DNA from: Algibacter lectus
Lineage (GTDB): Bacteria > Bacteroidota > Bacteroidia > Flavobacteriales > Flavobacteriaceae
Direction: 5' to 3'
Assembly: GCF_900112395.1 (NCBI RefSeq)
Contig: NZ_FOLN01000001.1
Location: 434,001-498,000 of the forward strand
Length of the DNA stretch: 64,000 nt
Shown here: piece by piece, positions 1-64,000 of the stretch
Numbering within the stretch: position 1 is the first letter of the stretch
How the letters are laid out: each line of letters opens with the position of its first letter
Program-made: the position numbers and the translations under genes
Notes under the pieces: generated by a model
What the model saw: the letters and a program-made list of their open reading frames with translations, nothing else
The model's database searches: none
What the model was told of the DNA's origin: nothing

Positions 1-49
1 TTTTACTTACTGTATTAACTTATTTCCGTTCCTAATAAAATAAAATCAT

Positions 50-2626
50 ATGAAATTAGTGTCAATTATTACTTTATTAATTCTTTCATCTTGTGCTTCA
101 AATACACATAATAATAATAATAATAATAATAATATTCAAAAACCAAAATATAATGCTACACCAAAGTATAATGAGTTCTTTACTCCTGCAATGGAAACTG
201 CTGTAGAAAATATACTTAAACAAATGACATTAGATGAAAAGCTAACTATGTTGCAAGGTGATATAGACGGACATGCACCTCCTAGCAGAGGTTCGGCTGC
301 AGTAAAACGTTTAGGTGTAGGTGCCATGATTTTTTATAATGGTCCTAGGGGACTACAGACTTCATATAAAAGCACACTTTTCCCCACAGGTATTGCGCAA
401 GCTGCAAGTTTTAAACCTGAATTGGTTAATAAGATTGGAGCAGCTATTTCTTCAGAATTACTAGAAGCAGGCTGGGATATTCTAGAAGCACCTTCAATCA
501 ACATTATTAGAGACCCTTTGAATGGAAGAAATTTTGAATATTATACGGAAGATCCATATTTAAATGCAAAAGTAACAAGTGCATTTATTATAGGTGGACA
601 AGGTGCAGGTGCATTAAATTCTGCCAAGCATTTTATAGGAAATAATAAAGAACAAAATAGAGGTCAAGTAAATGCTGTTATTGATGAACGAGCGTTACAT
701 GAAATTTACTTACCCGCATTTAAAGCAGCATGTGAAGTTGGAGTATTGAGTATAATGACTGGTGCAAATAGAGTTAACGGACCACATGCCTCTGACAATC
801 CGGATATAATCAATATATTAAAAGAAGAATGGAATTGGCCCGGTTTTTTATATACAGATTGGAACGGGGTACAAACATCAAAAGAAGCTTTTGAAGCAGG
901 TTTAGACTTATCTATGCCAGGAAAAGTTAGATCTCCTTTTTCTGTTAATAAAATAAAACCTATAGCGAACGCAAGTCAAACTAATTTACTAGCCTTAGAT
1001 GATAAAGTGAGACGTTTATTACGTGGTAATTATTTTGCAGGAAAAATACCTGGATCTCCAGCGAAACCAACAGTAATTGTTGATTATGATAAACATCACC
1101 AATTGGCATTTGATGCTGCATTGGCAAGTATGGTGTTGGTTAAAAACAACAATAATATATTACCTATTTCTAATAAAACAAATAAGATAGCTGTACTAGG
1201 ACCTATGGCGAATAAAAAATTCTTTAAAGAATCTGGAGGAAGTTCAGGTGTTAGAGGGGTAATGTATGAAATATCAGCGCTACAAGGTCTTAAAAAAAGA
1301 TTTGGAGATAAAGTTACGAATGTACCTTTTTCAATCAATGAATTATACAAAACCATTGCAGCTCCTAACGTATATCATATTGATAAAACTGGTAAAAAAA
1401 GAGAAGGGTTCTTAGCTACTTACTCAGGTAAACACCCTAATACTGATAAAAAAAATATCGTATACCATAATACTCCCGATATTAATTTTAATTGGGAAAT
1501 GGCTGCACCTGACCGTGATGAATTAAGCTCTGATAGATATATTGCAGAGTTTACTGGTACACTAGTTCCTCCAACATCTGGAAATTATACCATTAGAATA
1601 AAAGGGAGTCAGCAAGTAACACTTGAATTAGATGGTAAATTGGTTTCTAACAAAATGTTTATCCAAAGGTTTCGTGAGTCTACAATGAGATTAGAAGGCG
1701 GAAAAAAGTACGAAATCAAACTTACGTTCCGTAAAGCTCGTGGTGATGGAAATATTCAATTATCTTGGATAACTCCAAATTCTGAGCAACAATTAAATGA
1801 CAAACTTGACAGATCCGTGGAAGCAGCTCGTAATGCAGAATTTGTTGTTTTAGCTGTAGGTTTAGATCATAATACCGAATCTGAGGGTATGGATAGATTA
1901 AGTATGGGACTTCAAGACTATCAAGATAAATTGATAGAGCGCGTAATAGCTGTAAATCCTAATACTGCCATAATACTATACGGAGGAACACCTATGGCTA
2001 TGCCTTGGTTTGATAAAGCTCCTGCCCTAGTCTTACCTTGGTATGCAGGAATTGAAAACGGAAATGCATTGGCTTCCTTATTAGCTGGAGACAATGATTT
2101 TGGAGGAAGAATGCCGATAACTTTTCCTAAAAAATATGAAGACTCACCGGCAGCACCTTTTCGCCAAAACTCAGCTAAAAATGATACTATAGAACATCAT
2201 GAAGGTGTATTTGTTGGATATCGTTGGTTTGAAAGTAAAAAAATTGAGCCATTAATTCCTTTTGGTGCAGGTTTAAGTTATTCAACTTATAGTTACGGAA
2301 AACCAAATATAAAAATAGAAGGTAAAAATGTGACTGTAAGTATGACAGTAAAAAATACAGGAAACGTAGAGGGTATAGATGTAGTTCAGTTATATATACA
2401 CGATCAGCAATCTACTTTTCCAAGACCATTAAAAGAATTGAAAGGATTTCAGAGTATTCAATTAGCACCTGGAGAATCCAAAAACATTTCCTTTAAACTT
2501 GATGAAAGTTCATTTTCTTACTTTAATCCCGACACACATAAATGGTGGTTAGAACCAGGTAAATTCGATATATTAATTGGCCAATCGTCCAATAAAATTT
2601 TGCAAAAAATATCAATTACACTCTAA
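50..2626 (+). CDS. GH3 beta-glycosidase lipoprotein with PA14 insert
   Basis: Family GH3 exo-beta-glycosidase, expected to remove terminal beta-linked xylose or glucose from oligosaccharides; the exact sugar cannot be read from sequence. A lipoprotein signal ends at Cys15 (LSSC) and is followed by eight Asn residues encoded by an (AAT)8 run, so the enzyme is probably lipid-anchored. The TIM-barrel domain spans about residues 50-340, with the nucleophile Asp270 in YTDWNG. The alpha/beta sandwich domain from about 360 is interrupted by a PA14 domain (about 445-575). Glu610 or Glu612 in NTESEG is the probable acid/base. An Fn3-like domain ends the protein (about 760-858). Length is normal for PA14-type GH3 enzymes. 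A sulfatase gene follows 74 bp downstream and is probably co-transcribed. The promoter would lie before the window. Confidence 0.93.
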   Translation: MKLVSIITLLILSSCASNTHNNNNNNNNIQKPKYNATPKYNEFFTPAMETAVENILKQMTLDEKLTMLQGDIDGHAPPSRGSAAVKRLGVGAMIFYNGPRGLQTSYKSTLFPTGIAQAASFKPELVNKIGAAISSELLEAGWDILEAPSINIIRDPLNGRNFEYYTEDPYLNAKVTSAFIIGGQGAGALNSAKHFIGNNKEQNRGQVNAVIDERALHEIYLPAFKAACEVGVLSIMTGANRVNGPHASDNPDIINILKEEWNWPGFLYTDWNGVQTSKEAFEAGLDLSMPGKVRSPFSVNKIKPIANASQTNLLALDDKVRRLLRGNYFAGKIPGSPAKPTVIVDYDKHHQLAFDAALASMVLVKNNNNILPISNKTNKIAVLGPMANKKFFKESGGSSGVRGVMYEISALQGLKKRFGDKVTNVPFSINELYKTIAAPNVYHIDKTGKKREGFLATYSGKHPNTDKKNIVYHNTPDINFNWEMAAPDRDELSSDRYIAEFTGTLVPPTSGNYTIRIKGSQQVTLELDGKLVSNKMFIQRFRESTMRLEGGKKYEIKLTFRKARGDGNIQLSWITPNSEQQLNDKLDRSVEAARNAEFVVLAVGLDHNTESEGMDRLSMGLQDYQDKLIERVIAVNPNTAIILYGGTPMAMPWFDKAPALVLPWYAGIENGNALASLLAGDNDFGGRMPITFPKKYEDSPAAPFRQNSAKNDTIEHHEGVFVGYRWFESKKIEPLIPFGAGLSYSTYSYGKPNIKIEGKNVTVSMTVKNTGNVEGIDVVQLYIHDQQSTFPRPLKELKGFQSIQLAPGESKNISFKLDESSFSYFNPDTHKWWLEPGKFDILIGQSSNKILQKISITL
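110..133 (+). repeat. (AAT)8 trinucleotide repeat
   Basis: Eight perfect AAT codons encode an Asn8 linker just behind the lipobox cysteine of the GH3 protein. Copy-number change would keep the frame, so it would alter tether length and not switch expression. Confidence 0.9.
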
Positions 2627-2700
2627 TCAACTTTAAACAATTAATTATAAATTAAAAGGATTGCAATAGGCTTTTTGAATACGCTTTTTTTATCAATTTT

Positions 2701-4206
2701 ATGGAAACTCTAAAACAAATAGCTTTACTTATTACACTCTGCATTTTCGTATCCTGTAAAGATAAATCTGAAGAAAAACAAACTTCAGAAGTCAAATTAA
2801 AACGACCAAACATCATTTTTTTAATGGATGATCAGCATCGTTATGACGCTTTAGGAATCATCAATAAACAAGTCCTCACGCCTACTCTAGATAGTTTAGC
2901 AAAAGCAGGTGTCTTGTATAATCAAGCCGTTTGTCAAGCCCCTATGTGCGTGCCTAGCAGAAACTCTATGATGTTGGGTTTATACCCAAATGAAACAGGT
3001 GTTTATAGAAATAGTGACGGCTTAAAAGATGAAGATGTTCCTGTAAAAACCATGGCAGAATATTTTAGAGATGCAGGTTATGAAACGGCTGGTTTTGGAA
3101 AAACCCATTGGGGGAAATTTAAAACAAACACAAGAGGTTTTGAAACGCGCTATGTTTCTGAAATAAAAGAAGATGGTGCCATTAGTATGCTTGAAATGAA
3201 TCCTGAATCTAAAAAACGATATGATGCCGAAATAAAGGATATGGGTGCAGGAGAAGAAAACAATTTAGGATATCTCGGGTTTACAAGTAAATTGGATGAA
3301 ACAGATCACAGAGACGGATGGATTACAAAACAAACCATCAACTATATAGAGAATAGAAATGACGACAGACCTTTGTTTTTATATCTGTCTTATATGAAAC
3401 CGCATGCGGGACATAACGTTCCAAATGGATACGAAGATTTATATGATTTAGATAGTATCACATACTCAAAACAACCAAATTGGGAGCAAGATCAATCGCC
3501 ACATTCAGAAGGAGTCAACAGAAGAAAAATGTATGAAGACTATTGGAAAAATGCATCAGCAAAAGATTGGAAATTAATGACTATGCGCTATTACGCCAAT
3601 GTAACTTGGATAGATGATATGATGGGACGAACTCTAAAAGCCTTAGAGCGAAAAGGCTTATTAGACAACACTTTAATCGTCTATACTTCCGACCATGGAG
3701 AAATGTTAGGCTCGCGTTATTACAAATTCAATAAATATAATTTATATGATGCTAGTGTACGAGTGCCTATGATTATTTCGGGAACAGCTTTACCAAAAGA
3801 TATAAAACCAAACTCAGTTGATGATTTATCTGCTGAAAACACAGACCTCTTGCCTACTCTGTTAGAATTTTCTGGAATAGATCAAGACAAACCTTTATTA
3901 GGAGAAAACCTCTTCAATAAAAATAGAAACGAAGCTACTTTTTCAGCCTTACACGAGCGTCCTGGAGAAGCTGCTTTTATGTGGCGTACAAAAAACCATA
4001 AACTTATTTTAGTCTTCAAAAGAAAAGAAAATGCCTTTTATTATTCTGAAAAAGATATTATTACTGGCGAGTTTTATGATTTGAAAGAAGACCCAAAAGA
4101 ATGGAATAATCTATTTAATAATTCTGAAATTTCTTCACTTAAAAATAAATTTAAAACTCAATTATTGGCGCATTTACACAAGCTAAAAAACAAACATTCT
4201 ATATAG
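2701..4206 (+). CDS. S1-family sulfatase lipoprotein
   Basis: Formylglycine-dependent sulfatase of the S1/alkaline-phosphatase superfamily, predicted to remove sulfate esters from the target glycan. A lipobox ends at Cys19 (FVSC). The metal-binding start is RPNIIFLMDDQH (residues 35-46). The maturation motif C83-V-P-S-R gives the formylglycine. The C-terminal metal site is TSDHGEMLGS. At 501 residues it is a full-length single-domain enzyme. It lies 74 bp after the GH3 gene on the same strand and has no copy of the locus operator of its own, so it is probably the second gene of that unit. Substrate position (2-, 3- or 4-sulfate) cannot be assigned from sequence alone. Confidence 0.93.
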   Translation: METLKQIALLITLCIFVSCKDKSEEKQTSEVKLKRPNIIFLMDDQHRYDALGIINKQVLTPTLDSLAKAGVLYNQAVCQAPMCVPSRNSMMLGLYPNETGVYRNSDGLKDEDVPVKTMAEYFRDAGYETAGFGKTHWGKFKTNTRGFETRYVSEIKEDGAISMLEMNPESKKRYDAEIKDMGAGEENNLGYLGFTSKLDETDHRDGWITKQTINYIENRNDDRPLFLYLSYMKPHAGHNVPNGYEDLYDLDSITYSKQPNWEQDQSPHSEGVNRRKMYEDYWKNASAKDWKLMTMRYYANVTWIDDMMGRTLKALERKGLLDNTLIVYTSDHGEMLGSRYYKFNKYNLYDASVRVPMIISGTALPKDIKPNSVDDLSAENTDLLPTLLEFSGIDQDKPLLGENLFNKNRNEATFSALHERPGEAAFMWRTKNHKLILVFKRKENAFYYSEKDIITGEFYDLKEDPKEWNNLFNNSEISSLKNKFKTQLLAHLHKLKNKHSI

Positions 4207-4224
4207 TTTTCCAGTAAATATGCG

Positions 4225-4269
4225 ACAGAAGTAACAGGATGCATTTTTGCCGTTTTACAACGAACTTTA
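4225..4269 (+). promoter_or_regulatory. PUL operator/promoter element, site 1
   Basis: Half-site pair ACAGAAGTAACAGGATGC (4225-4242), then 19 nt, then the -7-like box GAACTTTA (4262-4269), 48 nt before the first G8-protein gene. It is one of 14 copies with identical geometry in the window. Confidence 0.7.
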
Positions 4270-4317
4270 CTAAATATTATACCTTTTTTATAATTCCATT
4301 TAAAAAAATTAATATTT

Positions 4318-7300
4318 ATGAAAAGAATTCTACTTTGCTTGACGCTTCTATGCGTTTCATTCATTACGGTTTCCTATTCTCCAATTAATGAAAAAAAAGG
4401 ATTAGTTGGTTCAAAATATAATTGTTTACCTAATGCTTTATTATCCGTATCTGCTGTTTCTAATGGCGATTGGAATAGTACGGCTACATGGAGTACAAAT
4501 CAAATCCCTTCAAATCTAGATGATGTCATTATTCCAAATGGTATAAGAGTAACATTGTCTGGCACAATGGAAGCAAGAAGCGTAAGTGTTTCTGGTATTT
4601 TAAGTCCGTTTAACTTAACAACAGATTTTGAATTAATTACCGAAGGTATTATGATACAAGACGGTGGACTCATGCAAGTAGGTAGTGTTGCCAATCCGTA
4701 TTCAGCAAATGGTATCGTAACCCTTACAGGATCTGATCCAAATGGCGTTTTAATGGGGAATGCTTTTATGGGTACAAAATTAATTGGTGTGATGTCTGGT
4801 GCAAGATTAGAACTTCATGGCATCGTTAAAAAAACTTGGACACAATTAAACGTGACGGCTTCATCTGGAGTAACTAGCATTACTTTAAAAGAAACTATTG
4901 ATTGGGAAATAGGCGATGAAATAGTCATTGCATCTACAGATTTCGACCCACATCAAGCAGAAAAAAGAACAATAACTTCAGTATCTGGAACTACAATAGG
5001 CTTAAATACACCATTAACTTATATGCATTGGGGTGTTGAACAAATTTACAATAATGGTACTGTAGACCTTACTTTAGATGAAAGAGCAGAAGTTGGTTTA
5101 TTAACCCATAATTTAAAAGTAAGAGGAGATGCGTCTAGTGAAACAAATGGCTTTGGTGGACACATTATGTCTATGCCTGGATCAGTATCTAGAGCATCTA
5201 ACATTGAGTTGTTTAGAATGGGACAAAAGTCTAAAGTAGCTAAATATCCTTGGCATTGGCACTTAGTAAGTGATGCCACAGGGCAGTATATAAAAAACGC
5301 TGGAATCCATCACTCCTTCAACAGACTTATAACCGTTCATGGTACTAATAATACCGTTGTTGAAGGCAATGTTGGTTTTGATTTTATTGGACATGGTTTT
5401 TTTCTTGAAGATGGCGATGAAACAGGAAATAGTTTTAAAAATAACTTAGGGGTGTTATGTAAAAGACCCGTTACAGGAGAAGAAGTAACACCAAATGATA
5501 TTGGAATTGGAGCAGACAGAGGCGTACCCGAAGAGGCATTTCCATCAACATTTTGGATTACAAACCCGAATAACGATTTTATAGGAAACGTGGCAGCAGG
5601 TTCAGATGGTTCGGGTTTTTGGCATCTCGTTTTAGAAGAAGCTATAAATGAATCTGGATCAAGCTATGAACCAGGGATTCAACCTATGGGTATTTTTGAT
5701 GATAACAAAGCACATTCAAACTTATTTAATTGGGGAATAGATAGTGGCGTAGATAAAGTAACAGAAGAATTAACCAATGGACATTACAGACCACAAAATG
5801 CTAATGGAACTCAATTTGTACCCATTATTAATCGTTTTACAGGTTACAAATCTGTAGATAGAAATGTTTGGATTAGAGCCAATAAAATGGATTTTCATGA
5901 GTGTACATTTGCTGATAACGGTCGTTCAGATTTTTTCTCTTATACTCAAACTTTATTTAATTCATTAGTAGTAGGTAAATCTGATAATATAGGGACACCT
6001 ACCTCTGCAAGCGAAATAGAAGCAGGTAGGACATTACCCTACCCTAGCTTAGGTGTAAAACATTTTAACAATGGCTTTAGAGGTCATAGCATATACGATG
6101 GGCCTTCGGGAATTGTAGATACACATTTTGTTGGTTTTGATTCTAACGGTGCCAATGCCTATTGTTTTCAAACAAACGGTGCGTCAAGAAAATCGACCAA
6201 TCATTTTGCCAGAGGTATTACTTTTGACCCTTCAATACCTGAAGCCAATAAATTTGATTTTACCAATTCATCACATCTTAGTTTTATGTATTTAAGTGGT
6301 ATTATTGATGAAGATGGAAGTCTTACAGGAAGTGCTGGAAGCCGGGTATCTCCAATTATATCATCACATCCTAACGGACGAAACCTCTATGAAAAAGGGG
6401 CCAATGCACAACAAACCAATATTATTGAAAAACCAGAATGGGGTGCTTGGGTTACCTCTGTAACAGAATATAACTATTTAAGAGATCTTGATAATTTAGA
6501 TAAATCCAATGGCCCTTTTACACCACGTTATTTTATTTCAGAATATCCGGATAAAACAACACATGCCGTTTTTAATGTACAAACTCAAAACATATATTTT
6601 GATGCACCGGTTATATCTAATGATTTAGACTATAAATATTATTTCCAATATCATAAGTTTCCAAATTATATGATAGCAAGAATGGATGGCGCTAAGACAA
6701 ATTCAGAATCTACAATTCTGGTGTATCCAAATATGCCATCGTCCGCAACTGTAGTTGGAGCTACTGAAGTAGCTAATTTTACACAATTAAAAAATAGCGC
6801 AACTCAAGCTTACTTCTTTAAGGATAATACAATCTATGCGAAAATTATAACTAATCGAATTGCACCTCAACCTGCGCAATGGCAATTTGGTCAAGACTTT
6901 AGATTTCAAAACCTAGTTTTAAGAATTTGTGTAGATGGTAATTGTAACGATAGAACAAGTATTCAAGATTTTGTTACCCTTATTGATTACGGCAAGGGAG
7001 ATGACAGTAGAGATACATCCACCACTACCGATGGTTTAACTGCTCCTACGTTTTCTTACGGAAGCAACAATGTATCATTTTCAGTAGAAAATAATGGCAA
7101 TGGTATAGAAGGTTATACAGATTACACAATTACTTTAGAAGGCAGACAAGTCTGGGAATATTTCAATACTTTATATATTAATTATATGGGACCCGATGTA
7201 GAAGTTTTAATGGAGGATACTGAAGGCGGAACATTAAGCTTAGGAACTTACGCAGCTTCAGATATTGAAAACATTCGTATTGGTCAAGATTCTGAATTTG

Positions 7301-8253
7301 ATAAATTCACAAAAGTTAAAAAATTAATACTGCGTTTTCATGAATCTAATATGGGAGATATTAATAGCACATCTTCTTCAAATGTTCAAATCAATTCTAT
7401 AAAATTAGGTGCAGATGTTCCAGCAAATTATAGTGTATCTTCAACATCAACAACTCAAGATTCTGATGGTGATGGTATTCTAGATGCCGATGAAATCAGT
7501 TTATGTCGAGATGCAGATTCTGCTTCAGATTTTGCTTTAGAATTTAATAGTGATAGCCCCATTTTTGATGACTTTACACAAAGAAATGCAGATGATACTA
7601 TAATAGAAGAATTAGGTGTATTAAAAGGTACAGCCTCATCTAGTAGTGGTGATGTTCAAATTATAAAAAACGGATTTTTGGACATGTTAGGTTCAGATAT
7701 TAGTACCTTAAGTATCAGAATTAAAGCTAATATAGCCAGCACTAGAGTACAGATTTTTTGGCAGAATGAAAATAGTGGTCCTGCTTCAGGTAGAACCGTA
7801 TTTACTAATTACACAGGTAATGGTAATTTCCAAACGCTTACGTTTAATGTGAGTTCGAATAGTGAGTGGGTAGGACAAAAAATTAAAGGTTTTAGAATAG
7901 ACCCTGTATCGAGTTCTAATGTGTCTTTTGAAATTGATTGGATTCGAGCTAACAATGCTGTTGACCCAGCCTCAACATGTGTTCCTTTATCTGTGGATAC
8001 TACTATTAATTTTGAAGACAGTATTAGCCTATACCCTAACCCTGTTGCTTCTGGACAAATAGTAAATATTAAAGGCTTAGAAAGCTATAGCTATACGAAA
8101 GTTGTTGTTTATGATATTACTGGAAAAATAATTAATTCTCAGAAAATAGACAACACCATTAGTCTTGAAAATGCTAATGCAGGTATGTACTTTGTTAAGT
8201 TCCTAATTCCAGAAAGAGGAATAATAATTACGAAAAAACTGTTAAAGAAATAA
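4318..8253 (+). CDS. G8-domain, beta-helix, T9SS-secreted protein (copy 1)
   Basis: Large secreted protein (1311 aa), first of three tandem paralogues. A Sec signal peptide (about 1-20) is followed by a G8 domain at about 45-160 (GDWNSTATW to the glycine-rich TEGIMIQDGG region). A right-handed parallel beta-helix region follows with the motif YPWHWH at residues 310-315. Further on are a DSDGDGILDADE calcium-binding repeat (about 1048) and a T9SS type A sorting domain (about 1232-1311, SLYPNPVASG to ITKKLLKK). G8 plus beta-helix plus a YPxHxH motif is the architecture of the animal CEMIP/TMEM2 (hyaluronan) proteins, so a polysaccharide-binding or polysaccharide-cleaving role is plausible but unproven. 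It has its own operator and a strong terminator after the stop. Confidence 0.85.
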   Translation: MKRILLCLTLLCVSFITVSYSPINEKKGLVGSKYNCLPNALLSVSAVSNGDWNSTATWSTNQIPSNLDDVIIPNGIRVTLSGTMEARSVSVSGILSPFNLTTDFELITEGIMIQDGGLMQVGSVANPYSANGIVTLTGSDPNGVLMGNAFMGTKLIGVMSGARLELHGIVKKTWTQLNVTASSGVTSITLKETIDWEIGDEIVIASTDFDPHQAEKRTITSVSGTTIGLNTPLTYMHWGVEQIYNNGTVDLTLDERAEVGLLTHNLKVRGDASSETNGFGGHIMSMPGSVSRASNIELFRMGQKSKVAKYPWHWHLVSDATGQYIKNAGIHHSFNRLITVHGTNNTVVEGNVGFDFIGHGFFLEDGDETGNSFKNNLGVLCKRPVTGEEVTPNDIGIGADRGVPEEAFPSTFWITNPNNDFIGNVAAGSDGSGFWHLVLEEAINESGSSYEPGIQPMGIFDDNKAHSNLFNWGIDSGVDKVTEELTNGHYRPQNANGTQFVPIINRFTGYKSVDRNVWIRANKMDFHECTFADNGRSDFFSYTQTLFNSLVVGKSDNIGTPTSASEIEAGRTLPYPSLGVKHFNNGFRGHSIYDGPSGIVDTHFVGFDSNGANAYCFQTNGASRKSTNHFARGITFDPSIPEANKFDFTNSSHLSFMYLSGIIDEDGSLTGSAGSRVSPIISSHPNGRNLYEKGANAQQTNIIEKPEWGAWVTSVTEYNYLRDLDNLDKSNGPFTPRYFISEYPDKTTHAVFNVQTQNIYFDAPVISNDLDYKYYFQYHKFPNYMIARMDGAKTNSESTILVYPNMPSSATVVGATEVANFTQLKNSATQAYFFKDNTIYAKIITNRIAPQPAQWQFGQDFRFQNLVLRICVDGNCNDRTSIQDFVTLIDYGKGDDSRDTSTTTDGLTAPTFSYGSNNVSFSVENNGNGIEGYTDYTITLEGRQVWEYFNTLYINYMGPDVEVLMEDTEGGTLSLGTYAASDIENIRIGQDSEFDKFTKVKKLILRFHESNMGDINSTSSSNVQINSIKLGADVPANYSVSSTSTTQDSDGDGILDADEISLCRDADSASDFALEFNSDSPIFDDFTQRNADDTIIEELGVLKGTASSSSGDVQIIKNGFLDMLGSDISTLSIRIKANIASTRVQIFWQNENSGPASGRTVFTNYTGNGNFQTLTFNVSSNSEWVGQKIKGFRIDPVSSSNVSFEIDWIRANNAVDPASTCVPLSVDTTINFEDSISLYPNPVASGQIVNIKGLESYSYTKVVVYDITGKIINSQKIDNTISLENANAGMYFVKFLIPERGIIITKKLLKK
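8003..8202 (+). repeat. Near-identical T9SS-domain tract, copy A
   Basis: 200 bp encoding most of the sorting domain. The first 88 bp (8003-8090) are identical to 12285-12372, and the rest differs at about ten positions. The bodies of the two genes are far more diverged, which suggests recent gene conversion. Confidence 0.85.
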
Positions 8254-8266
8254 CAGCTTAACCTCC

Positions 8267-8311
8267 AATAGAAAACCTCCCTTTCTTTGAAATTTTAGGA
8301 GGTTTTCTATT
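8267..8311 (+). terminator. Rho-independent terminator after G8 copy 1
   Basis: A perfect 14-bp stem (AATAGAAAACCTCC with GGAGGTTTTCTATT) encloses a 17-nt loop and starts 13 bp after the stop codon. AT-rich sequence follows. It separates copy 1 from copies 2 and 3, which have their own operator. Confidence 0.85.
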
Positions 8312-8478
8312 TAAAATTTAAACAATAAGAAAGCCTTATTTCTACTGATCTAATTAAATATCACTAAAATGTTTGTTTAGAATAAAAAACTCTTAGTATT
8401 ATAACAATTATTTATAAATCAAGTTCATATATTATTATTTAAAGTGTTGTTAAAGTATTAGTTCTACTATTTTAAACG

Positions 8479-8523
8479 GCAGAAACAACAGGATAACTTC
8501 GCCATTATTAATAAGTAATTTAG
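8479..8523 (+). promoter_or_regulatory. PUL operator/promoter element, site 2
   Basis: GCAGAAACAACAGGATAAC (8479-8497), with the -7-like box TAATTTAG (8516-8523) 19 nt after GGATAA and 34 nt before the second G8-protein gene. Confidence 0.7.
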
Positions 8524-8557
8524 AAAAAATTAAAGCTAAATTAAAAACCAATTAATA

Positions 8558-11500
8558 ATGAAAAAAGCATTTTTTTGTTGTGTACTTATGTGCATTACCT
8601 TTATTACAGTTTCTTACAAAACGCATCCTAAAAAAAAAGAGCCTATTAGTTCAAAATATAACTGTGCTCCTACTTCTCTTGCATCAATATCTGCAAGTGC
8701 AAATGGAAATTGGAATAACCCAAGCACATGGGCTCCAAACGGTATTCCTACAGCTTCAGACGATATAATTATTCCAAATGGGGTTACTGTTAACCTTGTT
8801 GGTAATTGTAGAGCAAGAAGCATAAGAGTTTCAGGACTTTTAAAACCCGTTAATTTAAATACAAATTTCACATTGACTACAAGAGGTATCATGGTACGAG
8901 GTGGTGGAACTTTACGTATAGGCACAGTCAATAATCCTTATAGAGGAAATGGTACTATTAGACTTAAAGGTACAGATATATCAGAAATTTTATTTGGGAA
9001 CCAAAATTTGCCTGTGGAAGAGACTATGGGATCGAAATTAATTGGAGTAATGGCAAATGGGCGCTTAGATCTTCATGGTGTCGCAAAAAAAAGTTGGACA
9101 CAGTTAAATAGAACAGTTAATGCAGGAGTTAGAACAATTACTTTAAAAGAGCCTATTGATTGGAATGTGGGCGATGAAATAGTTATTGCATCTACAGATT
9201 TTAATCCGAGGCAAGCAGAGAAAAGAACTATTCAATCTATTTCTACTAATAGAAGAGTACTAACCTTAAACTCTGTATTAAACTTTATGCATTGGGGTAT
9301 TATTCAAGAATATGATAATGGGAATCTTTCTTTGGACGAAAGAGCAGAAGTTGGCCTATTAACACATAACTTAAAAATACAAGGTATTGAAGGTGTTTCA
9401 AATGGTTTTGGTGGTCATATCATGTCTATGCCAGGATCTATATCAAAAGCATCCAATATTGAGCTATTTCAAATGGGGCAAAGATCTGTTGTTGGGAGGT
9501 ATCCTTGGCACTGGCATAAATTAGGTAATACAACTGGGCAGTTTATAAAAAATTCAAGCGTTCATAAGTCATTTAATAGAGCTATAACCGTTCATAGCAC
9601 CAACAATACACTTGTTGAAGGGAATGTAGCTTATGATTTTATTGGTCATGGTTTTTTTCTAGAAGATGGAAGTGAAACAGGAAACACCTTTTTAAACAAC
9701 TTAGGAGTTTTATGTAAACGTCCACCTGAAGGACAAGAGGTTACAGCAAATGATCGTGGTATTGGTGCGGATCAAGGTGTGCCTCCAGAAGCATTTCCTT
9801 CTACATTTTGGATAACAAACCCTAACAATAACTTTATAGGAAATGTTGCAGCAGGCTCTGATGGGTCCGGATTTTGGCATCTTGTATTAACAGAATCTCT
9901 TGGTGACGTTGTTCCAAACTATGAGCCAGGAATTCAGCCTATGGGTACTTTTAATAATAATAAAGCGCATTCAAACCTTTTTAATTGGGGTGTAGATGCA
10001 GGAATAGATAAAGGGACAACAGAGTTGACAAGGGGGCATTACAGACCTGAAAATGCTAATGGAACACAATTTGTACCTAAAATCAATGGTTTTACAGGAT
10101 ATAAATCTGTAGATAGAAATGTATGGATTAGAGCCAATAAAATGGTTTTTAATAACTGTGTATTCGCAGATAATGGGCGTGCAAATTTTTTCTCATACCA
10201 TCAAACACTCTCTGAATCGTTAATTGTTGGGAAATCAGATAATATTGGAACACCAACTTCTGCTAGTGAAATTATAGCTGGTAGAACACTACCTTATCCA
10301 AACTTGCCTGCAAAGGATATTAATAATGGTTTTAGAGGACATAGTATTTATGATGGTCCCACCGAAATTATAAACACACATTTTGCTGGTTTTAATTCTA
10401 ACGGAGCCAACGCATTTTGTTTTCAAACCAACGGAGCTTCAAGAAAATCTACCAACCATAGTGTAAGTGGTCTTACTTTTGCTTCAGACATACCTGAAGC
10501 AAACAAAGTTGACTTCACACCAATTGCATATGTTAGTTTTATGTATTTAAGTGGTATTATTGACGAAGACGGTAGTCTTACAGGATCTGCAGGAAGGCAC
10601 GTAACACCAATTATAACACCAGACCCTAGCGGGAAAAACCTCTATGAAGTTGGCGCCAACAAACAACAATCCAATATTACTAGAAGAAATGACTGGGGAG
10701 CTTGGATTACAAACCTTAAAAATTATAATTATTATACTGACGTAGATTTTACAGATAAAACCCAAGGTCCTTTTACCCCTCGTTATTTTATTGCAGAGTA
10801 TCCAAATAATAGTACACATGCTGTTTTTCAAATTCAAACGCAAAACAAATATTTTGATGCTCCAATTATTACAAATGATTTAGATTATAGATACTTTTTT
10901 CAATATCATAAGTTTCCTAATTTTATACAATCAACTTTAAATGGAGCTACAACAAATAATCAATCATCTATAGTTGTTTATCCAAACATACCATCTACTG
11001 CAACAACAATAGGAGCTACAGAAGTAGCAAACCTTACTGCATTAAGAAATAGTACTGTGCAAGCTTATATGTTTAAAGACAATACCATTTATGCTAAAAT
11101 AATCACTAATAGAACTGCTACTTCTGCTTTTCAATGGCAATTTGGTCAAAAACACAGGTTTAAGAATAATCCTTTTAGAATTTGTGTAAACGGCAACTGT
11201 AATAATAGATCCACTATTATAAACGATGTAACCTTAATAGATTATGGAAAAGGAAATGATAGTAGAGATTCAAGAGTAACTACTGATGGAATACCTTTAC
11301 CAACATTTGCCTATAATGGAGGACGCGTATCTTTTAATGTAAGTAACAACGGTAACGGTACTAATGGTTATACAGACTATATTATTAACCTAGAATCTAG
11401 ACAAGTATGGGAGTATTTTAATACTTTAAACTTAAACTATACGGGTCCAGATGTTCAAGTATTAATGGAAAACACTAATGGTAACCGTACTTTTTTAGGA

Positions 11501-12535
11501 ACTTACTCAAGCTCCGACAGTAGAAAAATTCGTATTGGGCAAAACGCACTTTTTTCTGATTTTATAAAAGCAAAGAAATTAATTCTAAGATTTCATGAAT
11601 CTAAAATAGGAAACCTTAATATCGCTTCAAATTCAAATGTTCAAATCAATTCAATAAAACTTGGCGTAGATATACCATCTACAGGTTTTAGTGTTTCTTC
11701 AAGTTCTTTAAACATTTCAGATAATGATGGTGATGGTCTTTCCAATAGCGAAGAAAACCAACGTTGTAGAAATATTAATTCCGCTTCAGATTTTGCTTTA
11801 GAATTTAACGGAAGAGAAGACTTTTTTGATGGTAACATTCAAAATAATATTGTTGGACGTGCACGAGTTGCTGGTGGATTTTTAACAGGAACGTCTGCTA
11901 CAAATGATCCACAAATAATAAAAAGACAGTTTTTAAATATGTCTGGATCACAGATAAGCTCTATTGATGTTAGAATAACAGTTTCTACACCAAATACTGT
12001 AGTAGAATTGTTTTGGGAAAATGAAGATGGAACTTTTTCAGCATCGCGATCAATGTCTAGAACTTACACAGGAAATGGCCAACCCCAAGTACTTACTTTT
12101 AATATGAGTTCTAATAATCAATGGGTAGGTAAAACAATTAAAGGGTTAAGAATAGATCCTACTAGTAACCCTAATGTTACTTTTCAGCTTAACTACATAC
12201 GCGCCAATAATGCTATTCCTCAAGAAACACCTTGTGGAACAGCTAAATCTTCAGTTACAGAAAAAACATTATCTGTTTATACGCCTATTAATTTTGAAGA
12301 CAGTATTAGCCTATACCCTAACCCTGTTGCTTCTGGACAAATAGTAAATATTAAAGGCTTAGAAAGCTATAGTTACACAAAAGTTGTTGTTTATGATATT
12401 ACTGGAAAAATAATTAATTCTCAAAAAATTGATAACACCATTAGCCTTAAAAACGCAAATGCAGGTATGTACTTTGTTAAGTTCTTCATTAATGAGCATA
12501 ACCAGGTTATTACTAAAAAATTATTAATAAAATAA
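8558..12535 (+). CDS. G8-domain, beta-helix, T9SS-secreted protein (copy 2)
   Basis: 1325-residue paralogue of the preceding gene, collinear along its whole length. It has a signal peptide (about 1-20) and a G8 domain (about 45-165, GNWNNPSTW). The beta-helix carries YPWHWH at 315-320 and the shared DFIGHGFFLEDG segment. The rest comprises an all-beta C-terminal half, a DNDGDGLSNSEE calcium-type repeat and a T9SS sorting domain (about 1246-1325) whose DNA is nearly identical to that of copy 1. It has its own operator (site 2), and the third copy starts 22 bp after its stop, so copies 2 and 3 form one unit. Function is inferred only from architecture and location: extracellular interaction with, or cleavage of, the PUL substrate. 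Confidence 0.85.
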   Translation: MKKAFFCCVLMCITFITVSYKTHPKKKEPISSKYNCAPTSLASISASANGNWNNPSTWAPNGIPTASDDIIIPNGVTVNLVGNCRARSIRVSGLLKPVNLNTNFTLTTRGIMVRGGGTLRIGTVNNPYRGNGTIRLKGTDISEILFGNQNLPVEETMGSKLIGVMANGRLDLHGVAKKSWTQLNRTVNAGVRTITLKEPIDWNVGDEIVIASTDFNPRQAEKRTIQSISTNRRVLTLNSVLNFMHWGIIQEYDNGNLSLDERAEVGLLTHNLKIQGIEGVSNGFGGHIMSMPGSISKASNIELFQMGQRSVVGRYPWHWHKLGNTTGQFIKNSSVHKSFNRAITVHSTNNTLVEGNVAYDFIGHGFFLEDGSETGNTFLNNLGVLCKRPPEGQEVTANDRGIGADQGVPPEAFPSTFWITNPNNNFIGNVAAGSDGSGFWHLVLTESLGDVVPNYEPGIQPMGTFNNNKAHSNLFNWGVDAGIDKGTTELTRGHYRPENANGTQFVPKINGFTGYKSVDRNVWIRANKMVFNNCVFADNGRANFFSYHQTLSESLIVGKSDNIGTPTSASEIIAGRTLPYPNLPAKDINNGFRGHSIYDGPTEIINTHFAGFNSNGANAFCFQTNGASRKSTNHSVSGLTFASDIPEANKVDFTPIAYVSFMYLSGIIDEDGSLTGSAGRHVTPIITPDPSGKNLYEVGANKQQSNITRRNDWGAWITNLKNYNYYTDVDFTDKTQGPFTPRYFIAEYPNNSTHAVFQIQTQNKYFDAPIITNDLDYRYFFQYHKFPNFIQSTLNGATTNNQSSIVVYPNIPSTATTIGATEVANLTALRNSTVQAYMFKDNTIYAKIITNRTATSAFQWQFGQKHRFKNNPFRICVNGNCNNRSTIINDVTLIDYGKGNDSRDSRVTTDGIPLPTFAYNGGRVSFNVSNNGNGTNGYTDYIINLESRQVWEYFNTLNLNYTGPDVQVLMENTNGNRTFLGTYSSSDSRKIRIGQNALFSDFIKAKKLILRFHESKIGNLNIASNSNVQINSIKLGVDIPSTGFSVSSSSLNISDNDGDGLSNSEENQRCRNINSASDFALEFNGREDFFDGNIQNNIVGRARVAGGFLTGTSATNDPQIIKRQFLNMSGSQISSIDVRITVSTPNTVVELFWENEDGTFSASRSMSRTYTGNGQPQVLTFNMSSNNQWVGKTIKGLRIDPTSNPNVTFQLNYIRANNAIPQETPCGTAKSSVTEKTLSVYTPINFEDSISLYPNPVASGQIVNIKGLESYSYTKVVVYDITGKIINSQKIDNTISLKNANAGMYFVKFFINEHNQVITKKLLIK
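12285..12484 (+). repeat. Near-identical T9SS-domain tract, copy B
   Basis: Partner of the tract at 8003-8202: same length, first 88 bp identical. It encodes the sorting domain of the second G8 protein. Confidence 0.85.
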
Positions 12536-12557
12536 AACTTATTACAAAACCACAAAA

Positions 12558-15500
12558 ATGAAAACATATCAATTATTTTTAATAAAAAAGAGCCTATTGA
12601 ATACATACTTAGCTGTATTTTTATTCCTAATATCTGGGGTGTTATTACATGCTAAAAACAATCATTTAGATAGCACAATAAAACATAATAAAGCACTAAA
12701 ATTAAATGGGATTAGTTTTTCTTCAACAACCAATTTGGTTTTTACATCTATAGAATCTAAACCTCATACGGGCGCTGTTAATCTTCCAATTGGTAGTAAT
12801 ATAACAGGACTTCAAAAATGGTCTTCTAATGCGAGTTGGGTTGGAGATTTAAAACCAACAAACGGAGATGACGTTTTTATTCCAGAGAATTCTGTGTTGG
12901 TATTAGATGAAAACATCAGTGTAAAATCTATTACCGTTGCTGGAAAATTAATTGTCGATCTTTCAAAAGACATTCGCATTTCCACAGAATTTATTTTCGT
13001 AAAAGGAGCACAAGCCTACTTTGAATGGGGAACAGAAACGGAACCCTATTTAAAAAATGGACTCATAACTTTGATTGGTACGGATACTGAGAAAAAAATA
13101 CCCAATACAAACGTCACAACAAAATCAATTGTTGTTATGAACCATGGAGTTCTTGAACTACATGGTGAAAAAAAATTATCTTGGACAAAACTAAGTGCCA
13201 ATGCAATAAAAAATAGAGATGTTATAAGTTTGGTAGACCCTGCTACAAATTGGAAAGTTGGAGACTCTATTATTATTTTATCTTCTCGAATTAATATGAA
13301 TCAAGCAGAAGTCAAAACCATAAAAAGCATATCAAATAATGGAAAAATAATAAGATTAAATTCAGTATTAAATTTTCCTCACATAGGTACAGCACATTCT
13401 TATACAAGTCCATCAAATAAAACATGGAATGCCGATATTAGAGCAGAAGTAGGACTGTTAACCAAAAGTATAAAAATTCAAGGAGATTCTGATTCAGAAG
13501 CTTTACAATACGGTGGTCATATTATGATTCATAACAATGGTGTAGCTCATGTAGAGGATGTAGAATTGTACAAAATGGGTCAAAAAAAACAATTAGGACG
13601 CTACCCTTTCCATTGGCATTTGGTAGAAGAAAGAGGTGCTGGACAATATTTAAAAAACACAAGTATTTATAGAAGTTATAACCGTGCCATTACCATTCAC
13701 GGGACAGAATCTACCTTAGTTGAGGGTAATTTTTGTGTAGACCATTTAGGACATGGTTTGTTTATGGAAGATGGAGGTGAACGTTTTAATATTATTAGAA
13801 ATAATGTAGTAGCCGTTACAAGAAAGCCCGCTGAAGGAGACGAATTAACACCTTCAGACAATCAATTCAGCACCCCACAAAATGCTTCGCCATCTAGTTA
13901 TTGGATTACAAATCCTAACAATATTGTTACCAACAATGTAGCAGGAGGTTCAGATGGTACCGGTTTTTGGTTTATTTTTCCAGACAAGCCCATTCAACAG
14001 TCTTCAGGTGTAGACAGACTAAAAAATTTAAATCCGAGGGGAGATAAATTGGGAGCGTTTTCTGGAAATACAGCACACAGTAATAAAAATGGCTTTGATA
14101 TATTTGATATTCTAAGAGAAGATCATTCCATAGGAGCCAATGCAAGTTGGAATAGATCTGAAAAACGCTATTTAGACAACAATACTTGGTATGCTAATGA
14201 AATTGGCGTGTATGGTGGTATTGGTGGTGGTGTCCCTACTAGAAATGTTATTTTTAGAAATAATGTATTCATTGATAATGAAATACATTTAATGCATGCT
14301 AACTATTCAGATCATCTGAACTGCATATTTGTTGCAAAATCAGGTGAAAGTGTATTTAATGGAGAACGTGTTTTAATGAAAGCGTATGACGGAGCTTTTT
14401 CTATTACAGATTCTTATTTAGTAGGTTGGAATCAGCCAGAAACAAAATACGCATCATCAATTGGAGGCTCAAAAAAACATCCAAATTATGTGGTATCAGG
14501 TATTGAGAAAGATTTTACGGGACCTCCTATTTTTAATCTTCCGAATTATGATAGATTACAAAAAGGTCCTGCAGGAGCGAATTCTGCTGCACAAGTACGT
14601 GTATGGATCTTTGCTATTTGGGACAAAGACGGTTCTTTAACTGGTGTACCAGGTGGAGGAACTATAATATCTAATCACAATATGCTCCGTGATGGTACAG
14701 AAAAACCTTTTGAAAATTGGAGGAATACCTATTTCACAAAAAAACGTATTGGACATCTTAATTTCCCAATAACTAGCGGTAATGAAAATGCTACAAACGT
14801 TCCTAGAATGACTTTTACAAGAACCAAACCAGGTACATCCAAAGCAGGACATTACCATTCTAATGGTTTTTATAATATTCCACAAACTGCTGTCATATTA
14901 AATGATGATTTTCTCTACACGATTCAATTTGAAAATCTACCTGATAACAGAAAACTTACGTTAAGACTGGAAGACACTTACAAAGATGGAGACCATGTAA
15001 TCATTAGAATGAAGAATTTTGCAAAACTTGCAGGGATTACTACTGAAGAAAACTATCCTGTAGCTACAACCTTAACAGCTTTAAAAAACTCAAGCGAAAC
15101 AACAGTTGCCAAACTAGGAAACCATTATTACGTAAAGTTCTTTGGTACAAAACTAGGAGTTTCTGTTATTAATTTTAAATGGAATATACAACCTGCGGGT
15201 TGGCCTGTATTAGATACCGATAATGATGGTGTTACAGATAGAGATGAAACTTTTGCAGGAACCGAGTATATAGGTTTAGGGCGATTATTTGAAAACAATC
15301 CTGTTTTAAATGTGGAAAATGTAATAACAAACAATAATACTTTAACGCTATATCCAAACCCTATTGCTTCTAGACAAATTGTTCATTTAAATGGTTTAGA
15401 AAATTATAGTAATCTTGAAGTTGTTGTATATGATATTACAGGAAAGGTAATTAACTCTCAGAAAAAAGGGAACACATTAAACCTTAAAAATGCAAAATCT

Positions 15501-15572
15501 GGCATGTATTTTATCAAGTTCTTTCTTAAAGATAAAAACACATTTATTACTAAAAAGTTAGTGGTTAAATAA
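12558..15572 (+). CDS. G8-domain, beta-helix, T9SS-secreted protein (copy 3, short)
   Basis: Third G8 paralogue, 1004 aa, more diverged than copies 1 and 2. The long N-terminal region contains a hydrophobic signal segment (about 13-33). A G8 domain (about 85-200) and a beta-helix with YPFHWH at 349-354 follow. The central NGGHIM-type, GNFCVDHLGHGLFMEDGG and WITNPNN segments are all shared with the other copies. About 300 residues of the all-beta region before the C-terminus are missing relative to them. A DTDNDGVTDRDE repeat precedes the T9SS sorting domain (about 927-1004), which has not been homogenised with the others. It starts 22 bp after copy 2 and is therefore probably co-transcribed. 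The same cautious functional inference applies as for copy 1. Confidence 0.83.
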   Translation: MKTYQLFLIKKSLLNTYLAVFLFLISGVLLHAKNNHLDSTIKHNKALKLNGISFSSTTNLVFTSIESKPHTGAVNLPIGSNITGLQKWSSNASWVGDLKPTNGDDVFIPENSVLVLDENISVKSITVAGKLIVDLSKDIRISTEFIFVKGAQAYFEWGTETEPYLKNGLITLIGTDTEKKIPNTNVTTKSIVVMNHGVLELHGEKKLSWTKLSANAIKNRDVISLVDPATNWKVGDSIIILSSRINMNQAEVKTIKSISNNGKIIRLNSVLNFPHIGTAHSYTSPSNKTWNADIRAEVGLLTKSIKIQGDSDSEALQYGGHIMIHNNGVAHVEDVELYKMGQKKQLGRYPFHWHLVEERGAGQYLKNTSIYRSYNRAITIHGTESTLVEGNFCVDHLGHGLFMEDGGERFNIIRNNVVAVTRKPAEGDELTPSDNQFSTPQNASPSSYWITNPNNIVTNNVAGGSDGTGFWFIFPDKPIQQSSGVDRLKNLNPRGDKLGAFSGNTAHSNKNGFDIFDILREDHSIGANASWNRSEKRYLDNNTWYANEIGVYGGIGGGVPTRNVIFRNNVFIDNEIHLMHANYSDHLNCIFVAKSGESVFNGERVLMKAYDGAFSITDSYLVGWNQPETKYASSIGGSKKHPNYVVSGIEKDFTGPPIFNLPNYDRLQKGPAGANSAAQVRVWIFAIWDKDGSLTGVPGGGTIISNHNMLRDGTEKPFENWRNTYFTKKRIGHLNFPITSGNENATNVPRMTFTRTKPGTSKAGHYHSNGFYNIPQTAVILNDDFLYTIQFENLPDNRKLTLRLEDTYKDGDHVIIRMKNFAKLAGITTEENYPVATTLTALKNSSETTVAKLGNHYYVKFFGTKLGVSVINFKWNIQPAGWPVLDTDNDGVTDRDETFAGTEYIGLGRLFENNPVLNVENVITNNNTLTLYPNPIASRQIVHLNGLENYSNLEVVVYDITGKVINSQKKGNTLNLKNAKSGMYFIKFFLKDKNTFITKKLVVK

Positions 15573-15695
15573 AACTAATTTCAAAACAAAAAACACTTTT
15601 GTCGCCTAGATTTTGATGGAATTATAAACTCAAAAACTGCAATTATTTCATCATTAAATCTACGGATATATAAAAGCAAACATTCTATAATAAAA

Positions 15696-15715
15696 TTAAG
15701 ATAAGTTTATCTTAA
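15696..15715. repeat. Small palindrome in intergenic region
   Basis: Perfect 9-bp arms TTAAGATAA and TTATCTTAA around GT, midway between the third G8 gene and the outer-membrane barrel gene. It could be a weak terminator stem or an operator; no T-run follows directly. Confidence 0.4.
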
Positions 15716-15835
15716 AAACTTAACAATTTTTGTCAGTATTTTACTTTATATATAGGTTTAATCATGTTTTAATTGGCAACTACAAACTCTTTACAGGCTT
15801 AGGTTTGTGGATATAAATATTAAAACAAATTAATT

Positions 15836-16378
15836 ATGAAAACACAATTTATTACCTTATTTACGTTATTATCAGTTTCAATTATTTTCGCACAAGATTC
15901 AGAGGTTTCAGTAGATTCTAAATCCTTTGATTTTGGTATTCGGCATGGTTACATAGCAACAGCACTTTCAAATGAAAACGGCAACAACACTAATCAAGAT
16001 ATCTACTTTGGGCTATTTGCAACAAAAAGGCTATCAGAAAAGTTTAGTTTGCAAATTGAGACCAATATTGGGCAATACTCAGTCATAGAAATTCCATTAC
16101 TTTTAAAATATAAACTGACTAATAAGTTTGACATTTACTTAGGTCCCCAATTGGAAATTAACACGAAAGATGATTCTATTTTTAGAGGTTCTTCTTCTGA
16201 AAGCCTTGCTGCTTCTTTAACTCTTGGAACGCAATACAACATCAATAACCATTGGTTTATAGAGGCCCGATATAATTATGGTCTAGCAGATAAGCATGTT
16301 GTTAATAATAACTTAAATGAAGCCCCTATTTTGGGTAATAAAAACAATTTTAGTTTTGGTGTTGGGTATAAGTTTTAA
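15836..16378 (+). CDS. Small outer-membrane beta-barrel protein
   Basis: 180-residue protein with a Sec signal peptide (cleavage near IIFAQ, about residue 20) and alternating beta-strand segments (FDFGIRHGY, YFGLFATKRL, FSLQIETNIGQY, YKLTNKFDIYLGPQLEI, FIEARYNYGL). It ends in the aromatic terminal strand NFSFGVGYKF, typical of eight-stranded outer-membrane barrels. No function can be named. The gene is followed by a broken second copy (16387-16443 and 17577-17732) whose two ends flank an esterase gene. No good copy of the PUL operator precedes it, so its membership in the regulon is doubtful. Confidence 0.75.
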   Translation: MKTQFITLFTLLSVSIIFAQDSEVSVDSKSFDFGIRHGYIATALSNENGNNTNQDIYFGLFATKRLSEKFSLQIETNIGQYSVIEIPLLLKYKLTNKFDIYLGPQLEINTKDDSIFRGSSSESLAASLTLGTQYNINNHWFIEARYNYGLADKHVVNNNLNEAPILGNKNNFSFGVGYKF

Positions 16379-16386
16379 AATTAATT

Positions 16387-16443
16387 ATGAAAACGCTATT
16401 TATTACCTTATATACGTTATTAACAATTTTGACTCGTCCTTAA
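16387..16443 (+). pseudogene. 5' fragment of a second barrel gene
   Basis: Starts 9 bp after the stop of the intact barrel gene. The reading MKTLFITLYTLLTILTRP then stop matches the intact gene's MKTQFITLFTLLSVS start, and the AATTAATT context before the ATG is also duplicated. After about 45 bp similarity ends, and the matching 3' end lies beyond the esterase gene. Confidence 0.75.
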
Positions 16444-16507
16444 TAAAGGCTTTTGAATAATAAAAAAGGTATTGAAGATAAATTAATGTTCACATAAATT
16501 TTCTAAA

Positions 16508-17425
16508 ATGAAAAGTCTTAAAACTATCAATATCATTGTTCTTTTTTTAATTGCATCACATTGTGCTCATACTCAAAAAGGTAAACCTGCACCATATTTA
16601 ACCAATGTTAAATATGGTGAGCATGAGCGAAATGTTTTAGATGTTTGGTTTGCAGACAAAAACAAAACAACACCTTTAGCTATATTTATTCATGGAGGAG
16701 GATTTTCGTCAGGTAATAAAGAAAGGATCAATGGTGATGAACTGACACAATTGTTAGAAGCAGGAATTTCTGTTGCCTCCATAAATTACCGCTATAAATC
16801 AATTGCCCCCTTGCCTGCCGCACATAATGATGCTAAGCTTGCTTTACAGTTTATTCGTTCAAATGCTACCGAATGGAACATTGATAAAAATAGTATAGGC
16901 GTATTTGGGAGCTCTGCAGGTGCACAAATATGTATGTGGCTTGCTTTTAGTGACGAAATGGCTAATACCAAAAGTGATGATCCAATAAAAAGGGAATCTA
17001 CTCGTGTTGCTTGTTTAGCCACAAAAGGTGGACAAACCACTATGGAATCTGACTTCTGGATTAAACATATTGGTAAATATGCTCCTGGTGAAGAGGCAAC
17101 TTTTAACGGTAAAACTCGCCTTCAAACCTTTGGAGCTAAAACACTAGAGGAAGCCGATGAAATAGCAAAAACGGTATCTGCTCTTGTTTTGGTAACTGCC
17201 GATGATCCTCCTATTTTCATGCAATATGCAATGTCGCCAAAAACTGCAGTACCAAACAATGCAAAGAGAGCTAGAGGTTGGGTTGTGCATCATGTAGATT
17301 TTGGAACCGCACTAAAAGAAAAAATGGACGAGCTAAATGTTGAAGCTGATTTGAAATATCTAGGGGCTAAAACAAAATATAATTCATTCATTGAGTTTTT
17401 TGTGGATAAGTTATTAGATAAATAA
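16508..17425 (+). CDS. Secreted alpha/beta-hydrolase (carboxylesterase-like)
   Basis: 305-residue alpha/beta-hydrolase of the BD-FAE/esterase-lipase type, predicted to cleave an ester such as an acetyl or feruloyl-like group on a carbohydrate. It has a Sec signal peptide (about 1-22, HCAHTQ). The oxyanion motif is HGGG (His62-Gly65), the nucleophile elbow is GSSAG with Ser136, an Asp appears in VTADDPP and a candidate His in VHHVDFG. Length is normal for the family. Remnants of a duplicated outer-membrane barrel gene lie on both sides, so the esterase appears to have been inserted into, or to have replaced the middle of, that copy. Its real substrate is unknown, and it may not belong to the PUL regulon. 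Confidence 0.8.
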   Translation: MKSLKTINIIVLFLIASHCAHTQKGKPAPYLTNVKYGEHERNVLDVWFADKNKTTPLAIFIHGGGFSSGNKERINGDELTQLLEAGISVASINYRYKSIAPLPAAHNDAKLALQFIRSNATEWNIDKNSIGVFGSSAGAQICMWLAFSDEMANTKSDDPIKRESTRVACLATKGGQTTMESDFWIKHIGKYAPGEEATFNGKTRLQTFGAKTLEEADEIAKTVSALVLVTADDPPIFMQYAMSPKTAVPNNAKRARGWVVHHVDFGTALKEKMDELNVEADLKYLGAKTKYNSFIEFFVDKLLDK

Positions 17426-17867
17426 AATTGAGTTGAATAGGATAAAAACTACTGGCAAATATGAAAAAAAATAGCCGAGACAGCAGTAAAATCAAGGACT
17501 GCATCCCATTTAATGTTTTTTGTAATTTGACGATTAAATACCACGAAACGAAATCATACATTAACCGTTGGGTAATATTGGAACGCAATACAACATCAAT
17601 AACCATTGGTTTATAGAGTCTCGATATAATTATGGGCTAACGGATAAACATGTAGTTAATAATAGTTTAAATGAAGCCCCTATTTTGGGTAATTAAAACA
17701 ATTTTAGTTTTCGTGTTGGTTATAAGTTTTAAATATACCGAGACGTAATAAAATAAAGTTATAATTCGTCATATCCCTATAGGTTTTTATAGTGACTATT
17801 ATCTTTCTAAAGTTGGTTAATGAAAAAGTAATAATCACTTTAATAACTTATCAAAAATTAATAAAAA
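17426..17867. other. Intergenic region containing barrel-gene remnant
   Basis: 442 bp between the esterase and GH43 genes. The second half contains the 3' remnant of the barrel gene. At 17778-17796 there is only a degenerate resemblance to the PUL operator (TATAGGTTTTTATAGTGAC) without a correctly spaced -7 box. Nothing else is recognised. Confidence 0.7.
17577..17732 (+). pseudogene. 3' fragment of a second barrel gene
   Basis: About 156 bp closely matching the 3' end of the gene at 15836-16378, including the segments for GTQYNINNHWFIE and NEAPILGN. An in-frame TAA at the codon matching Lys of GNKNNF, and the loss of the gene middle, show that it is dead. Confidence 0.85.
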
Positions 17868-19538
17868 ATGAAACGATTTTTAATAATACTTATTATTATT
17901 GCTTCCCAACATATAATAACTGCACAACAAACGGGTAGTTGGGGAGATCAAGGCGATGGAACTTACAAAAACCCAATACTTCAAACCAATTACCCTGATA
18001 ATGATGTGATTAGAATGAGAGATACATTTTATATGATGTCTTCTACTAACCACTTTGTGCCAGGTATGGTTATTTTAAAATCAACAGATTTGGTCAATTG
18101 GGAGTTTTCAAACCATATTATGAATGCACCAGTAGATTATGATGAAAATTTTAGTATTACTCAAAAAAGAAAATTAACCAGTAGAGGAAACTGGGCAGGT
18201 TCTTTTGGATATAATGGGGAAGAATACTTTGCCTATTGGTGCTACAACAAACGAAACATAAAACCTGGAGGTACACATATTATAGTCTATTCTAAAGCGA
18301 AAACGATGGAAGGACCATGGAGTATCCCAAAAGAAATTACTTGGGCAGATGGTAGTCATATAAACACCACTGACCCTGGAGTTTTTTGGGACTTAGAAAC
18401 TAAAAAGGCATGGATAGGGCTATGGACTCATGGAGAAGTGAGAATTTATCCTATGACATGGGATGGGACTGAAATATTAGAAAATAAGGGAGAAGGAATT
18501 CTCGTAACAAATACTTATCAAGGAGAGGCTGTAAAGATCTTTAAGTACGAAAACATGTACTATGTTTCGAATGTTTATGTAGAAAAAGATACTGAAGGCA
18601 ACAGACTTAGAATGGGAGCTATTCAACGATCAAAAAACATTGAAGGTCCTTGGGAAGGAAGACTTAACTTAGAAAATGGAAATGGAACAAATAGAAACCC
18701 TGCGCAAGGAACTTATATTAATTTAGAAAATGGAACAAGTTGGTTTTTGCATCAATTATCTACAGGAACTCCACAAGAAAGATATATGGGAAGACCCCAG
18801 TTTCTAGAGCCCGTAATTTGGAAAGATGGTTGGCCAAATATAGGTATTGACACCGATGGAAATGGTATTGGAGAAGTTATTTGGCAACATAAAAAACCAA
18901 TACAAGAAAATTCAATAAATGCACCTGCATCTGATGACAACTTTGATGGAGCTATATTAGGGATGCAATGGAACTGGCGCTTTAATCCGGATATGTCAAA
19001 ATGGTCACTCACAGAAAGACCTGGTTTTTTAAGATTAAAGTCATCTGTCCCTTCTTCCTCAAAAAACAACAGTCTAGATGAACTTCCAAATATAATCGGA
19101 CAACGTTTAATGGGGAAATACGATAATGTCATGACGACCAAAATAGACCTTTTCGGAATGGCAGATGGACAAGAAATTGGATTTCATATTTCTTCACAAC
19201 TAAACAATGCTATCGCCTTAAAGAAAGACAAATCTGGTAGGTTACAGTTGTTATTTAGGTCTGGAAAAAATGATGCTCCTACCATTCAAAAAGGTAAGTT
19301 ACTAGATACTAAAGAAATATGGTTTCAAGCAAAAGTAACAGATGGATTGGCAACTTTCTTTTACAGCCTAGATGGAAAAAAATTCAAACCATTTGGAAAG
19401 GAAGTTCGTTTATTATTTACTGGATTCACACCTTGTATGGTAGGGTTTTACTGTCTGAATTCTGAGCCTAAAGGATTTATAGATATTGATTGGTTTAAAT
19501 ATGACTATGACGGTCCAAAAGGTGCTATAAAAGATTAA
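17868..19538 (+). CDS. GH43-family glycosidase with C-terminal beta-sandwich
   Basis: Secreted five-bladed beta-propeller glycosidase (556 aa), probably a beta-xylosidase or alpha-arabinofuranosidase acting on side-chain or terminal pentose. The signal peptide ends near residue 20 (ITAQQ). The propeller (about 30-340) carries the GH43 acidic residues: Asp44 in YPDND as probable base, the Asp of NTTDPGVFWD as pKa modulator and the Glu of YQGEAVKIFK as probable acid. A concanavalin-like GH43 C-terminal domain (about 355-550) usually shapes the active site. The gene has a separate promoter region, but no well-formed PUL operator was found in front of it. Assignment to xylose fits an ulvan-like substrate but remains inference. 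Confidence 0.88.
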   Translation: MKRFLIILIIIASQHIITAQQTGSWGDQGDGTYKNPILQTNYPDNDVIRMRDTFYMMSSTNHFVPGMVILKSTDLVNWEFSNHIMNAPVDYDENFSITQKRKLTSRGNWAGSFGYNGEEYFAYWCYNKRNIKPGGTHIIVYSKAKTMEGPWSIPKEITWADGSHINTTDPGVFWDLETKKAWIGLWTHGEVRIYPMTWDGTEILENKGEGILVTNTYQGEAVKIFKYENMYYVSNVYVEKDTEGNRLRMGAIQRSKNIEGPWEGRLNLENGNGTNRNPAQGTYINLENGTSWFLHQLSTGTPQERYMGRPQFLEPVIWKDGWPNIGIDTDGNGIGEVIWQHKKPIQENSINAPASDDNFDGAILGMQWNWRFNPDMSKWSLTERPGFLRLKSSVPSSSKNNSLDELPNIIGQRLMGKYDNVMTTKIDLFGMADGQEIGFHISSQLNNAIALKKDKSGRLQLLFRSGKNDAPTIQKGKLLDTKEIWFQAKVTDGLATFFYSLDGKKFKPFGKEVRLLFTGFTPCMVGFYCLNSEPKGFIDIDWFKYDYDGPKGAIKD

Positions 19539-19601
19539 CTCATAGAAATACTAAACGAGAATAACACCTCCTGTAAAAGGCAGATACAAACCATATGATT
19601 C

Positions 19602-20117
19602 CTAATAAAACTGAGAAAGAAAGTCTACCCCTATTTTTGAAATTTCAGCATCAATTTCCGCTGGAGCACCAGAGAAACTAGCTATTAAGTAACCGCAGGC
19701 CACTTTCTTAATCACACCGCCTTTATAACCCAATTCCCCAATTAATGGTTTCCTTCTAACGCTTCCCGAATTTTGAAGTGTCAAAGCCATTTCTGAGGCC
19801 TTAGCGCTGGCTACCGCCAAAAAATTATGTTGTTTTGTACTAAGAGTTCCCACAACCTTCATTCTTGAATTCCAATATTCAGATTGTACTCCAGGAACAA
19901 AAGCTATAACAGCCACACCTTGCTCTGAATATTTTTCTGCTGTGGTTTCCATAACAGCTAAACATGCTTCCACTTTTTGATTAAAAATCTCATTACCTAA
20001 ACATTCTTTTTCTAAATTAACGTATACGGTCGATTCTTTTTTGGATTCATTAAAAGTGTAAAATCCAATTACAGCTATGGCTAAAAAGAAAATTATAAAG
20101 ACTGTTTTTTTTGTCAT
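19602..20117 (-). CDS. GlcG/HbpS-like (DUF336) secreted protein
   Basis: 171-residue protein with an N-terminal hydrophobic segment (about 5-20), probably a membrane anchor or signal. The remainder resembles the GlcG/HbpS heme-binding-like fold: an N-terminal helix, GVAVIAFVPG strand, NFLAVASAKASEMA helix and the late CGYLIASFSGAPAEIDAEIS segment, which parallels the GVSGA...D pattern of that family. The role of these proteins beside glycosidases is unknown. Its start lies 2 bp after the stop of the upstream GH78, so it is the second gene of that operon. An alternative is an unrelated small alpha/beta protein. Confidence 0.6.
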   Translation of the reverse strand: MTKKTVFIIFFLAIAVIGFYTFNESKKESTVYVNLEKECLGNEIFNQKVEACLAVMETTAEKYSEQGVAVIAFVPGVQSEYWNSRMKVVGTLSTKQHNFLAVASAKASEMALTLQNSGSVRRKPLIGELGYKGGVIKKVACGYLIASFSGAPAEIDAEISKIGVDFLSQFY

Positions 20118-20119
20118 TT

Positions 20120-22873
20120 TTATATTTTTTTCATATTAATTAAATAAGTACCTGAAGAAAACGAGCCTAGATTCGTGAAATCAGAAGATAGATCAAGATT
20201 ATTTAACGCTTTACCATTTAAGGTAATTGAAACACCTTTACCATAATTTGGAACATGTATCTCTCCAGTTGAATTTTGCGGAATTTGAATTCCCCAAAAA
20301 AAACTATCATCTATGTTTTTCCAAGCACTTTTAATCATACCATATCTTGATTCATATGAGGCTTCCGTTTGATATATTTGTTGTGTTAAATAGGGTTTGA
20401 AAATTATTTTTTTAAATCCAGGTTCTTCTTCAGAAGGATTTATTCCTGCTATACCCGAATAAAACCAAGCATCAAACCCGCCTTGCATGGGGTGGCTATG
20501 ACTTCTTAGCATTAATTTATCATATTCATCAGGATTCGTAGTAACTGGCAAGATTTCCCATAGTGTAGTCGCATCATAATGTGACCACATAGTTTCAAAA
20601 CTATGATTACCTTTTTTAGTTAATAATTGGTAGGCTTTGTCTTCATAACCATTTTCGCATAGGGCTTGAAAAATTCTAGAAATTCCAAAAATACCAGTAC
20701 TTAAAAACCCATTGTGATTTTCGTTACTATCATCAACAATAGCTTTTGCTACTTTTGTTTTATATGCTTCTGGTGTGATACCAATTTCTAAAGCCATACT
20801 ATTTGCTGTTTGGCTACCATAAGTTCCTTTTTGTTTATCTAAAAATGAAGTATTAAAACGTTCTTTAAGTTCTTTCTCTAAAATGGAATACTTTGCTTCA
20901 TCATCTTTGTAGCCAAGTGTTTTTGCCGTTTTTCTCAATATGGATACATCTAAAATATGGAATGCGCTAGAACTCACGGGAACTGGACATTCAATACTAC
21001 CCGTTCCTTTAGGAGGACACCAATCGCCTAAGCCATGAACGATAAGACCATTTTCTTTTTTAGAACCTACATAATCCACCCAAGTGGTCATATCCTTATA
21101 AAACTCTTCTAGCACACCTTTATCGCCGTAATACGTATATAAATACCATGGTAGTTGCACTACAGCGGTTCCCCAATCTGGAGAAGCAGTTCCACTAGTT
21201 CGCCTTCCGGGAGCAATCATGGTTGTTATACCTTTTGGTTTTGTTATAATACTACGGTCGTGAAAACCTTTCCCAAAATAGAGTTCTTTCTTTTCATTTC
21301 TGCCAGAAGACCTCATATCAAAAGCATACTTGGTCAAAAATTTATGTGCTCCTAAATTATGAATCAGCGTTTTAGCAACAGCATGCGCATCGCCAGTCCA
21401 TCCACATTTTTCTCGATGCGGACAATCTGTTGGAATTCCTTGCATATTGCCTTTTAAAGTCCAAAGCGTTAAGTCATGTAATTTATTAATATTAGGTTCT
21501 GATGAATTAAAACTTCCTGTTTTTGCCATAGCAGAATAAATTACCATGCCAGTTAATAAGTCTTTAGATGGTTTACTTTTTAAGCCTGATACTTCGGCAT
21601 ATCTAAAACCATGATAAGTAAATCGTGGTTCCCAAATTTCTAAACCTTCTCCTTTGCAAATGTATTTTTCTGTCTGGATATTTTTAGTAGCTTTGATACC
21701 AGTCGATCTAAAATCTAATTCGCCATTCTTACCTATTTCTTCAGAAAAACGAATGGTAATTTCTTGTCCTTTTTCGCCTTTAATTTGAAGTTTTGTCCAA
21801 CCCGTAAGGTTTTGTCCAAAATCGAAAATAAAGGTTTCTTCTCTTCCAGAAGTCACTTTTACTGGAGCAATACTATCCATAACTTGTATTGGTTCTGCAA
21901 ACTGCTCCAAAATTTTAGTTGGATGTTTTGGACTAAGCATTGCATTTTTCCATCGTGCGTCATTTTCAAGATTTGATGACCAATCATCAATTTCTTGTCT
22001 GGCATCGTAATGCTCGCCTGTATAAATATTTGTATAGGTAATTGGCCCTTCTGTCCATTGCCAAGAATCATCAGTACTTATAGTTTCCTTACTTCCGTCT
22101 TTATAAAATAGTTCTAATTGACCAATTAAAACTGGTTGACCGTAAATCATAGATTTATTCCAAACTACATTTTGGTTATACCACCCATTACCTAGCATAA
22201 CACCTAATACATTTTCTTTTTTTAATTGCTCCAAAGGAATATCATAAGCGGTGTAAAACATATAATCGTTAAAATTAGTCTGAGCAGGATCTAATACGTT
22301 TTTCCCTATTCTATTTCCATTGATATACGCTTCGTAAAAACCAGGTGCTGCAATATAAAAACGCACAAAATCTACGTTTTCATTTTCTTTAATATCGAAA
22401 TTTTTGCGTAATAATGGTAGAGGCGCATCTAACTTATAATTATAGGTAATCCATTTAGCGGACCAATCTTCAGGATAATTTAACGGCGTAATTAGTTTTT
22501 CAGGTGTACTCCATTTTGATGGATTATTATTTTTGTCCCACACTTTAATCTTAGAGAAATAAACATGTCCTCCCTTTAAAGCTTTACCAGAGTAAGGAAC
22601 AAAAGAATGCGCTTTACTATATATTCTTCCAGAGTCCCAAACAATATGATTTGAATTATTTTCTTCTTTACTTATTGAATAAACAATGATTTGATACGCC
22701 TTTTGTTCTTTTGCTTCATCTGTTTTTATTTTCCAACTAAACGTAATCGAATTATTAGCGAGCGTATTTAATTCTGTTTGATGAGCTATAGCATATTCAA
22801 TAGGTTTTTGACAACCATAAAGCATTGAAAGTATAAATAAAAGAAAAGTATTTTTCGCCATTATTCTTATCAT
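20120..22873 (-). CDS. GH78 alpha-L-rhamnosidase lipoprotein
   Basis: Exo-acting inverting alpha-L-rhamnosidase (917 aa) of the Bac_rhamnosid architecture: N-terminal Fn3-like domain, beta-sandwich domains (about 135-410), (alpha/alpha)6 barrel (about 440-800) and C-terminal beta domain. Catalytic residues are visible as Asp483, Glu488 and Asp495 in DCPHREKCGWTGD, plus Glu773 in TTLWEILP. A lipobox ends at Cys21 (LYGC). ATG at 22861 (MAKNTFLL) is an attractive alternative start, because the predicted -7 box leaves only 15 nt before the ATG at 22873. It pairs most closely with the GH78 at 56053. The GlcG-like gene follows after 2 bp. Operator site 3 lies directly upstream. Confidence 0.93.
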   Translation of the reverse strand: MIRIMAKNTFLLFILSMLYGCQKPIEYAIAHQTELNTLANNSITFSWKIKTDEAKEQKAYQIIVYSISKEENNSNHIVWDSGRIYSKAHSFVPYSGKALKGGHVYFSKIKVWDKNNNPSKWSTPEKLITPLNYPEDWSAKWITYNYKLDAPLPLLRKNFDIKENENVDFVRFYIAAPGFYEAYINGNRIGKNVLDPAQTNFNDYMFYTAYDIPLEQLKKENVLGVMLGNGWYNQNVVWNKSMIYGQPVLIGQLELFYKDGSKETISTDDSWQWTEGPITYTNIYTGEHYDARQEIDDWSSNLENDARWKNAMLSPKHPTKILEQFAEPIQVMDSIAPVKVTSGREETFIFDFGQNLTGWTKLQIKGEKGQEITIRFSEEIGKNGELDFRSTGIKATKNIQTEKYICKGEGLEIWEPRFTYHGFRYAEVSGLKSKPSKDLLTGMVIYSAMAKTGSFNSSEPNINKLHDLTLWTLKGNMQGIPTDCPHREKCGWTGDAHAVAKTLIHNLGAHKFLTKYAFDMRSSGRNEKKELYFGKGFHDRSIITKPKGITTMIAPGRRTSGTASPDWGTAVVQLPWYLYTYYGDKGVLEEFYKDMTTWVDYVGSKKENGLIVHGLGDWCPPKGTGSIECPVPVSSSAFHILDVSILRKTAKTLGYKDDEAKYSILEKELKERFNTSFLDKQKGTYGSQTANSMALEIGITPEAYKTKVAKAIVDDSNENHNGFLSTGIFGISRIFQALCENGYEDKAYQLLTKKGNHSFETMWSHYDATTLWEILPVTTNPDEYDKLMLRSHSHPMQGGFDAWFYSGIAGINPSEEEPGFKKIIFKPYLTQQIYQTEASYESRYGMIKSAWKNIDDSFFWGIQIPQNSTGEIHVPNYGKGVSITLNGKALNNLDLSSDFTNLGSFSSGTYLINMKKI

Positions 22874-22888
22874 TTTAATAATATCTTA

Positions 22889-22935
22889 TAAAGATTATGA
22901 TTATATTTTTAAAATGTATCCTGTAGTATACTTGA
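22889..22935 (-). promoter_or_regulatory. PUL operator/promoter element, site 3
   Basis: Minus-strand TACAGGATAC (22925-22916) with a weak first half-site (CAAG), and the -7-like AATCTTTA (22896-22889) exactly 19 nt after GGATAC. It is the weakest of the 14 copies. Confidence 0.55.
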
Positions 22936-22965
22936 CAACTATAACAATTAATTATAGTTGTCAAG
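22931..22965 (-). terminator. Hairpin between two GH78 genes
   Basis: A perfect 13-bp stem (CTTGACAACTATA with TATAGTTGTCAAG) around a 9-nt loop, starting 9 bp after the stop of the upstream GH78. It lacks a clear T-run and touches operator site 3, so it may terminate the first unit or act at the second one's operator. Confidence 0.6.
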
Positions 22966-22974
22966 ATATTTATA

Positions 22975-25740
22975 TTACCTCATTTTTGTGCTAAATGAAT
23001 AGTTCCCCGATCCAATTTCAAGAACGGTTTCTTTCTCATTAGATTTCAATACTTTTATTTCAGATAACTTTGAGATTGATTTATTATTCTCCTTAATATC
23101 AGACACTTTAGAAGTTGGAATATAAACTTTAGCTTTTGTATTTACTGGAATTTCAATATTCATGATGAGTCTATTTCCTTTCCAATTCCATGCAGAAGAA
23201 ATCATACCATTTATGCTTTTATAACTTCCGTTTATAAAATCCATCTCTTTACTTATTGCTGGTTTTATAATGATGTTTCTATAACCAGAATCTTCTGTAT
23301 CGATACCAGCAGCATGCAAAAACATCCACTCTGCTACCGAACCAAATGCATAGTGACTAAAAGAATTCATTTTTCCATTCAAATCTGAATTCCCAGCTTC
23401 GTCTTTAGTATAACTATTCCAACGTTCCCAAATTGAAGTACTGCCATTTTCTACGGAATACCCCCAACTAGGATATTCAGTTTGTTTAAATAATTTGTAA
23501 GCGAGATCATCGTAACCATATTGCGATAAAACTAGCATAACATGTTTAGTTCCCAGAAAGCCTGTAGAAAATTTAAATCCATTTTTCTTTATTTTCTCAG
23601 CAAGTCTATCAGCTCCTTTTTGAGCTAGCTCTTCCGGGAATAAATCAAAATATAATGCAAATGCATAGGTAGTTTGTGTATCTTCTGAAGTATAACCCGT
23701 ATCTAAAATGTACTTTTTAACAAATGCTTTTTTGATATTTTCGAAAAGTGTTTTATACTTTGCAGCATCCTCCTTTTTACCTAGAGCTTCTGCCATTTCA
23801 GCCATTAATTTAGCATCAAAACCATAGAATGAAGCACCAACATAACCATGGCTAGTGGTTTCGTTTACAGAAAGCCAATCGCCCCAATTATTACCACCTC
23901 CCGGGCGAATAAAATCTGTACTGGCATCAGCCTGAAATTCCATGAATTTTTCCATACCTTCATACATGTACTCCAAAACACGAGTATCATTATACACTTT
24001 ATACATGTTATATGGAATGATAACACCTGCATCCATCCAAGCTGGAGCATATTGATCTGGTCTTGAATACGGAAATGGCGCAAAGTTTGGGTAGGCTCCA
24101 TACCAACGTTGTGCATCATCAAGATCTATTAAAAATTTAGTCATAAAAGGGGCAACATCTGCATTATAAGTGGCAGAGCGCATATAAGTTTGTGCATCGC
24201 CTAACCAACCTAAACGTTCGTCTCTTTGCGGACAGTCTGTAGGGATATCAAAAAAGTTAGCACTTTGTGTTGTTTTTATATTTTCATAAAGTTTGTTGTT
24301 CATTGTATTTGATGAACTGAACGTACTCCCATTATTCTTTATAGAACTTAATACAATTCCCGTTACAGCATCAAGGTCTGGTTTCCCAGGAAAACCTGTT
24401 ACCTCAACATATTGGAAACCGTGATATGTGAATTTTGGTTGCCACACTTCAACACCATCGCCCTTTAAAATATAGGTGTCGGTTGCCCTTGCTAGTCTCA
24501 AGTTTTCGGTTTGTATGTTGCCATCTCTTTTTAAAATTTCTCCAAAACGGAGTTGAATTTTAGTGCCTTTTGGTCCTTGAACTTTTAATTCTGCAATACC
24601 TGCAATATTCTTACCTATATCGAAAACATAGGTTCCAGGTTCTGGTTCTGTCATTTTGATCGGACGAATACGCTCGGTGTTTTTTACCAAACCTCCAGGG
24701 TGCACTTGTAGTTTCCCATTTGGGTATGTATATACTTTAGGTCTTTTCCATAAATCATCATTATAACCAGGAGCATCCCAACCTGTACTTTCTAGCGTAG
24801 CATCATAAACTTCTCCCATTAAAATATCAGCCTCACGTATGGCACCTTGATTAGATTTCCAAGAGGTATCAGATGCAATAATCTCCGTGGTACCATCTTC
24901 ATATTCTAAATGAATTTGCCCCATAAATGAAGGATTAACACCATAATATTCGCGTACTTTATCCAATTTAACCAATAAACCATAACCTATATATCCAGCA
25001 TACCATCCGTCTGCAATAACTGCTCCTACGACGTTTTCGCCTTGTTTAATACTCTCGGTTATATCATAAGTTTGGTAATACAAACGCTTGTTATAGTCTG
25101 TCCATCCCGGTGCAAAATAATCATCTCCTACTTTACTTCCGTTTAGTCTTAGTTCATATAAACCTAGTGCTGTTGTGTAAGCCGTTGCTTTTTTTACCTT
25201 TTTTGCAGGTGTGAATGATTTACGGAGGTATCTAGCTGGTGGCAAGTATAAACTATTGTATTTATCTGTTTTATCATAGCCAACATCGTGACTAATAAAA
25301 AGCCCTTTCCAATTTGAAAACTTTAATAACCCCATAGACCAATGTGCTGTTTGGCTCCAGTTAGATTCGGCACTAGATTCGTCCCAAACTTTTACTTTCC
25401 AAAAATAAGTTCTATTTGAAGTAAGCGAAATACCGTTATATACAATTTGATTGGTATTATTAGAGGCCGTCTTTCCACTATCCCAAACATCGCCTTCATT
25501 TTTATCTAATGCTTTTTGCGAGGATGACACTAATATTCTATATGATGTTTGCGCTCTACCTCTTCCTTCGCCTGATAAAACCCAACTAAATCTAGGTTTT
25601 AAAACATCAATGCCTTTTGGGTTAACATGATACTCCAACCGAAGCTCCTTAGCTGTAATCGCTCTGTTGTTAACATCATGAGCAAACAGTAAACTAGAAG
25701 ATAAAAGTGTAATAAATAAAGTTAAAAATTTAATTTTCAT
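22975..25740 (-). CDS. GH78 alpha-L-rhamnosidase, secreted
   Basis: Alpha-L-rhamnosidase (921 aa) with a Sec signal peptide (about 1-20, SSLLFAHD) and no lipobox, so probably periplasmic. Domain order is an Fn3-like domain (about 30-140), beta-sandwich domains (about 150-460), an (alpha/alpha)6 catalytic barrel (about 470-810) and a C-terminal beta domain. The catalytic segment DCPQRDERLGWLGD carries Asp502, Glu508 and Asp515, and the late Glu772 sits in SIWERWNS. It is closely related to the GH78 at 43163 (shared PAPYLRKSF and FTYHGFQYVEVTG segments) and less so to the other two, so the locus holds two rhamnosidase pairs that may differ in linkage or sulfation preference. Operator site 4 lies 82 nt before the start. 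Confidence 0.94.
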   Translation of the reverse strand: MKIKFLTLFITLLSSSLLFAHDVNNRAITAKELRLEYHVNPKGIDVLKPRFSWVLSGEGRGRAQTSYRILVSSSQKALDKNEGDVWDSGKTASNNTNQIVYNGISLTSNRTYFWKVKVWDESSAESNWSQTAHWSMGLLKFSNWKGLFISHDVGYDKTDKYNSLYLPPARYLRKSFTPAKKVKKATAYTTALGLYELRLNGSKVGDDYFAPGWTDYNKRLYYQTYDITESIKQGENVVGAVIADGWYAGYIGYGLLVKLDKVREYYGVNPSFMGQIHLEYEDGTTEIIASDTSWKSNQGAIREADILMGEVYDATLESTGWDAPGYNDDLWKRPKVYTYPNGKLQVHPGGLVKNTERIRPIKMTEPEPGTYVFDIGKNIAGIAELKVQGPKGTKIQLRFGEILKRDGNIQTENLRLARATDTYILKGDGVEVWQPKFTYHGFQYVEVTGFPGKPDLDAVTGIVLSSIKNNGSTFSSSNTMNNKLYENIKTTQSANFFDIPTDCPQRDERLGWLGDAQTYMRSATYNADVAPFMTKFLIDLDDAQRWYGAYPNFAPFPYSRPDQYAPAWMDAGVIIPYNMYKVYNDTRVLEYMYEGMEKFMEFQADASTDFIRPGGGNNWGDWLSVNETTSHGYVGASFYGFDAKLMAEMAEALGKKEDAAKYKTLFENIKKAFVKKYILDTGYTSEDTQTTYAFALYFDLFPEELAQKGADRLAEKIKKNGFKFSTGFLGTKHVMLVLSQYGYDDLAYKLFKQTEYPSWGYSVENGSTSIWERWNSYTKDEAGNSDLNGKMNSFSHYAFGSVAEWMFLHAAGIDTEDSGYRNIIIKPAISKEMDFINGSYKSINGMISSAWNWKGNRLIMNIEIPVNTKAKVYIPTSKVSDIKENNKSISKLSEIKVLKSNEKETVLEIGSGNYSFSTKMR

Positions 25741-25822
25741 CGGGGTTATTTGTGTTTAAAAGTTGATTGCTTACCTAAACAAGCATATTTTGCTCTATAT
25801 TATTGAATTCCAATAATTAAAG

Positions 25823-25869
25823 TAATATTAATCTAATTTCCGTAAAAAAGTATCCTGTAAAAACCTGTA
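25823..25869 (-). promoter_or_regulatory. PUL operator/promoter element, site 4
   Basis: Minus strand TACAGGTTTTTACAGGATAC (25869-25850), the clearest direct repeat in the set, with -7-like TAATATTA (25830-25823) after 19 nt. It drives the GH78 ending at 22975. Confidence 0.72.
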
Positions 25870-25977
25870 TACATTCACTATCATTAATATAAACTCAATG
25901 GGGTATCATTATTAAATGGGGACTTAGCGTTGAGTTATTATCATAAAAATCTTCACAAAAAAACACATGTTACTATC

Positions 25978-26007
25978 AAAAAAAAAGGCTACCTTACAGT
26001 AGCCTTT
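25978..26007 (-). terminator. Rho-independent terminator of the SusCD operon
   Basis: Stem AAAGGCTAC/GTAGCCTTT with loop CTTACA, followed on the minus strand by a run of nine T (plus-strand A 25978-25986). It lies about 30 bp after the SusD stop. Confidence 0.88.
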
Positions 26008-26036
26008 AGTGATTTAAAACATCTTAGAATAAGACA

Positions 26037-27539
26037 TTACCAATCTGGATTATTTGTTAGTATATTGGGATTTGTTTGAACTTCCGCTATTGGTAGCGGC
26101 CATAAATTAAAGCCTGCTTTATATTCTGTATGTGTTGGAGAAAAAGTTATATTTTCAGCATGCTGAGATAAAGCCTCTTCAACCTTACCTAACCTTCTAA
26201 TATCATATACTTCTTGGAATTCAAAGGAAAGTTCTCTATAACGTTCTTCGTAAACATAATCGGAAAACTCAGACTGTGTCATACCTATTGGGGCATCAGT
26301 AGCAATGGCTCTACGTCTTACTCTATTTAAAAACCCATAGGCTTTTTCTGTTGGTCCATTTAAGCTGTTTTCAATTTCAGCAGCCATTAACAGTGCGTCT
26401 GCATACCTGTAAATAATCATATCTGGATCTCCATCACAACAGGACTGATCGAAATCAACATATTTATTTTGAAAAATACCCCAACGCTCATCATACTCTT
26501 CACCTTTATAAGTGCGTATAACACCTGTATTATCTTCATAAGAATACAACATGGTAACATCTCTTCGCTCGTCCGTTTCTTCAAAAGAATCATAAAACTC
26601 TTGGGTATATCCACCATGAAATTGCCCAATTCCTAACGAAGGATCAAACCTGTTACTTGCTCCCCAAACATGACCAAAAGCCGTACCTTGATCTGCAGAA
26701 ACCTGTGTTTGTTGCATCGCAAATATGCGCTCATTATTATTATCAACTCTTATAGCGTCTTCATAACTACTTAAAAGGCTATACCCTTGAGGCGTATCTT
26801 CTAAATTAAGCACTTCTTGTAATTTGTTTTGAGCTAAGGCCATAGTTGTAGGATCTTGCAAAGGCAAGCCAGCCATTGTTAAATACACTTTTGCTAGTAA
26901 AAACTTAGCAGTAGCTTGAATAGGCCGTCCTATTTCTGTTTCGCCACGCTTAATACTAGGTAAACCTGTTTCAGCATCTTGTAAGTCTAAAATAATTTGT
27001 TCGTACACTTTAGCTATTGCAGTTCTTGGTAGTTGCGCCCCTACAACCGTAGTTGTAGGCTCTAAAGGCAGTGGTACATCTCCAAAAAGTTGAACTAGAT
27101 TAAAAAAGGACCATGCCCTTAAAAATTTAGCTTCAGCAATTATTTCTTTACGCTTAATTTCTTCTGCTTCACTTTCAAATTCTCTTCCTTTTAGTTCGGA
27201 CATAACCACATTAGCCCTAAAAACACCTTGATATAACGGATTCCAAACACGTGGTAAAGAAACGGCATCACTTGCGCTTGTAGTATAGTTACCCCACATT
27301 CTTCTCCAAGGAACTCTGGCAACCATTTTTGGAGAAGGCATTACCGCTAAAGAGGCCAAACCAAAATCGAAAAGACTTACAGTTCTATTGTATGAATTAT
27401 AAACCGAGGTTAATGCTACTTCTGCCTCATCTGCATTTTGATAAAAATTTGATGGGCTAATTTCTGAGTACACCTGTTCATCCAAATCTGAACACGCTAC
27501 AAGCCCAAAAAATAGAATTATATATTTTAATTTTTTCAT
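26037..27539 (-). CDS. susD: SusD/RagB-family glycan-binding lipoprotein
   Basis: Surface lipoprotein that binds oligosaccharide and forms the lid of the SusC transporter. I chose the ATG at 27539, giving 500 residues beginning MKKLKYIILFFGLVAC with lipobox Cys16. The longer reading frame adds 46 residues that overlap the SusC 3' end and would destroy the signal peptide. The RagB/SusD helical TPR-like fold is recognisable from ISPSNFYQNADEAEVALTSVYN near the N-terminus to the YADALLMAAEIENSLNGPTEKAYGFLNRVRRRA and RELSFEFQEVYDIRRLG segments near the C-terminus. It lies 28 bp after susC and is followed by a terminator. Binding specificity cannot be inferred, but context suggests rhamnose-rich sulfated oligosaccharides. 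Confidence 0.95.
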   Translation of the reverse strand: MKKLKYIILFFGLVACSDLDEQVYSEISPSNFYQNADEAEVALTSVYNSYNRTVSLFDFGLASLAVMPSPKMVARVPWRRMWGNYTTSASDAVSLPRVWNPLYQGVFRANVVMSELKGREFESEAEEIKRKEIIAEAKFLRAWSFFNLVQLFGDVPLPLEPTTTVVGAQLPRTAIAKVYEQIILDLQDAETGLPSIKRGETEIGRPIQATAKFLLAKVYLTMAGLPLQDPTTMALAQNKLQEVLNLEDTPQGYSLLSSYEDAIRVDNNNERIFAMQQTQVSADQGTAFGHVWGASNRFDPSLGIGQFHGGYTQEFYDSFEETDERRDVTMLYSYEDNTGVIRTYKGEEYDERWGIFQNKYVDFDQSCCDGDPDMIIYRYADALLMAAEIENSLNGPTEKAYGFLNRVRRRAIATDAPIGMTQSEFSDYVYEERYRELSFEFQEVYDIRRLGKVEEALSQHAENITFSPTHTEYKAGFNLWPLPIAEVQTNPNILTNNPDW

Positions 27540-27567
27540 TATTATTTTATTTAAAATTAGACAATGA

Positions 27568-30500
27568 TTATAAACCAATATTAAGACCGACTGTGAAATT
27601 TTGAGCTCTAGGATAAGAACCAAAATCAATACCTTGAGAAAGATTATTTCCACCACGTATATTAACCTCTGGATCAAATCCTGAGTAATCTGTAATAGTT
27701 ATCAAGTTTGTGGCTGTAGCATAAACTCTTAAAGAATTTACACCTTTAATTTTTTCTGTTGGAATATTATATCCAAGACTTACATTTTTTAGTCTAATGT
27801 ATGACCCATCTTCCACAATTGCAGAATTTGGTTGTAAATATTGATTACCAATACGGTCAACATACCTTGGGTTATTTGTAGGATTTTCGGGAGTCCACCT
27901 GTTTTCGTACCAATCTTTAAAAACATTATTTGCAGTTCTACCTGTGCTTAGAAAAAGGTTATTAATATTCATTAAATCATTTCCTACTGAACCTTGAATA
28001 AATATGCCTAAAGTGAAATTTTTATACGAAAAATCGTTATTCCAACCAAAAATATAATCTGGATTAGTATTTCCAATAATACTTCTATCTTGTCCGTTTA
28101 TAACGCCGTCCGGAATTCCTTCTGGGCCAGATATATCTTGATACTTATATTGTCCTGGCTCTGGTGTTGTTCCAAAAATAGGCACTGTTGCGGCTCCACC
28201 ACTGTCAAAATCACTTTCTTGAAGTAAACCTATAACTTTATAACCATATAGTGCACCAAAAGTTTCTCCAACTCGCATAATATTGGATGGGTCGGTAACA
28301 ATATTTGCTGCGGGTCCAGGTCCAAAAATATCTGCATCTGTATCCCCTAAACTTAAAACAGTTGCTTTATTATTACTCCAATTAAAGTTACTATTCCATT
28401 TAAAATCTTTATTATCTACAACATAACCTCCAACTACAATTTCAATTCCTTTATTTTCAATACTTCCAGCATTTGCTGTAATAGAACCTAGTCCGGCAGA
28501 TGTTGGTAGCGGAAAATTTAATAATAAATCCTCCGTTGTTTTGTTGTAATAATCAAAAGATGCAGAAAATCTATTTTTTAAAACCCCTATATCTACCCCT
28601 ACATTAAGTTGTTTTGTTTTTTCCCATTCTAAATTTGGATTCCCAATTCTTGTAGGAGCCAAACCTGAATATAGTACATCTCCATATACAGCATTAGCAG
28701 TACCTAAAAGTGTTAAAGATTGTAATGGTTGTATGGATTGCGAACCTGTTATACCATAACTTGCCCTAAATTTTAAATTGGACATGATATCGACATCTTC
28801 CAAAAACGCTTCATTTGATGCCGTCCAGCCAAAACCAACTGAAGGAAAATAACCCCATTTTTTATTTTCGGCAAAAACACTTGAGCCATCAGCGCGCCCT
28901 GTTAATGAAATGTAATACCTTTTATCATAATTGTAATTTAATCTTGCATAGTAAGAAGACAATACCCTTTCAATTCTAGAACTTGTTGGTATAAAAGGAA
29001 CCAAACCTAAACCGATATTGTCAGTTGCTAAAACATCTACCGGAAAACCATCTACAATAGTATTTAGCCGACGTGTATCATCAATTTGATAAGAATAACC
29101 AGCGGTTGCATCAATATTGCCTAAATTAAATGATTTATTATAAGACAAATAAGATTCAACTAAATAATTACTTGAAGAACTTACATTATAAACTGCTCTA
29201 CTATCTCGTAACGAACCTATTCTTGTTGTTTTTGGAAAAAACAGTTCTCTTCTACTGTTTGAACTAGTAGTTCCTGTAGACAGATTAAAGGTTAAATTAT
29301 CTGATATTTTATATCTTGATAGTATACTTATAATTAAGTTTTCGTTATAGGTTTCGTTACGGGTATCTGCCAATTCGACTAGTGGATCTGTAAAAAAATT
29401 GGTTGTTCCATCACCTTCATCTATATTATCGCCAGGCGTTGCTGTAGGAGAGTTTTTGTAAGCTGAAAAAACTGCTCCCGAATTAATTATGGCTCCAGAA
29501 CCTTCTCCTGATCTGTTATTTTTTGTACGCACATAATTTACAGATGTACTTGTGGTTAACCTATCGGTAAGGGTATTATCGATATTCAATCTAATATTAC
29601 CTCTAGAAAAATCAGTAAATTTAACAACACCTCCATTTTCTAAATAGTTAGCCGATAAGAAATATCTAGACTTGTCTCCACCTCCAGATAGCGTAAGCTG
29701 GTACCTATTTGTTACCCCTGTTCTCAAAATTCTATCCAACCAATCTGTAGTTGATGTGTTTTCTGGTAATGGTCTTGGGTCTCCATCAAAGGGTAGTTCT
29801 GCATCACCGTTTCTTAAGGCTACTTCATTTCTCCATGCTGCATAAGTTGGACCATCTAAAACTTCGGGAAAATCTTGAATATTACTAAATCCTGTTTCAG
29901 CTGTAAAATTAATTTGAGTTGCTTGCTGATAGGCTCCCTTTTTTGTTGTTACAATGATTACTCCGTTAGCACCACGAGAGCCATATATGGCGGTTGATGA
30001 TGCATCTTTGAGAATCTCAACAGATTCAATCTCTGCTGGGTTTAAGAAACTTAAAATATTAGATGAAGTTTGGTTACCATCCCCAGCTCCATTCGCACTT
30101 GCTTCAGACCCTGTAGGCATGGGGTACCCATCAATGACTACCAGCGGAGAATTATCTCCCAAGATAGAATTATTTCCTCTAATCCTAATTGTAACCTCTC
30201 CTCCAGGCTCACTAGATGTATTCACGATATCTAATCCAGCAGTTCTACCTTGAAGTGCCATATCAAATGTAGGCACTGGCATTGAAGCAATATCTTCTCC
30301 TTTAACAGAACCTATAGAACCGACTAAATCAGCCCTGCTTTGTGTTCCATAACCAACTACAACTACTTCATTAAGGCTCTGTGCATCTTCTTCCAAGGAT
30401 AGGTTAATATTAGATTTACCATTAACAGAGAACTCTTGGGTTTTAAAACCTACATAAGAAAATACTAATATCTGTTCTCCTTTAATCAATTTAATTTCAA

Positions 30501-30696
30501 AATTACCATCAAAATCTGTTACCGTTCCATTGTTTGTAGTTTTTTGCAAAACATTAACTCCAGGCAAAGGAATACCTTCTTCAGAAGTCACTGTTCCTTT
30601 TACAACATTCCCCTGCGCAAACATCCCCAACGAGAATATTATTAAACAGAACGATAATGTTTTTTTCATTTTTTTAATGCGTTTGTTTTTCATCAT
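27568..30696 (-). CDS. susC: SusC/RagA-family TonB-dependent transporter
   Basis: Outer-membrane TonB-dependent importer (1042 aa) for oligosaccharides from the target polysaccharide. A signal peptide (cleavage near FAQG, residue 28) precedes a carboxypeptidase-D regulatory-like domain (about 31-105), the conserved SusC segment LNEVVVVGYGTQ (108-119), a plug domain (about 120-240) with GANGVIIVTTKKG, and a 22-strand barrel ending in FTVGLNIGL. There is no STN domain, so it is not expected to signal to an anti-sigma factor. ATG at 30669 (MKKTLSF) is an alternative start giving a more typical signal peptide. Operator site 5 lies upstream and susD directly downstream. Confidence 0.96.
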   Translation of the reverse strand: MMKNKRIKKMKKTLSFCLIIFSLGMFAQGNVVKGTVTSEEGIPLPGVNVLQKTTNNGTVTDFDGNFEIKLIKGEQILVFSYVGFKTQEFSVNGKSNINLSLEEDAQSLNEVVVVGYGTQSRADLVGSIGSVKGEDIASMPVPTFDMALQGRTAGLDIVNTSSEPGGEVTIRIRGNNSILGDNSPLVVIDGYPMPTGSEASANGAGDGNQTSSNILSFLNPAEIESVEILKDASSTAIYGSRGANGVIIVTTKKGAYQQATQINFTAETGFSNIQDFPEVLDGPTYAAWRNEVALRNGDAELPFDGDPRPLPENTSTTDWLDRILRTGVTNRYQLTLSGGGDKSRYFLSANYLENGGVVKFTDFSRGNIRLNIDNTLTDRLTTSTSVNYVRTKNNRSGEGSGAIINSGAVFSAYKNSPTATPGDNIDEGDGTTNFFTDPLVELADTRNETYNENLIISILSRYKISDNLTFNLSTGTTSSNSRRELFFPKTTRIGSLRDSRAVYNVSSSSNYLVESYLSYNKSFNLGNIDATAGYSYQIDDTRRLNTIVDGFPVDVLATDNIGLGLVPFIPTSSRIERVLSSYYARLNYNYDKRYYISLTGRADGSSVFAENKKWGYFPSVGFGWTASNEAFLEDVDIMSNLKFRASYGITGSQSIQPLQSLTLLGTANAVYGDVLYSGLAPTRIGNPNLEWEKTKQLNVGVDIGVLKNRFSASFDYYNKTTEDLLLNFPLPTSAGLGSITANAGSIENKGIEIVVGGYVVDNKDFKWNSNFNWSNNKATVLSLGDTDADIFGPGPAANIVTDPSNIMRVGETFGALYGYKVIGLLQESDFDSGGAATVPIFGTTPEPGQYKYQDISGPEGIPDGVINGQDRSIIGNTNPDYIFGWNNDFSYKNFTLGIFIQGSVGNDLMNINNLFLSTGRTANNVFKDWYENRWTPENPTNNPRYVDRIGNQYLQPNSAIVEDGSYIRLKNVSLGYNIPTEKIKGVNSLRVYATATNLITITDYSGFDPEVNIRGGNNLSQGIDFGSYPRAQNFTVGLNIGL

Positions 30697-30737
30697 ATCA
30701 TTTATTTTAGTTTAATTGGTTATTAAGTTGATTGATG

Positions 30738-30783
30738 TAATAATAAATTGATTTTATTAAAAACGCATCCTGCAAAACCCTGC
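30738..30783 (-). promoter_or_regulatory. PUL operator/promoter element, site 5
   Basis: Minus strand GCAGGGTTTTGCAGGATGC (30783-30765) with half-sites 10 bp apart, and -7-like TATTATTA (30745-30738) after 19 nt. It drives susCD. Confidence 0.7.
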
Positions 30784-31018
30784 AAACAAACTAGCAAACA
30801 AAGACTTATAAACAATAAATGAAGTAAAAATTGATTTTAAGAAGAAACTTCTAGAGTAAAACAAACGAAGCTTAAATACACAATCTTTATAGGTGCTAAC
30901 CCTATATAATATTAGGAGAATAACCACAAATTTTTCTTAAACAGATTTTTTTATATTGTAATCTAATAACCCAAAGTATGGCCGTTTACAATTTATTTTT
31001 TAGACAAAAAATTAAAAA

Positions 31019-31064
31019 GCAGGGTATTGCAGGATAACTATATTCTTCTTAATATATAATTTTA
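31019..31064 (+). promoter_or_regulatory. PUL operator/promoter element, site 6
   Basis: GCAGGGTATTGCAGGATAAC (31019-31038), with TAATTTTA (31057-31064) 19 nt after GGATAA and 47 nt before the sulfatase start. Confidence 0.72.
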
Positions 31065-31111
31065 CATTGCGCTTCCTTTGAAACAAAATTACCGGGCTAA
31101 ACATTTAAATT

Positions 31112-32716
31112 ATGAACAAAAAATCACTTTTACTTTTTTCTCTTTTGCACTTTACTATTTTATTTAGCTTACAAAGCCAAAACACAGATAGGCCTAATGT
31201 TATTTTAATTCTTGCTGATGATCTTGGTTATAGCGATATAGGGTGTTATGGAGGCGAAATAAAAACCCCTGCTTTAGACCAAATGGCAAATGGAGGCATG
31301 AGACTAACTAGCATGTATAACGCAGGTATGTGCGTAATTTCTAGAAGCTCTATGTTAACAGGAAAATGGTGGCCCAAAGTTGGTTACGGTATAAAAAACG
31401 AAATGAACATTGCACAAAAACTTAAAGCATCGGGATACCGAACAGGTTTAATAGGCAAATGGCACCTTAACGGAGAGCCTAATGATAAAGGGTTTGATTT
31501 TTTTTTCGGATTTTTAGGTGGCTATTCTAGTTACTATAAAGGTGGTAAAGATTATCGTATTAATAAAAAACCTTTTAATAATTTTGGAGATGATTTTTAC
31601 AGCACAGACACGTTTACAGATTATGCTATTGATTTTATAAATCCAGAAAAAAACAAAAACAACAAACCCTTTTTTTTATATCTAAGCTATCAGTCACCAC
31701 ATAATCCTCTGCAAGCGCCAAAGGAACAAATTATGGCACATAGAGGGAAGTATTTAAAAGGATGGCAGGCTATCCGTAATGCCCGAATAAAAAATCAGAT
31801 TAAATTTGGAATTATAAACAAAGAAACTCCATTACCAGATTATCCTAAAAATTTACCCAATTGGGATACTTTAACTCCAGAACAGAAAGATTTGGAAGAT
31901 CTACGCATGTCAGTATACGCCGCCATGGTAGAGCGTATGGATAATGGTATAGATAAACTATTACACGCACTAGAAGCTAATGGCCAAATAGAAAATACGT
32001 TAATTCTATTTATGAGTGATAATGGCACCGACTCCTTTTCTGTAATGGATGATGTGATGCTAAAAAAAGGATTACTACCAGGCGATGTAGGCTCTAATTA
32101 CCAACCAGGAACAGGATGGGCTTATGCTAGTGTTACCCCTAATAGGCTATATAAAATTAGCCAACATAATGGAGGTGTAAAAACTGGAGCAATTGCGTAT
32201 TGGCCTAAAGGAATTAAAAAGAAGGGGACAATATATACTGAAGACCTACATATGGTAGATATTATGCCTACAATTTTAGATCTTACAAATTCCTATAAAA
32301 GAGACACAAGTATATCAGATAATTATGTAGGAGAATCGTTCTCATCATTATTCAAAGGGCAAAAGTTTAATAGAAAATCAGCATTATATTTTCAATTTAT
32401 GGATAATAGAGCCATACGCACAAAAAACTACAGTTTAGTTGAAGTAGATGGTTCTGGTTGGGAAATATATAACACCAAAAAAGATCCTTTAGAAACAAAT
32501 GATTTATCTGAAAGACTCAAGAAAAAAACAAATAAATTAGACAAAAAATGGTTAAACTGGTGGAAAGAACAAAGTAATGAACCTAGCTACACTCCCAAAA
32601 GCACAGCTACTAGTATACATTACAAACCTCAAGGAGATAAAGGTTCTGGCCGCCAATATGTACCAACCGCCATGCCAGATAAGCTTAAAGAAAAATATAA
32701 AAAAACTAATAAATAG
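31112..32716 (+). CDS. S1-family sulfatase with variant active-site motif CVISR
   Basis: Secreted sulfatase (534 aa) with a Sec signal peptide (about 1-22, LFSLQSQ). RPNVILILADDLGYSDIGCYGG starts the metal site, KLKASGYRTGLIGKWHLNG is the conserved lysine region and FMSDNGTDS closes the metal site. The maturation segment reads MC74-V-I-S-R-S-S-M-L-T-G. The third motif position is Ile where sulfatases normally have Pro or Ala (C-X-P/A-X-R). Everything else looks intact, including length. It may still be matured, since Cys and Arg are present, or it may be a poorly matured or altered-function member. It forms a single-gene unit under operator site 6, divergent from susC. Confidence 0.88.
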   Translation: MNKKSLLLFSLLHFTILFSLQSQNTDRPNVILILADDLGYSDIGCYGGEIKTPALDQMANGGMRLTSMYNAGMCVISRSSMLTGKWWPKVGYGIKNEMNIAQKLKASGYRTGLIGKWHLNGEPNDKGFDFFFGFLGGYSSYYKGGKDYRINKKPFNNFGDDFYSTDTFTDYAIDFINPEKNKNNKPFFLYLSYQSPHNPLQAPKEQIMAHRGKYLKGWQAIRNARIKNQIKFGIINKETPLPDYPKNLPNWDTLTPEQKDLEDLRMSVYAAMVERMDNGIDKLLHALEANGQIENTLILFMSDNGTDSFSVMDDVMLKKGLLPGDVGSNYQPGTGWAYASVTPNRLYKISQHNGGVKTGAIAYWPKGIKKKGTIYTEDLHMVDIMPTILDLTNSYKRDTSISDNYVGESFSSLFKGQKFNRKSALYFQFMDNRAIRTKNYSLVEVDGSGWEIYNTKKDPLETNDLSERLKKKTNKLDKKWLNWWKEQSNEPSYTPKSTATSIHYKPQGDKGSGRQYVPTAMPDKLKEKYKKTNK

Positions 32717-32926
32717 GTTTAATTATTGAATAATTATTGTAGAAACACAAATCATTAAACTACTTAAAACTAAGTGGCTAGCTACATTTAATTTTAAAGC
32801 GTGCAGTTCATTCAACATACTATTACATTTAAATAACTATTATAAAAAAACTCTTCTAATTGTGTTATTAGTAATTACTCTAAAAAGTAACCACTTAACA
32901 AAAACCACTATTTAATAATTAGAACT

Positions 32927-34375
32927 TTATTGTGTATAAGGAACAGTTCCTGTTTCATCTAAAGGATAGCCCCACTTTTTAACATATTCTATTCCTGGAA
33001 GAAATGCATCACCTGTTTCATTTAAGCGCTCCATAAGCTTTTCATCTAATTCCTTTTGTAGCGATACGAATTCACTGTTTCCAATTAAATTATTCATTTG
33101 AAAAGGATCCTTCTCATTATCAAATAACAACCAAGGACCGTCTAAGTCTTTCGCATAAGTGTATTTTTTAGTCTTAAGAGCTCTATACTCTTTACCTCCA
33201 TGTTGTACTTTATTCCATTGTCCAAATGGTTGTATGCAGGTTAGCAAGGTAGACTCCCCAACTTCCTTATCTTTACCTTCCATATAAGGTCTATAATTAA
33301 TTCCTTCTACAGTATTAGGAATAGCAACATCACATAAACCTAAAATAGTAGGTAGTATATCTTCCGAATTCATCAAGGCATCTTTTATACCTGGTGCTAT
33401 TTGTAATCTTTCAGGAATATAAAAAAGCATAGGTACTCGTACAGATTCCTCATAAGGTTGTTGTTTTTTATAGGCACCATGCGATCCTAAAAGATCTCCA
33501 TGATCTGAAGTAAAAACGATAATTGTATTTTCAATTTGACCAGTTGCTTTTAAATTACGCATCACTTTCCCAACCATATCATCAAGAGCCGCTATATGCG
33601 CATAATAACCCGCTAAATCTTTCTTCACTTTTTTATGCAACTGTTTTGGAACATTGTCATGCAAAATCATTTTTTCAGGATCAAAACGATCTCTATATGC
33701 CTTTGGCGCAGTGTGATAAGGCGCATGTGGTGTACCATAAGAAAGTACCATTAGAAATGGGTTTTCAGCATTCTTATTATCTTTTAGGTAAGCTATTGCT
33801 GCATCCGTTTGGTCGAAAGCGTCATAACGTTCCCAAGTTTTTCTTTCGGGATCATCATTATCATAATATACAGATCCGTTGTAATCATGAGTGCACTCAT
33901 TCCCTTTCCAAAACTCAAAACCTTGTCTTCTATTTCCTGGTACGACGTTTTGCAATCTTCCATGACCATCTAAATGCCATTTACCTATATACCCTGTTTT
34001 ATAACCTTTTTTCCCAAACACCTTTGCCATGGTTACGGCATTGGTATCTAATTGTACATCGTTCATAAAAACACCATGAGTTAACGGACGTTGGCCTGTT
34101 AAAAGTGATGCTCTAAAAGGAGAACATACAGGCATGCCTGATACTGCATTTTTAAAATTTATACTTTTTGAGGCCAAACTATCTAAATTTGGTGTTTTAA
34201 TATTAAGATCTCCAGCATAACCTGTTGCCTGAGCTCTCCATTGGTCCGTTAGTAGAATTAATACGTTTGGACGTGCATCTTTAGTTACTTCTGCAATCTT
34301 TTCTTTTTTAGAGTTACAAGACAGCATAAGATGTAATGCCATAAATAAGAATAGAAGCTTTTTTAATTGAATCAT
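32927..34375 (-). CDS. S1-family sulfatase lipoprotein
   Basis: Sulfatase of 482 residues from the ATG at 34375. A longer frame starts at a TTG (34408) inside the upstream rhaM gene and is rejected because the shorter form begins MIQLKKLLFLFMALHLMLSC, a clean lipoprotein signal with Cys20. RPNVLILLTDQWRAQATG opens the metal site, C84-S-P-F-R is the formylglycine motif, GYIGKWHLDGHG carries the active-site Lys/His and TSDHGDLLGSHG closes the metal site. It is the last gene of a five-gene operon (GH106, lipoprotein, CBM/PKD protein, rhaM, sulfatase), 25 bp after rhaM. It is predicted to desulfate rhamnose-containing oligosaccharides, but the position is unknown. Confidence 0.93.
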   Translation of the reverse strand: MIQLKKLLFLFMALHLMLSCNSKKEKIAEVTKDARPNVLILLTDQWRAQATGYAGDLNIKTPNLDSLASKSINFKNAVSGMPVCSPFRASLLTGQRPLTHGVFMNDVQLDTNAVTMAKVFGKKGYKTGYIGKWHLDGHGRLQNVVPGNRRQGFEFWKGNECTHDYNGSVYYDNDDPERKTWERYDAFDQTDAAIAYLKDNKNAENPFLMVLSYGTPHAPYHTAPKAYRDRFDPEKMILHDNVPKQLHKKVKKDLAGYYAHIAALDDMVGKVMRNLKATGQIENTIIVFTSDHGDLLGSHGAYKKQQPYEESVRVPMLFYIPERLQIAPGIKDALMNSEDILPTILGLCDVAIPNTVEGINYRPYMEGKDKEVGESTLLTCIQPFGQWNKVQHGGKEYRALKTKKYTYAKDLDGPWLLFDNEKDPFQMNNLIGNSEFVSLQKELDEKLMERLNETGDAFLPGIEYVKKWGYPLDETGTVPYTQ

Positions 34376-34400
34376 AGGTTTTATTTTTTGTGCTAGTTTA

Positions 34401-34715
34401 TTAAGCAATATAAAAAGTACTTTTTAATTCGACAGATACTGGGCTATCGTCTTCATTAGTTTCCATCAAAGAGGCCATATATTTCCACCATTTTTTACAA
34501 ATTTCGGTTTTAGAAATAGCACTCCACATCTCCTCAGAATCTACTTCGGCATAAGCAAATAAACTATTCGTTTCTTCATCATGAAAAATACTGTAATTGC
34601 TTACACCATGATCTTTTAGAGTATCGTATAATTCTAACCAAATGGGATTATGCCTTTTGGTATATTCTTCTATTTTATTTGGAAGAATCTTCATTTTAAA
34701 TGCTTTTCTAATCAT
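34401..34715 (-). CDS. rhaM: L-rhamnose mutarotase
   Basis: 104-residue cytoplasmic L-rhamnose mutarotase (RhaM/YiiL family), interconverting alpha and beta anomers of free L-rhamnose. There is no signal peptide. Tyr18 and His22 (EEYTKRHNPIW) fall at the same positions as the catalytic residues of the E. coli enzyme. The SLFAYAEVDSEEMW segment (Trp64) and the CKKWWKYM motif are also typical. It sits within the five-gene operon, 19 bp after the CBM/PKD gene and 25 bp before the sulfatase. It is the clearest sequence evidence that L-rhamnose is released from the substrate. Other rhamnose catabolic genes (isomerase, kinase, aldolase) are not in this window. Confidence 0.95.
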   Translation of the reverse strand: MIRKAFKMKILPNKIEEYTKRHNPIWLELYDTLKDHGVSNYSIFHDEETNSLFAYAEVDSEEMWSAISKTEICKKWWKYMASLMETNEDDSPVSVELKSTFYIA

Positions 34716-34734
34716 AATATTTAATAACGTTAGA

Positions 34735-35814
34735 TTATTTTGTTACAACATCCCATACTTTAGAGCGTATTGAAGTACCATTAGGTCCAGAAACAGTTAA
34801 TATCACGACCCACTCTCCTGCTTTTTTATAATGATGCGAAGGATTTTTCTCATTTGATATGTTTCCATCACCAAAATCCCAGTGCCACTTTTCTATTTCT
34901 CCTACGGATGCATCTTTAAATTGAATCCAGCGTTGTGTTCTGTCAATTTCAATAAAAGACCAATGAGCTTCAATGGGTTTTCTGTGATTTTCATCTAAAG
35001 GCATTAACCGAAAGAAATTCAAATAACTCGCATCACGAATCATTTTGAGGTCGTCTGCCAAATGGATAAAGTCTCTAGATTTTTCGCCATCGTAATCAAT
35101 AACACACCATGACAAACCAATGATTTCATTTTCTATTAATTGACTTATTCTAGACGCTTCAATTCCTGCATTATCTGCATGATCGAAAGGTGTTATCCAA
35201 AACTCCATTTTAAGATTTCCTTTTTCGCCATGTTTAAAATTATAGTCGTAAGCAATATTGAAATACGGAAAGTCTTTTATCCAAGGTGTATTGCCCCATA
35301 CCATAGCTGGATCTTTATCTAGAACAGGTGTGAAAATATGGTAGTTTTGAGCATGTGCGCCATGGCCTTTAAAATGCAATGCTTCAAAAGTGAAATGATC
35401 TAAATTGCCATTATCTTTTTTAATGAAAGGCCCTCCAGATAAATTACCATCAACTACTAATTCAAAAATATCTTGTTGTAACCCTTTATCATTAAAATCC
35501 CAAAAATCATCATATGCTTCTACATAAAAATAAAGTCTATTGAGTCCGTTAACCCAAGCTACCTTTACCGTTATGTTATAATCTTTAGAATCTAAATTAG
35601 ATTCCAATCCCTTTTGAGCCCCTTTCATATCTGCTAGACGGATAATATAAGAATTAGGAATTTGATTCCATTCTAAAAAGCGACCATCAATACTAGGCAT
35701 CTCTGCTTTTGGAAACTGATATATTTTATATTCCTTAGAACGTTGCCCGTAAGAACAAAAAGAGAATCCTAAAATAAACGTGATGCAAATTATATAAGAA
35801 ATTTTTCTACTCAT
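34735..35814 (-). CDS. Secreted CBM9-like plus PKD-domain protein
   Basis: 359-residue secreted protein with a Sec signal peptide (about 1-23, FCSYGQ). The N-terminal two thirds (about 35-260) resemble the CBM9-like/DOMON carbohydrate-binding sandwich seen in many Bacteroidetes PUL proteins: PSIDGRFLEWNQIP, LYFYVEAYDDFWDFND and QDIFELVVDGN. The C-terminus (about 275-359) is a PKD domain with WHWDFGDGNIS and HHYKKAGEWVVILTVSG. No catalytic domain is evident, so it is probably a surface or periplasmic glycan-binding protein. It is in the operon with GH106 and rhaM: 32 bp after the unknown lipoprotein gene and 19 bp before rhaM. Confidence 0.75.
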   Translation of the reverse strand: MSRKISYIICITFILGFSFCSYGQRSKEYKIYQFPKAEMPSIDGRFLEWNQIPNSYIIRLADMKGAQKGLESNLDSKDYNITVKVAWVNGLNRLYFYVEAYDDFWDFNDKGLQQDIFELVVDGNLSGGPFIKKDNGNLDHFTFEALHFKGHGAHAQNYHIFTPVLDKDPAMVWGNTPWIKDFPYFNIAYDYNFKHGEKGNLKMEFWITPFDHADNAGIEASRISQLIENEIIGLSWCVIDYDGEKSRDFIHLADDLKMIRDASYLNFFRLMPLDENHRKPIEAHWSFIEIDRTQRWIQFKDASVGEIEKWHWDFGDGNISNEKNPSHHYKKAGEWVVILTVSGPNGTSIRSKVWDVVTK

Positions 35815-35846
35815 TAAAAAAACAGCTTAAAGTTAAGTGCTAGACT

Positions 35847-36806
35847 CTATTTAAGATTAGTATTTATTTTATAAATTTCAGAACGAATCTCGTCTAAATC
35901 TCCTACAACTAACCAATAATCGTATTCAAAAACATCGTTTTTCTTTAATAGCACAGATTTTAATGGTGCGATATAAGAGGTTTGACTATCTGTACTTTCA
36001 AAACCCGGAGCACCCGCCATTCCTGCTAAAAAATTTGAAGATATTGGCGTATAGACACCCATACCCCATTTATTATCATCTACAAATGCCATCCAATGTT
36101 CTGTAACTTTATCTTCATTATAACGTCCCCAAAAACCATCTTCTAGATGTTCTACTTCAGGATTATCAAGAGTATCGTTCGTAAATGGTGCTTCTCCAAA
36201 ATAACTATATAAATTTTTAAGTGCCGAAATAGGATATACTGCAGGAAGCTCTTGACTTCTTGCTCCCGTTTCTCCATAAATAGTGTCTGTACGGTGGCAG
36301 GTTAATTTATTATGTACTTTTATAACATTACCTTCTAAGATGCTCCATTGCTCCATTATGGCTTCTGCAGGTTTATTATTCATATCCCATAGCATAGGAA
36401 TACATTTTACGTATAATGTGTTCTCTGTTTTTGTAGCAGCTAATATCTCCGCTCTATTTCCAAAAGAATCTCCTACCTGAATAGGATTCCACGTCCATGG
36501 CGACCAATTTGGATTTTGACCTTCCTTAACCCTATTTAACATATTTCCTGCATAATAAGATTGCTGAATATAGCGCCCTTCGTCATGCACATTTACAATA
36601 TTTCTTTCTTTTCCAGATTCCGAAATATAAAAAATAGCCCCACCTCTGGTTAAATCTAATTTTAATTCTAAAATACCATTATCTATGCCAACTTCCTTTA
36701 AGTTTGTATCTACGATTGTTTCAATTGGCTTTTGTTTGTTTTTCTTGAAACCTTCACAACTTATTATAGTTAATAGAATTAACACTCCAACAATAAAATT
36801 TCTCAT
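35847..36806 (-). CDS. Lipoprotein of unknown function in rhamnosidase operon
   Basis: 319-residue lipoprotein (lipobox ending at Cys17, TIISC) of a family I do not recognise. It appears all-beta, with a segment GGAIFYISESGKERNIVNVHDEGRYIQQSYYAG followed by a Trp-rich stretch SPWTWNPIQVGDSFGN. This is reminiscent of galactose-mutarotase-like or lyase-type beta-sandwiches that have a polar cleft. Several His, Tyr and Arg residues (HDEGR, QQSYY, HRTDT) could form an active site. The gene is 6 bp after GH106 and 32 bp before the CBM/PKD gene. Its position suggests a role in processing or sensing the rhamnose-rich glycan. A weak pattern likeness to the proteins at 40373 and 50058 (GR..Q..., then NP.Q.G) may mean a shared fold. 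Confidence 0.7.
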   Translation of the reverse strand: MRNFIVGVLILLTIISCEGFKKNKQKPIETIVDTNLKEVGIDNGILELKLDLTRGGAIFYISESGKERNIVNVHDEGRYIQQSYYAGNMLNRVKEGQNPNWSPWTWNPIQVGDSFGNRAEILAATKTENTLYVKCIPMLWDMNNKPAEAIMEQWSILEGNVIKVHNKLTCHRTDTIYGETGARSQELPAVYPISALKNLYSYFGEAPFTNDTLDNPEVEHLEDGFWGRYNEDKVTEHWMAFVDDNKWGMGVYTPISSNFLAGMAGAPGFESTDSQTSYIAPLKSVLLKKNDVFEYDYWLVVGDLDEIRSEIYKINTNLK

Positions 36807-36812
36807 GGCTAG

Positions 36813-39800
36813 CTATTTCTTTACTGTTTGGATAGTTACAGGCCCTAATAGTCCTGATGAAATCAATTCCTCTTCTTTTTTGGCACTATCAACAATAACC
36901 CAAGTAGTTCGCACATCTTTATCTAATTCTCGGTCTCCCGTCAATCTGTTTCTCCAAACATTAACCACTTCTATTTCTATAGTATTTTCGCCATTTTTAA
37001 GAGCAGAAGTTGCGTTTAATTTAAAAGGAGCGATCCATGTGGTACCTATATTTTTTCCATTAATTTTCACAGATGCCATAACTCCAACTTTTCCTAAATC
37101 TATATACACATTTGTCATTTCTTCTTCTTTAGAATACTTAAAATTAGATGTATAAACAGCAGTACCTGAATAGAACTTTATTGTATCATTTTCACTTTCA
37201 ATCCAATCTGTTAATTTAGGAAGTTCTAAAACTTGTTTTGGTCCAATGTCTTTGTTTTTAAAATCAACCTTCCATGGATTATTTAATGTTTGAACGATAT
37301 TGGTTTCAGGAAAATTACTTTCACTTTTTAATGTTTCACCCATGTTATTTGATGTACTAAAAACAACAAACCAACTTTGTAAAGCTTCCATTTTTATTGG
37401 TACTGCTGTACGGTCATTTAGTTCTTTAAAATCAGGTAAATCTTTAATTGTTCCATTAATGGCATCCCAAAGTTGAGGTTTCATCCCTTTTACTCTAAAT
37501 GAAGGTGTAAACTCAATTGCTTTATCACTCTGATTGGTTAAGAAATAAATTTCTATTCCTGGCATTGTTCGGTGTGTCCAAAGCACAGATGCTTGTCCGT
37601 TTAAATCAACATCTTTATCAATATTTAATTTTGTAAGTGCCTCTTGTAATTCCAAACCATCAGCAATAGCCCCTTGCCCATACGTTTTTAATACTTCGTC
37701 GCTAGATCCCCACATTTTATTGGCTATTTCTTTAACCTTGATATCACTTTCCGGGTAGTTTTGCAAACTTGGAGATTTTTTAGGCGCTTGTCCATAAATT
37801 TTCCCACCTTGACTAACTAAAGTTTCTATTTTCTCTAAAAGTTCTGGTCTCATGGTATCAAACGGTGGCAACACCATTAAACTATAACTCATACCATCAG
37901 GCAATACAAATTTGCCATCTTTAACTGTCAACTTATCTAAAATAACCTCAGCATTAATATAATCATAGGAATAGCCTTCTGGTAATTCAGGGTTTCTAAC
38001 ACCAGTCATTATTGGTGCATCTTCGCCTATAAAATAGCACACGTCTGCAGCATACTGACCTTGTTGTAGCATATGCTGTGATCTTCTCAAATAATCAAAA
38101 TAAGCTTTCGATTTTTTAAACCATGTATTATGGCGATTAAATTCTGTACTAAACCAAGCATTAACACCTGGCACCCTATTATCGTCTGGTTGATGAATGT
38201 ATAAATGCAGTACAAAATGATTAATACCTTCGGTTAAAGACCAATCGCCTCGTTTTTTTAACATTGCTGGGTGCCTAACATATGAACGTTGTCCTGCTGT
38301 AAAAGCTTCAGCAGACACTCTGTTTTTCCCATAAATGTGAGCAGCAGACGATGCCGACTTACATTCAATATCTCCTAAAGTGCCTTCATTCCAAAACTCG
38401 CCACTTACCAGATCCGACTGCCCTCCATACATTAAAAACTCTGAAGGAAACCCCCAATGTCCATAGTTTTCTAACCACAATTGCAAATTATCCTCATTAC
38501 TTGACTCTCTAAGCCCACCTGTATATTCATAAGCTACGGCATCTGCAATAGAGCGACGTAAATCCCATAAAAAACGTTCAGATTCTTCCACACTTCCTAC
38601 AATTCTGCCTGTAAAAACAGGTAAGTATTTTATAGGGCTATAACCAAATTTGGCTTCAAATTTTTCAGCATAACCATCTGTCCAGTTTTGCGACCCCATT
38701 TCATAACTATCTGCAATAACATATTTAAAAGCACTTTTGCTTTCTTCTGGAATTCGTTTTAAAAATTCTCCAATAAATTGTTTGTAATGAAATTGAGCCA
38801 AGGCTTTATTAGCTTTATCAACCTCATACCCTTTTCCTTGCGGTGCCGATGGTGAATTTTTTGTCCCGGTTGGAGTCATCCCAAAACGCTGAATGGTCCA
38901 CAAACCTGCAGGAGCTTCCCAATTAAGTTTTCCATTAGCATCCATTTTATCGCTGATATTAATAACTGCGTTAGAACCCACTTTTAAAGCCGAATCTACA
39001 GATTCTTGCTGATTCCATTTATAACTATCCCAAGCCGGAAATGGTGTTGGGTGCATTTTTGCTAAACTTTTTCTAGCATAACTTTCCATTCCTGAAGCTT
39101 CTGAAATAGAAACCTCTGCTAGATCCCATTCACCTTTTTGCTGAGCAGGGTTCCCTTTTATTAATTGTTTAAATGTAATTTTAAAACTGTTAGATTTTGT
39201 GTTTGGTAAACTTATTAATAATGGGGCATATTTATCTGCGCCCACATTAGGTGTTAGTTTTCTTCTGTCAAATGTAAATACTTTAATTTTTTTATAAGCA
39301 CCATCAATTTGCGCAAAAACCTCCCCACTTAAAAACATGTTTTTTCTACCCGGAATAATGCGCAAACTATTAGCGTTTAATGCTTTTTCTGTAGTTAATT
39401 CAATTTCATAATTACCGACGCTATTTGAAAAACTGGCTACAGATACCGTATCAGCATCTATAAGATTCATAGCGTTTTTGATACTCGGTTTTACCACAAT
39501 TTTGGTGTTTTTTACTGAAGTCGTATTCGCTTCGTAACCTATTGACGGGAACGCTAAAACATAAGTATCTTGGAATTCTTTTTCAGGTTGTACCAAATTT
39601 AAATCTATAGTTTTACCGCCTTCAACTTTCACTTCAGAATACGTTACATAGCGCATCGCCATTTCTGATGTTATCCAAGGACCTCCTGATTGACTCCATC
39701 CTGGACAGTTAAATGCTCCTATATCAACACCAATACGCTTTCCTTCATTTACAGCGTGTACCATATGGCTCCACCAATCTTCACTTAGCATAGGCACTTT

Positions 39801-40076
39801 ACCATCTTTTTCATCAGGATTTATATTTCCTATTAAAGCGCCACCAATACCAGCAGCTTTCATAGCTTCTAAATCTTTGGTAATTCCATCTTTAGAAATA
39901 TCATCGCCAATCCAATACCAATAACACCATAATGTATTGTCTTCCGAAGGGGTTACAAATCCGGTTTTCAACTTCCCTAAATCGGGCTTTTTAACTTCAT
40001 TCGGTGTTTCGCAACTATGGAATATAAATGCGGTTAAAACTATGATAATTTTAAAATTTTTCAATAGAAAATTCAT
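36813..40076 (-). CDS. GH106 alpha-L-rhamnosidase lipoprotein
   Basis: Large exo-alpha-L-rhamnosidase of family GH106 (1087 aa). A lipobox ends at Cys22 (FIFHSC). The N-terminal family signature WCYWYWIGDDISKDGITKDLEAMKAAGIGGALIGN (about 50-85) and the NCPGWSQSGGPWIT segment mark the TIM-barrel start. Next come inserted beta-domains, the barrel's second half with SYEMGSQNW and the SAEAFT strand, and a C-terminal beta-sandwich (about 930-1087) with a sugar-binding-like IDLGKVGVMASVKINGKNIG segment. It is the first gene of a five-gene operon driven by operator site 7, with the next gene 6 bp away. GH106 enzymes act on alpha-linked rhamnose in complex pectin and algal glycans; the linkage here is unknown. 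Confidence 0.93.
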   Translation of the reverse strand: MNFLLKNFKIIIVLTAFIFHSCETPNEVKKPDLGKLKTGFVTPSEDNTLWCYWYWIGDDISKDGITKDLEAMKAAGIGGALIGNINPDEKDGKVPMLSEDWWSHMVHAVNEGKRIGVDIGAFNCPGWSQSGGPWITSEMAMRYVTYSEVKVEGGKTIDLNLVQPEKEFQDTYVLAFPSIGYEANTTSVKNTKIVVKPSIKNAMNLIDADTVSVASFSNSVGNYEIELTTEKALNANSLRIIPGRKNMFLSGEVFAQIDGAYKKIKVFTFDRRKLTPNVGADKYAPLLISLPNTKSNSFKITFKQLIKGNPAQQKGEWDLAEVSISEASGMESYARKSLAKMHPTPFPAWDSYKWNQQESVDSALKVGSNAVINISDKMDANGKLNWEAPAGLWTIQRFGMTPTGTKNSPSAPQGKGYEVDKANKALAQFHYKQFIGEFLKRIPEESKSAFKYVIADSYEMGSQNWTDGYAEKFEAKFGYSPIKYLPVFTGRIVGSVEESERFLWDLRRSIADAVAYEYTGGLRESSNEDNLQLWLENYGHWGFPSEFLMYGGQSDLVSGEFWNEGTLGDIECKSASSAAHIYGKNRVSAEAFTAGQRSYVRHPAMLKKRGDWSLTEGINHFVLHLYIHQPDDNRVPGVNAWFSTEFNRHNTWFKKSKAYFDYLRRSQHMLQQGQYAADVCYFIGEDAPIMTGVRNPELPEGYSYDYINAEVILDKLTVKDGKFVLPDGMSYSLMVLPPFDTMRPELLEKIETLVSQGGKIYGQAPKKSPSLQNYPESDIKVKEIANKMWGSSDEVLKTYGQGAIADGLELQEALTKLNIDKDVDLNGQASVLWTHRTMPGIEIYFLTNQSDKAIEFTPSFRVKGMKPQLWDAINGTIKDLPDFKELNDRTAVPIKMEALQSWFVVFSTSNNMGETLKSESNFPETNIVQTLNNPWKVDFKNKDIGPKQVLELPKLTDWIESENDTIKFYSGTAVYTSNFKYSKEEEMTNVYIDLGKVGVMASVKINGKNIGTTWIAPFKLNATSALKNGENTIEIEVVNVWRNRLTGDRELDKDVRTTWVIVDSAKKEEELISSGLLGPVTIQTVKK

Positions 40077-40120
40077 ACGTGATACAACTTGTAATTATTA
40101 GACTCTTTAATAAGTTTGTG

Positions 40121-40166
40121 TAAATAAACACATAAATGTTATAAAATCTATCCTGCCCTTTACTGC
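40121..40166 (-). promoter_or_regulatory. PUL operator/promoter element, site 7
   Basis: Minus strand GCAGTAAAGGGCAGGATAG (40166-40148), with -7-like TTTATTTA (40128-40121) 19 nt after GGATAG. It drives the GH106 operon. Confidence 0.68.
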
Positions 40167-40287
40167 CTATCACTATTAGGCTAAGAAGATAAACTAGAGA
40201 TTATACAAGTGTATTACCTTATTAAACACATTCCTTTTTTTACTAATTACTCAAAAAGAAAAACAAGTAGCTATAATTACCTTAAAC

Positions 40288-40331
40288 CATAAACAGCAGG
40301 ATACAAATAGAACTTCAAAAAGATATATTTG
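40288..40331 (+). promoter_or_regulatory. PUL operator/promoter element, site 8
   Basis: CATAAACAGCAGGATAC (40288-40304; first half-site weak), followed after 19 nt by a perfect TATATTTG (40324-40331), 41 nt before the unknown-family lipoprotein gene. Confidence 0.72.
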
Positions 40332-40372
40332 ACATTCTTAATACTTTTTATATCAAATTTTAAGCACGCGTT

Positions 40373-41683
40373 ATGAACAGAAATAAACTTATTTTTTTAG
40401 GCATCATATTACTTACAATCTTACCATTGTTAAATAGCTGTCAAAAGGACTCCGATATTGAAGATATCCAAAAAGAAGAGGAGGAAGAAACTCAAAATGG
40501 AACTTTTGAAATCATCTCAGAATCTAATCCTAGAATTACAACACACCATTTAGCATCTGGCTCATCTGGATTTCAAATTGGTATTACCTCAAATGCTGGT
40601 GGTGTAATCAATGAAGTGATTATTCCTGGTTTAGGCGATATTATGGATAAAGAAGCCGATCTATATGGTAGAGCTGGACAAGTAGCCATTAGGGACGCTT
40701 CTCATGGCGGGCGATATAACCCCACTCAAGCCGGTTTTAATGAAACCTTAGGCTCAAAATGTGAAATTACTCAATCCTCAGATTATAAAACGCTAGTAGT
40801 TGAACCAAGACCGTTGGCGCTTTGGCATGGTGATGGGCAATATGACTTTACAAGATGGGAAAATGTTGGGGCCGATCCATACAAAACTGATGGCGGAAAT
40901 ACCGATGAAGATGGATTAGATGAGGAAGATTTACCTGGAAAACAATTGGATGAAGTACGAAGTGAATTCGATTATTATGGCACTTACCAAGACCTTTCTG
41001 GTAAAAATGGCATTGATATAGCCATCATACGTCATTACTACCAAATATCCTTTATCCGTCCGCCAGGACATTGCATCAATCAACATAGAGCTGGCACAAA
41101 ACTATGGAACGCCAATGCGGTTCAGCCTGATATTTCAAGAAATGCTCCTGATGGTGTACATCAAGGATCTGACAAGGATATGAATAGAATGACGAGCGTT
41201 TGGTCTTTAAGACATGACAGGGCTAAATGGACGCCAACCTACACCTATTATAGAAAAACAAACGGACAATGGGAAACACTTATTATGGATGATGTTGGTA
41301 AAACTGATGATGAGTTTCCAAATGGCGATCATACCCTATTTATAAATGCTGAATCTAATATTGAAACAGTAGGCAGAGCATTAGCAATTTATCGTCCTAA
41401 AACAGATATTAATAAAAATATGATTATAGGCCTTAATGAAACAGATGGAAGCATTAGTTATAAAGACAATAGAGCTGTTAAGGATGTCATACAATATTCC
41501 CCTAAGCGGATTGCTTCTATGAGTAAATATGGGTTTGCAAACATTATTAGAGGTATGATCAACAGGACACGATTAGATTCAAATACTTATGAAGCCTTTA
41601 GAAATGAAATTTATATACTTTATGGCACACCTCAGGAAATTATGGATGCTATTGCACTTTTGGATGTTAGTTTGGGTATTTAA
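40373..41683 (+). CDS. Lipoprotein of unrecognised PUL family, member 1
   Basis: 436-residue lipoprotein (lipobox Cys23, LLNSC) of a family I cannot name. It is clearly homologous to the protein at 50058. Shared blocks are GGVINEVIIPGLGDIM, YGRAGQVAIRD..GG.YNPTQAGF, DG.YD.T.WENVGADPYKTDGGNTD, SEFDYYGTYQDLSGKNG.IAIIRHYYQ and a region containing the MNR.TSVWSLRHD-type segment. The invariant Asp, His, Arg and Tyr residues in these blocks look like an active or binding site, and the fold is probably all-beta. It is divergent from the GH106 at 36813 and has its own operator. A carbohydrate-active enzyme or glycan-binding role is inferred from context only. Confidence 0.75.
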   Translation: MNRNKLIFLGIILLTILPLLNSCQKDSDIEDIQKEEEEETQNGTFEIISESNPRITTHHLASGSSGFQIGITSNAGGVINEVIIPGLGDIMDKEADLYGRAGQVAIRDASHGGRYNPTQAGFNETLGSKCEITQSSDYKTLVVEPRPLALWHGDGQYDFTRWENVGADPYKTDGGNTDEDGLDEEDLPGKQLDEVRSEFDYYGTYQDLSGKNGIDIAIIRHYYQISFIRPPGHCINQHRAGTKLWNANAVQPDISRNAPDGVHQGSDKDMNRMTSVWSLRHDRAKWTPTYTYYRKTNGQWETLIMDDVGKTDDEFPNGDHTLFINAESNIETVGRALAIYRPKTDINKNMIIGLNETDGSISYKDNRAVKDVIQYSPKRIASMSKYGFANIIRGMINRTRLDSNTYEAFRNEIYILYGTPQEIMDAIALLDVSLGI

Positions 41684-41792
41684 TTTAAAATGAAAAAATA
41701 TTTAAATACTAAAAAATGATGATAAAATTAATAAATATCTTCAATTTCAGAAAAAATCACTCAAATTACACCTGGTTCAGCTTAAAGATAGC

Positions 41793-41837
41793 ACAGGAAC
41801 AGCAGGATGCGAATTACATAGTGGAATTTTATATTTG
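41793..41837 (+). promoter_or_regulatory. PUL operator/promoter element, site 9
   Basis: ACAGGAACAGCAGGATGC (41793-41810), then 19 nt and a perfect TATATTTG (41830-41837), 30 nt before the FAS1 gene. Confidence 0.75.
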
Positions 41838-41867
41838 CTTTAACAAATAAACTAAAACCTTGTAAAT

Positions 41868-42878
41868 ATGAAAACATTAAGCTATCTAAAAAAAATATCT
41901 TTAATCGCATTAGCGACTTTTGTAATTTCATCTTGTGAAGAAGACGGTATTACTCAAATTAAGAATGATGACGCTATAAATACTGAAGAACTGAATATTA
42001 TTGAAATTTTAAGTGCGGATCCAAATTTTAGTTCTTTTGTTGCATTTTTAGAGGAAGCTAACCTAACTACTGTTTTAGCTGCGGATGGAAAGAAAACCAT
42101 ATTAGCGCCAACAAATGACGCTTTTGAAAATTATATTGATGATAATGATTTTCTTAGTTTTGAGGATATACCAGATACAGCTTTAACCGAACTTTTATTA
42201 AACCACGTTATACCAGATAGCAGTTACACGACTACAGGCCTTAAAGCGCTAAGAACTGGATATGATAAAACTTTGGCAACGGGACCAAATAATACTAACG
42301 TAAGCATCTTTTTTAATGGAATATCAGGATTAGCCTTTAACGGTGTGCCAGTAACTGGTAATCAAATTAACGCTAAAAATGGCACTATACATGTTGTAAA
42401 TGGTGTTGTTCCTCCAGCTACACTTGCAGTATTAATTGGCTCAAATCCCAGCTTTTCGGGTTTAGTTGATGCTATTATTCATGTAGAAGATTCAGGCTCT
42501 CCAACGCTTCAACCATCATACTTTGAAATATTAAATAATCAAACTTCAGGGCCTTATACTGTTTTTGTGCCATTAGGCTCCGCTTTTAATACTTTAAAAA
42601 GTAATTTAGGAGTTCAAAATATAGAAGATATCCCTACAGAAACAGTTGACGCTGTTTTGTTAAGACATATTGTTAATGGAATAACACCAATTGACGGGTT
42701 TGTTGATGGAGAAATAACAACTTTAGATGAAGGAACAATTACTGTAAATATGGCTGGTTTAACACTTACAGACAAGGACGGTACTGGCAGAATACTTCCA
42801 GCAATAAGTGACTTACAAGCTACAAATGGTATTTTACACGTTGTAAATAGAGTCATTGGAGAAACGACAAAGGAATAA
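41868..42878 (+). CDS. Lipoprotein with two fasciclin (FAS1) domains
   Basis: 336-residue lipoprotein (lipobox Cys23, VISSC) carrying two FAS1 domains, at about 45-175 and 185-332. Each has the typical core: TILAPTNDAFENYI with LLLNHVIPDSSYT and NGTIHVVNGVV in the first, and TVFVPLGSAFNTLK with LLRHIVNG and NGILHVVNRVI in the second. FAS1 domains mediate adhesion and polysaccharide or cell-surface binding, and occur in SusCD-associated proteins of marine Bacteroidetes. It has its own copy of the locus operator (site 9) and a strong terminator, so it is a single-gene unit of the same regulon. It may be a glycan-binding or surface adhesion component. Confidence 0.88.
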   Translation: MKTLSYLKKISLIALATFVISSCEEDGITQIKNDDAINTEELNIIEILSADPNFSSFVAFLEEANLTTVLAADGKKTILAPTNDAFENYIDDNDFLSFEDIPDTALTELLLNHVIPDSSYTTTGLKALRTGYDKTLATGPNNTNVSIFFNGISGLAFNGVPVTGNQINAKNGTIHVVNGVVPPATLAVLIGSNPSFSGLVDAIIHVEDSGSPTLQPSYFEILNNQTSGPYTVFVPLGSAFNTLKSNLGVQNIEDIPTETVDAVLLRHIVNGITPIDGFVDGEITTLDEGTITVNMAGLTLTDKDGTGRILPAISDLQATNGILHVVNRVIGETTKE

Positions 42879-42910
42879 GTGAATTTATTAACTATAAATT
42901 ATGTTCTTTT

Positions 42911-42944
42911 AAAAAACGCCTTAAGAAATTAAGGCGTTTTTTTT
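42911..42944 (+). terminator. Rho-independent terminator after FAS1 gene
   Basis: Perfect 14-bp stem AAAAAACGCCTTAA / TTAAGGCGTTTTTT with a GAAA loop, ending in a T-run, 32 bp after the stop. Confidence 0.92.
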
Positions 42945-43066
42945 ATGTATTTAGGTCCCTAATACCACACCAAGTGATTCCTGTGGTAGCGTGGGAATAA
43001 AGCCCTAACTCTCGCTCGTTTATAACGAGTGCCGTCTAAAACATCAAACCTTTACCTTTTTATTAA

Positions 43067-43112
43067 ACATGAAGCAACAGGATACTAAAACCTATTTAAA
43101 ATCCTAATATTG
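43067..43112 (+). promoter_or_regulatory. PUL operator/promoter element, site 10
   Basis: ACATGAAGCAACAGGATAC (43067-43085), then 19 nt and TAATATTG (43105-43112), 50 nt before the GH78 gene. Confidence 0.7.
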
Positions 43113-43162
43113 TTAGTAATAATTATGGCATAGTATTACTCAACCCAAAAGTATTAGTACAA

Positions 43163-45991
43163 ATGAATAAAAAAATAGTGCTTCTTTTTCTACTAACCCT
43201 AGTATTTTCTTGTAAAAAAACTAACGAAGGTATTTCTATTAAAAAAGTAACCGTAAACTATTTTGAAACCCCTTTAGGAATTGATGATCCACATCCAAGT
43301 ATCAGTTGGTTCATGGTTTCAAATGAAAGAAACAAGAAACAATCTGCATACCAAATTAAAGTCGCTAGTTCTGAAAAAGCCCTTGAAGATGATAATAACC
43401 TGTTATGGGATTCTGGTAAATTAAATTCACATCAAAACTCACAAATTCGTTACGCAGGTAGCAAACTGAATTCGAGACAACATTGCTATTTCAAAATCAA
43501 AGTTTGGGACGAAAATGATGTCGCTTCAGAATGGAGTGACACAATTTTTTGGACTATGGGTTTACTAAATCAAACGGATTGGAAAGCAAAATGGATTGGT
43601 TTTAAAACAGACGATAAGAATAAAAAAGACACTTTACACTTACCTCCTGCTCCATATTTAAGAAAATCATTTTCTGTTAACAAAACAATCCAAAAAGCCA
43701 CACTTTATGTCACGGCATTAGGTGTTTTTGAAATAGCATTAAATGGAGAAAAAATAGGACAAGATTTATTAACGCCTGGATGGACTAACTATAATAAACG
43801 CATCTATTACAAAACCTATGATGTTAGTAATACTATAAACCAAGGAGAAAACACGCTAGGTGCTATTTTAGGCGACGGTTGGTATTCCGGTTATGTTGGC
43901 CCAAAAGTATTATCAAAACCAAGAAATAGAGAACTCTACGGATTGCATCCAGCATTATTATCTCAGTTAGAAGTTGAATATGAAGATGGCACCAAAGAGA
44001 TTATCGTTTCAGATGAAAGTTGGAAAGCTAAGGAAGGCCCCATAGTTTACGCAGATTTACTTATGGGAACTGGTTATAACGCTAATTTAGAATTACCCAA
44101 TTGGAATACTTCTAATTATGACGACCAAAATTGGGATAACGTATACATTCACGAAGGGACAAAAGGTGTGCTTCAAGCCTATCCAGGAAATAGCATACAA
44201 ATTTATGATGAATTAAAACCTGTAGAAATTACAGAACCAACCAAAGGAACTTATGTATTTAACATGGGACAAAATTTTGCTGGTCATACACGTTTACAAG
44301 TACAAGGAAACAAAAACGACACGATTATCATGCGTTTTGGAGAACGTTTATATGATGATGGCAAATTAATGACCGAAAATTTAAGATTTGCCCGAGCAAC
44401 TGATACTTACATTTTAAAAGGTGAAGGTGTTGAAATATGGGAACCAAAATTTACATATCATGGTTTTCAATATGTTGAGGTTACTGGACTAAAAAACAAA
44501 CCAGACCATAACACCATAACGGGTATCTCTTTTGGCTCGTCCATACCAATGGAAAGTTCATTTACATCTTCTGATACTATCTTAAATAAAATGTTTGAAA
44601 ATGTGATTTGGACACAGCGTTCTAATTTCATGGAAGTTCCAACAGACAGTCCCCAACGCGATGAGCGTTTAGGTTGGTTGGGCGATGTTCAAATTTTTTC
44701 TAAATCGGCATTATACAATGCTAATCTTGGTGCTTTTAATAAAAAGTGGTTTGCAGATGTTCGCGATGCACAATATGATTTTGGACCTTATTCAGTGTTT
44801 GCACCCCAACCCTACCCCAAATTAGAATGGTTTTCTCCAGGTTGGATGGAAGCAGGTGTTATGGTGCCTTACAATACTTATAAATTTTACGGAGATACTA
44901 AAATAGTAGAAGACCATTATGAATCCATGACTCGCTTTATGGATTATCATATAGAAAAAAGTAAAGACGATAAATTTTATCCTGAAGATTCATGGGCAGA
45001 AGCTAAACCAAAAGGCGGCTTTGGAGATTGGCTATCCATGACCGACAAACATCTGGCACACGATATTATGGCGTCGATGTATTATCAATATGCTCTAAAG
45101 ATAATGGCTGAAATGAGTCGTGCCATAGGTAACCAAGAAAAGGCTGATTATTATCAATCCACTTATAAAACTTCAGTAGCTGCATTTATAAAACATTATT
45201 TAGATGAAAACGGAAAATTTATAATTGACGAAACTATTTATGGAGACGGGAAAGGTTATTTTGAAGGCGAAAAAGGATTTACAGGACATACTCAATCGGC
45301 TTACGCTACAGCCATTTATTTTGATATTCTCCCCGAAGCACTAAAAATAAAAGCGGGAGAACATTTAGTAAATCTTTTAGAAGAAAATGATAATTTACCC
45401 TCCTCAGGTATTTTAGGAATTCGACAATTACTTCCTGCACTTTCTAAAATTGGTCGTTCAGATTTAGCATACAAGATATTACTTAAAAAAGAATATCCAA
45501 GTTGGGGCTTTCAAATTGCTAATGGAGCCACAACTATTTGGGAACGATGGAACAGTTACACACCCGAAAAAGGGTTTAATGGCGAAATGAATGCCAAAAT
45601 GAATTCTTTTAACCATTATGCTTTTGGCGCTTTTTCTCAGTTTCTGTTTAGTGATATGGCAGGAATCAATACGAAAGATGCTGGCTTTAATAAGATTATT
45701 ATTCGTCCGAAACTAGGCGATAAATCATTAACTAATGTACATGGTGAATATGGTTCCATAAATGGTAAAATTGTGTCTTCTTGGTCTATAAATGACAATA
45801 CATTTTCATTAGACGTTGAAATTCCTGTAAACACCACAGCGAAAGTATTTGTTCCTGCCAAGAAAGATTATACTATTAAAGAAAGTAGCACTCCAATTAC
45901 TGGAAAAAAATTAAAAATATTAGAAAGAGATGGCATCTACCAAGTCTTAGATATTGGCTCTGGAAGTTACTCTTTTAAATCTGAAATATAA
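43163..45991 (+). CDS. GH78 alpha-L-rhamnosidase lipoprotein
   Basis: 942-residue alpha-L-rhamnosidase with lipobox Cys17 (LVFSC). The domain order is as in the other GH78 enzymes here: Fn3-like, beta-sandwiches, (alpha/alpha)6 barrel, C-terminal beta domain. The catalytic segment is DSPQRDERLGWLGD with Asp495, Glu501 and Asp508, and the late Glu794 is in TIWERWNSYT. The Cys usually found after the first Asp is Ser. It is the close partner of the GH78 at 22975, which is secreted rather than lipid-anchored, so the pair may act in different compartments. It has its own operator (site 10) and is followed 7 bp later by a sulfatase gene, forming a rhamnosidase-sulfatase operon. Confidence 0.94.
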   Translation: MNKKIVLLFLLTLVFSCKKTNEGISIKKVTVNYFETPLGIDDPHPSISWFMVSNERNKKQSAYQIKVASSEKALEDDNNLLWDSGKLNSHQNSQIRYAGSKLNSRQHCYFKIKVWDENDVASEWSDTIFWTMGLLNQTDWKAKWIGFKTDDKNKKDTLHLPPAPYLRKSFSVNKTIQKATLYVTALGVFEIALNGEKIGQDLLTPGWTNYNKRIYYKTYDVSNTINQGENTLGAILGDGWYSGYVGPKVLSKPRNRELYGLHPALLSQLEVEYEDGTKEIIVSDESWKAKEGPIVYADLLMGTGYNANLELPNWNTSNYDDQNWDNVYIHEGTKGVLQAYPGNSIQIYDELKPVEITEPTKGTYVFNMGQNFAGHTRLQVQGNKNDTIIMRFGERLYDDGKLMTENLRFARATDTYILKGEGVEIWEPKFTYHGFQYVEVTGLKNKPDHNTITGISFGSSIPMESSFTSSDTILNKMFENVIWTQRSNFMEVPTDSPQRDERLGWLGDVQIFSKSALYNANLGAFNKKWFADVRDAQYDFGPYSVFAPQPYPKLEWFSPGWMEAGVMVPYNTYKFYGDTKIVEDHYESMTRFMDYHIEKSKDDKFYPEDSWAEAKPKGGFGDWLSMTDKHLAHDIMASMYYQYALKIMAEMSRAIGNQEKADYYQSTYKTSVAAFIKHYLDENGKFIIDETIYGDGKGYFEGEKGFTGHTQSAYATAIYFDILPEALKIKAGEHLVNLLEENDNLPSSGILGIRQLLPALSKIGRSDLAYKILLKKEYPSWGFQIANGATTIWERWNSYTPEKGFNGEMNAKMNSFNHYAFGAFSQFLFSDMAGINTKDAGFNKIIIRPKLGDKSLTNVHGEYGSINGKIVSSWSINDNTFSLDVEIPVNTTAKVFVPAKKDYTIKESSTPITGKKLKILERDGIYQVLDIGSGSYSFKSEI

Positions 45992-45998
45992 AAAACAT

Positions 45999-47906
45999 AT
46001 GAAATTACTATCCTTTTTTTTGATATCTACCATGTTCCTGAATGCACAACATCAGGATACTATGAAACAAGCTACTAAACCAAACATCCTTTGGATTGTT
46101 TCAGAAGATCACGGTCCACATATGGGTGCTTATGGCGATACATTTGCTACTACTCCAAACATAGATAAATTTGCAAAGAAAGGCATGTGTTTTAATTACG
46201 CATGGTCTTCTGCCCCAGTTTGTGCTCCTGCTCGAACCACACTCTGGTCTGGCATTTCTGGACCAAGTTCAGGAGGAGAGCACATGCGTAGTATGTCTCC
46301 TTATCCTACGGAGAAAAATATGTTTCCTAAATATCTCCGAGATATAGGATATTACTGTTCCGGAAATGGAAAAGAAGATTACAACCTAAGTACTCCTAAA
46401 GGGGTTTGGGATGAATCTTCTAACAGAGCACATTACAATAAGCGCAAACCCGGACAACCCTTTTTTGCTTATTTTAATAATACACAAAGTCATGAAGGTC
46501 ATATACATGACATAACTCGAACTGCTAAAAACAAGAGAAAACCATCTTTACACGACCCAGCCAAAGTAAAATTACCAAAATACCATCCAGATTGTGAAGC
46601 TATGCGATTAGAATGGGCTGCTTATTATAATAGTATTACTGTGGTAGACTCTATTGCGGGTAAACGTCTTGCTGAACTTGCAGAAGCTGGATTAGAAGAT
46701 AATACTATTGTTTTCTATTTTGCCGACCATGGCGGTGGACTTGCACGTAATAAACGTTGGCCTAATAATGCCGGGCTTCAAGTACCAGTAGTGGTTTATT
46801 TTCCTGAGAAATGGAAACATCTTGCTCCTAAAGAATATAAAGCTGGTGGGCGGTCTGATCGTTTAATAAGTTTTGTGGATTTCGCACCAACCATGCTTAG
46901 TATTGCGGGTATTGAGCCACCTAAATGGATGCAAGGACATGCTTTCGCAGGAGATTATCAAACTGAAGAGCAACCATTAGTTTACGGGTTTCGTGGACGT
47001 ATGGACGAACGGTTAGACTTAGTAAGAAGTGTTTCTAACGGACGCTATGTTTATCTTAGAAATTACATGCCCCAGTTTTCACAAGGGCAACGTTTAGAAT
47101 CACAAATTCGTTTACCTTTTTCTTCTACAGCAGCATGGAAAAAGCTTTATGACCAAGGAAAACTCAACAAGGCACAAAGTCTTTTTTGGGACACACCAAA
47201 GGCTCCTGAAGAACTTTACGATTTAAAAAACGATCCAGATGAAGTAAATAACCTTGCCAAATCTAAAGCACATCAAGATATTCTAAAAAAAATGCGTAAA
47301 GCACAACAAGATTACGCGCTTGCTATTCGAGATGTTGGATTTATTCCAGAGCATGAACGATTTAATACTAATATGGCACCTTATGATTTTGGACATAATG
47401 AGAAATTATATCCTTTTGAACGCATATTTTCTACAGCTGAAATAGCTTCATTTATGAATCCGGATGATGTGTGTGAACTACAAAAAAGAATGACCGATGA
47501 GAACATTATTGTGAGATATTGGGCCACTATGGGCATGATGATGCACGGTAAAAAAGCCGTATCAAAAAGTAAAAAAGCATTAAAAAAGGCACTATCAGAT
47601 ACTTCTGATGATGTAAAAATTGCAGCAGCTTGGGCTTTGGTTAAATACGGTGATGACCCTGAGACTTCTAAAGAGGCATTAGTACTGCTTTCCGAATTAA
47701 CGCAAAGAAAAGACAATGTATTTGTTGTAATGTCTGCACTTACTGCTCTTGATGATTGTGGGATAAAAACCGCTAGCTTAAAGCATGAATTTGCAAATTG
47801 GTCTACAACTCCGGAAGCTCCCAACAAACGCTATGCTGCATATCCACAACGATTGATGAAAAGTATTTTACTGAGGTATGGTATCCCTGTTAAAAATGTT
47901 AAATAA
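45999..47906 (+). CDS. S1-family sulfatase with C-terminal HEAT-like repeats
   Basis: 635-residue sulfatase from the ATG at 45999. This start leaves a clean signal peptide (MKLLSFFLISTMFLNAQ), whereas a longer frame from 45954 lies inside the GH78 gene. PNILWIVSEDHGPHMGAYG opens the metal site, C75-A-P-A-R is the formylglycine motif and YFADHGGG closes the metal site. After the sulfatase domain (about 25-445) a helical region (about 465-620, PDDVCELQKRMTDENIIVRYWATMG, then SDTSDDVKIAAAWALVKYGD) resembles HEAT repeats, a combination seen in some marine Bacteroidetes sulfatases. It follows the GH78 by 7 bp and ends at a bidirectional terminator. The extra domain may bind a partner or long substrate. 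Confidence 0.92.
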   Translation: MKLLSFFLISTMFLNAQHQDTMKQATKPNILWIVSEDHGPHMGAYGDTFATTPNIDKFAKKGMCFNYAWSSAPVCAPARTTLWSGISGPSSGGEHMRSMSPYPTEKNMFPKYLRDIGYYCSGNGKEDYNLSTPKGVWDESSNRAHYNKRKPGQPFFAYFNNTQSHEGHIHDITRTAKNKRKPSLHDPAKVKLPKYHPDCEAMRLEWAAYYNSITVVDSIAGKRLAELAEAGLEDNTIVFYFADHGGGLARNKRWPNNAGLQVPVVVYFPEKWKHLAPKEYKAGGRSDRLISFVDFAPTMLSIAGIEPPKWMQGHAFAGDYQTEEQPLVYGFRGRMDERLDLVRSVSNGRYVYLRNYMPQFSQGQRLESQIRLPFSSTAAWKKLYDQGKLNKAQSLFWDTPKAPEELYDLKNDPDEVNNLAKSKAHQDILKKMRKAQQDYALAIRDVGFIPEHERFNTNMAPYDFGHNEKLYPFERIFSTAEIASFMNPDDVCELQKRMTDENIIVRYWATMGMMMHGKKAVSKSKKALKKALSDTSDDVKIAAAWALVKYGDDPETSKEALVLLSELTQRKDNVFVVMSALTALDDCGIKTASLKHEFANWSTTPEAPNKRYAAYPQRLMKSILLRYGIPVKNVK

Positions 47907-47952
47907 AAAACACTCCTAATTAAAAATCTAAGTTTTTAATTAGGAGTGTTTT
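47907..47952. terminator. Bidirectional terminator between convergent operons
   Basis: A perfect 20-bp stem (AAAACACTCCTAATTAAAAA with TTTTTAATTAGGAGTGTTTT) around a 6-nt loop, placed between the convergent sulfatase (+) and EthD (-) genes, with A and T runs on both sides. Confidence 0.93.
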
Positions 47953-47976
47953 CTTGTGTTTTTTCATAAGAAATAT

Positions 47977-48300
47977 TTAAATTTTAACGGTACTTATTTG
48001 AAAATAGGGTTGCACATTAGTGTAGTTTTTTATATCTCCCATAATCTCTTCCATATAAGGCTCAAAAGCATTGTGCATGTCATCTAAAGTGTCAAAATAC
48101 AAATGGCCGATAGCCATGAAAGGTTTTTCAGAATCTCTATCAAAAGCACTTAAACCTTCTTCTACAGCAGCATGTTTCATTGCATCTCCTAAAAACTTAG
48201 CAACCATTGGAGTATGCGTATTACAATAATAGTCGATATCAAAATAACTACCTTCTGTATTTGGATACAACGCACTTAATTTTATCATTCCTTTTTTCAT
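47977..48300 (-). CDS. EthD-domain protein
   Basis: 107-residue protein of the EthD/dimeric alpha-beta barrel family: KLSALYPNTEGSYFDIDYYCNTHTPMVAKFLGD at the N-terminus, and FMAIGHLYFDTLDDMHNAFEPYMEEIMGDIKNYTN at the C-terminus. There is no signal peptide, so it is cytoplasmic. Such proteins bind or transform small hydrophobic or carbonyl compounds; none is an established polysaccharide enzyme. Its ATG overlaps the stop of the upstream sulfatase by 4 bp (ATGA), so the two are translationally coupled under operator site 11. A role in rhamnose or sugar-aldehyde metabolism is possible but unsupported. Confidence 0.85.
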   Translation of the reverse strand: MKKGMIKLSALYPNTEGSYFDIDYYCNTHTPMVAKFLGDAMKHAAVEEGLSAFDRDSEKPFMAIGHLYFDTLDDMHNAFEPYMEEIMGDIKNYTNVQPYFQISTVKI

Positions 48301-49766
48301 AATTTATATTTGGTATTATTAATATTTCTCTTTCCTGATGCTTCATAAGATAAATGTCCTGTAGACCCTTCACCTAAAATCTCATAGTGCTCTTGAGGTA
48401 TTTCAGCGCGATGCTTTTCAATAACATGAACATATTCGAGGTTGTTTATAGCGTTGTGCCATTCTTGTGGATCAATCTTATGATTATAAAATTCTTCAGA
48501 ACCATCTTTATACTGAATAAAACGATAGTCTTCAGAAGTTATAGAATAGTTACCAGGACCGAAACTCGTTCGTGCATAGTGAGACCAATCAGCATTTGTG
48601 TTTTTCAATAATGGCACTAAAGAATGTCCTTCTAGTTTTGAATCTGATTTTAGATTTGTCAATTCCAATAACGTAGGATAGACATCCAACAATTGTACAG
48701 GTTTATTACAAACTTTTCCTTTTTCAATACCTGGACCAACAATAATTAAAGGCACTCTAGTACCATCTTCCCATAAACTTCGTTTGGCATAACGTTCTTT
48801 TTCTCCTAAATGAAATCCATGATCGCTGAATAATACAATATATGTGTTATCGCCATATTCGCCATTATCCAGAGCGGTAATCACGCGTCCTACTTGTTCA
48901 TCTACAAAACTTACACACGCCAAATAAGATTGCACAAGAGGTTTCCAAGCATCATTTTCTAAAACCCATTCATGAGTTGGAGACACGTGCTTTTCTCTTG
49001 TAATATCTATTCCATAAGGTGAAATATCGTCCAAATCATCTGATATAGTTTTTGGTAATTGAAGAGTTTCTAATGGATACATATCAAACCATTTTTGCGG
49101 TGCAAATTGTGGCACATGCGGACGATAAAAACCAACCCCCATCCAAAAGGGCTTATCGTAATTTTCTTTTAATTTACTTTCTGCCCAAGAGGCTATTTTA
49201 TAATCTGGCATTTGATTATCTGTCTCTGGAAAAGCACCCCAATCCCATAATGGATGCCCTGGATATGTACTAATTTTTTCTTTTGGCATAGGCCCAAAAC
49301 CTCCAAATTGTCCGGCGTAATTTGGAATATGAGTTTCGTTTATCCCTTCGCCATTGTGCAATAATTTACCGCCTCCAAAAACAGTATAGCCTTCTTGCTG
49401 AAATCGCTTTGGCATCACAATATTTTTACTTGCTATAGGCGAATCTTTAATGTCTGGATTTAAAAAATAAATCCCTGAAGTACTTGGGTATAAAGACGTC
49501 ATCATACTTGCTCTGGAAGGATTACAAACAGGTGCTTGACAATGTGCATTACTAAAAAGCACACCTCGGGAAGCTAATTTATCCATATTAGGTGTTTTAG
49601 CTTGCGGATGTCCACCCAAAACACCTATCCAATCATTAAGATCGTCTACAGCTATAAATAAAACATTTGGTTTTTCCAATGATTGACCTCCCCCCGTTTT
49701 CTGATTAGAATTACAAGCTCCTAAAGCAAAAATTAATACTAAAACAAATACTGTTTTTTTTATCAT
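48297..49766 (-). CDS. S1-family sulfatase (iduronate-2-sulfatase-like) lipoprotein
   Basis: 489-residue sulfatase with lipobox Cys18 (ALGAC). KPNVLFIAVDDLNDWIGVLGGHPQAKTPN opens the metal site, C81-N-P-S-R (CQAPVCNPSRASMMT) is the formylglycine motif and FSDHGFHLGEKERYAKRSLWEDGTRVPLI contains the late metal site and lysine. The DDLNDW and FHLGEK patterns are typical of the iduronate-2-sulfatase-like branch. If the substrate is ulvan-like, it may act on sulfated uronate or rhamnose, but the position is not deducible. It is first in a two-gene unit with EthD, and divergent from the unknown-family protein at 50058. Confidence 0.93.
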   Translation of the reverse strand: MIKKTVFVLVLIFALGACNSNQKTGGGQSLEKPNVLFIAVDDLNDWIGVLGGHPQAKTPNMDKLASRGVLFSNAHCQAPVCNPSRASMMTSLYPSTSGIYFLNPDIKDSPIASKNIVMPKRFQQEGYTVFGGGKLLHNGEGINETHIPNYAGQFGGFGPMPKEKISTYPGHPLWDWGAFPETDNQMPDYKIASWAESKLKENYDKPFWMGVGFYRPHVPQFAPQKWFDMYPLETLQLPKTISDDLDDISPYGIDITREKHVSPTHEWVLENDAWKPLVQSYLACVSFVDEQVGRVITALDNGEYGDNTYIVLFSDHGFHLGEKERYAKRSLWEDGTRVPLIIVGPGIEKGKVCNKPVQLLDVYPTLLELTNLKSDSKLEGHSLVPLLKNTNADWSHYARTSFGPGNYSITSEDYRFIQYKDGSEEFYNHKIDPQEWHNAINNLEYVHVIEKHRAEIPQEHYEILGEGSTGHLSYEASGKRNINNTKYKL

Positions 49767-49811
49767 GATTCCAGTTAAAATTAAAGACTCAATCGATATA
49801 ATTTATAGCTA

Positions 49812-49857
49812 TAAATAAAAGAAATAAAACAACCATAACCATCCTGTAAAACCCTGT
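49812..49857 (-). promoter_or_regulatory. PUL operator/promoter element, site 11
   Basis: Minus strand ACAGGGTTTTACAGGATGG (49857-49839), with -7-like TTTATTTA (49819-49812) after 19 nt, 45 nt before the sulfatase start. Confidence 0.7.
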
Positions 49858-49921
49858 CGGGTCAATATTTATCTATTAACATAAATATTTCAAAGCAAAC
49901 TTCTGTAATCCACTTTATTCC

Positions 49922-49966
49922 ACAGATTCTACAGGATGAATATTAAAAAAAACACTGTTAATTTCA
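49922..49966 (+). promoter_or_regulatory. PUL operator/promoter element, site 12
   Basis: ACAGATTCTACAGGATGA (49922-49939), with -7-like TAATTTCA (49959-49966) 19 nt after GGATGA. The start codon is 91 nt further on, a longer leader than at most other sites. It shares ACAGATTCTACAGGAT with site 14. Confidence 0.7.
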
Positions 49967-50057
49967 CAACCAAGTAGAAGGCAACCTTCTACTTACCACA
50001 TTTTTTAATTAGAGTGAAAGTCAACTCTAATTTTCAGATTAAAAATTTAGAATCCAA

Positions 50058-51608
50058 ATGAAAAAACTATTACTATTAATTATTGTTGCAAGTATGAGTA
50101 ATTTAGGAAACTCTCAAGAGTTTTTCATTATCAAGAAAAACACAGCTAAAAGAGGGTATGTTACACACAGTATAAACTCGGGAGGTTTTATAGTTGGAAT
50201 CAATAGTTTTGGTGGTGGCTACATTACACAAATTGAAATGCCAGGACTTGGAAATATTATGGGTTTTCAAGCGCAAAGATATGGTCGTGGCGGGCAATCT
50301 TCAATTCGCGATATGGGTAGAGGTGGTCAATGCAACCCTACTCAAGCTGGTTACAGTGACCTTTTAGGTACAGAATGTGCTATCACTACAGTATCAAGTA
50401 GTAAATTGGTAATTCCTAGTCGTGGTTGTGCTTTTTATAACGGAGATGGTGGCTACGACTATACAGAGTGGGAAAATATAGGAGCAGATCCGTACAAAAC
50501 AGATGGAGGTAATACCGATATTGATAATATTACCGAATCGAACCCAGCTATTTCAGTCACTATTAATGGTAAAACCTTTGGAAGACAACAAGCCGAGGTA
50601 TATAGTAATTTCGATTATTATGGCGAATATGAAGACTACACTACAAAAGTAGGACTTGCTATACCAGCTATTCGTCATTATTTGGAATATCGTTTTGTAA
50701 GGTCGTCTATAGGACCAAATTCTGGAATGAAACAATTTAATGAACAAGGACTAAAAGCTGCTGGAAAATGGAATGACAGTAAATTTTTATCAGATATTTC
50801 TGTTGAAAACCCTGTAGGTGTCCATCCTGGTGGACTTGATAATATGAACAGTATTATTTTATCTTGGAGTATTAGAAACGATGTAGCTACTTGGAATCCA
50901 GGCTACCGATACCAACAAAAACAAAACGGAGATTGGGAAATTAAAGATCGTCAAAAACAATTTCAAGGTAAGATAGAGCAATTAAAACTTCGATTTATTG
51001 TTGCAGATTCCAATGATGAAAACTCAGGAAATGCTTTAGGTTTTTATTTACCTCTATCGTATCTCAATGAATTTAATGTTGTTGGTATAAAAGAGTCAGA
51101 TAACTCAGAAGTCTATGTGGATAATAGAACAACTTCCGATTTTTATTTGGATGGACAATACCGTACACCTTCTATGTCTTGGATTGGTTTTAGAAGTGAA
51201 TTGAACGGCTTAATTGATAGATCGAAACTAACCGGTCAATATGCAGGTGTTTATGAAAAACTAAGACAAGAATCCATATTGCTTCATGGCACTCCAGCCG
51301 AAATTAAAGCCGCTTTTACGCAATTAGACACCTATTATGCTAGTTTACTTTCTGCTTCGGATTTTGAATACAAAAACAAAGATGATTTTCAACTCTTCCC
51401 AAACCCAGCCGAAGATCAAATAAACATTGTTTTAAATAACACAAATAACAATTCTAAAATAAGTGTTTTCAATGCGCTTGGTGCACTTGTTTATTCCTCA
51501 AATGAAATAATTGGTAACAAAATTTCAATACCAACAAACCAAATTGGAGCTACAGGATTATACTTTGTAAAGGTTGGGACTTTAACAAAAAAGCTTATTC
51601 TAAAATAA
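50058..51608 (+). CDS. Secreted protein of unrecognised PUL family, member 2 (T9SS)
   Basis: 516-residue homologue of the lipoprotein at 40373, but with a Sec signal peptide (about 1-19, LGNSQE) and a T9SS type A sorting domain (about 440-516, FQLFPNPAEDQINIV to GLYFVKVGTLTKKLILK). It is therefore exported by the T9SS and probably released or surface-attached. The conserved core (about 25-420) has GGYITQIEMPGLGNIMG, YGRGGQSSIRD..RGGQCNPTQAGY, YNGDGGYDYTEWENIGADPYKTDGGNTD and FDYYGEYEDYT. It is the first gene of a five-gene unit with GH106, sulfatase, GH78 and a broken GH43. Two family members with different export routes, each next to a GH106, argue for a real role in degradation. The activity is unknown. 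Confidence 0.78.
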   Translation: MKKLLLLIIVASMSNLGNSQEFFIIKKNTAKRGYVTHSINSGGFIVGINSFGGGYITQIEMPGLGNIMGFQAQRYGRGGQSSIRDMGRGGQCNPTQAGYSDLLGTECAITTVSSSKLVIPSRGCAFYNGDGGYDYTEWENIGADPYKTDGGNTDIDNITESNPAISVTINGKTFGRQQAEVYSNFDYYGEYEDYTTKVGLAIPAIRHYLEYRFVRSSIGPNSGMKQFNEQGLKAAGKWNDSKFLSDISVENPVGVHPGGLDNMNSIILSWSIRNDVATWNPGYRYQQKQNGDWEIKDRQKQFQGKIEQLKLRFIVADSNDENSGNALGFYLPLSYLNEFNVVGIKESDNSEVYVDNRTTSDFYLDGQYRTPSMSWIGFRSELNGLIDRSKLTGQYAGVYEKLRQESILLHGTPAEIKAAFTQLDTYYASLLSASDFEYKNKDDFQLFPNPAEDQINIVLNNTNNNSKISVFNALGALVYSSNEIIGNKISIPTNQIGATGLYFVKVGTLTKKLILK

Positions 51609-51665
51609 CTAAAATATACACTATCTCAAAAAACATATATTTAACGTGCTTTACTAAGTATAAAT

Positions 51666-54545
51666 ATGAAAAATAAATTTTCAAGACCTGCACATTACAG
51701 TCATATTTCATTACTGTTTTTATTGATTTTATCAAGTTGTTTAGCACAGAACGGATTAGAAAAAGCCTTTTTAAATCCACCAGAATCAGCAGGCGCACAT
51801 ACCTGGTGGCATTGGGTTGATGGAAACGTATCCAAAGCAGGAATTACCAAAGATTTAGAATCGTTTAAAAAAGTAGGCTTAAGTGGTTTTCAATTATTTG
51901 ATGTTGGTCTAAGACTACCTCATGGAGGCACCGTATTTAATTCAAAAGAATATCATGATAAAGTTACATTTGCTATTGCAGAAGCAGAACGTTTAGGTTT
52001 AGAAATGGGAATTAATAGTGCTTCGGGTTGGTCAAGTACCGGAGGTCCATGGATTACACCTGAAAACTCCATGAAAATGTTGGTTTGGAGTGAACACGAA
52101 GTAAGTTCAAAAACAAGTAGCCCAATTAAACTTAAACGTCCTGAGTTGAATGAAAAGCAACAAAGTCATGATTTTTATAAAGATGTTGCCATCATTGCTT
52201 TTCCAAAACCTAAAAACGCCACATTTAGAGTATCAGATTGGGAAGCAAAATCATTAACCGACCTTAAAGCAAAGGCAGATCAATTTATTCCCTCTTTAGA
52301 AAACGCACCAAAAGATGCCATAATAAACCTAGATGACATTCTAAACTTAACTGATAAAATGGGTACGGATGGAACGCTTAACTGGACACCACCATCTAAA
52401 GACTGGGTGGTATTAAGGATTGGCTATACTACAACAGGTGCGCAAACTAGACCTGCATCAAAAGGTGGTATAGGTTTAGAACTAGATAAATTAAGTAAGG
52501 AAGCTGTTACTATGCATTGGGAAGCATTACTAGATAAAATAACAGAGGATGCAAAGGGCAGTAAAGCATACACCACAATTCTTATAGATAGTTACGAAGT
52601 TGGACATCAAAATTGGACAGCAAACTTTGAAGACACTTTTAAAGAAAAGCGTGGTTATGATTTAATTCCTAGATTACTTTGTGCAACAGGACGTGTTTTA
52701 GAAAGTACTGAATATTCTGAACGTGTTTTGTGGGATTTCAGAAAAACTGTTGCTGATGAAATGTATGAAAACTACTTTAAATTCTTCAAAGAAAAATGTC
52801 ATAAAAACGGACTTAAATTAGCAACAGAGCCCTACGGCTCTGGGTCTTTTGATGCTGCGCAAGTAGGGAAACTTGTTGATATTCCTATGACTGAATTTTG
52901 GCACAAAGATAAAGCTAAGGGTCAAAGAAATATTTGGAAATGGACTAGCCATATGACGTCTTCAGCGGCACATTTATCAGGAAGATCCGTTGTTGGAGCA
53001 GAAGCATTTACTAGAATGAAAGGAGATTGGACGGTACATCCTTACAATTTGAAAGTTATAGGGGACAAGGCCTTTACCGAAGGTATTAATCGTTATTATT
53101 TCCACACATCGGCACATCAACCTTGGAGTGATAACATCAAACCAGGCATGACCATGAGTCGATTTGGGTCTAATATGCACCGAAACAACACCTGGTTTTA
53201 TCAGTCTAAACCATGGCTTGACTATATTGCTAGATGTCAATACATAATGCAAACAGGAACGAACCAAGCAGATGCATTGGTTATGTATGGTGATGAACGT
53301 GGATTTAATAATTTTTTAGGAAGAGTAGAACGTTTGGATTTTGACTTTTTAGAAGGTTATAAATTTGACGTAGCTGGTATTGATTCTTTAGATGACTTAA
53401 GTGTTGATGAAAATGGAGAAATTAGAGTAAGCTACGAAGGGAAGTTATTGGATACAAAATACAAAATGCTCTCTTTAAAAAGAGATCTCTTAATGCGAAT
53501 AGAATCTATCAAAAAACTTGGAAAACTAGCTGAAGATGGAGCTATTGTAATTGCTCAAAAACCAATAAGAACTCCGGGAATAGAAACCAATCCAAACGCA
53601 ACTAAAGAATTTAATACATTGGTTAAGAAATATTGGGACTCGGGACTGATCCATTTACCATCAACCTATAAAAAATCATTAAGTGCAGTAACTCCAGATT
53701 GCAAATTGCCTATAGGAATGGAGTATGTTCACCATAAAATTAACGATGGTGACTTCTATTTTGTATCCAATCAATCTTATGATTCAAAGAAAGGGACGTG
53801 CATTTTTAGAGTAACAGGAAAACAACCAGAACTATGGGATCCTGAAACAGGCGAAATTTCTAAAAACCTCAACTGGAAACAATTGAAAGACGGAACTACT
53901 GAAGTTGAATTATCTCTAACTTCTGCACAATCTATATTTGTTGTATTTCAAAAGGAAACTAAAAAAACAAATGGATCTTATACCTACCCAACTTATAAAA
54001 CCATTCAAAATATTAACAGAGGCTGGCATGTAACTTTCGATAAAAATTTTGGAACAAACGAAACGATACCATTTAAAAAATTAAAACCATGGAATGAACA
54101 TACCAATGAGGCTATAAAATATTATTCTGGTACCGCTACTTACAAAACAAGTTTTGAATTTAAGACAAGTACAAATAAGAAATCAATACTTTTAGATTTA
54201 GGACAAGTTGCCGTAATAGCAGAAATTAAATTAAATGGAAAAGATCTTGGAACATTATGGAAACCCCCATTCCAAGTAGACATAAAAGATGTTCTGAAGA
54301 AAGGAACAAATACTCTAGAAATTAAAGTGACAAACCTTTGGCCAAACCGTCTTATTGGAGATGCACAATATCCTAAGTTTAAAGAATCTAATAAAACACT
54401 TCCTAGTTGGATCGAAAAGGGAACGGGAATTCCTGAATCTTCAAAGCGTAAAACATACGCTGCTCATAATCATTTTAAGGCAGATGATGACCTTCTAACT
54501 TCTGGATTAATAGGTCCAGTTACAATTATGAAAAGTACAGATTGA
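51666..54545 (+). CDS. GH106 alpha-L-rhamnosidase lipoprotein
   Basis: 959-residue GH106 enzyme with lipobox Cys25 (LILSSC). The signature WWHWVDGNVSKAGITKDLESFKKVGLSGFQLFDVG (about 47-81) and SASGWSSTGGPWITPENSMKM match the family. The central IDSYEVGHQNWTANFEDTFKEKRGYD and VVGAEAFTRMKGDW segments are shared with the GH106 at 36813, and the C-terminal beta-sandwich (about 800-959) carries ILLDLGQVAVIAEIKLNGKDLG. It is about 130 residues shorter than the other GH106, mainly in the region of inserted beta-domains. It lies 57 bp after the unknown-family gene, with the next sulfatase 25 bp downstream. It probably has a linkage specificity that complements the first GH106. Confidence 0.93.
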   Translation: MKNKFSRPAHYSHISLLFLLILSSCLAQNGLEKAFLNPPESAGAHTWWHWVDGNVSKAGITKDLESFKKVGLSGFQLFDVGLRLPHGGTVFNSKEYHDKVTFAIAEAERLGLEMGINSASGWSSTGGPWITPENSMKMLVWSEHEVSSKTSSPIKLKRPELNEKQQSHDFYKDVAIIAFPKPKNATFRVSDWEAKSLTDLKAKADQFIPSLENAPKDAIINLDDILNLTDKMGTDGTLNWTPPSKDWVVLRIGYTTTGAQTRPASKGGIGLELDKLSKEAVTMHWEALLDKITEDAKGSKAYTTILIDSYEVGHQNWTANFEDTFKEKRGYDLIPRLLCATGRVLESTEYSERVLWDFRKTVADEMYENYFKFFKEKCHKNGLKLATEPYGSGSFDAAQVGKLVDIPMTEFWHKDKAKGQRNIWKWTSHMTSSAAHLSGRSVVGAEAFTRMKGDWTVHPYNLKVIGDKAFTEGINRYYFHTSAHQPWSDNIKPGMTMSRFGSNMHRNNTWFYQSKPWLDYIARCQYIMQTGTNQADALVMYGDERGFNNFLGRVERLDFDFLEGYKFDVAGIDSLDDLSVDENGEIRVSYEGKLLDTKYKMLSLKRDLLMRIESIKKLGKLAEDGAIVIAQKPIRTPGIETNPNATKEFNTLVKKYWDSGLIHLPSTYKKSLSAVTPDCKLPIGMEYVHHKINDGDFYFVSNQSYDSKKGTCIFRVTGKQPELWDPETGEISKNLNWKQLKDGTTEVELSLTSAQSIFVVFQKETKKTNGSYTYPTYKTIQNINRGWHVTFDKNFGTNETIPFKKLKPWNEHTNEAIKYYSGTATYKTSFEFKTSTNKKSILLDLGQVAVIAEIKLNGKDLGTLWKPPFQVDIKDVLKKGTNTLEIKVTNLWPNRLIGDAQYPKFKESNKTLPSWIEKGTGIPESSKRKTYAAHNHFKADDDLLTSGLIGPVTIMKSTD

Positions 54546-54570
54546 TATTAAAATAGTTCTAAATAAAATT

Positions 54571-56007
54571 ATGATAATAATAAAAAAAATAATTTGGTTT
54601 TGCTTTTTACTAGCCTATAGTTTCTGCTTTTCACAAGCTAAAAAACTAAACTTTGTAATCGTAATTGCAGACGATCATGGCGTATTGCATTCTACACCCT
54701 ATGGTTCTACTATAATACAAACACCAAATATGCAAAAACTGGCAGATGAAGGGATGCGGTTTGATAATGCATATGTTGCTTCACCAGCCTGCGCACCCAG
54801 TAGAGCTGCATTATTTACGGGCTTGATGCCTTATAATAATGGTATTGTAGGAAATCATGAAATGAACTTAAAACAAGGTGTTCAGTCGCTGATTCCTAGC
54901 CTGATTGACCAAGGGTATGAAGTCGTTTTTCAAGGTAAGGTAGCCCACGGAGGAAAAAACCATCATGGAGGCTACATACCTAACAATGTAAAAGTTCTTA
55001 AAAGATCCCCTCGAAAAGACACAAAAATGAGTGTTGTAGCAAATTTTCTTAAAAACAGAAAAGACACACGTCCATTAGCTTTATTTATTGGATGCATTGA
55101 CACGCATACACCTTTCCCCCCTGCCGGAGAATCAAGAATTAAACCTGAAGATGTTGTTATTAATAAAAGAATTTACACAACACCCGAAGCGCAGTTAGAA
55201 ATGAGCAGATACATACAAGCTGTTGAAAATGTCGACATAAAACTTGGAAGCATCAGAAAAATAGCTAAAACCTATTTGAACCCTGATATTACGATGACCC
55301 TCTACACCTCAGACCACGGCATGGCATGGCCTTTTGCCAAATGGTCACTTTACGAAACAGGGATTCGCTCTCCATTAATTGTATCTTGGCCTGGGAAAAT
55401 CAAACCCAAAACAAGCACTAATGCAATGGTCAGTTGGATTGATATTGTTCCTACACTTATTGACATAGCCGACGGAAAAACACCAAAAAATATTGACGGC
55501 AAATCATTTGCTAAGGTCCTTATCGGAAAGAAAACCAAACTTAGAAAAGCTATTTATGCCACTCATAAAGGTGATAAAGAAAAAAATGTATACCCTATTC
55601 GTTCTGTAAGAGTTGGCCATTGGAAATACATTTTAAATTTACACCCAGAGTTTGCCTATACAACCCATACTGATGCATGGGCTACAGAAGTACCAATGAC
55701 AAAACTACATGCCAATCATGCTGGTCATCATTGGAGTTCTTATATTGAAGCAGCAAAAACAGACCCAGCTGCTGCTGCTTTTTTAAAAGATTATCACACA
55801 AATCCTGCTGAAGAATTGTATAATATTGAATTAGACCCTTTTGAACAAAACAATCTTGCGGGCAATCCAGAAAATTCAAAAAAACTAAAATCATTACGCA
55901 AACTGATTTCAAAACGAATGATAGAAGTTAATGATGACGAATCGCTTAGTGGACCTCCAAAATTACTTGAGAATTTCTCGATTATGGAATCCAAAATCAA
56001 ACCATAG
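54571..56007 (+). CDS. S1-family sulfatase (heparan N-sulfatase-like)
   Basis: 478-residue secreted sulfatase with a Sec signal peptide (about 1-23, SFCFSQA). LNFVIVIADDHGVLHSTPYG opens the metal site, C74-A-P-S-R (SPACAPSRAALFTG) is the formylglycine motif, VVFQGKVAHGG carries the active-site lysine region and TSDHGMAWPFAKWSLYETG closes the site. The short DDHG start and overall length are like the sulfamidase/N-sulfoglucosamine sulfohydrolase branch, whose bacterial members also act on O-sulfated sugars. It sits between GH106 (25 bp upstream) and GH78 (45 bp downstream) in the same unit, so it is presumably coupled to rhamnosidase action. Confidence 0.93.
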   Translation: MIIIKKIIWFCFLLAYSFCFSQAKKLNFVIVIADDHGVLHSTPYGSTIIQTPNMQKLADEGMRFDNAYVASPACAPSRAALFTGLMPYNNGIVGNHEMNLKQGVQSLIPSLIDQGYEVVFQGKVAHGGKNHHGGYIPNNVKVLKRSPRKDTKMSVVANFLKNRKDTRPLALFIGCIDTHTPFPPAGESRIKPEDVVINKRIYTTPEAQLEMSRYIQAVENVDIKLGSIRKIAKTYLNPDITMTLYTSDHGMAWPFAKWSLYETGIRSPLIVSWPGKIKPKTSTNAMVSWIDIVPTLIDIADGKTPKNIDGKSFAKVLIGKKTKLRKAIYATHKGDKEKNVYPIRSVRVGHWKYILNLHPEFAYTTHTDAWATEVPMTKLHANHAGHHWSSYIEAAKTDPAAAAFLKDYHTNPAEELYNIELDPFEQNNLAGNPENSKKLKSLRKLISKRMIEVNDDESLSGPPKLLENFSIMESKIKP

Positions 56008-56052
56008 TTTAGAAAGAGCATTCACAAATTCAGTAAAACATAATATTCAATA

Positions 56053-58866
56053 ATGAAAAACGACTTTAAGTTATATACCTTTTCAATCCTAACGCTACTA
56101 ATCTTGCTTTATGGATGCAATAAACCTTCAGTTCTAGAAGGCGAAATAACGCAATTAAAAGTTGAAGGTTTTGACCAATGGATAGTCACAGATGAAGTCA
56201 CACCAAAGTTTTCATGGCAACCTATTACCAAGATATCAGAAAAAAAAGTCATTGGTTATGAATTGCTTGTTGCTGACAACAAAACGGACTTAGAAAACAA
56301 CAACGGAAATCTCCTCGAATTAACGGTTACTAAAATCGAAAATGGCCCTTGGTTCTATTTTGATGCTTCAAAACTTCCATCACGAACCGTTGCTTTATGG
56401 CGGGTAAGAGCCGTATTAGAGGATGATAGTCGCGGTGCATGGAGCGAGACTTTTCATTTTGAAATTGGTTTAAAAAATAATTCAGATTGGTCAGGAAAAT
56501 GGATTGGTATGCAACCTGAACTTCGCCAAAAATCGGCGCCTTGGTTTCGAAATTCATTTGAAATAAATAAAACCATTACCAAAGCCAGACTTTACGTTTG
56601 CGGATTAGGCATGCATGAAAGTTGGCTAAACGGAAAAAAAATAGGCAACGAATTATTACAACCTGCTCAAACAGATTACAATATCCGAAGTTTTTATGTT
56701 GTTCATGATGTCAGTACATTAATAAATCAAGGTCAAAACACGTTAGGCTTTTGGTTAGGCGATGGCTTTTACAACCAAGATAAAGTTTGGGGAGCAAACG
56801 GATTGAGTTACGGACAACCAAAAGTACTCGCGCAACTCGAAATCACTTTTGATGATGGCAGCACCTCTATCATTTCAACAGATGAAAACTGGCTTTGTAA
56901 ATCTAGTGCTATCACAGCCTCTAATGTTTATGCTGGCGAGAACTATAATGCTAATCTATATGACCCTTTGTGGGCTAAAAATCAAAACGACACTAGTAAC
57001 TGGAAACCTGTAAAAATAGAAACTACACCAGGCAGAACATTAGTTGCACAACAGCTACCGCCTTGTCGCATAACAGACACCGTAACTGTAAAAGAGATTA
57101 AACAATTACATCCAAACACTTGGATTTTTGACTTTGGGCAAAATCTTGTGGGATGGGCAAAAATGAAGATTGATGCAACACCTAATAGCAAAATCACTAT
57201 TCGCTTTGCAGAAGACAAATTATCATCAGGAGAATTAAACTTTGCTACAAGTGGCGTTAGAGCTACTAAAGTCATTCAAACAGATACCTACATTACTAAA
57301 GGCGAAGGCGAAGAAATTTGGGAACCTCGGTTTACCTATCACGGATTTCGTTTTGCTGAAGTAACCATAAGCAATGGCGAATTAAAAAATAAAATACCAA
57401 CAAAAGATTTACTTCAAGGTATGGTAGTTCATACAGATATGGCTGTAACTGGGGAGTTTTCATCTTCAGACGATACTCTAAATCAAATTTTTGACATGGC
57501 ACATTGGACACAATCTGGTGGTGTATTGGGAATACCTATGGATTGCCCTGTTCGCGAACGTTGTGGTTGGACAGGAGACGCGCATTTAACCGTGCCTTAC
57601 ACCATGTATCGTTTTGATGCCTCAAATATGTGGCGGAAATACACGACCGATATTGCAACAACAGCAGAAGTTTCAGCACCTATGTTATGCTTTGGAGATG
57701 AATTTGGCGAACGTACAAAACAGATAAAAAAATCTGGCATCCCTACTATGGTTGCTCCAGGTAAACGATTTATTGGTGAAGGTTCTCCCGATTGGGGAAG
57801 TGCCATCGCATTTATACCATGGGATATTTATGTACATACAGGAGATATAAGATCATTAAAAGAGCATTATAATTCCATAAAACAATGGACAGAACATTTA
57901 CAAGGTATTTCAACAAACAGCATTGTACATTCTGGTATGGGCGATTGGTGTAAACCTATTACAAACAATATAGAAGAAAAAACCGAACGTGAAATATATG
58001 GTAAAATAACACCCATGCTATCCTCTGCATGCTATTACCGTTCTGCAAGAATTACTGCTGATGCAGCTCAACTTATCGGTAATCAAAAAGATTATTTGTA
58101 TTTCAATAAACTCGCTAATGATATTCGTACTGCCTTTACAAATGCTTTCTACGGAAAAGACAGACTATTGATACCAGACCAGACTATTAATGCCATTGCT
58201 GTAGATTGGGATATTCTAGCACCAGAGCATCAAGCAAAAGCTGCAGAAAATCTAAACCAACAGGTTATTGATGCTGGTTATCACTTTGAAACAGGCGTTT
58301 TTGGTATGCCTTCTCTGTGGCCTGTACTTGGGAAATTTGGATATCATGAAACTATTTGGAAAGCGCTTCAAAATGAAAAGGCACCCAGTTTTAAACATCT
58401 TATGAGTAAAGGCGCTACCACGTTTTGGGAAGTCTGGCCAACCGAAAACGAGAACTTAGATAATTATAAACAATCTATGAGCCATCCGTTTCAAGCGGCC
58501 TTTGTCAGTTGGTTTTATAAAGGGTTAGCGGGAATTAAGCCTAATTCAAAACTAACAGGTTATCGCTTGATTGATTTAGAACCACAGATTATTCCTGAAT
58601 TAGAATGGGTTAAATACCGTTTTTCATCTCCAATGGGCATGATTGAAAGTTCTTGGAATCAGAATAAATCTACCTTAACATGGCAAGTTGAAATTCCTGC
58701 AGGTGCCGAAGCTAGGTTAAGAGTTCAAGGTAAGCTTATTAATATTCAAAAAGATTCAAAAGAATTTAAAGTAGAAACTAACAAGATTACAGACGCCCAA
58801 GGCATAGGCGAAAAACTAACACTTAACGCTGGCAAATATCTAATTACTTCAAAAATAGATAGATGA
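56053..58866 (+). CDS. GH78 alpha-L-rhamnosidase lipoprotein
   Basis: 937-residue alpha-L-rhamnosidase with lipobox Cys22 (LLYGC). Fn3-like (about 30-145) and beta-sandwich domains lead to an (alpha/alpha)6 barrel (about 465-815) and a C-terminal beta domain. Catalytic residues are Asp497, Glu502 and Asp509 in DCPVRERCGWTGD, and Glu793 in TTFWEVWP. It is the close partner of the GH78 at 20120 (shared WEPRFTYHGFR, the PTMVAPGKR-type and SPDWG segments). The fourth gene of the unit, it overlaps the start of the decayed GH43 by 4 bp (ATGA), which preserves the old translational coupling. Confidence 0.94.
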   Translation: MKNDFKLYTFSILTLLILLYGCNKPSVLEGEITQLKVEGFDQWIVTDEVTPKFSWQPITKISEKKVIGYELLVADNKTDLENNNGNLLELTVTKIENGPWFYFDASKLPSRTVALWRVRAVLEDDSRGAWSETFHFEIGLKNNSDWSGKWIGMQPELRQKSAPWFRNSFEINKTITKARLYVCGLGMHESWLNGKKIGNELLQPAQTDYNIRSFYVVHDVSTLINQGQNTLGFWLGDGFYNQDKVWGANGLSYGQPKVLAQLEITFDDGSTSIISTDENWLCKSSAITASNVYAGENYNANLYDPLWAKNQNDTSNWKPVKIETTPGRTLVAQQLPPCRITDTVTVKEIKQLHPNTWIFDFGQNLVGWAKMKIDATPNSKITIRFAEDKLSSGELNFATSGVRATKVIQTDTYITKGEGEEIWEPRFTYHGFRFAEVTISNGELKNKIPTKDLLQGMVVHTDMAVTGEFSSSDDTLNQIFDMAHWTQSGGVLGIPMDCPVRERCGWTGDAHLTVPYTMYRFDASNMWRKYTTDIATTAEVSAPMLCFGDEFGERTKQIKKSGIPTMVAPGKRFIGEGSPDWGSAIAFIPWDIYVHTGDIRSLKEHYNSIKQWTEHLQGISTNSIVHSGMGDWCKPITNNIEEKTEREIYGKITPMLSSACYYRSARITADAAQLIGNQKDYLYFNKLANDIRTAFTNAFYGKDRLLIPDQTINAIAVDWDILAPEHQAKAAENLNQQVIDAGYHFETGVFGMPSLWPVLGKFGYHETIWKALQNEKAPSFKHLMSKGATTFWEVWPTENENLDNYKQSMSHPFQAAFVSWFYKGLAGIKPNSKLTGYRLIDLEPQIIPELEWVKYRFSSPMGMIESSWNQNKSTLTWQVEIPAGAEARLRVQGKLINIQKDSKEFKVETNKITDAQGIGEKLTLNAGKYLITSKIDR

Positions 58867-59826
58867 ATCGAGTAATACGCAGAATTTCTTTCGCCTTATT
58901 AATATCCGGATTAGGTCTAATTAATCTATTTGGTCAAAACCCAATATCGCCTCCAAGAATATACCTTGCAGATCCTTTGGCTCATGTTTGGAAAGATGGA
59001 CGTGTTTATGTTTATGGCTCTGTGGATGAAAGTGTAGATTATTATTGTTCTCATACGCACCATATGCTATCATCAGATGACATGATGAATTAGACTATTT
59101 TCAAATCAAAAGGAGAGGGAGATAAAATCCCTTATAATGACAGTCGCCTATATGCACCAGATGCCATTTATAAAGATGGAAAATATTATTTATATATTGC
59201 CTAAGCGATCCAAAACAACCTGAAGGTGCTGACATCATTGACAATAACCATTCAGACCCAGAGGTTTGGAACAATCATGGGTCGGTTGTAAAATTCAATA
59301 AGCAATGGTATGTATTCTATCATAGATCCACAAACGGAACAGTTAAAATGCGTAAAGCTTATGTAGAACCCATATTTTTTTTTAAGAAGACGGCATTATA
59401 CAAGAAGTTGAGATGACTACCCAAGGCGCAGGACCTCCATTAGACCCAAAATCTATTCTTGATGCTGAAAGAGCTTGTACTCTGCATGGTAATGTGAGAA
59501 TTGAAGCTTTAGGCAAAGACAATGAAGTTCTTACTAAAATCAAGCCTCAAGACAGAGCTGTTTATAGATATCTACAGTTTACAGGCGAAGAGAAAGAAAT
59601 TAAAATTAGAGTACAATTAAAAGGAGGCCCGGCTAAAATTCACCTAATACAGGACGGTCCTTGGAATAAACGTATTGCCATTGCAAATGTTGATGCATCG
59701 CCTGAAGGACCATGGACAACTTTTTCTGCAAAGGTTGATGCTAAAGAAGGAAAACATGCGTTATGGCTCATTTTTGACACAAAGGATGATTCTGAATTAT
59801 CCGTTGATTGGATTCAGTTTAACTAA
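58863..59826 (+). pseudogene. Decayed GH43-CBM6 gene
   Basis: Remains of a secreted GH43 glycosidase with a C-terminal CBM6-like domain. The start reads as a signal peptide (FALLISGLGLINLFGQ) and blade 1 (IYLADPLAHVWKDGRVYVYG). At 59091 a TAG replaces the expected Trp of DDMMNWTIF. At about 59197-59202 a missing base shifts the frame (YYLYIA-stop for the expected YYLYYCLSDP). The reading then jumps from SDPKQPEGADI straight to DNNHSDPEVWNNHGSVV, so the middle of the propeller appears deleted. A T-run at 59376-59384 causes another frameshift. The last part (59413-59826) encodes MTTQGAGPPLDPKS and the CBM6-like end GKHALWLIFDTKDDSELSVDW. A functional enzyme is very unlikely. Confidence 0.88.
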
Positions 59827-59851
59827 ATTACAGAGATTTTGTTGTGTTGCA

Positions 59852-60598
59852 TTATTTCATTAACTCAATTATAAGATTATCATTTTTGTGCAGACTTTTT
59901 ATTATCTCCTCGATAGGTAAACCTATTGATTTTTCGTATTCTAAAATTTTTTCATTAAATAATTTGGAATGTTCCGTTTCAATTTTTTGAATGTATGCTT
60001 TTATTGCATCTGTTGCTTTAAAATAAATCTTGTATTGGGTTGGAATATTGTTTAATCTTTTAAAGAAGACACTTTCGCAACCAAGTTCTTTTAAAAAATC
60101 ATAGCAGTTTTTATGTTTTGGTGAGTTTGCTAATTGAATTTTATAAATATCATCCTTTATATGCATTCCGTTTCGGTAATAAACTCCTAATATGAAAGAA
60201 ACCTTATCATTATTATTTTTAAAGCGACTATATATTAAATTGTTATCATCATAAAACGTATTCATTAATCTCGACAGCTTTTCAGAATACAACTTATTGT
60301 CTTTCTCTATAATATTTGTATTAAAATATTTTTTAGCAATACTATCTATACAACGAATCAAAGGCTTTTCAAATACATAATATCTATCAAATTGATTTTT
60401 TTCTTCAACATAACTAAACCTCCCCATATAATCACTCAGCGTTCCCAATAAAAAAAATGTTTGATTAATTTCTAATTTTGAATCAATCACTTTTTTTCCT
60501 TTTAATGAATGCTTTAACTGACCATTTACACCCTTAATTCCCTGACAAAAAGAGCATTGAAAAAAGATTAACAGAGTTAAAGTCATAATATTTTTCAT
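59852..60598 (-). CDS. Secreted protein of unknown function
   Basis: 248-residue protein with a signal peptide (about 1-18, FFQCSFCQG). I do not recognise the family. It is Lys-, Asn- and Ile-rich with mixed predicted strands and helices. A central block reads FLLGTLSDYMGRFSYVEEKNQFDRYYVFEKPLI, and a C-terminal helical region (about 190-248) is charged. It is convergent with the decayed GH43. No PUL operator precedes it, and it shows no link to glycans, so it is likely a bystander gene. An incidental hydrophobic start cannot be fully excluded, but the full-length frame and signal sequence support a real gene. Confidence 0.65.
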   Translation of the reverse strand: MKNIMTLTLLIFFQCSFCQGIKGVNGQLKHSLKGKKVIDSKLEINQTFFLLGTLSDYMGRFSYVEEKNQFDRYYVFEKPLIRCIDSIAKKYFNTNIIEKDNKLYSEKLSRLMNTFYDDNNLIYSRFKNNNDKVSFILGVYYRNGMHIKDDIYKIQLANSPKHKNCYDFLKELGCESVFFKRLNNIPTQYKIYFKATDAIKAYIQKIETEHSKLFNEKILEYEKSIGLPIEEIIKSLHKNDNLIIELMK

Positions 60599-60709
60599 AA
60601 AATATTTTTTAGATTAAAGTCAAAGTTAATCTAGATTTTAATTCAGAAAAGTCATACTGAGAGAAACTAGACTTTCAAATAGTAAACGGTGATTTTCACT
60701 TATCATAAC

Positions 60710-60747
60710 AAAAAAACCAGAGAAACTTTGATACTATAATAGTCTCT
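60710..60747 (-). terminator. Probable weak terminator of the GH-A-like gene
   Basis: On the minus strand, an imperfect hairpin beginning at the stop codon (AGAGAC ... GTTTCTCT) is followed by GG and a run of seven T. Confidence 0.4.
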
Positions 60748-61849
60748 AAAAACCAGTAATTTCTTTGAGTTTTTTAAAGAAGGCTTTTTTTCTAGGTGAA
60801 TTAATTCCCCAATCTATTGGTACACTTTGATAACCATCTTCAAAACCTTCTCCATCCAAACGGAAATCAAAATACCCCCAAGAGGCATACGATTCTATTG
60901 CTGCTTTAAAATTGTAGTGATCTGCGTCAAAATCAAAATGGTCATCCTCTGTAAACAGAATCGGTTGGTTTGAAAATCCAGCTACATTTTTTGTTTTTTC
61001 AACCATGTCGGTAATTCCAGAAGGTTCATGAACACCATTGCCATGAATTAAAATAAAATCTGACACTTTAAGTACATTTTCCTGCGGAATAATCCCGCCT
61101 CCGTAACTCGTTGTTACCAGTAATTTATTATTACTCATTTTCTTTACGCGTTGAATGAGTTCGTGTACTCGAGGTTGTGTAAGAATGGTGTGATCGTAAG
61201 GCCCGTTACATTCATTATTAATTTCGATAAGAATATTTTTATACCCCTTCTGAAGAATCCATGCAGTTATATTTTCTGTAGCATTCAATACAGCTATTTC
61301 ATCTTCTAAATCTTCATCTTGCCTAAAGTAAAAATACCCCAAAATAACCACCATCCCCAAATCATCAGCTTTGTTCAATACTTTTTCAAGACGTGCCATA
61401 TAAGCTGGTCTCAAATTTCCTTTTTCATCAAAAGTAGAATTAATCCAATTGTGGTTTTTATATCCAAATGGCCCACCACCTTGCAGATTTAATGAGAACG
61501 CTAATAGACCGTGTTTATGCCATTCAGCCATATTTGCAATAAACTCATTGGTATTTCTATTCGCATCCCATTTTTGAGTATCTGGATACTTAAACACATC
61601 TACAGTCTCAGGATTCAAATCATCAAAAATTCCCTGAACCATTCTGGAATTCATAAGTAATCCTTCAATTTTATTGCCTTCCCAAAATCGCCCTTTATAC
61701 GTTAATTGATTATTAATATAGAACTGATTACCTTTTATAGATACTATAGTCTTTCTGTTTGTTTGTGCGAAGACTAAAACACAAAAAAAAAGGCTAGTTA
61801 AAATAAATAATAGGTTTCTGATATTCGTATTTCTTTTAGTTTGATGCAT
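60746..61849 (-). CDS. Putative clan GH-A glycoside hydrolase (GH5-like), secreted
   Basis: 367-residue protein with a signal peptide (about 12-29, FFCVLVFAQ). It looks like a (beta/alpha)8 retaining glycosidase of clan GH-A: a strand-4 segment NILIEINNECNG puts a candidate acid/base Glu213 after Asn-Asn, and QPILFTEDDHFD puts a candidate nucleophile Glu301 on strand 7. Other clefts include SLNLQGGGPFGY and WGYFDFRLDGEG. I cannot place it in a named family; GH5-like or a new family are both possible. The gene has its own PUL operator (site 13), and the divergent GMC oxidoreductase has another, which ties it to the rhamnose-glycan regulon. Its substrate bond is unknown. Confidence 0.72.
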   Translation of the reverse strand: MHQTKRNTNIRNLLFILTSLFFCVLVFAQTNRKTIVSIKGNQFYINNQLTYKGRFWEGNKIEGLLMNSRMVQGIFDDLNPETVDVFKYPDTQKWDANRNTNEFIANMAEWHKHGLLAFSLNLQGGGPFGYKNHNWINSTFDEKGNLRPAYMARLEKVLNKADDLGMVVILGYFYFRQDEDLEDEIAVLNATENITAWILQKGYKNILIEINNECNGPYDHTILTQPRVHELIQRVKKMSNNKLLVTTSYGGGIIPQENVLKVSDFILIHGNGVHEPSGITDMVEKTKNVAGFSNQPILFTEDDHFDFDADHYNFKAAIESYASWGYFDFRLDGEGFEDGYQSVPIDWGINSPRKKAFFKKLKEITGF

Positions 61850-61869
61850 TATGCTCTTGTTTTATCTTA

Positions 61870-61915
61870 TAAATAAAATAAATTTCAGGTTAAAAACCAT
61901 CCTGTAAAATCATGT
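61870..61915 (-). promoter_or_regulatory. PUL operator/promoter element, site 13
   Basis: Minus strand ACATGATTTTACAGGATGG (61915-61897), with -7-like TTTATTTA (61877-61870) after 19 nt, only 20 nt before the GH-A-like start. Confidence 0.68.
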
Positions 61916-61955
61916 CTAAAATCCATTAATATGAAAAATTATATTGATATGATCT

Positions 61956-62000
61956 ACAGATTCTACAGGATAAATAATTTAATAAAGCGCTTTACTTTTA
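61956..62000 (+). promoter_or_regulatory. PUL operator/promoter element, site 14
   Basis: ACAGATTCTACAGGATAA (61956-61973), with -7-like TACTTTTA (61993-62000) after 19 nt. A long leader of 87 nt to the GMC gene resembles that at site 12. Confidence 0.7.
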
Positions 62001-62087
62001 TAACATGATGAATAATTCCTTTTAATTATAAAGTTTAAAAGAGAAAATATTAAACATTTCAATTAAAATTAGCACTCAAAACAATTT

Positions 62088-63806
62088 ATGTCTAAAAAAG
62101 TAATTACTGAATACCCAACCACCTACGATGCCATTGTAATTGGCACAGGAATAAGCGGAGGTTGGGCTGCAAAAGAGCTTTGTGAGAATGGATTAAAAAC
62201 GCTAGTCCTTGACCGAGGTAGAATGGTAAAACATATTGAAGACTACCCTACCATGCATTTAGACCCATGGGATTTAAAACACCGAGGTAAATTTACCGAT
62301 GGTGATATAAAAGGACATACAAAAAACCGTAGAAGTGGTTTTATCAATCAATATTCAAAACATTGGTTTGCAAATTATGAGGAGCACCCGTATAATGAAT
62401 CTAAAAAATTTGATTGGATAAGAGGCTACCATGTTGGTGGACGCTCCATTATGTGGGGTAAACAAAGTTACCGTTGGAGCGAAATGGATTTTGAAGCCAA
62501 CAAAAAAGATGGACATGGTGTGGATTGGCCCATACGTTATAAAGATATTGAACCTTGGTACGACAAAGTTGAAAAATTCATAGGTGTTTCTGGTCAAAAT
62601 TTAGGCTTATCGCATTTACCTGATGGAAAACTATCAGATCCTATGGAACTAAATTGTGTGGAGTTAGATTTACAAGAAAAATTAAAAGACGAATTTGATG
62701 ATGATAGATTACTAACTATTGGTCGTGTGGCGCATTTAACAGGAAACGCTATGCATGAAGGCCGTTCAAACTGCCAATTTAGAGCACGCTGTGTTCGTGG
62801 TTGTCCTTTTGGAGGTTACTTTAGTAGTAACTCTTCAACATTACCAGCAGCAGAACGCACAGGCAATATGCACTTGCGACCAGATTCTATAGCTTACGAA
62901 ATTGCTTATGATGAAAAAACAGGATTAGCCTCGGGTGTAAAAGTTATTGACGCAAACACCAAAGAAAAAATATTTTTCAAAGCAGCTATTATTTTTAATT
63001 GTGCTTCTGCTATCGCTTCTACTAGTATTTTAATGCAATCTAAATCGAAACGATTCCCTAATGGCATGGGTAATGATAGTGGCGAACTTGGGCATAATCT
63101 TATGGATCATCATTATGCTATTGGAGCATCAGCAGAAGTTGAAGGTTTTGATGATAAATATTATAAAGGCAGACGTCCAAACGGATTTTACATCCCTCGA
63201 TTTAAAAATCTTGGAGATGACAAAACGAATACTAAAAACTATGTTCGTGGGTTTGGTTATCAAGGGGGCGCTAGTAGAACCAATTGGCAGCATGCTGTAG
63301 CAGAATTAAGCTATGGAAAAGCTCTAAAAGAAAAAGCTTTAAAACCAGGTCCATGGCGCATAGGCATGAGTGGATTTGGAGAATGCTTACCATATCATGA
63401 AAACAGAATGATACTAGATTACAATAAGCTAGATGAATGGGGCTTACCAACGATAACTTTTGATGCTGAAATAAAAGAAAACGAACGTAACATGCGAAAA
63501 GATATGAAAGCCCAAGCGGTTGCCATGTTAAAAGCTGCAGGTTATAAAAATGTGAGAGGTCATGAAGGAGAAGCTATTTTGGGCGCCTGCATTCATGAAA
63601 TGGGCACTGCTAGAATGGGAAAAGACCCTAAAACATCTGTTTTAAACAAGCATAATCAAATACATGCAGTACCAAATGTATATATGACTGATGGCGCTTG
63701 TATGACGTCATCTGCGTGTCAAAACCCATCACTAACTTATATGGCTTTAACGGCTAGAGCTGCGAACCATGCTGCAATCGAGTTCAAAAAAAATAAAAAC
63801 GCTTAA
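62088..63806 (+). CDS. GMC-family FAD-dependent oxidoreductase
   Basis: 572-residue flavoprotein of the glucose-methanol-choline family (gluconate 2-dehydrogenase large subunit-like), which oxidises a sugar or sugar alcohol at a hydroxyl group. The FAD site is DAIVIGTGISGGWAAKEL (residues 14-31) followed by LVLDRG. The central CVRGCPFGGYF segment and the C-terminal GMC domain contain HEMGTARMG and, near the end, the Asn of QNPSLTYMAL. No signal peptide is visible, as is usual for these subunits, which are exported together with a partner bearing a twin-arginine signal. That partner begins 4 bp downstream. Operator site 14 places it in the PUL regulon. Oxidation of released rhamnose or another PUL sugar is inference. 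Confidence 0.9.
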   Translation: MSKKVITEYPTTYDAIVIGTGISGGWAAKELCENGLKTLVLDRGRMVKHIEDYPTMHLDPWDLKHRGKFTDGDIKGHTKNRRSGFINQYSKHWFANYEEHPYNESKKFDWIRGYHVGGRSIMWGKQSYRWSEMDFEANKKDGHGVDWPIRYKDIEPWYDKVEKFIGVSGQNLGLSHLPDGKLSDPMELNCVELDLQEKLKDEFDDDRLLTIGRVAHLTGNAMHEGRSNCQFRARCVRGCPFGGYFSSNSSTLPAAERTGNMHLRPDSIAYEIAYDEKTGLASGVKVIDANTKEKIFFKAAIIFNCASAIASTSILMQSKSKRFPNGMGNDSGELGHNLMDHHYAIGASAEVEGFDDKYYKGRRPNGFYIPRFKNLGDDKTNTKNYVRGFGYQGGASRTNWQHAVAELSYGKALKEKALKPGPWRIGMSGFGECLPYHENRMILDYNKLDEWGLPTITFDAEIKENERNMRKDMKAQAVAMLKAAGYKNVRGHEGEAILGACIHEMGTARMGKDPKTSVLNKHNQIHAVPNVYMTDGACMTSSACQNPSLTYMALTARAANHAAIEFKKNKNA

Positions 63807-63810
63807 GATC

Positions 63811-64000
63811 ATGAACAGAAGAACAGCTTTAAAAAATTTAACCATGAGTTTGGGCTACACCGTGGCAGCACCAACTATTTTTAATATGTTATCTGCTTGC
63901 ACCGCCGAAGCTGACACTTGGTCTCCTCTATTTTTATCTTCTGAAGAAAAACATATGGTAACCCAGTTGGTAGATATTATTTTACCAGCTTCTGATACGC
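63811..64000 (+). CDS. Gluconate 2-dehydrogenase subunit 3-like protein (partial, runs off the end)
   Basis: The first 63 codons are visible. They begin MNRRTALKNLTMSLGYTVAAP, a twin-arginine-like signal start, with a possible lipobox at LSAC (residue 30), and continue SPLFLSSEEKHMVTQLVDIILPASDT. This is the typical start of the gluconate 2-dehydrogenase subunit 3 family, the small exported partner of GMC oxidoreductases. It lies 4 bp after the GMC gene and is presumably translated with it. The reading frame is open to the end of the window. Confidence 0.85.
   Translation, partial: MNRRTALKNLTMSLGYTVAAPTIFNMLSACTAEADTWSPLFLSSEEKHMVTQLVDIILPASDT

Follow-up and report, generated by a model that had tools for sequence, protein, structure and literature searches.

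The window analysed here is a 64,000-nt stretch of the Algibacter lectus genome (GCF_900112395.1, contig NZ_FOLN01000001.1, positions 434,001-498,000, forward strand). Two of its ORFs, called copy 1 and copy 2 below, encode proteins with a common core:

40373..41683, plus strand: copy 1, 436 aa; lipoprotein and, from its structural model, a candidate endo-acting glycoside hydrolase
40430..40441, plus strand: lipobox LNSC of copy 1, followed by QKDSD
40715..40735, plus strand: YNPTQAG block of copy 1, with N, P, T, Q, A and G invariant in alignment A3 (31 sequences)
40832..40954, plus strand: acidic conserved loop of copy 1, residues 154-194, with D154, D158, E163, D168, D178, D180, E184 and E194
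50058..51608, plus strand: copy 2, 516 aa; signal peptide, family core and type IX sorting tail
50331..50351, plus strand: CNPTQAG block of copy 2
51393..51596, plus strand: type IX secretion C-terminal sorting domain of copy 2 (PF18962, residues 446-513, E 9.9e-12; TIGR04183)

In a pairwise comparison the two are 41% identical across 413 aa (E 3e-94), by which measure they are true paralogues; the core domain is ~45 kDa in each. As the original prediction held, they share long conserved blocks, among them NPTQAG and WEN(V/I)GADPYKTDGGNTD, although the form YNPTQAG given there for both is found in copy 1 and not in copy 2, which reads CNPTQAG. Two export routes had also been proposed, and the signals agree: a lipobox in copy 1, a signal peptide and a PF18962/TIGR04183 tail in copy 2. 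The QKDSD that follows the copy 1 lipobox resembles the consensus C-X-K-(D/E)2, a surface export signal in Capnocytophaga (PMC5080379); to judge from these residues, the anchoring of lipoprotein copy 1 is probably at the cell surface.

Searches of Pfam, NCBIfam and PHROG gave no family for the core of either copy (the type IX tail alone matches), and 31 family members searched against Pfam gave only stray weak matches. Single-sequence and profile searches of the PDB likewise returned noise and no match for the core. The proteins had earlier been called unassignable, with an HMM search as the suggested check; for the shared part, this assessment holds.

The neighboring genes are largely concerned with rhamnose and sulfate:

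36813..40076, minus strand: GH106 alpha-L-rhamnosidase, divergent from copy 1 (PF17132, E 2e-211)
51666..54545, plus strand: GH106 alpha-L-rhamnosidase, 57 bp after copy 2 (PF17132, E 2e-178)
43163..45991, plus strand: GH78 alpha-L-rhamnosidase, between copies 1 and 2 (PF17389/PF05592)
20120-22873, 22975-25740 and 56053-58866: other GH78 genes (PF17389/PF05592)
48297..49766, minus strand: sulfatase, divergent from copy 2 (PF00884)
at 2701, 31112, 32927, 45954 and 54571: other sulfatases (PF00884)
26037..30696, minus strand: SusC/SusD pair, a TonB-dependent transporter and a SusD lipoprotein (PF07715, PF00593, PF07980)
4318-8253, 8558-12535 and 12558-15572: three proteins that carry G8 and CEMIP beta-helix domains and a T9SS tail

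Within the window the locus thus comprises four GH78, two GH106, six sulfatases, a GH3, a GH43, SusCD and three CEMIP-like proteins. A second SusCD and further sulfatases lie upstream of the window; downstream of it are a third copy of the family, a DUF1080-like protein (named at a first-pass reading of the sequence and not by a library match), two Gfo/Idh proteins with weak matches to a glycoside 3-dehydrogenase family, and sulfatases. Farther downstream come a bifunctional rhamnulose-1-phosphate aldolase (RhaD homologue; TIGR02632, exceeding the cut-off), an L-rhamnose isomerase homologue (TIGR02629, E 2e-151, under the curated cut-off), a rhamnulokinase-like FGGY kinase (a partial ORF) and an aldehyde dehydrogenase. 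This L-rhamnose catabolic operon points to L-rhamnose as the main product of the locus. Beside the third copy, the DUF1080-like gene, the two Gfo/Idh genes and a GMC oxidoreductase gene (L065:2169-6108 and window 62088-63806) suggest that the locus also has an oxidative route of 3-keto-glycoside type. Two more genes of the window, for a 319-aa protein without a Pfam match (35847-36806) and a PKD-domain protein (34735-35814), recur singly or together near family members in loci of Hyunsoonleella, Polaribacter, Flavicella, Algibacter, an uncultured Flavobacteriaceae and Pontiellaceae.

The window contains the motif ATCCTG-N5..7-CTG 12 times; 0.69 occurrences are expected, and none of 100 shuffles gave more than 3. 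Of the 12 sites, 10 fall in non-coding DNA, which makes up 9.4% of the window. Three concern the two copies directly:

40150..40165, plus strand: operator-like site between GH106 and copy 1
49841..49856, plus strand: operator-like site upstream of copy 2
49923..49937, minus strand: inverted operator-like site upstream of copy 2

These counts, with sites before both genes, bear out the earlier proposal of an operator shared by the two. The motif in fact precedes all three copies of the rhamnose locus; its distance upstream is 82-88 bp for the third copy (L065:500) and for the Algibacter miyuki orthologue (L020:9919). It is also found upstream of relatives in other genomes (L031, L033 and L042), of a large regulator-like ORF (ORF at L068:11145-15344, motif at L068:15565), and of SusC in the locus that has the fucosidase and a fourth copy (L067:4101).

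The genome has just two GH106 genes, one divergent and one co-directional, and each adjoins one of the window copies, as originally described. The two GH106 proteins are 32% identical to each other in an alignment of 760 columns. In 14 genomes, 13 of 25 family members have a GH106 gene within 10 kb (six of them within 1.2 kb), where uniform placement would give 0.58; this is a weak null, because both families live in polysaccharide loci. A rougher control, read off the window map, puts ~5 of the genome's 63 sulfatase matches within 10 kb of GH106. The link is confined to Flavobacteriaceae loci, with the exception of one Pontiellaceae gene. Members outside the Flavobacteriaceae often have no rhamnosidase nearby, and several are in genomes without GH106. 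The tie to GH106 seen in the original prediction is strong in the rhamnose loci of Flavobacteriaceae and missing for many other members, while a conserved extracytoplasmic family attached to a locus for rhamnose polysaccharide is supported. Linkage to GH106 was rejected as a family-defining trait, 12 of the 25 members being more than 10 kb away and some genomes GH106-free. GH106 and GH78 rhamnosidases share loci, presumed sugar and operator motif with the family but are unrelated to it in sequence: PF17132 is absent from both copies, and GH78 domains were likewise undetected in the family.

Four family members are encoded in the A. lectus genome (4.8 Mb), two of them in the window. The third lies ~0.6 kb beyond its end and is 66% identical to copy 2; the fourth, on another contig, is divergent (26% identical to copy 1), with a SusCD pair in front of it and an alpha-L-fucosidase close by. 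The fourth copy (locus L067:197-11527) has an additional N-terminal region and is possibly a fucan-directed relative. The family is very rare and patchy: it is present in only 4 of 60 genomes (that of the window and its relatives), with a single weak match among 394 other Bacteroidota genomes and one match among 288 other genomes of the phylum of the Pontiellaceae member. A contig scan gave 33 loci, from marine Flavobacteriaceae, Bacteroidales, Planctomycetota, Verrucomicrobiota, Kiritimatiellota and a few others. In a tree, copies 1 and 2 fall in separate well-supported clades, each with Algibacter miyuki and Flavicella orthologues, so the duplication is older than the genera Algibacter and Flavicella. 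In Pontiellaceae B12227 (L041:8825-11214; L060), one member is split across frames and another contains one internal TGA; these may be decaying copies or sequence errors.

Across 35 sequences (copy 1 numbering), invariant or nearly invariant polar residues are Q103, R107, D108, N116, Q119, D154, D158, D178, D180, E184, E194, Q237, R280, N347, Y363, R367, R379, E407 and E412. Of these, Q103, R107, N116, Q119, D154, D178, D180, E184, Q237, R280, N347, Y363, R367, R379 and E407 do not vary over several phyla. The acidic loop (residues 154-194) lies between strands and is modeled at lower confidence (pLDDT 56-83); it is proposed as an active-site and metal-binding loop, and its NTDEDGLDE pattern may correspond to a calcium loop, which it resembles. 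Most members keep H221 and Y222. The endo-1,3-fucanase Fun174A, of family GH174, is reported to require D119, E120 and E218 (PMC11943901).

An AlphaFold model of copy 1, built from alignment A3, has a mean pLDDT of 90.7 and a pTM of 0.92. Foldseek ranks a GH174 endo-1,3-fucanase first (E 5e-9), and in VIA-align the two GH174 structures score Z 20.4 and 20.1, with the best fold after them at 16.6. A Rubritalea member (~31% identical) was folded as a test for a quirk of the single model; its model (pLDDT 88.0) also has GH174 first, with Z 21.6 and 21.4 against 17.7, although the two models, while of different targets, are not fully independent, since their alignments share most rows. For Fun174A (8jd7) the scores are Z 20.4 (rmsd 3.2, 262 residues aligned) and Z 21.6 (rmsd 3.0, 259 aligned); over both GH174 structures, Fun174A and Fun174Sb (9k1g), the ranges are Z 20-21.6, rmsd 3.0-3.6 and 259-272 residues. 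GH174 enzymes act on sulfated 6-deoxy-L-hexose polymers, and the first of them, Fun174A, comes from a marine bacterium.

Most of the top 50 structural matches are galactose-mutarotase-like proteins or domains, placing the family in the supersandwich beta fold. Structure prediction with Foldseek had been suggested at the outset, and it leads to a carbohydrate-enzyme fold of this type whose nearest solved relatives are endo-acting. In sequence the family differs from GH174, with no match even when profiles were used: profiles A3, A4 and A5 were run with hmmsearch on the full set of PDB sequences, expected to include 8jd7 and 9k1g, and neither was listed at E up to 10, and the 394 Bacteroidota and 288 Pontiellaceae-phylum genomes held no sequences bridging the two. 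Its context also is rhamnose, not fucose. As far as the models indicate, then, the likeness to GH174 is one of fold and not of sequence-family membership. Aldose 1-epimerases, the GH36 N-domain, PL26 and PL4 share the fold class (Z 12-16), but with lower similarity, and the family differs from them in its longer conserved acidic loop and its exported single-domain core. The next-best fold match is the PBCV-1 (chlorella virus) capsid protein (8h2i_cB / 8h2i_cA; Z 16.6-17.7). The YidC and viral capsid matches were set aside, being of the same fold class with lower Z where scored.

Taken together, it seems somewhat probable that copies 1 and 2 are undescribed GH174-like endo-hydrolases that cut internal alpha-L-rhamnosidic bonds in a sulfated rhamnose-rich polysaccharide. 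From the computed family, fold, export signals, co-regulation motif and locus content we infer catalysis, endo mode, linkage and substrate, and a hydrolase is preferred because both models rank GH174 first, with a lead of ~4 Z units over any other fold. Fucose, like rhamnose, is a 6-deoxy-L-hexose, and the position of the fourth copy near an alpha-L-fucosidase and SusCD fits a lineage acting on polymers of such sugars. Copy 1, anchored as a lipoprotein probably on the surface, and copy 2, which leaves the cell by type IX secretion, would make the first internal cuts in the alpha-L-rhamnosidic bonds of rhamnan sulfate or an ulvan-like chain; SusCD would import the fragments, the sulfatases would desulfate them, GH106 and GH78 would trim them to L-rhamnose, and the downstream operon would catabolize it.

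The original prediction had put these proteins forward as the leading candidate for a missing endo-acting enzyme. This is fair, but it is not exclusive: the three secreted CEMIP-like proteins are competing candidates for the endo activity. The first of these has as its best PDB match the cell surface hyaluronidase 8c6i (E 7e-63). Such CEMIP/TMEM2-type hyaluronidases (G8 plus beta-helix) resemble the family in being exported, in their three copies in the same locus and in a possible endo-acting step, but are unrelated to it in fold and sequence. CEMIP-like proteins are unusual in a rhamnose locus.

The same fold class takes in non-catalytic domains, mutarotases and PL26 lyases, and activity does not follow from fold likeness alone. 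The proteins might be surface glycan-binding or CBM-like scaffold proteins without catalytic activity, holding the polysaccharide for neighboring enzymes; lipoprotein and type IX export, repeated copies and the lack of a fused catalytic domain would suit this, as would non-catalytic relatives among the fold matches (the YidC periplasmic domain and the PBCV-1 capsid protein). The top fold match is nevertheless an enzyme family, and the many invariant polar and acidic residues kept across phyla are more than binding proteins usually keep, making such a role rather unlikely. A lyase cutting Rha-GlcA bonds by beta-elimination, the step suggested originally, is unlikely. The mutarotase-like fold does also house lyases, including the PL26 exo-rhamnogalacturonan lyase (Z 14.5 and 15.7; no sequence match, profile against PDB sequences), and H221 and Y222 are kept in most members, but GH174 outscores PL26 by ~6 Z units and H221 is replaced by Phe in four members. 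In one relative (L032) the adjoining gene encodes a PF14099 lyase; a PDB search found no close solved relative over the catalytic part of this lyase, so it does not fix the substrate.

A uronate lyase needs a GH88 or GH105 unsaturated-uronyl hydrolase to act after it. No GH88 or GH105 was found within ~370 kb of the locus, which argues for a hydrolase and against a uronate lyase route; the lysis proposed in the original prediction is thus unsupported. An enzyme for another bond of the same polysaccharide (a side-chain glycosidase, exo-acting, or an epimerase-type enzyme) is a quite unlikely explanation: while the fold class includes aldose epimerases and accessory domains of exo-glycosidases, and the DUF1080-like and Gfo/Idh genes beside the third copy suggest a pathway of 3-keto-glycoside type, GH174 is the clear top match, and epimerases of mutarotase-like fold are usually cytosolic, while the family proteins are exported.

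For GH174-like endo-hydrolysis, a more specific proposal is that the proteins represent a new glycoside hydrolase family, a fold sister to GH174 with endo-alpha-L-rhamnanase activity on sulfated rhamnans; this is tentative, and we regard it as slightly doubtful. A literature search for endo-rhamnanase and rhamnan degradation, with many subscription papers outside its scope, found no prior description. Among the major polymers of green algae are rhamnan sulfate and ulvan, whose depolymerization by means other than lyases is, to our knowledge, little described. If the proposal is true, the family would provide the first endo-hydrolase for rhamnose backbones, and its gene would mark loci devoted to them. 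A single fold would then serve both fucan and rhamnan, one supersandwich lineage having diversified into endo-enzymes for fucose and rhamnose polymers.
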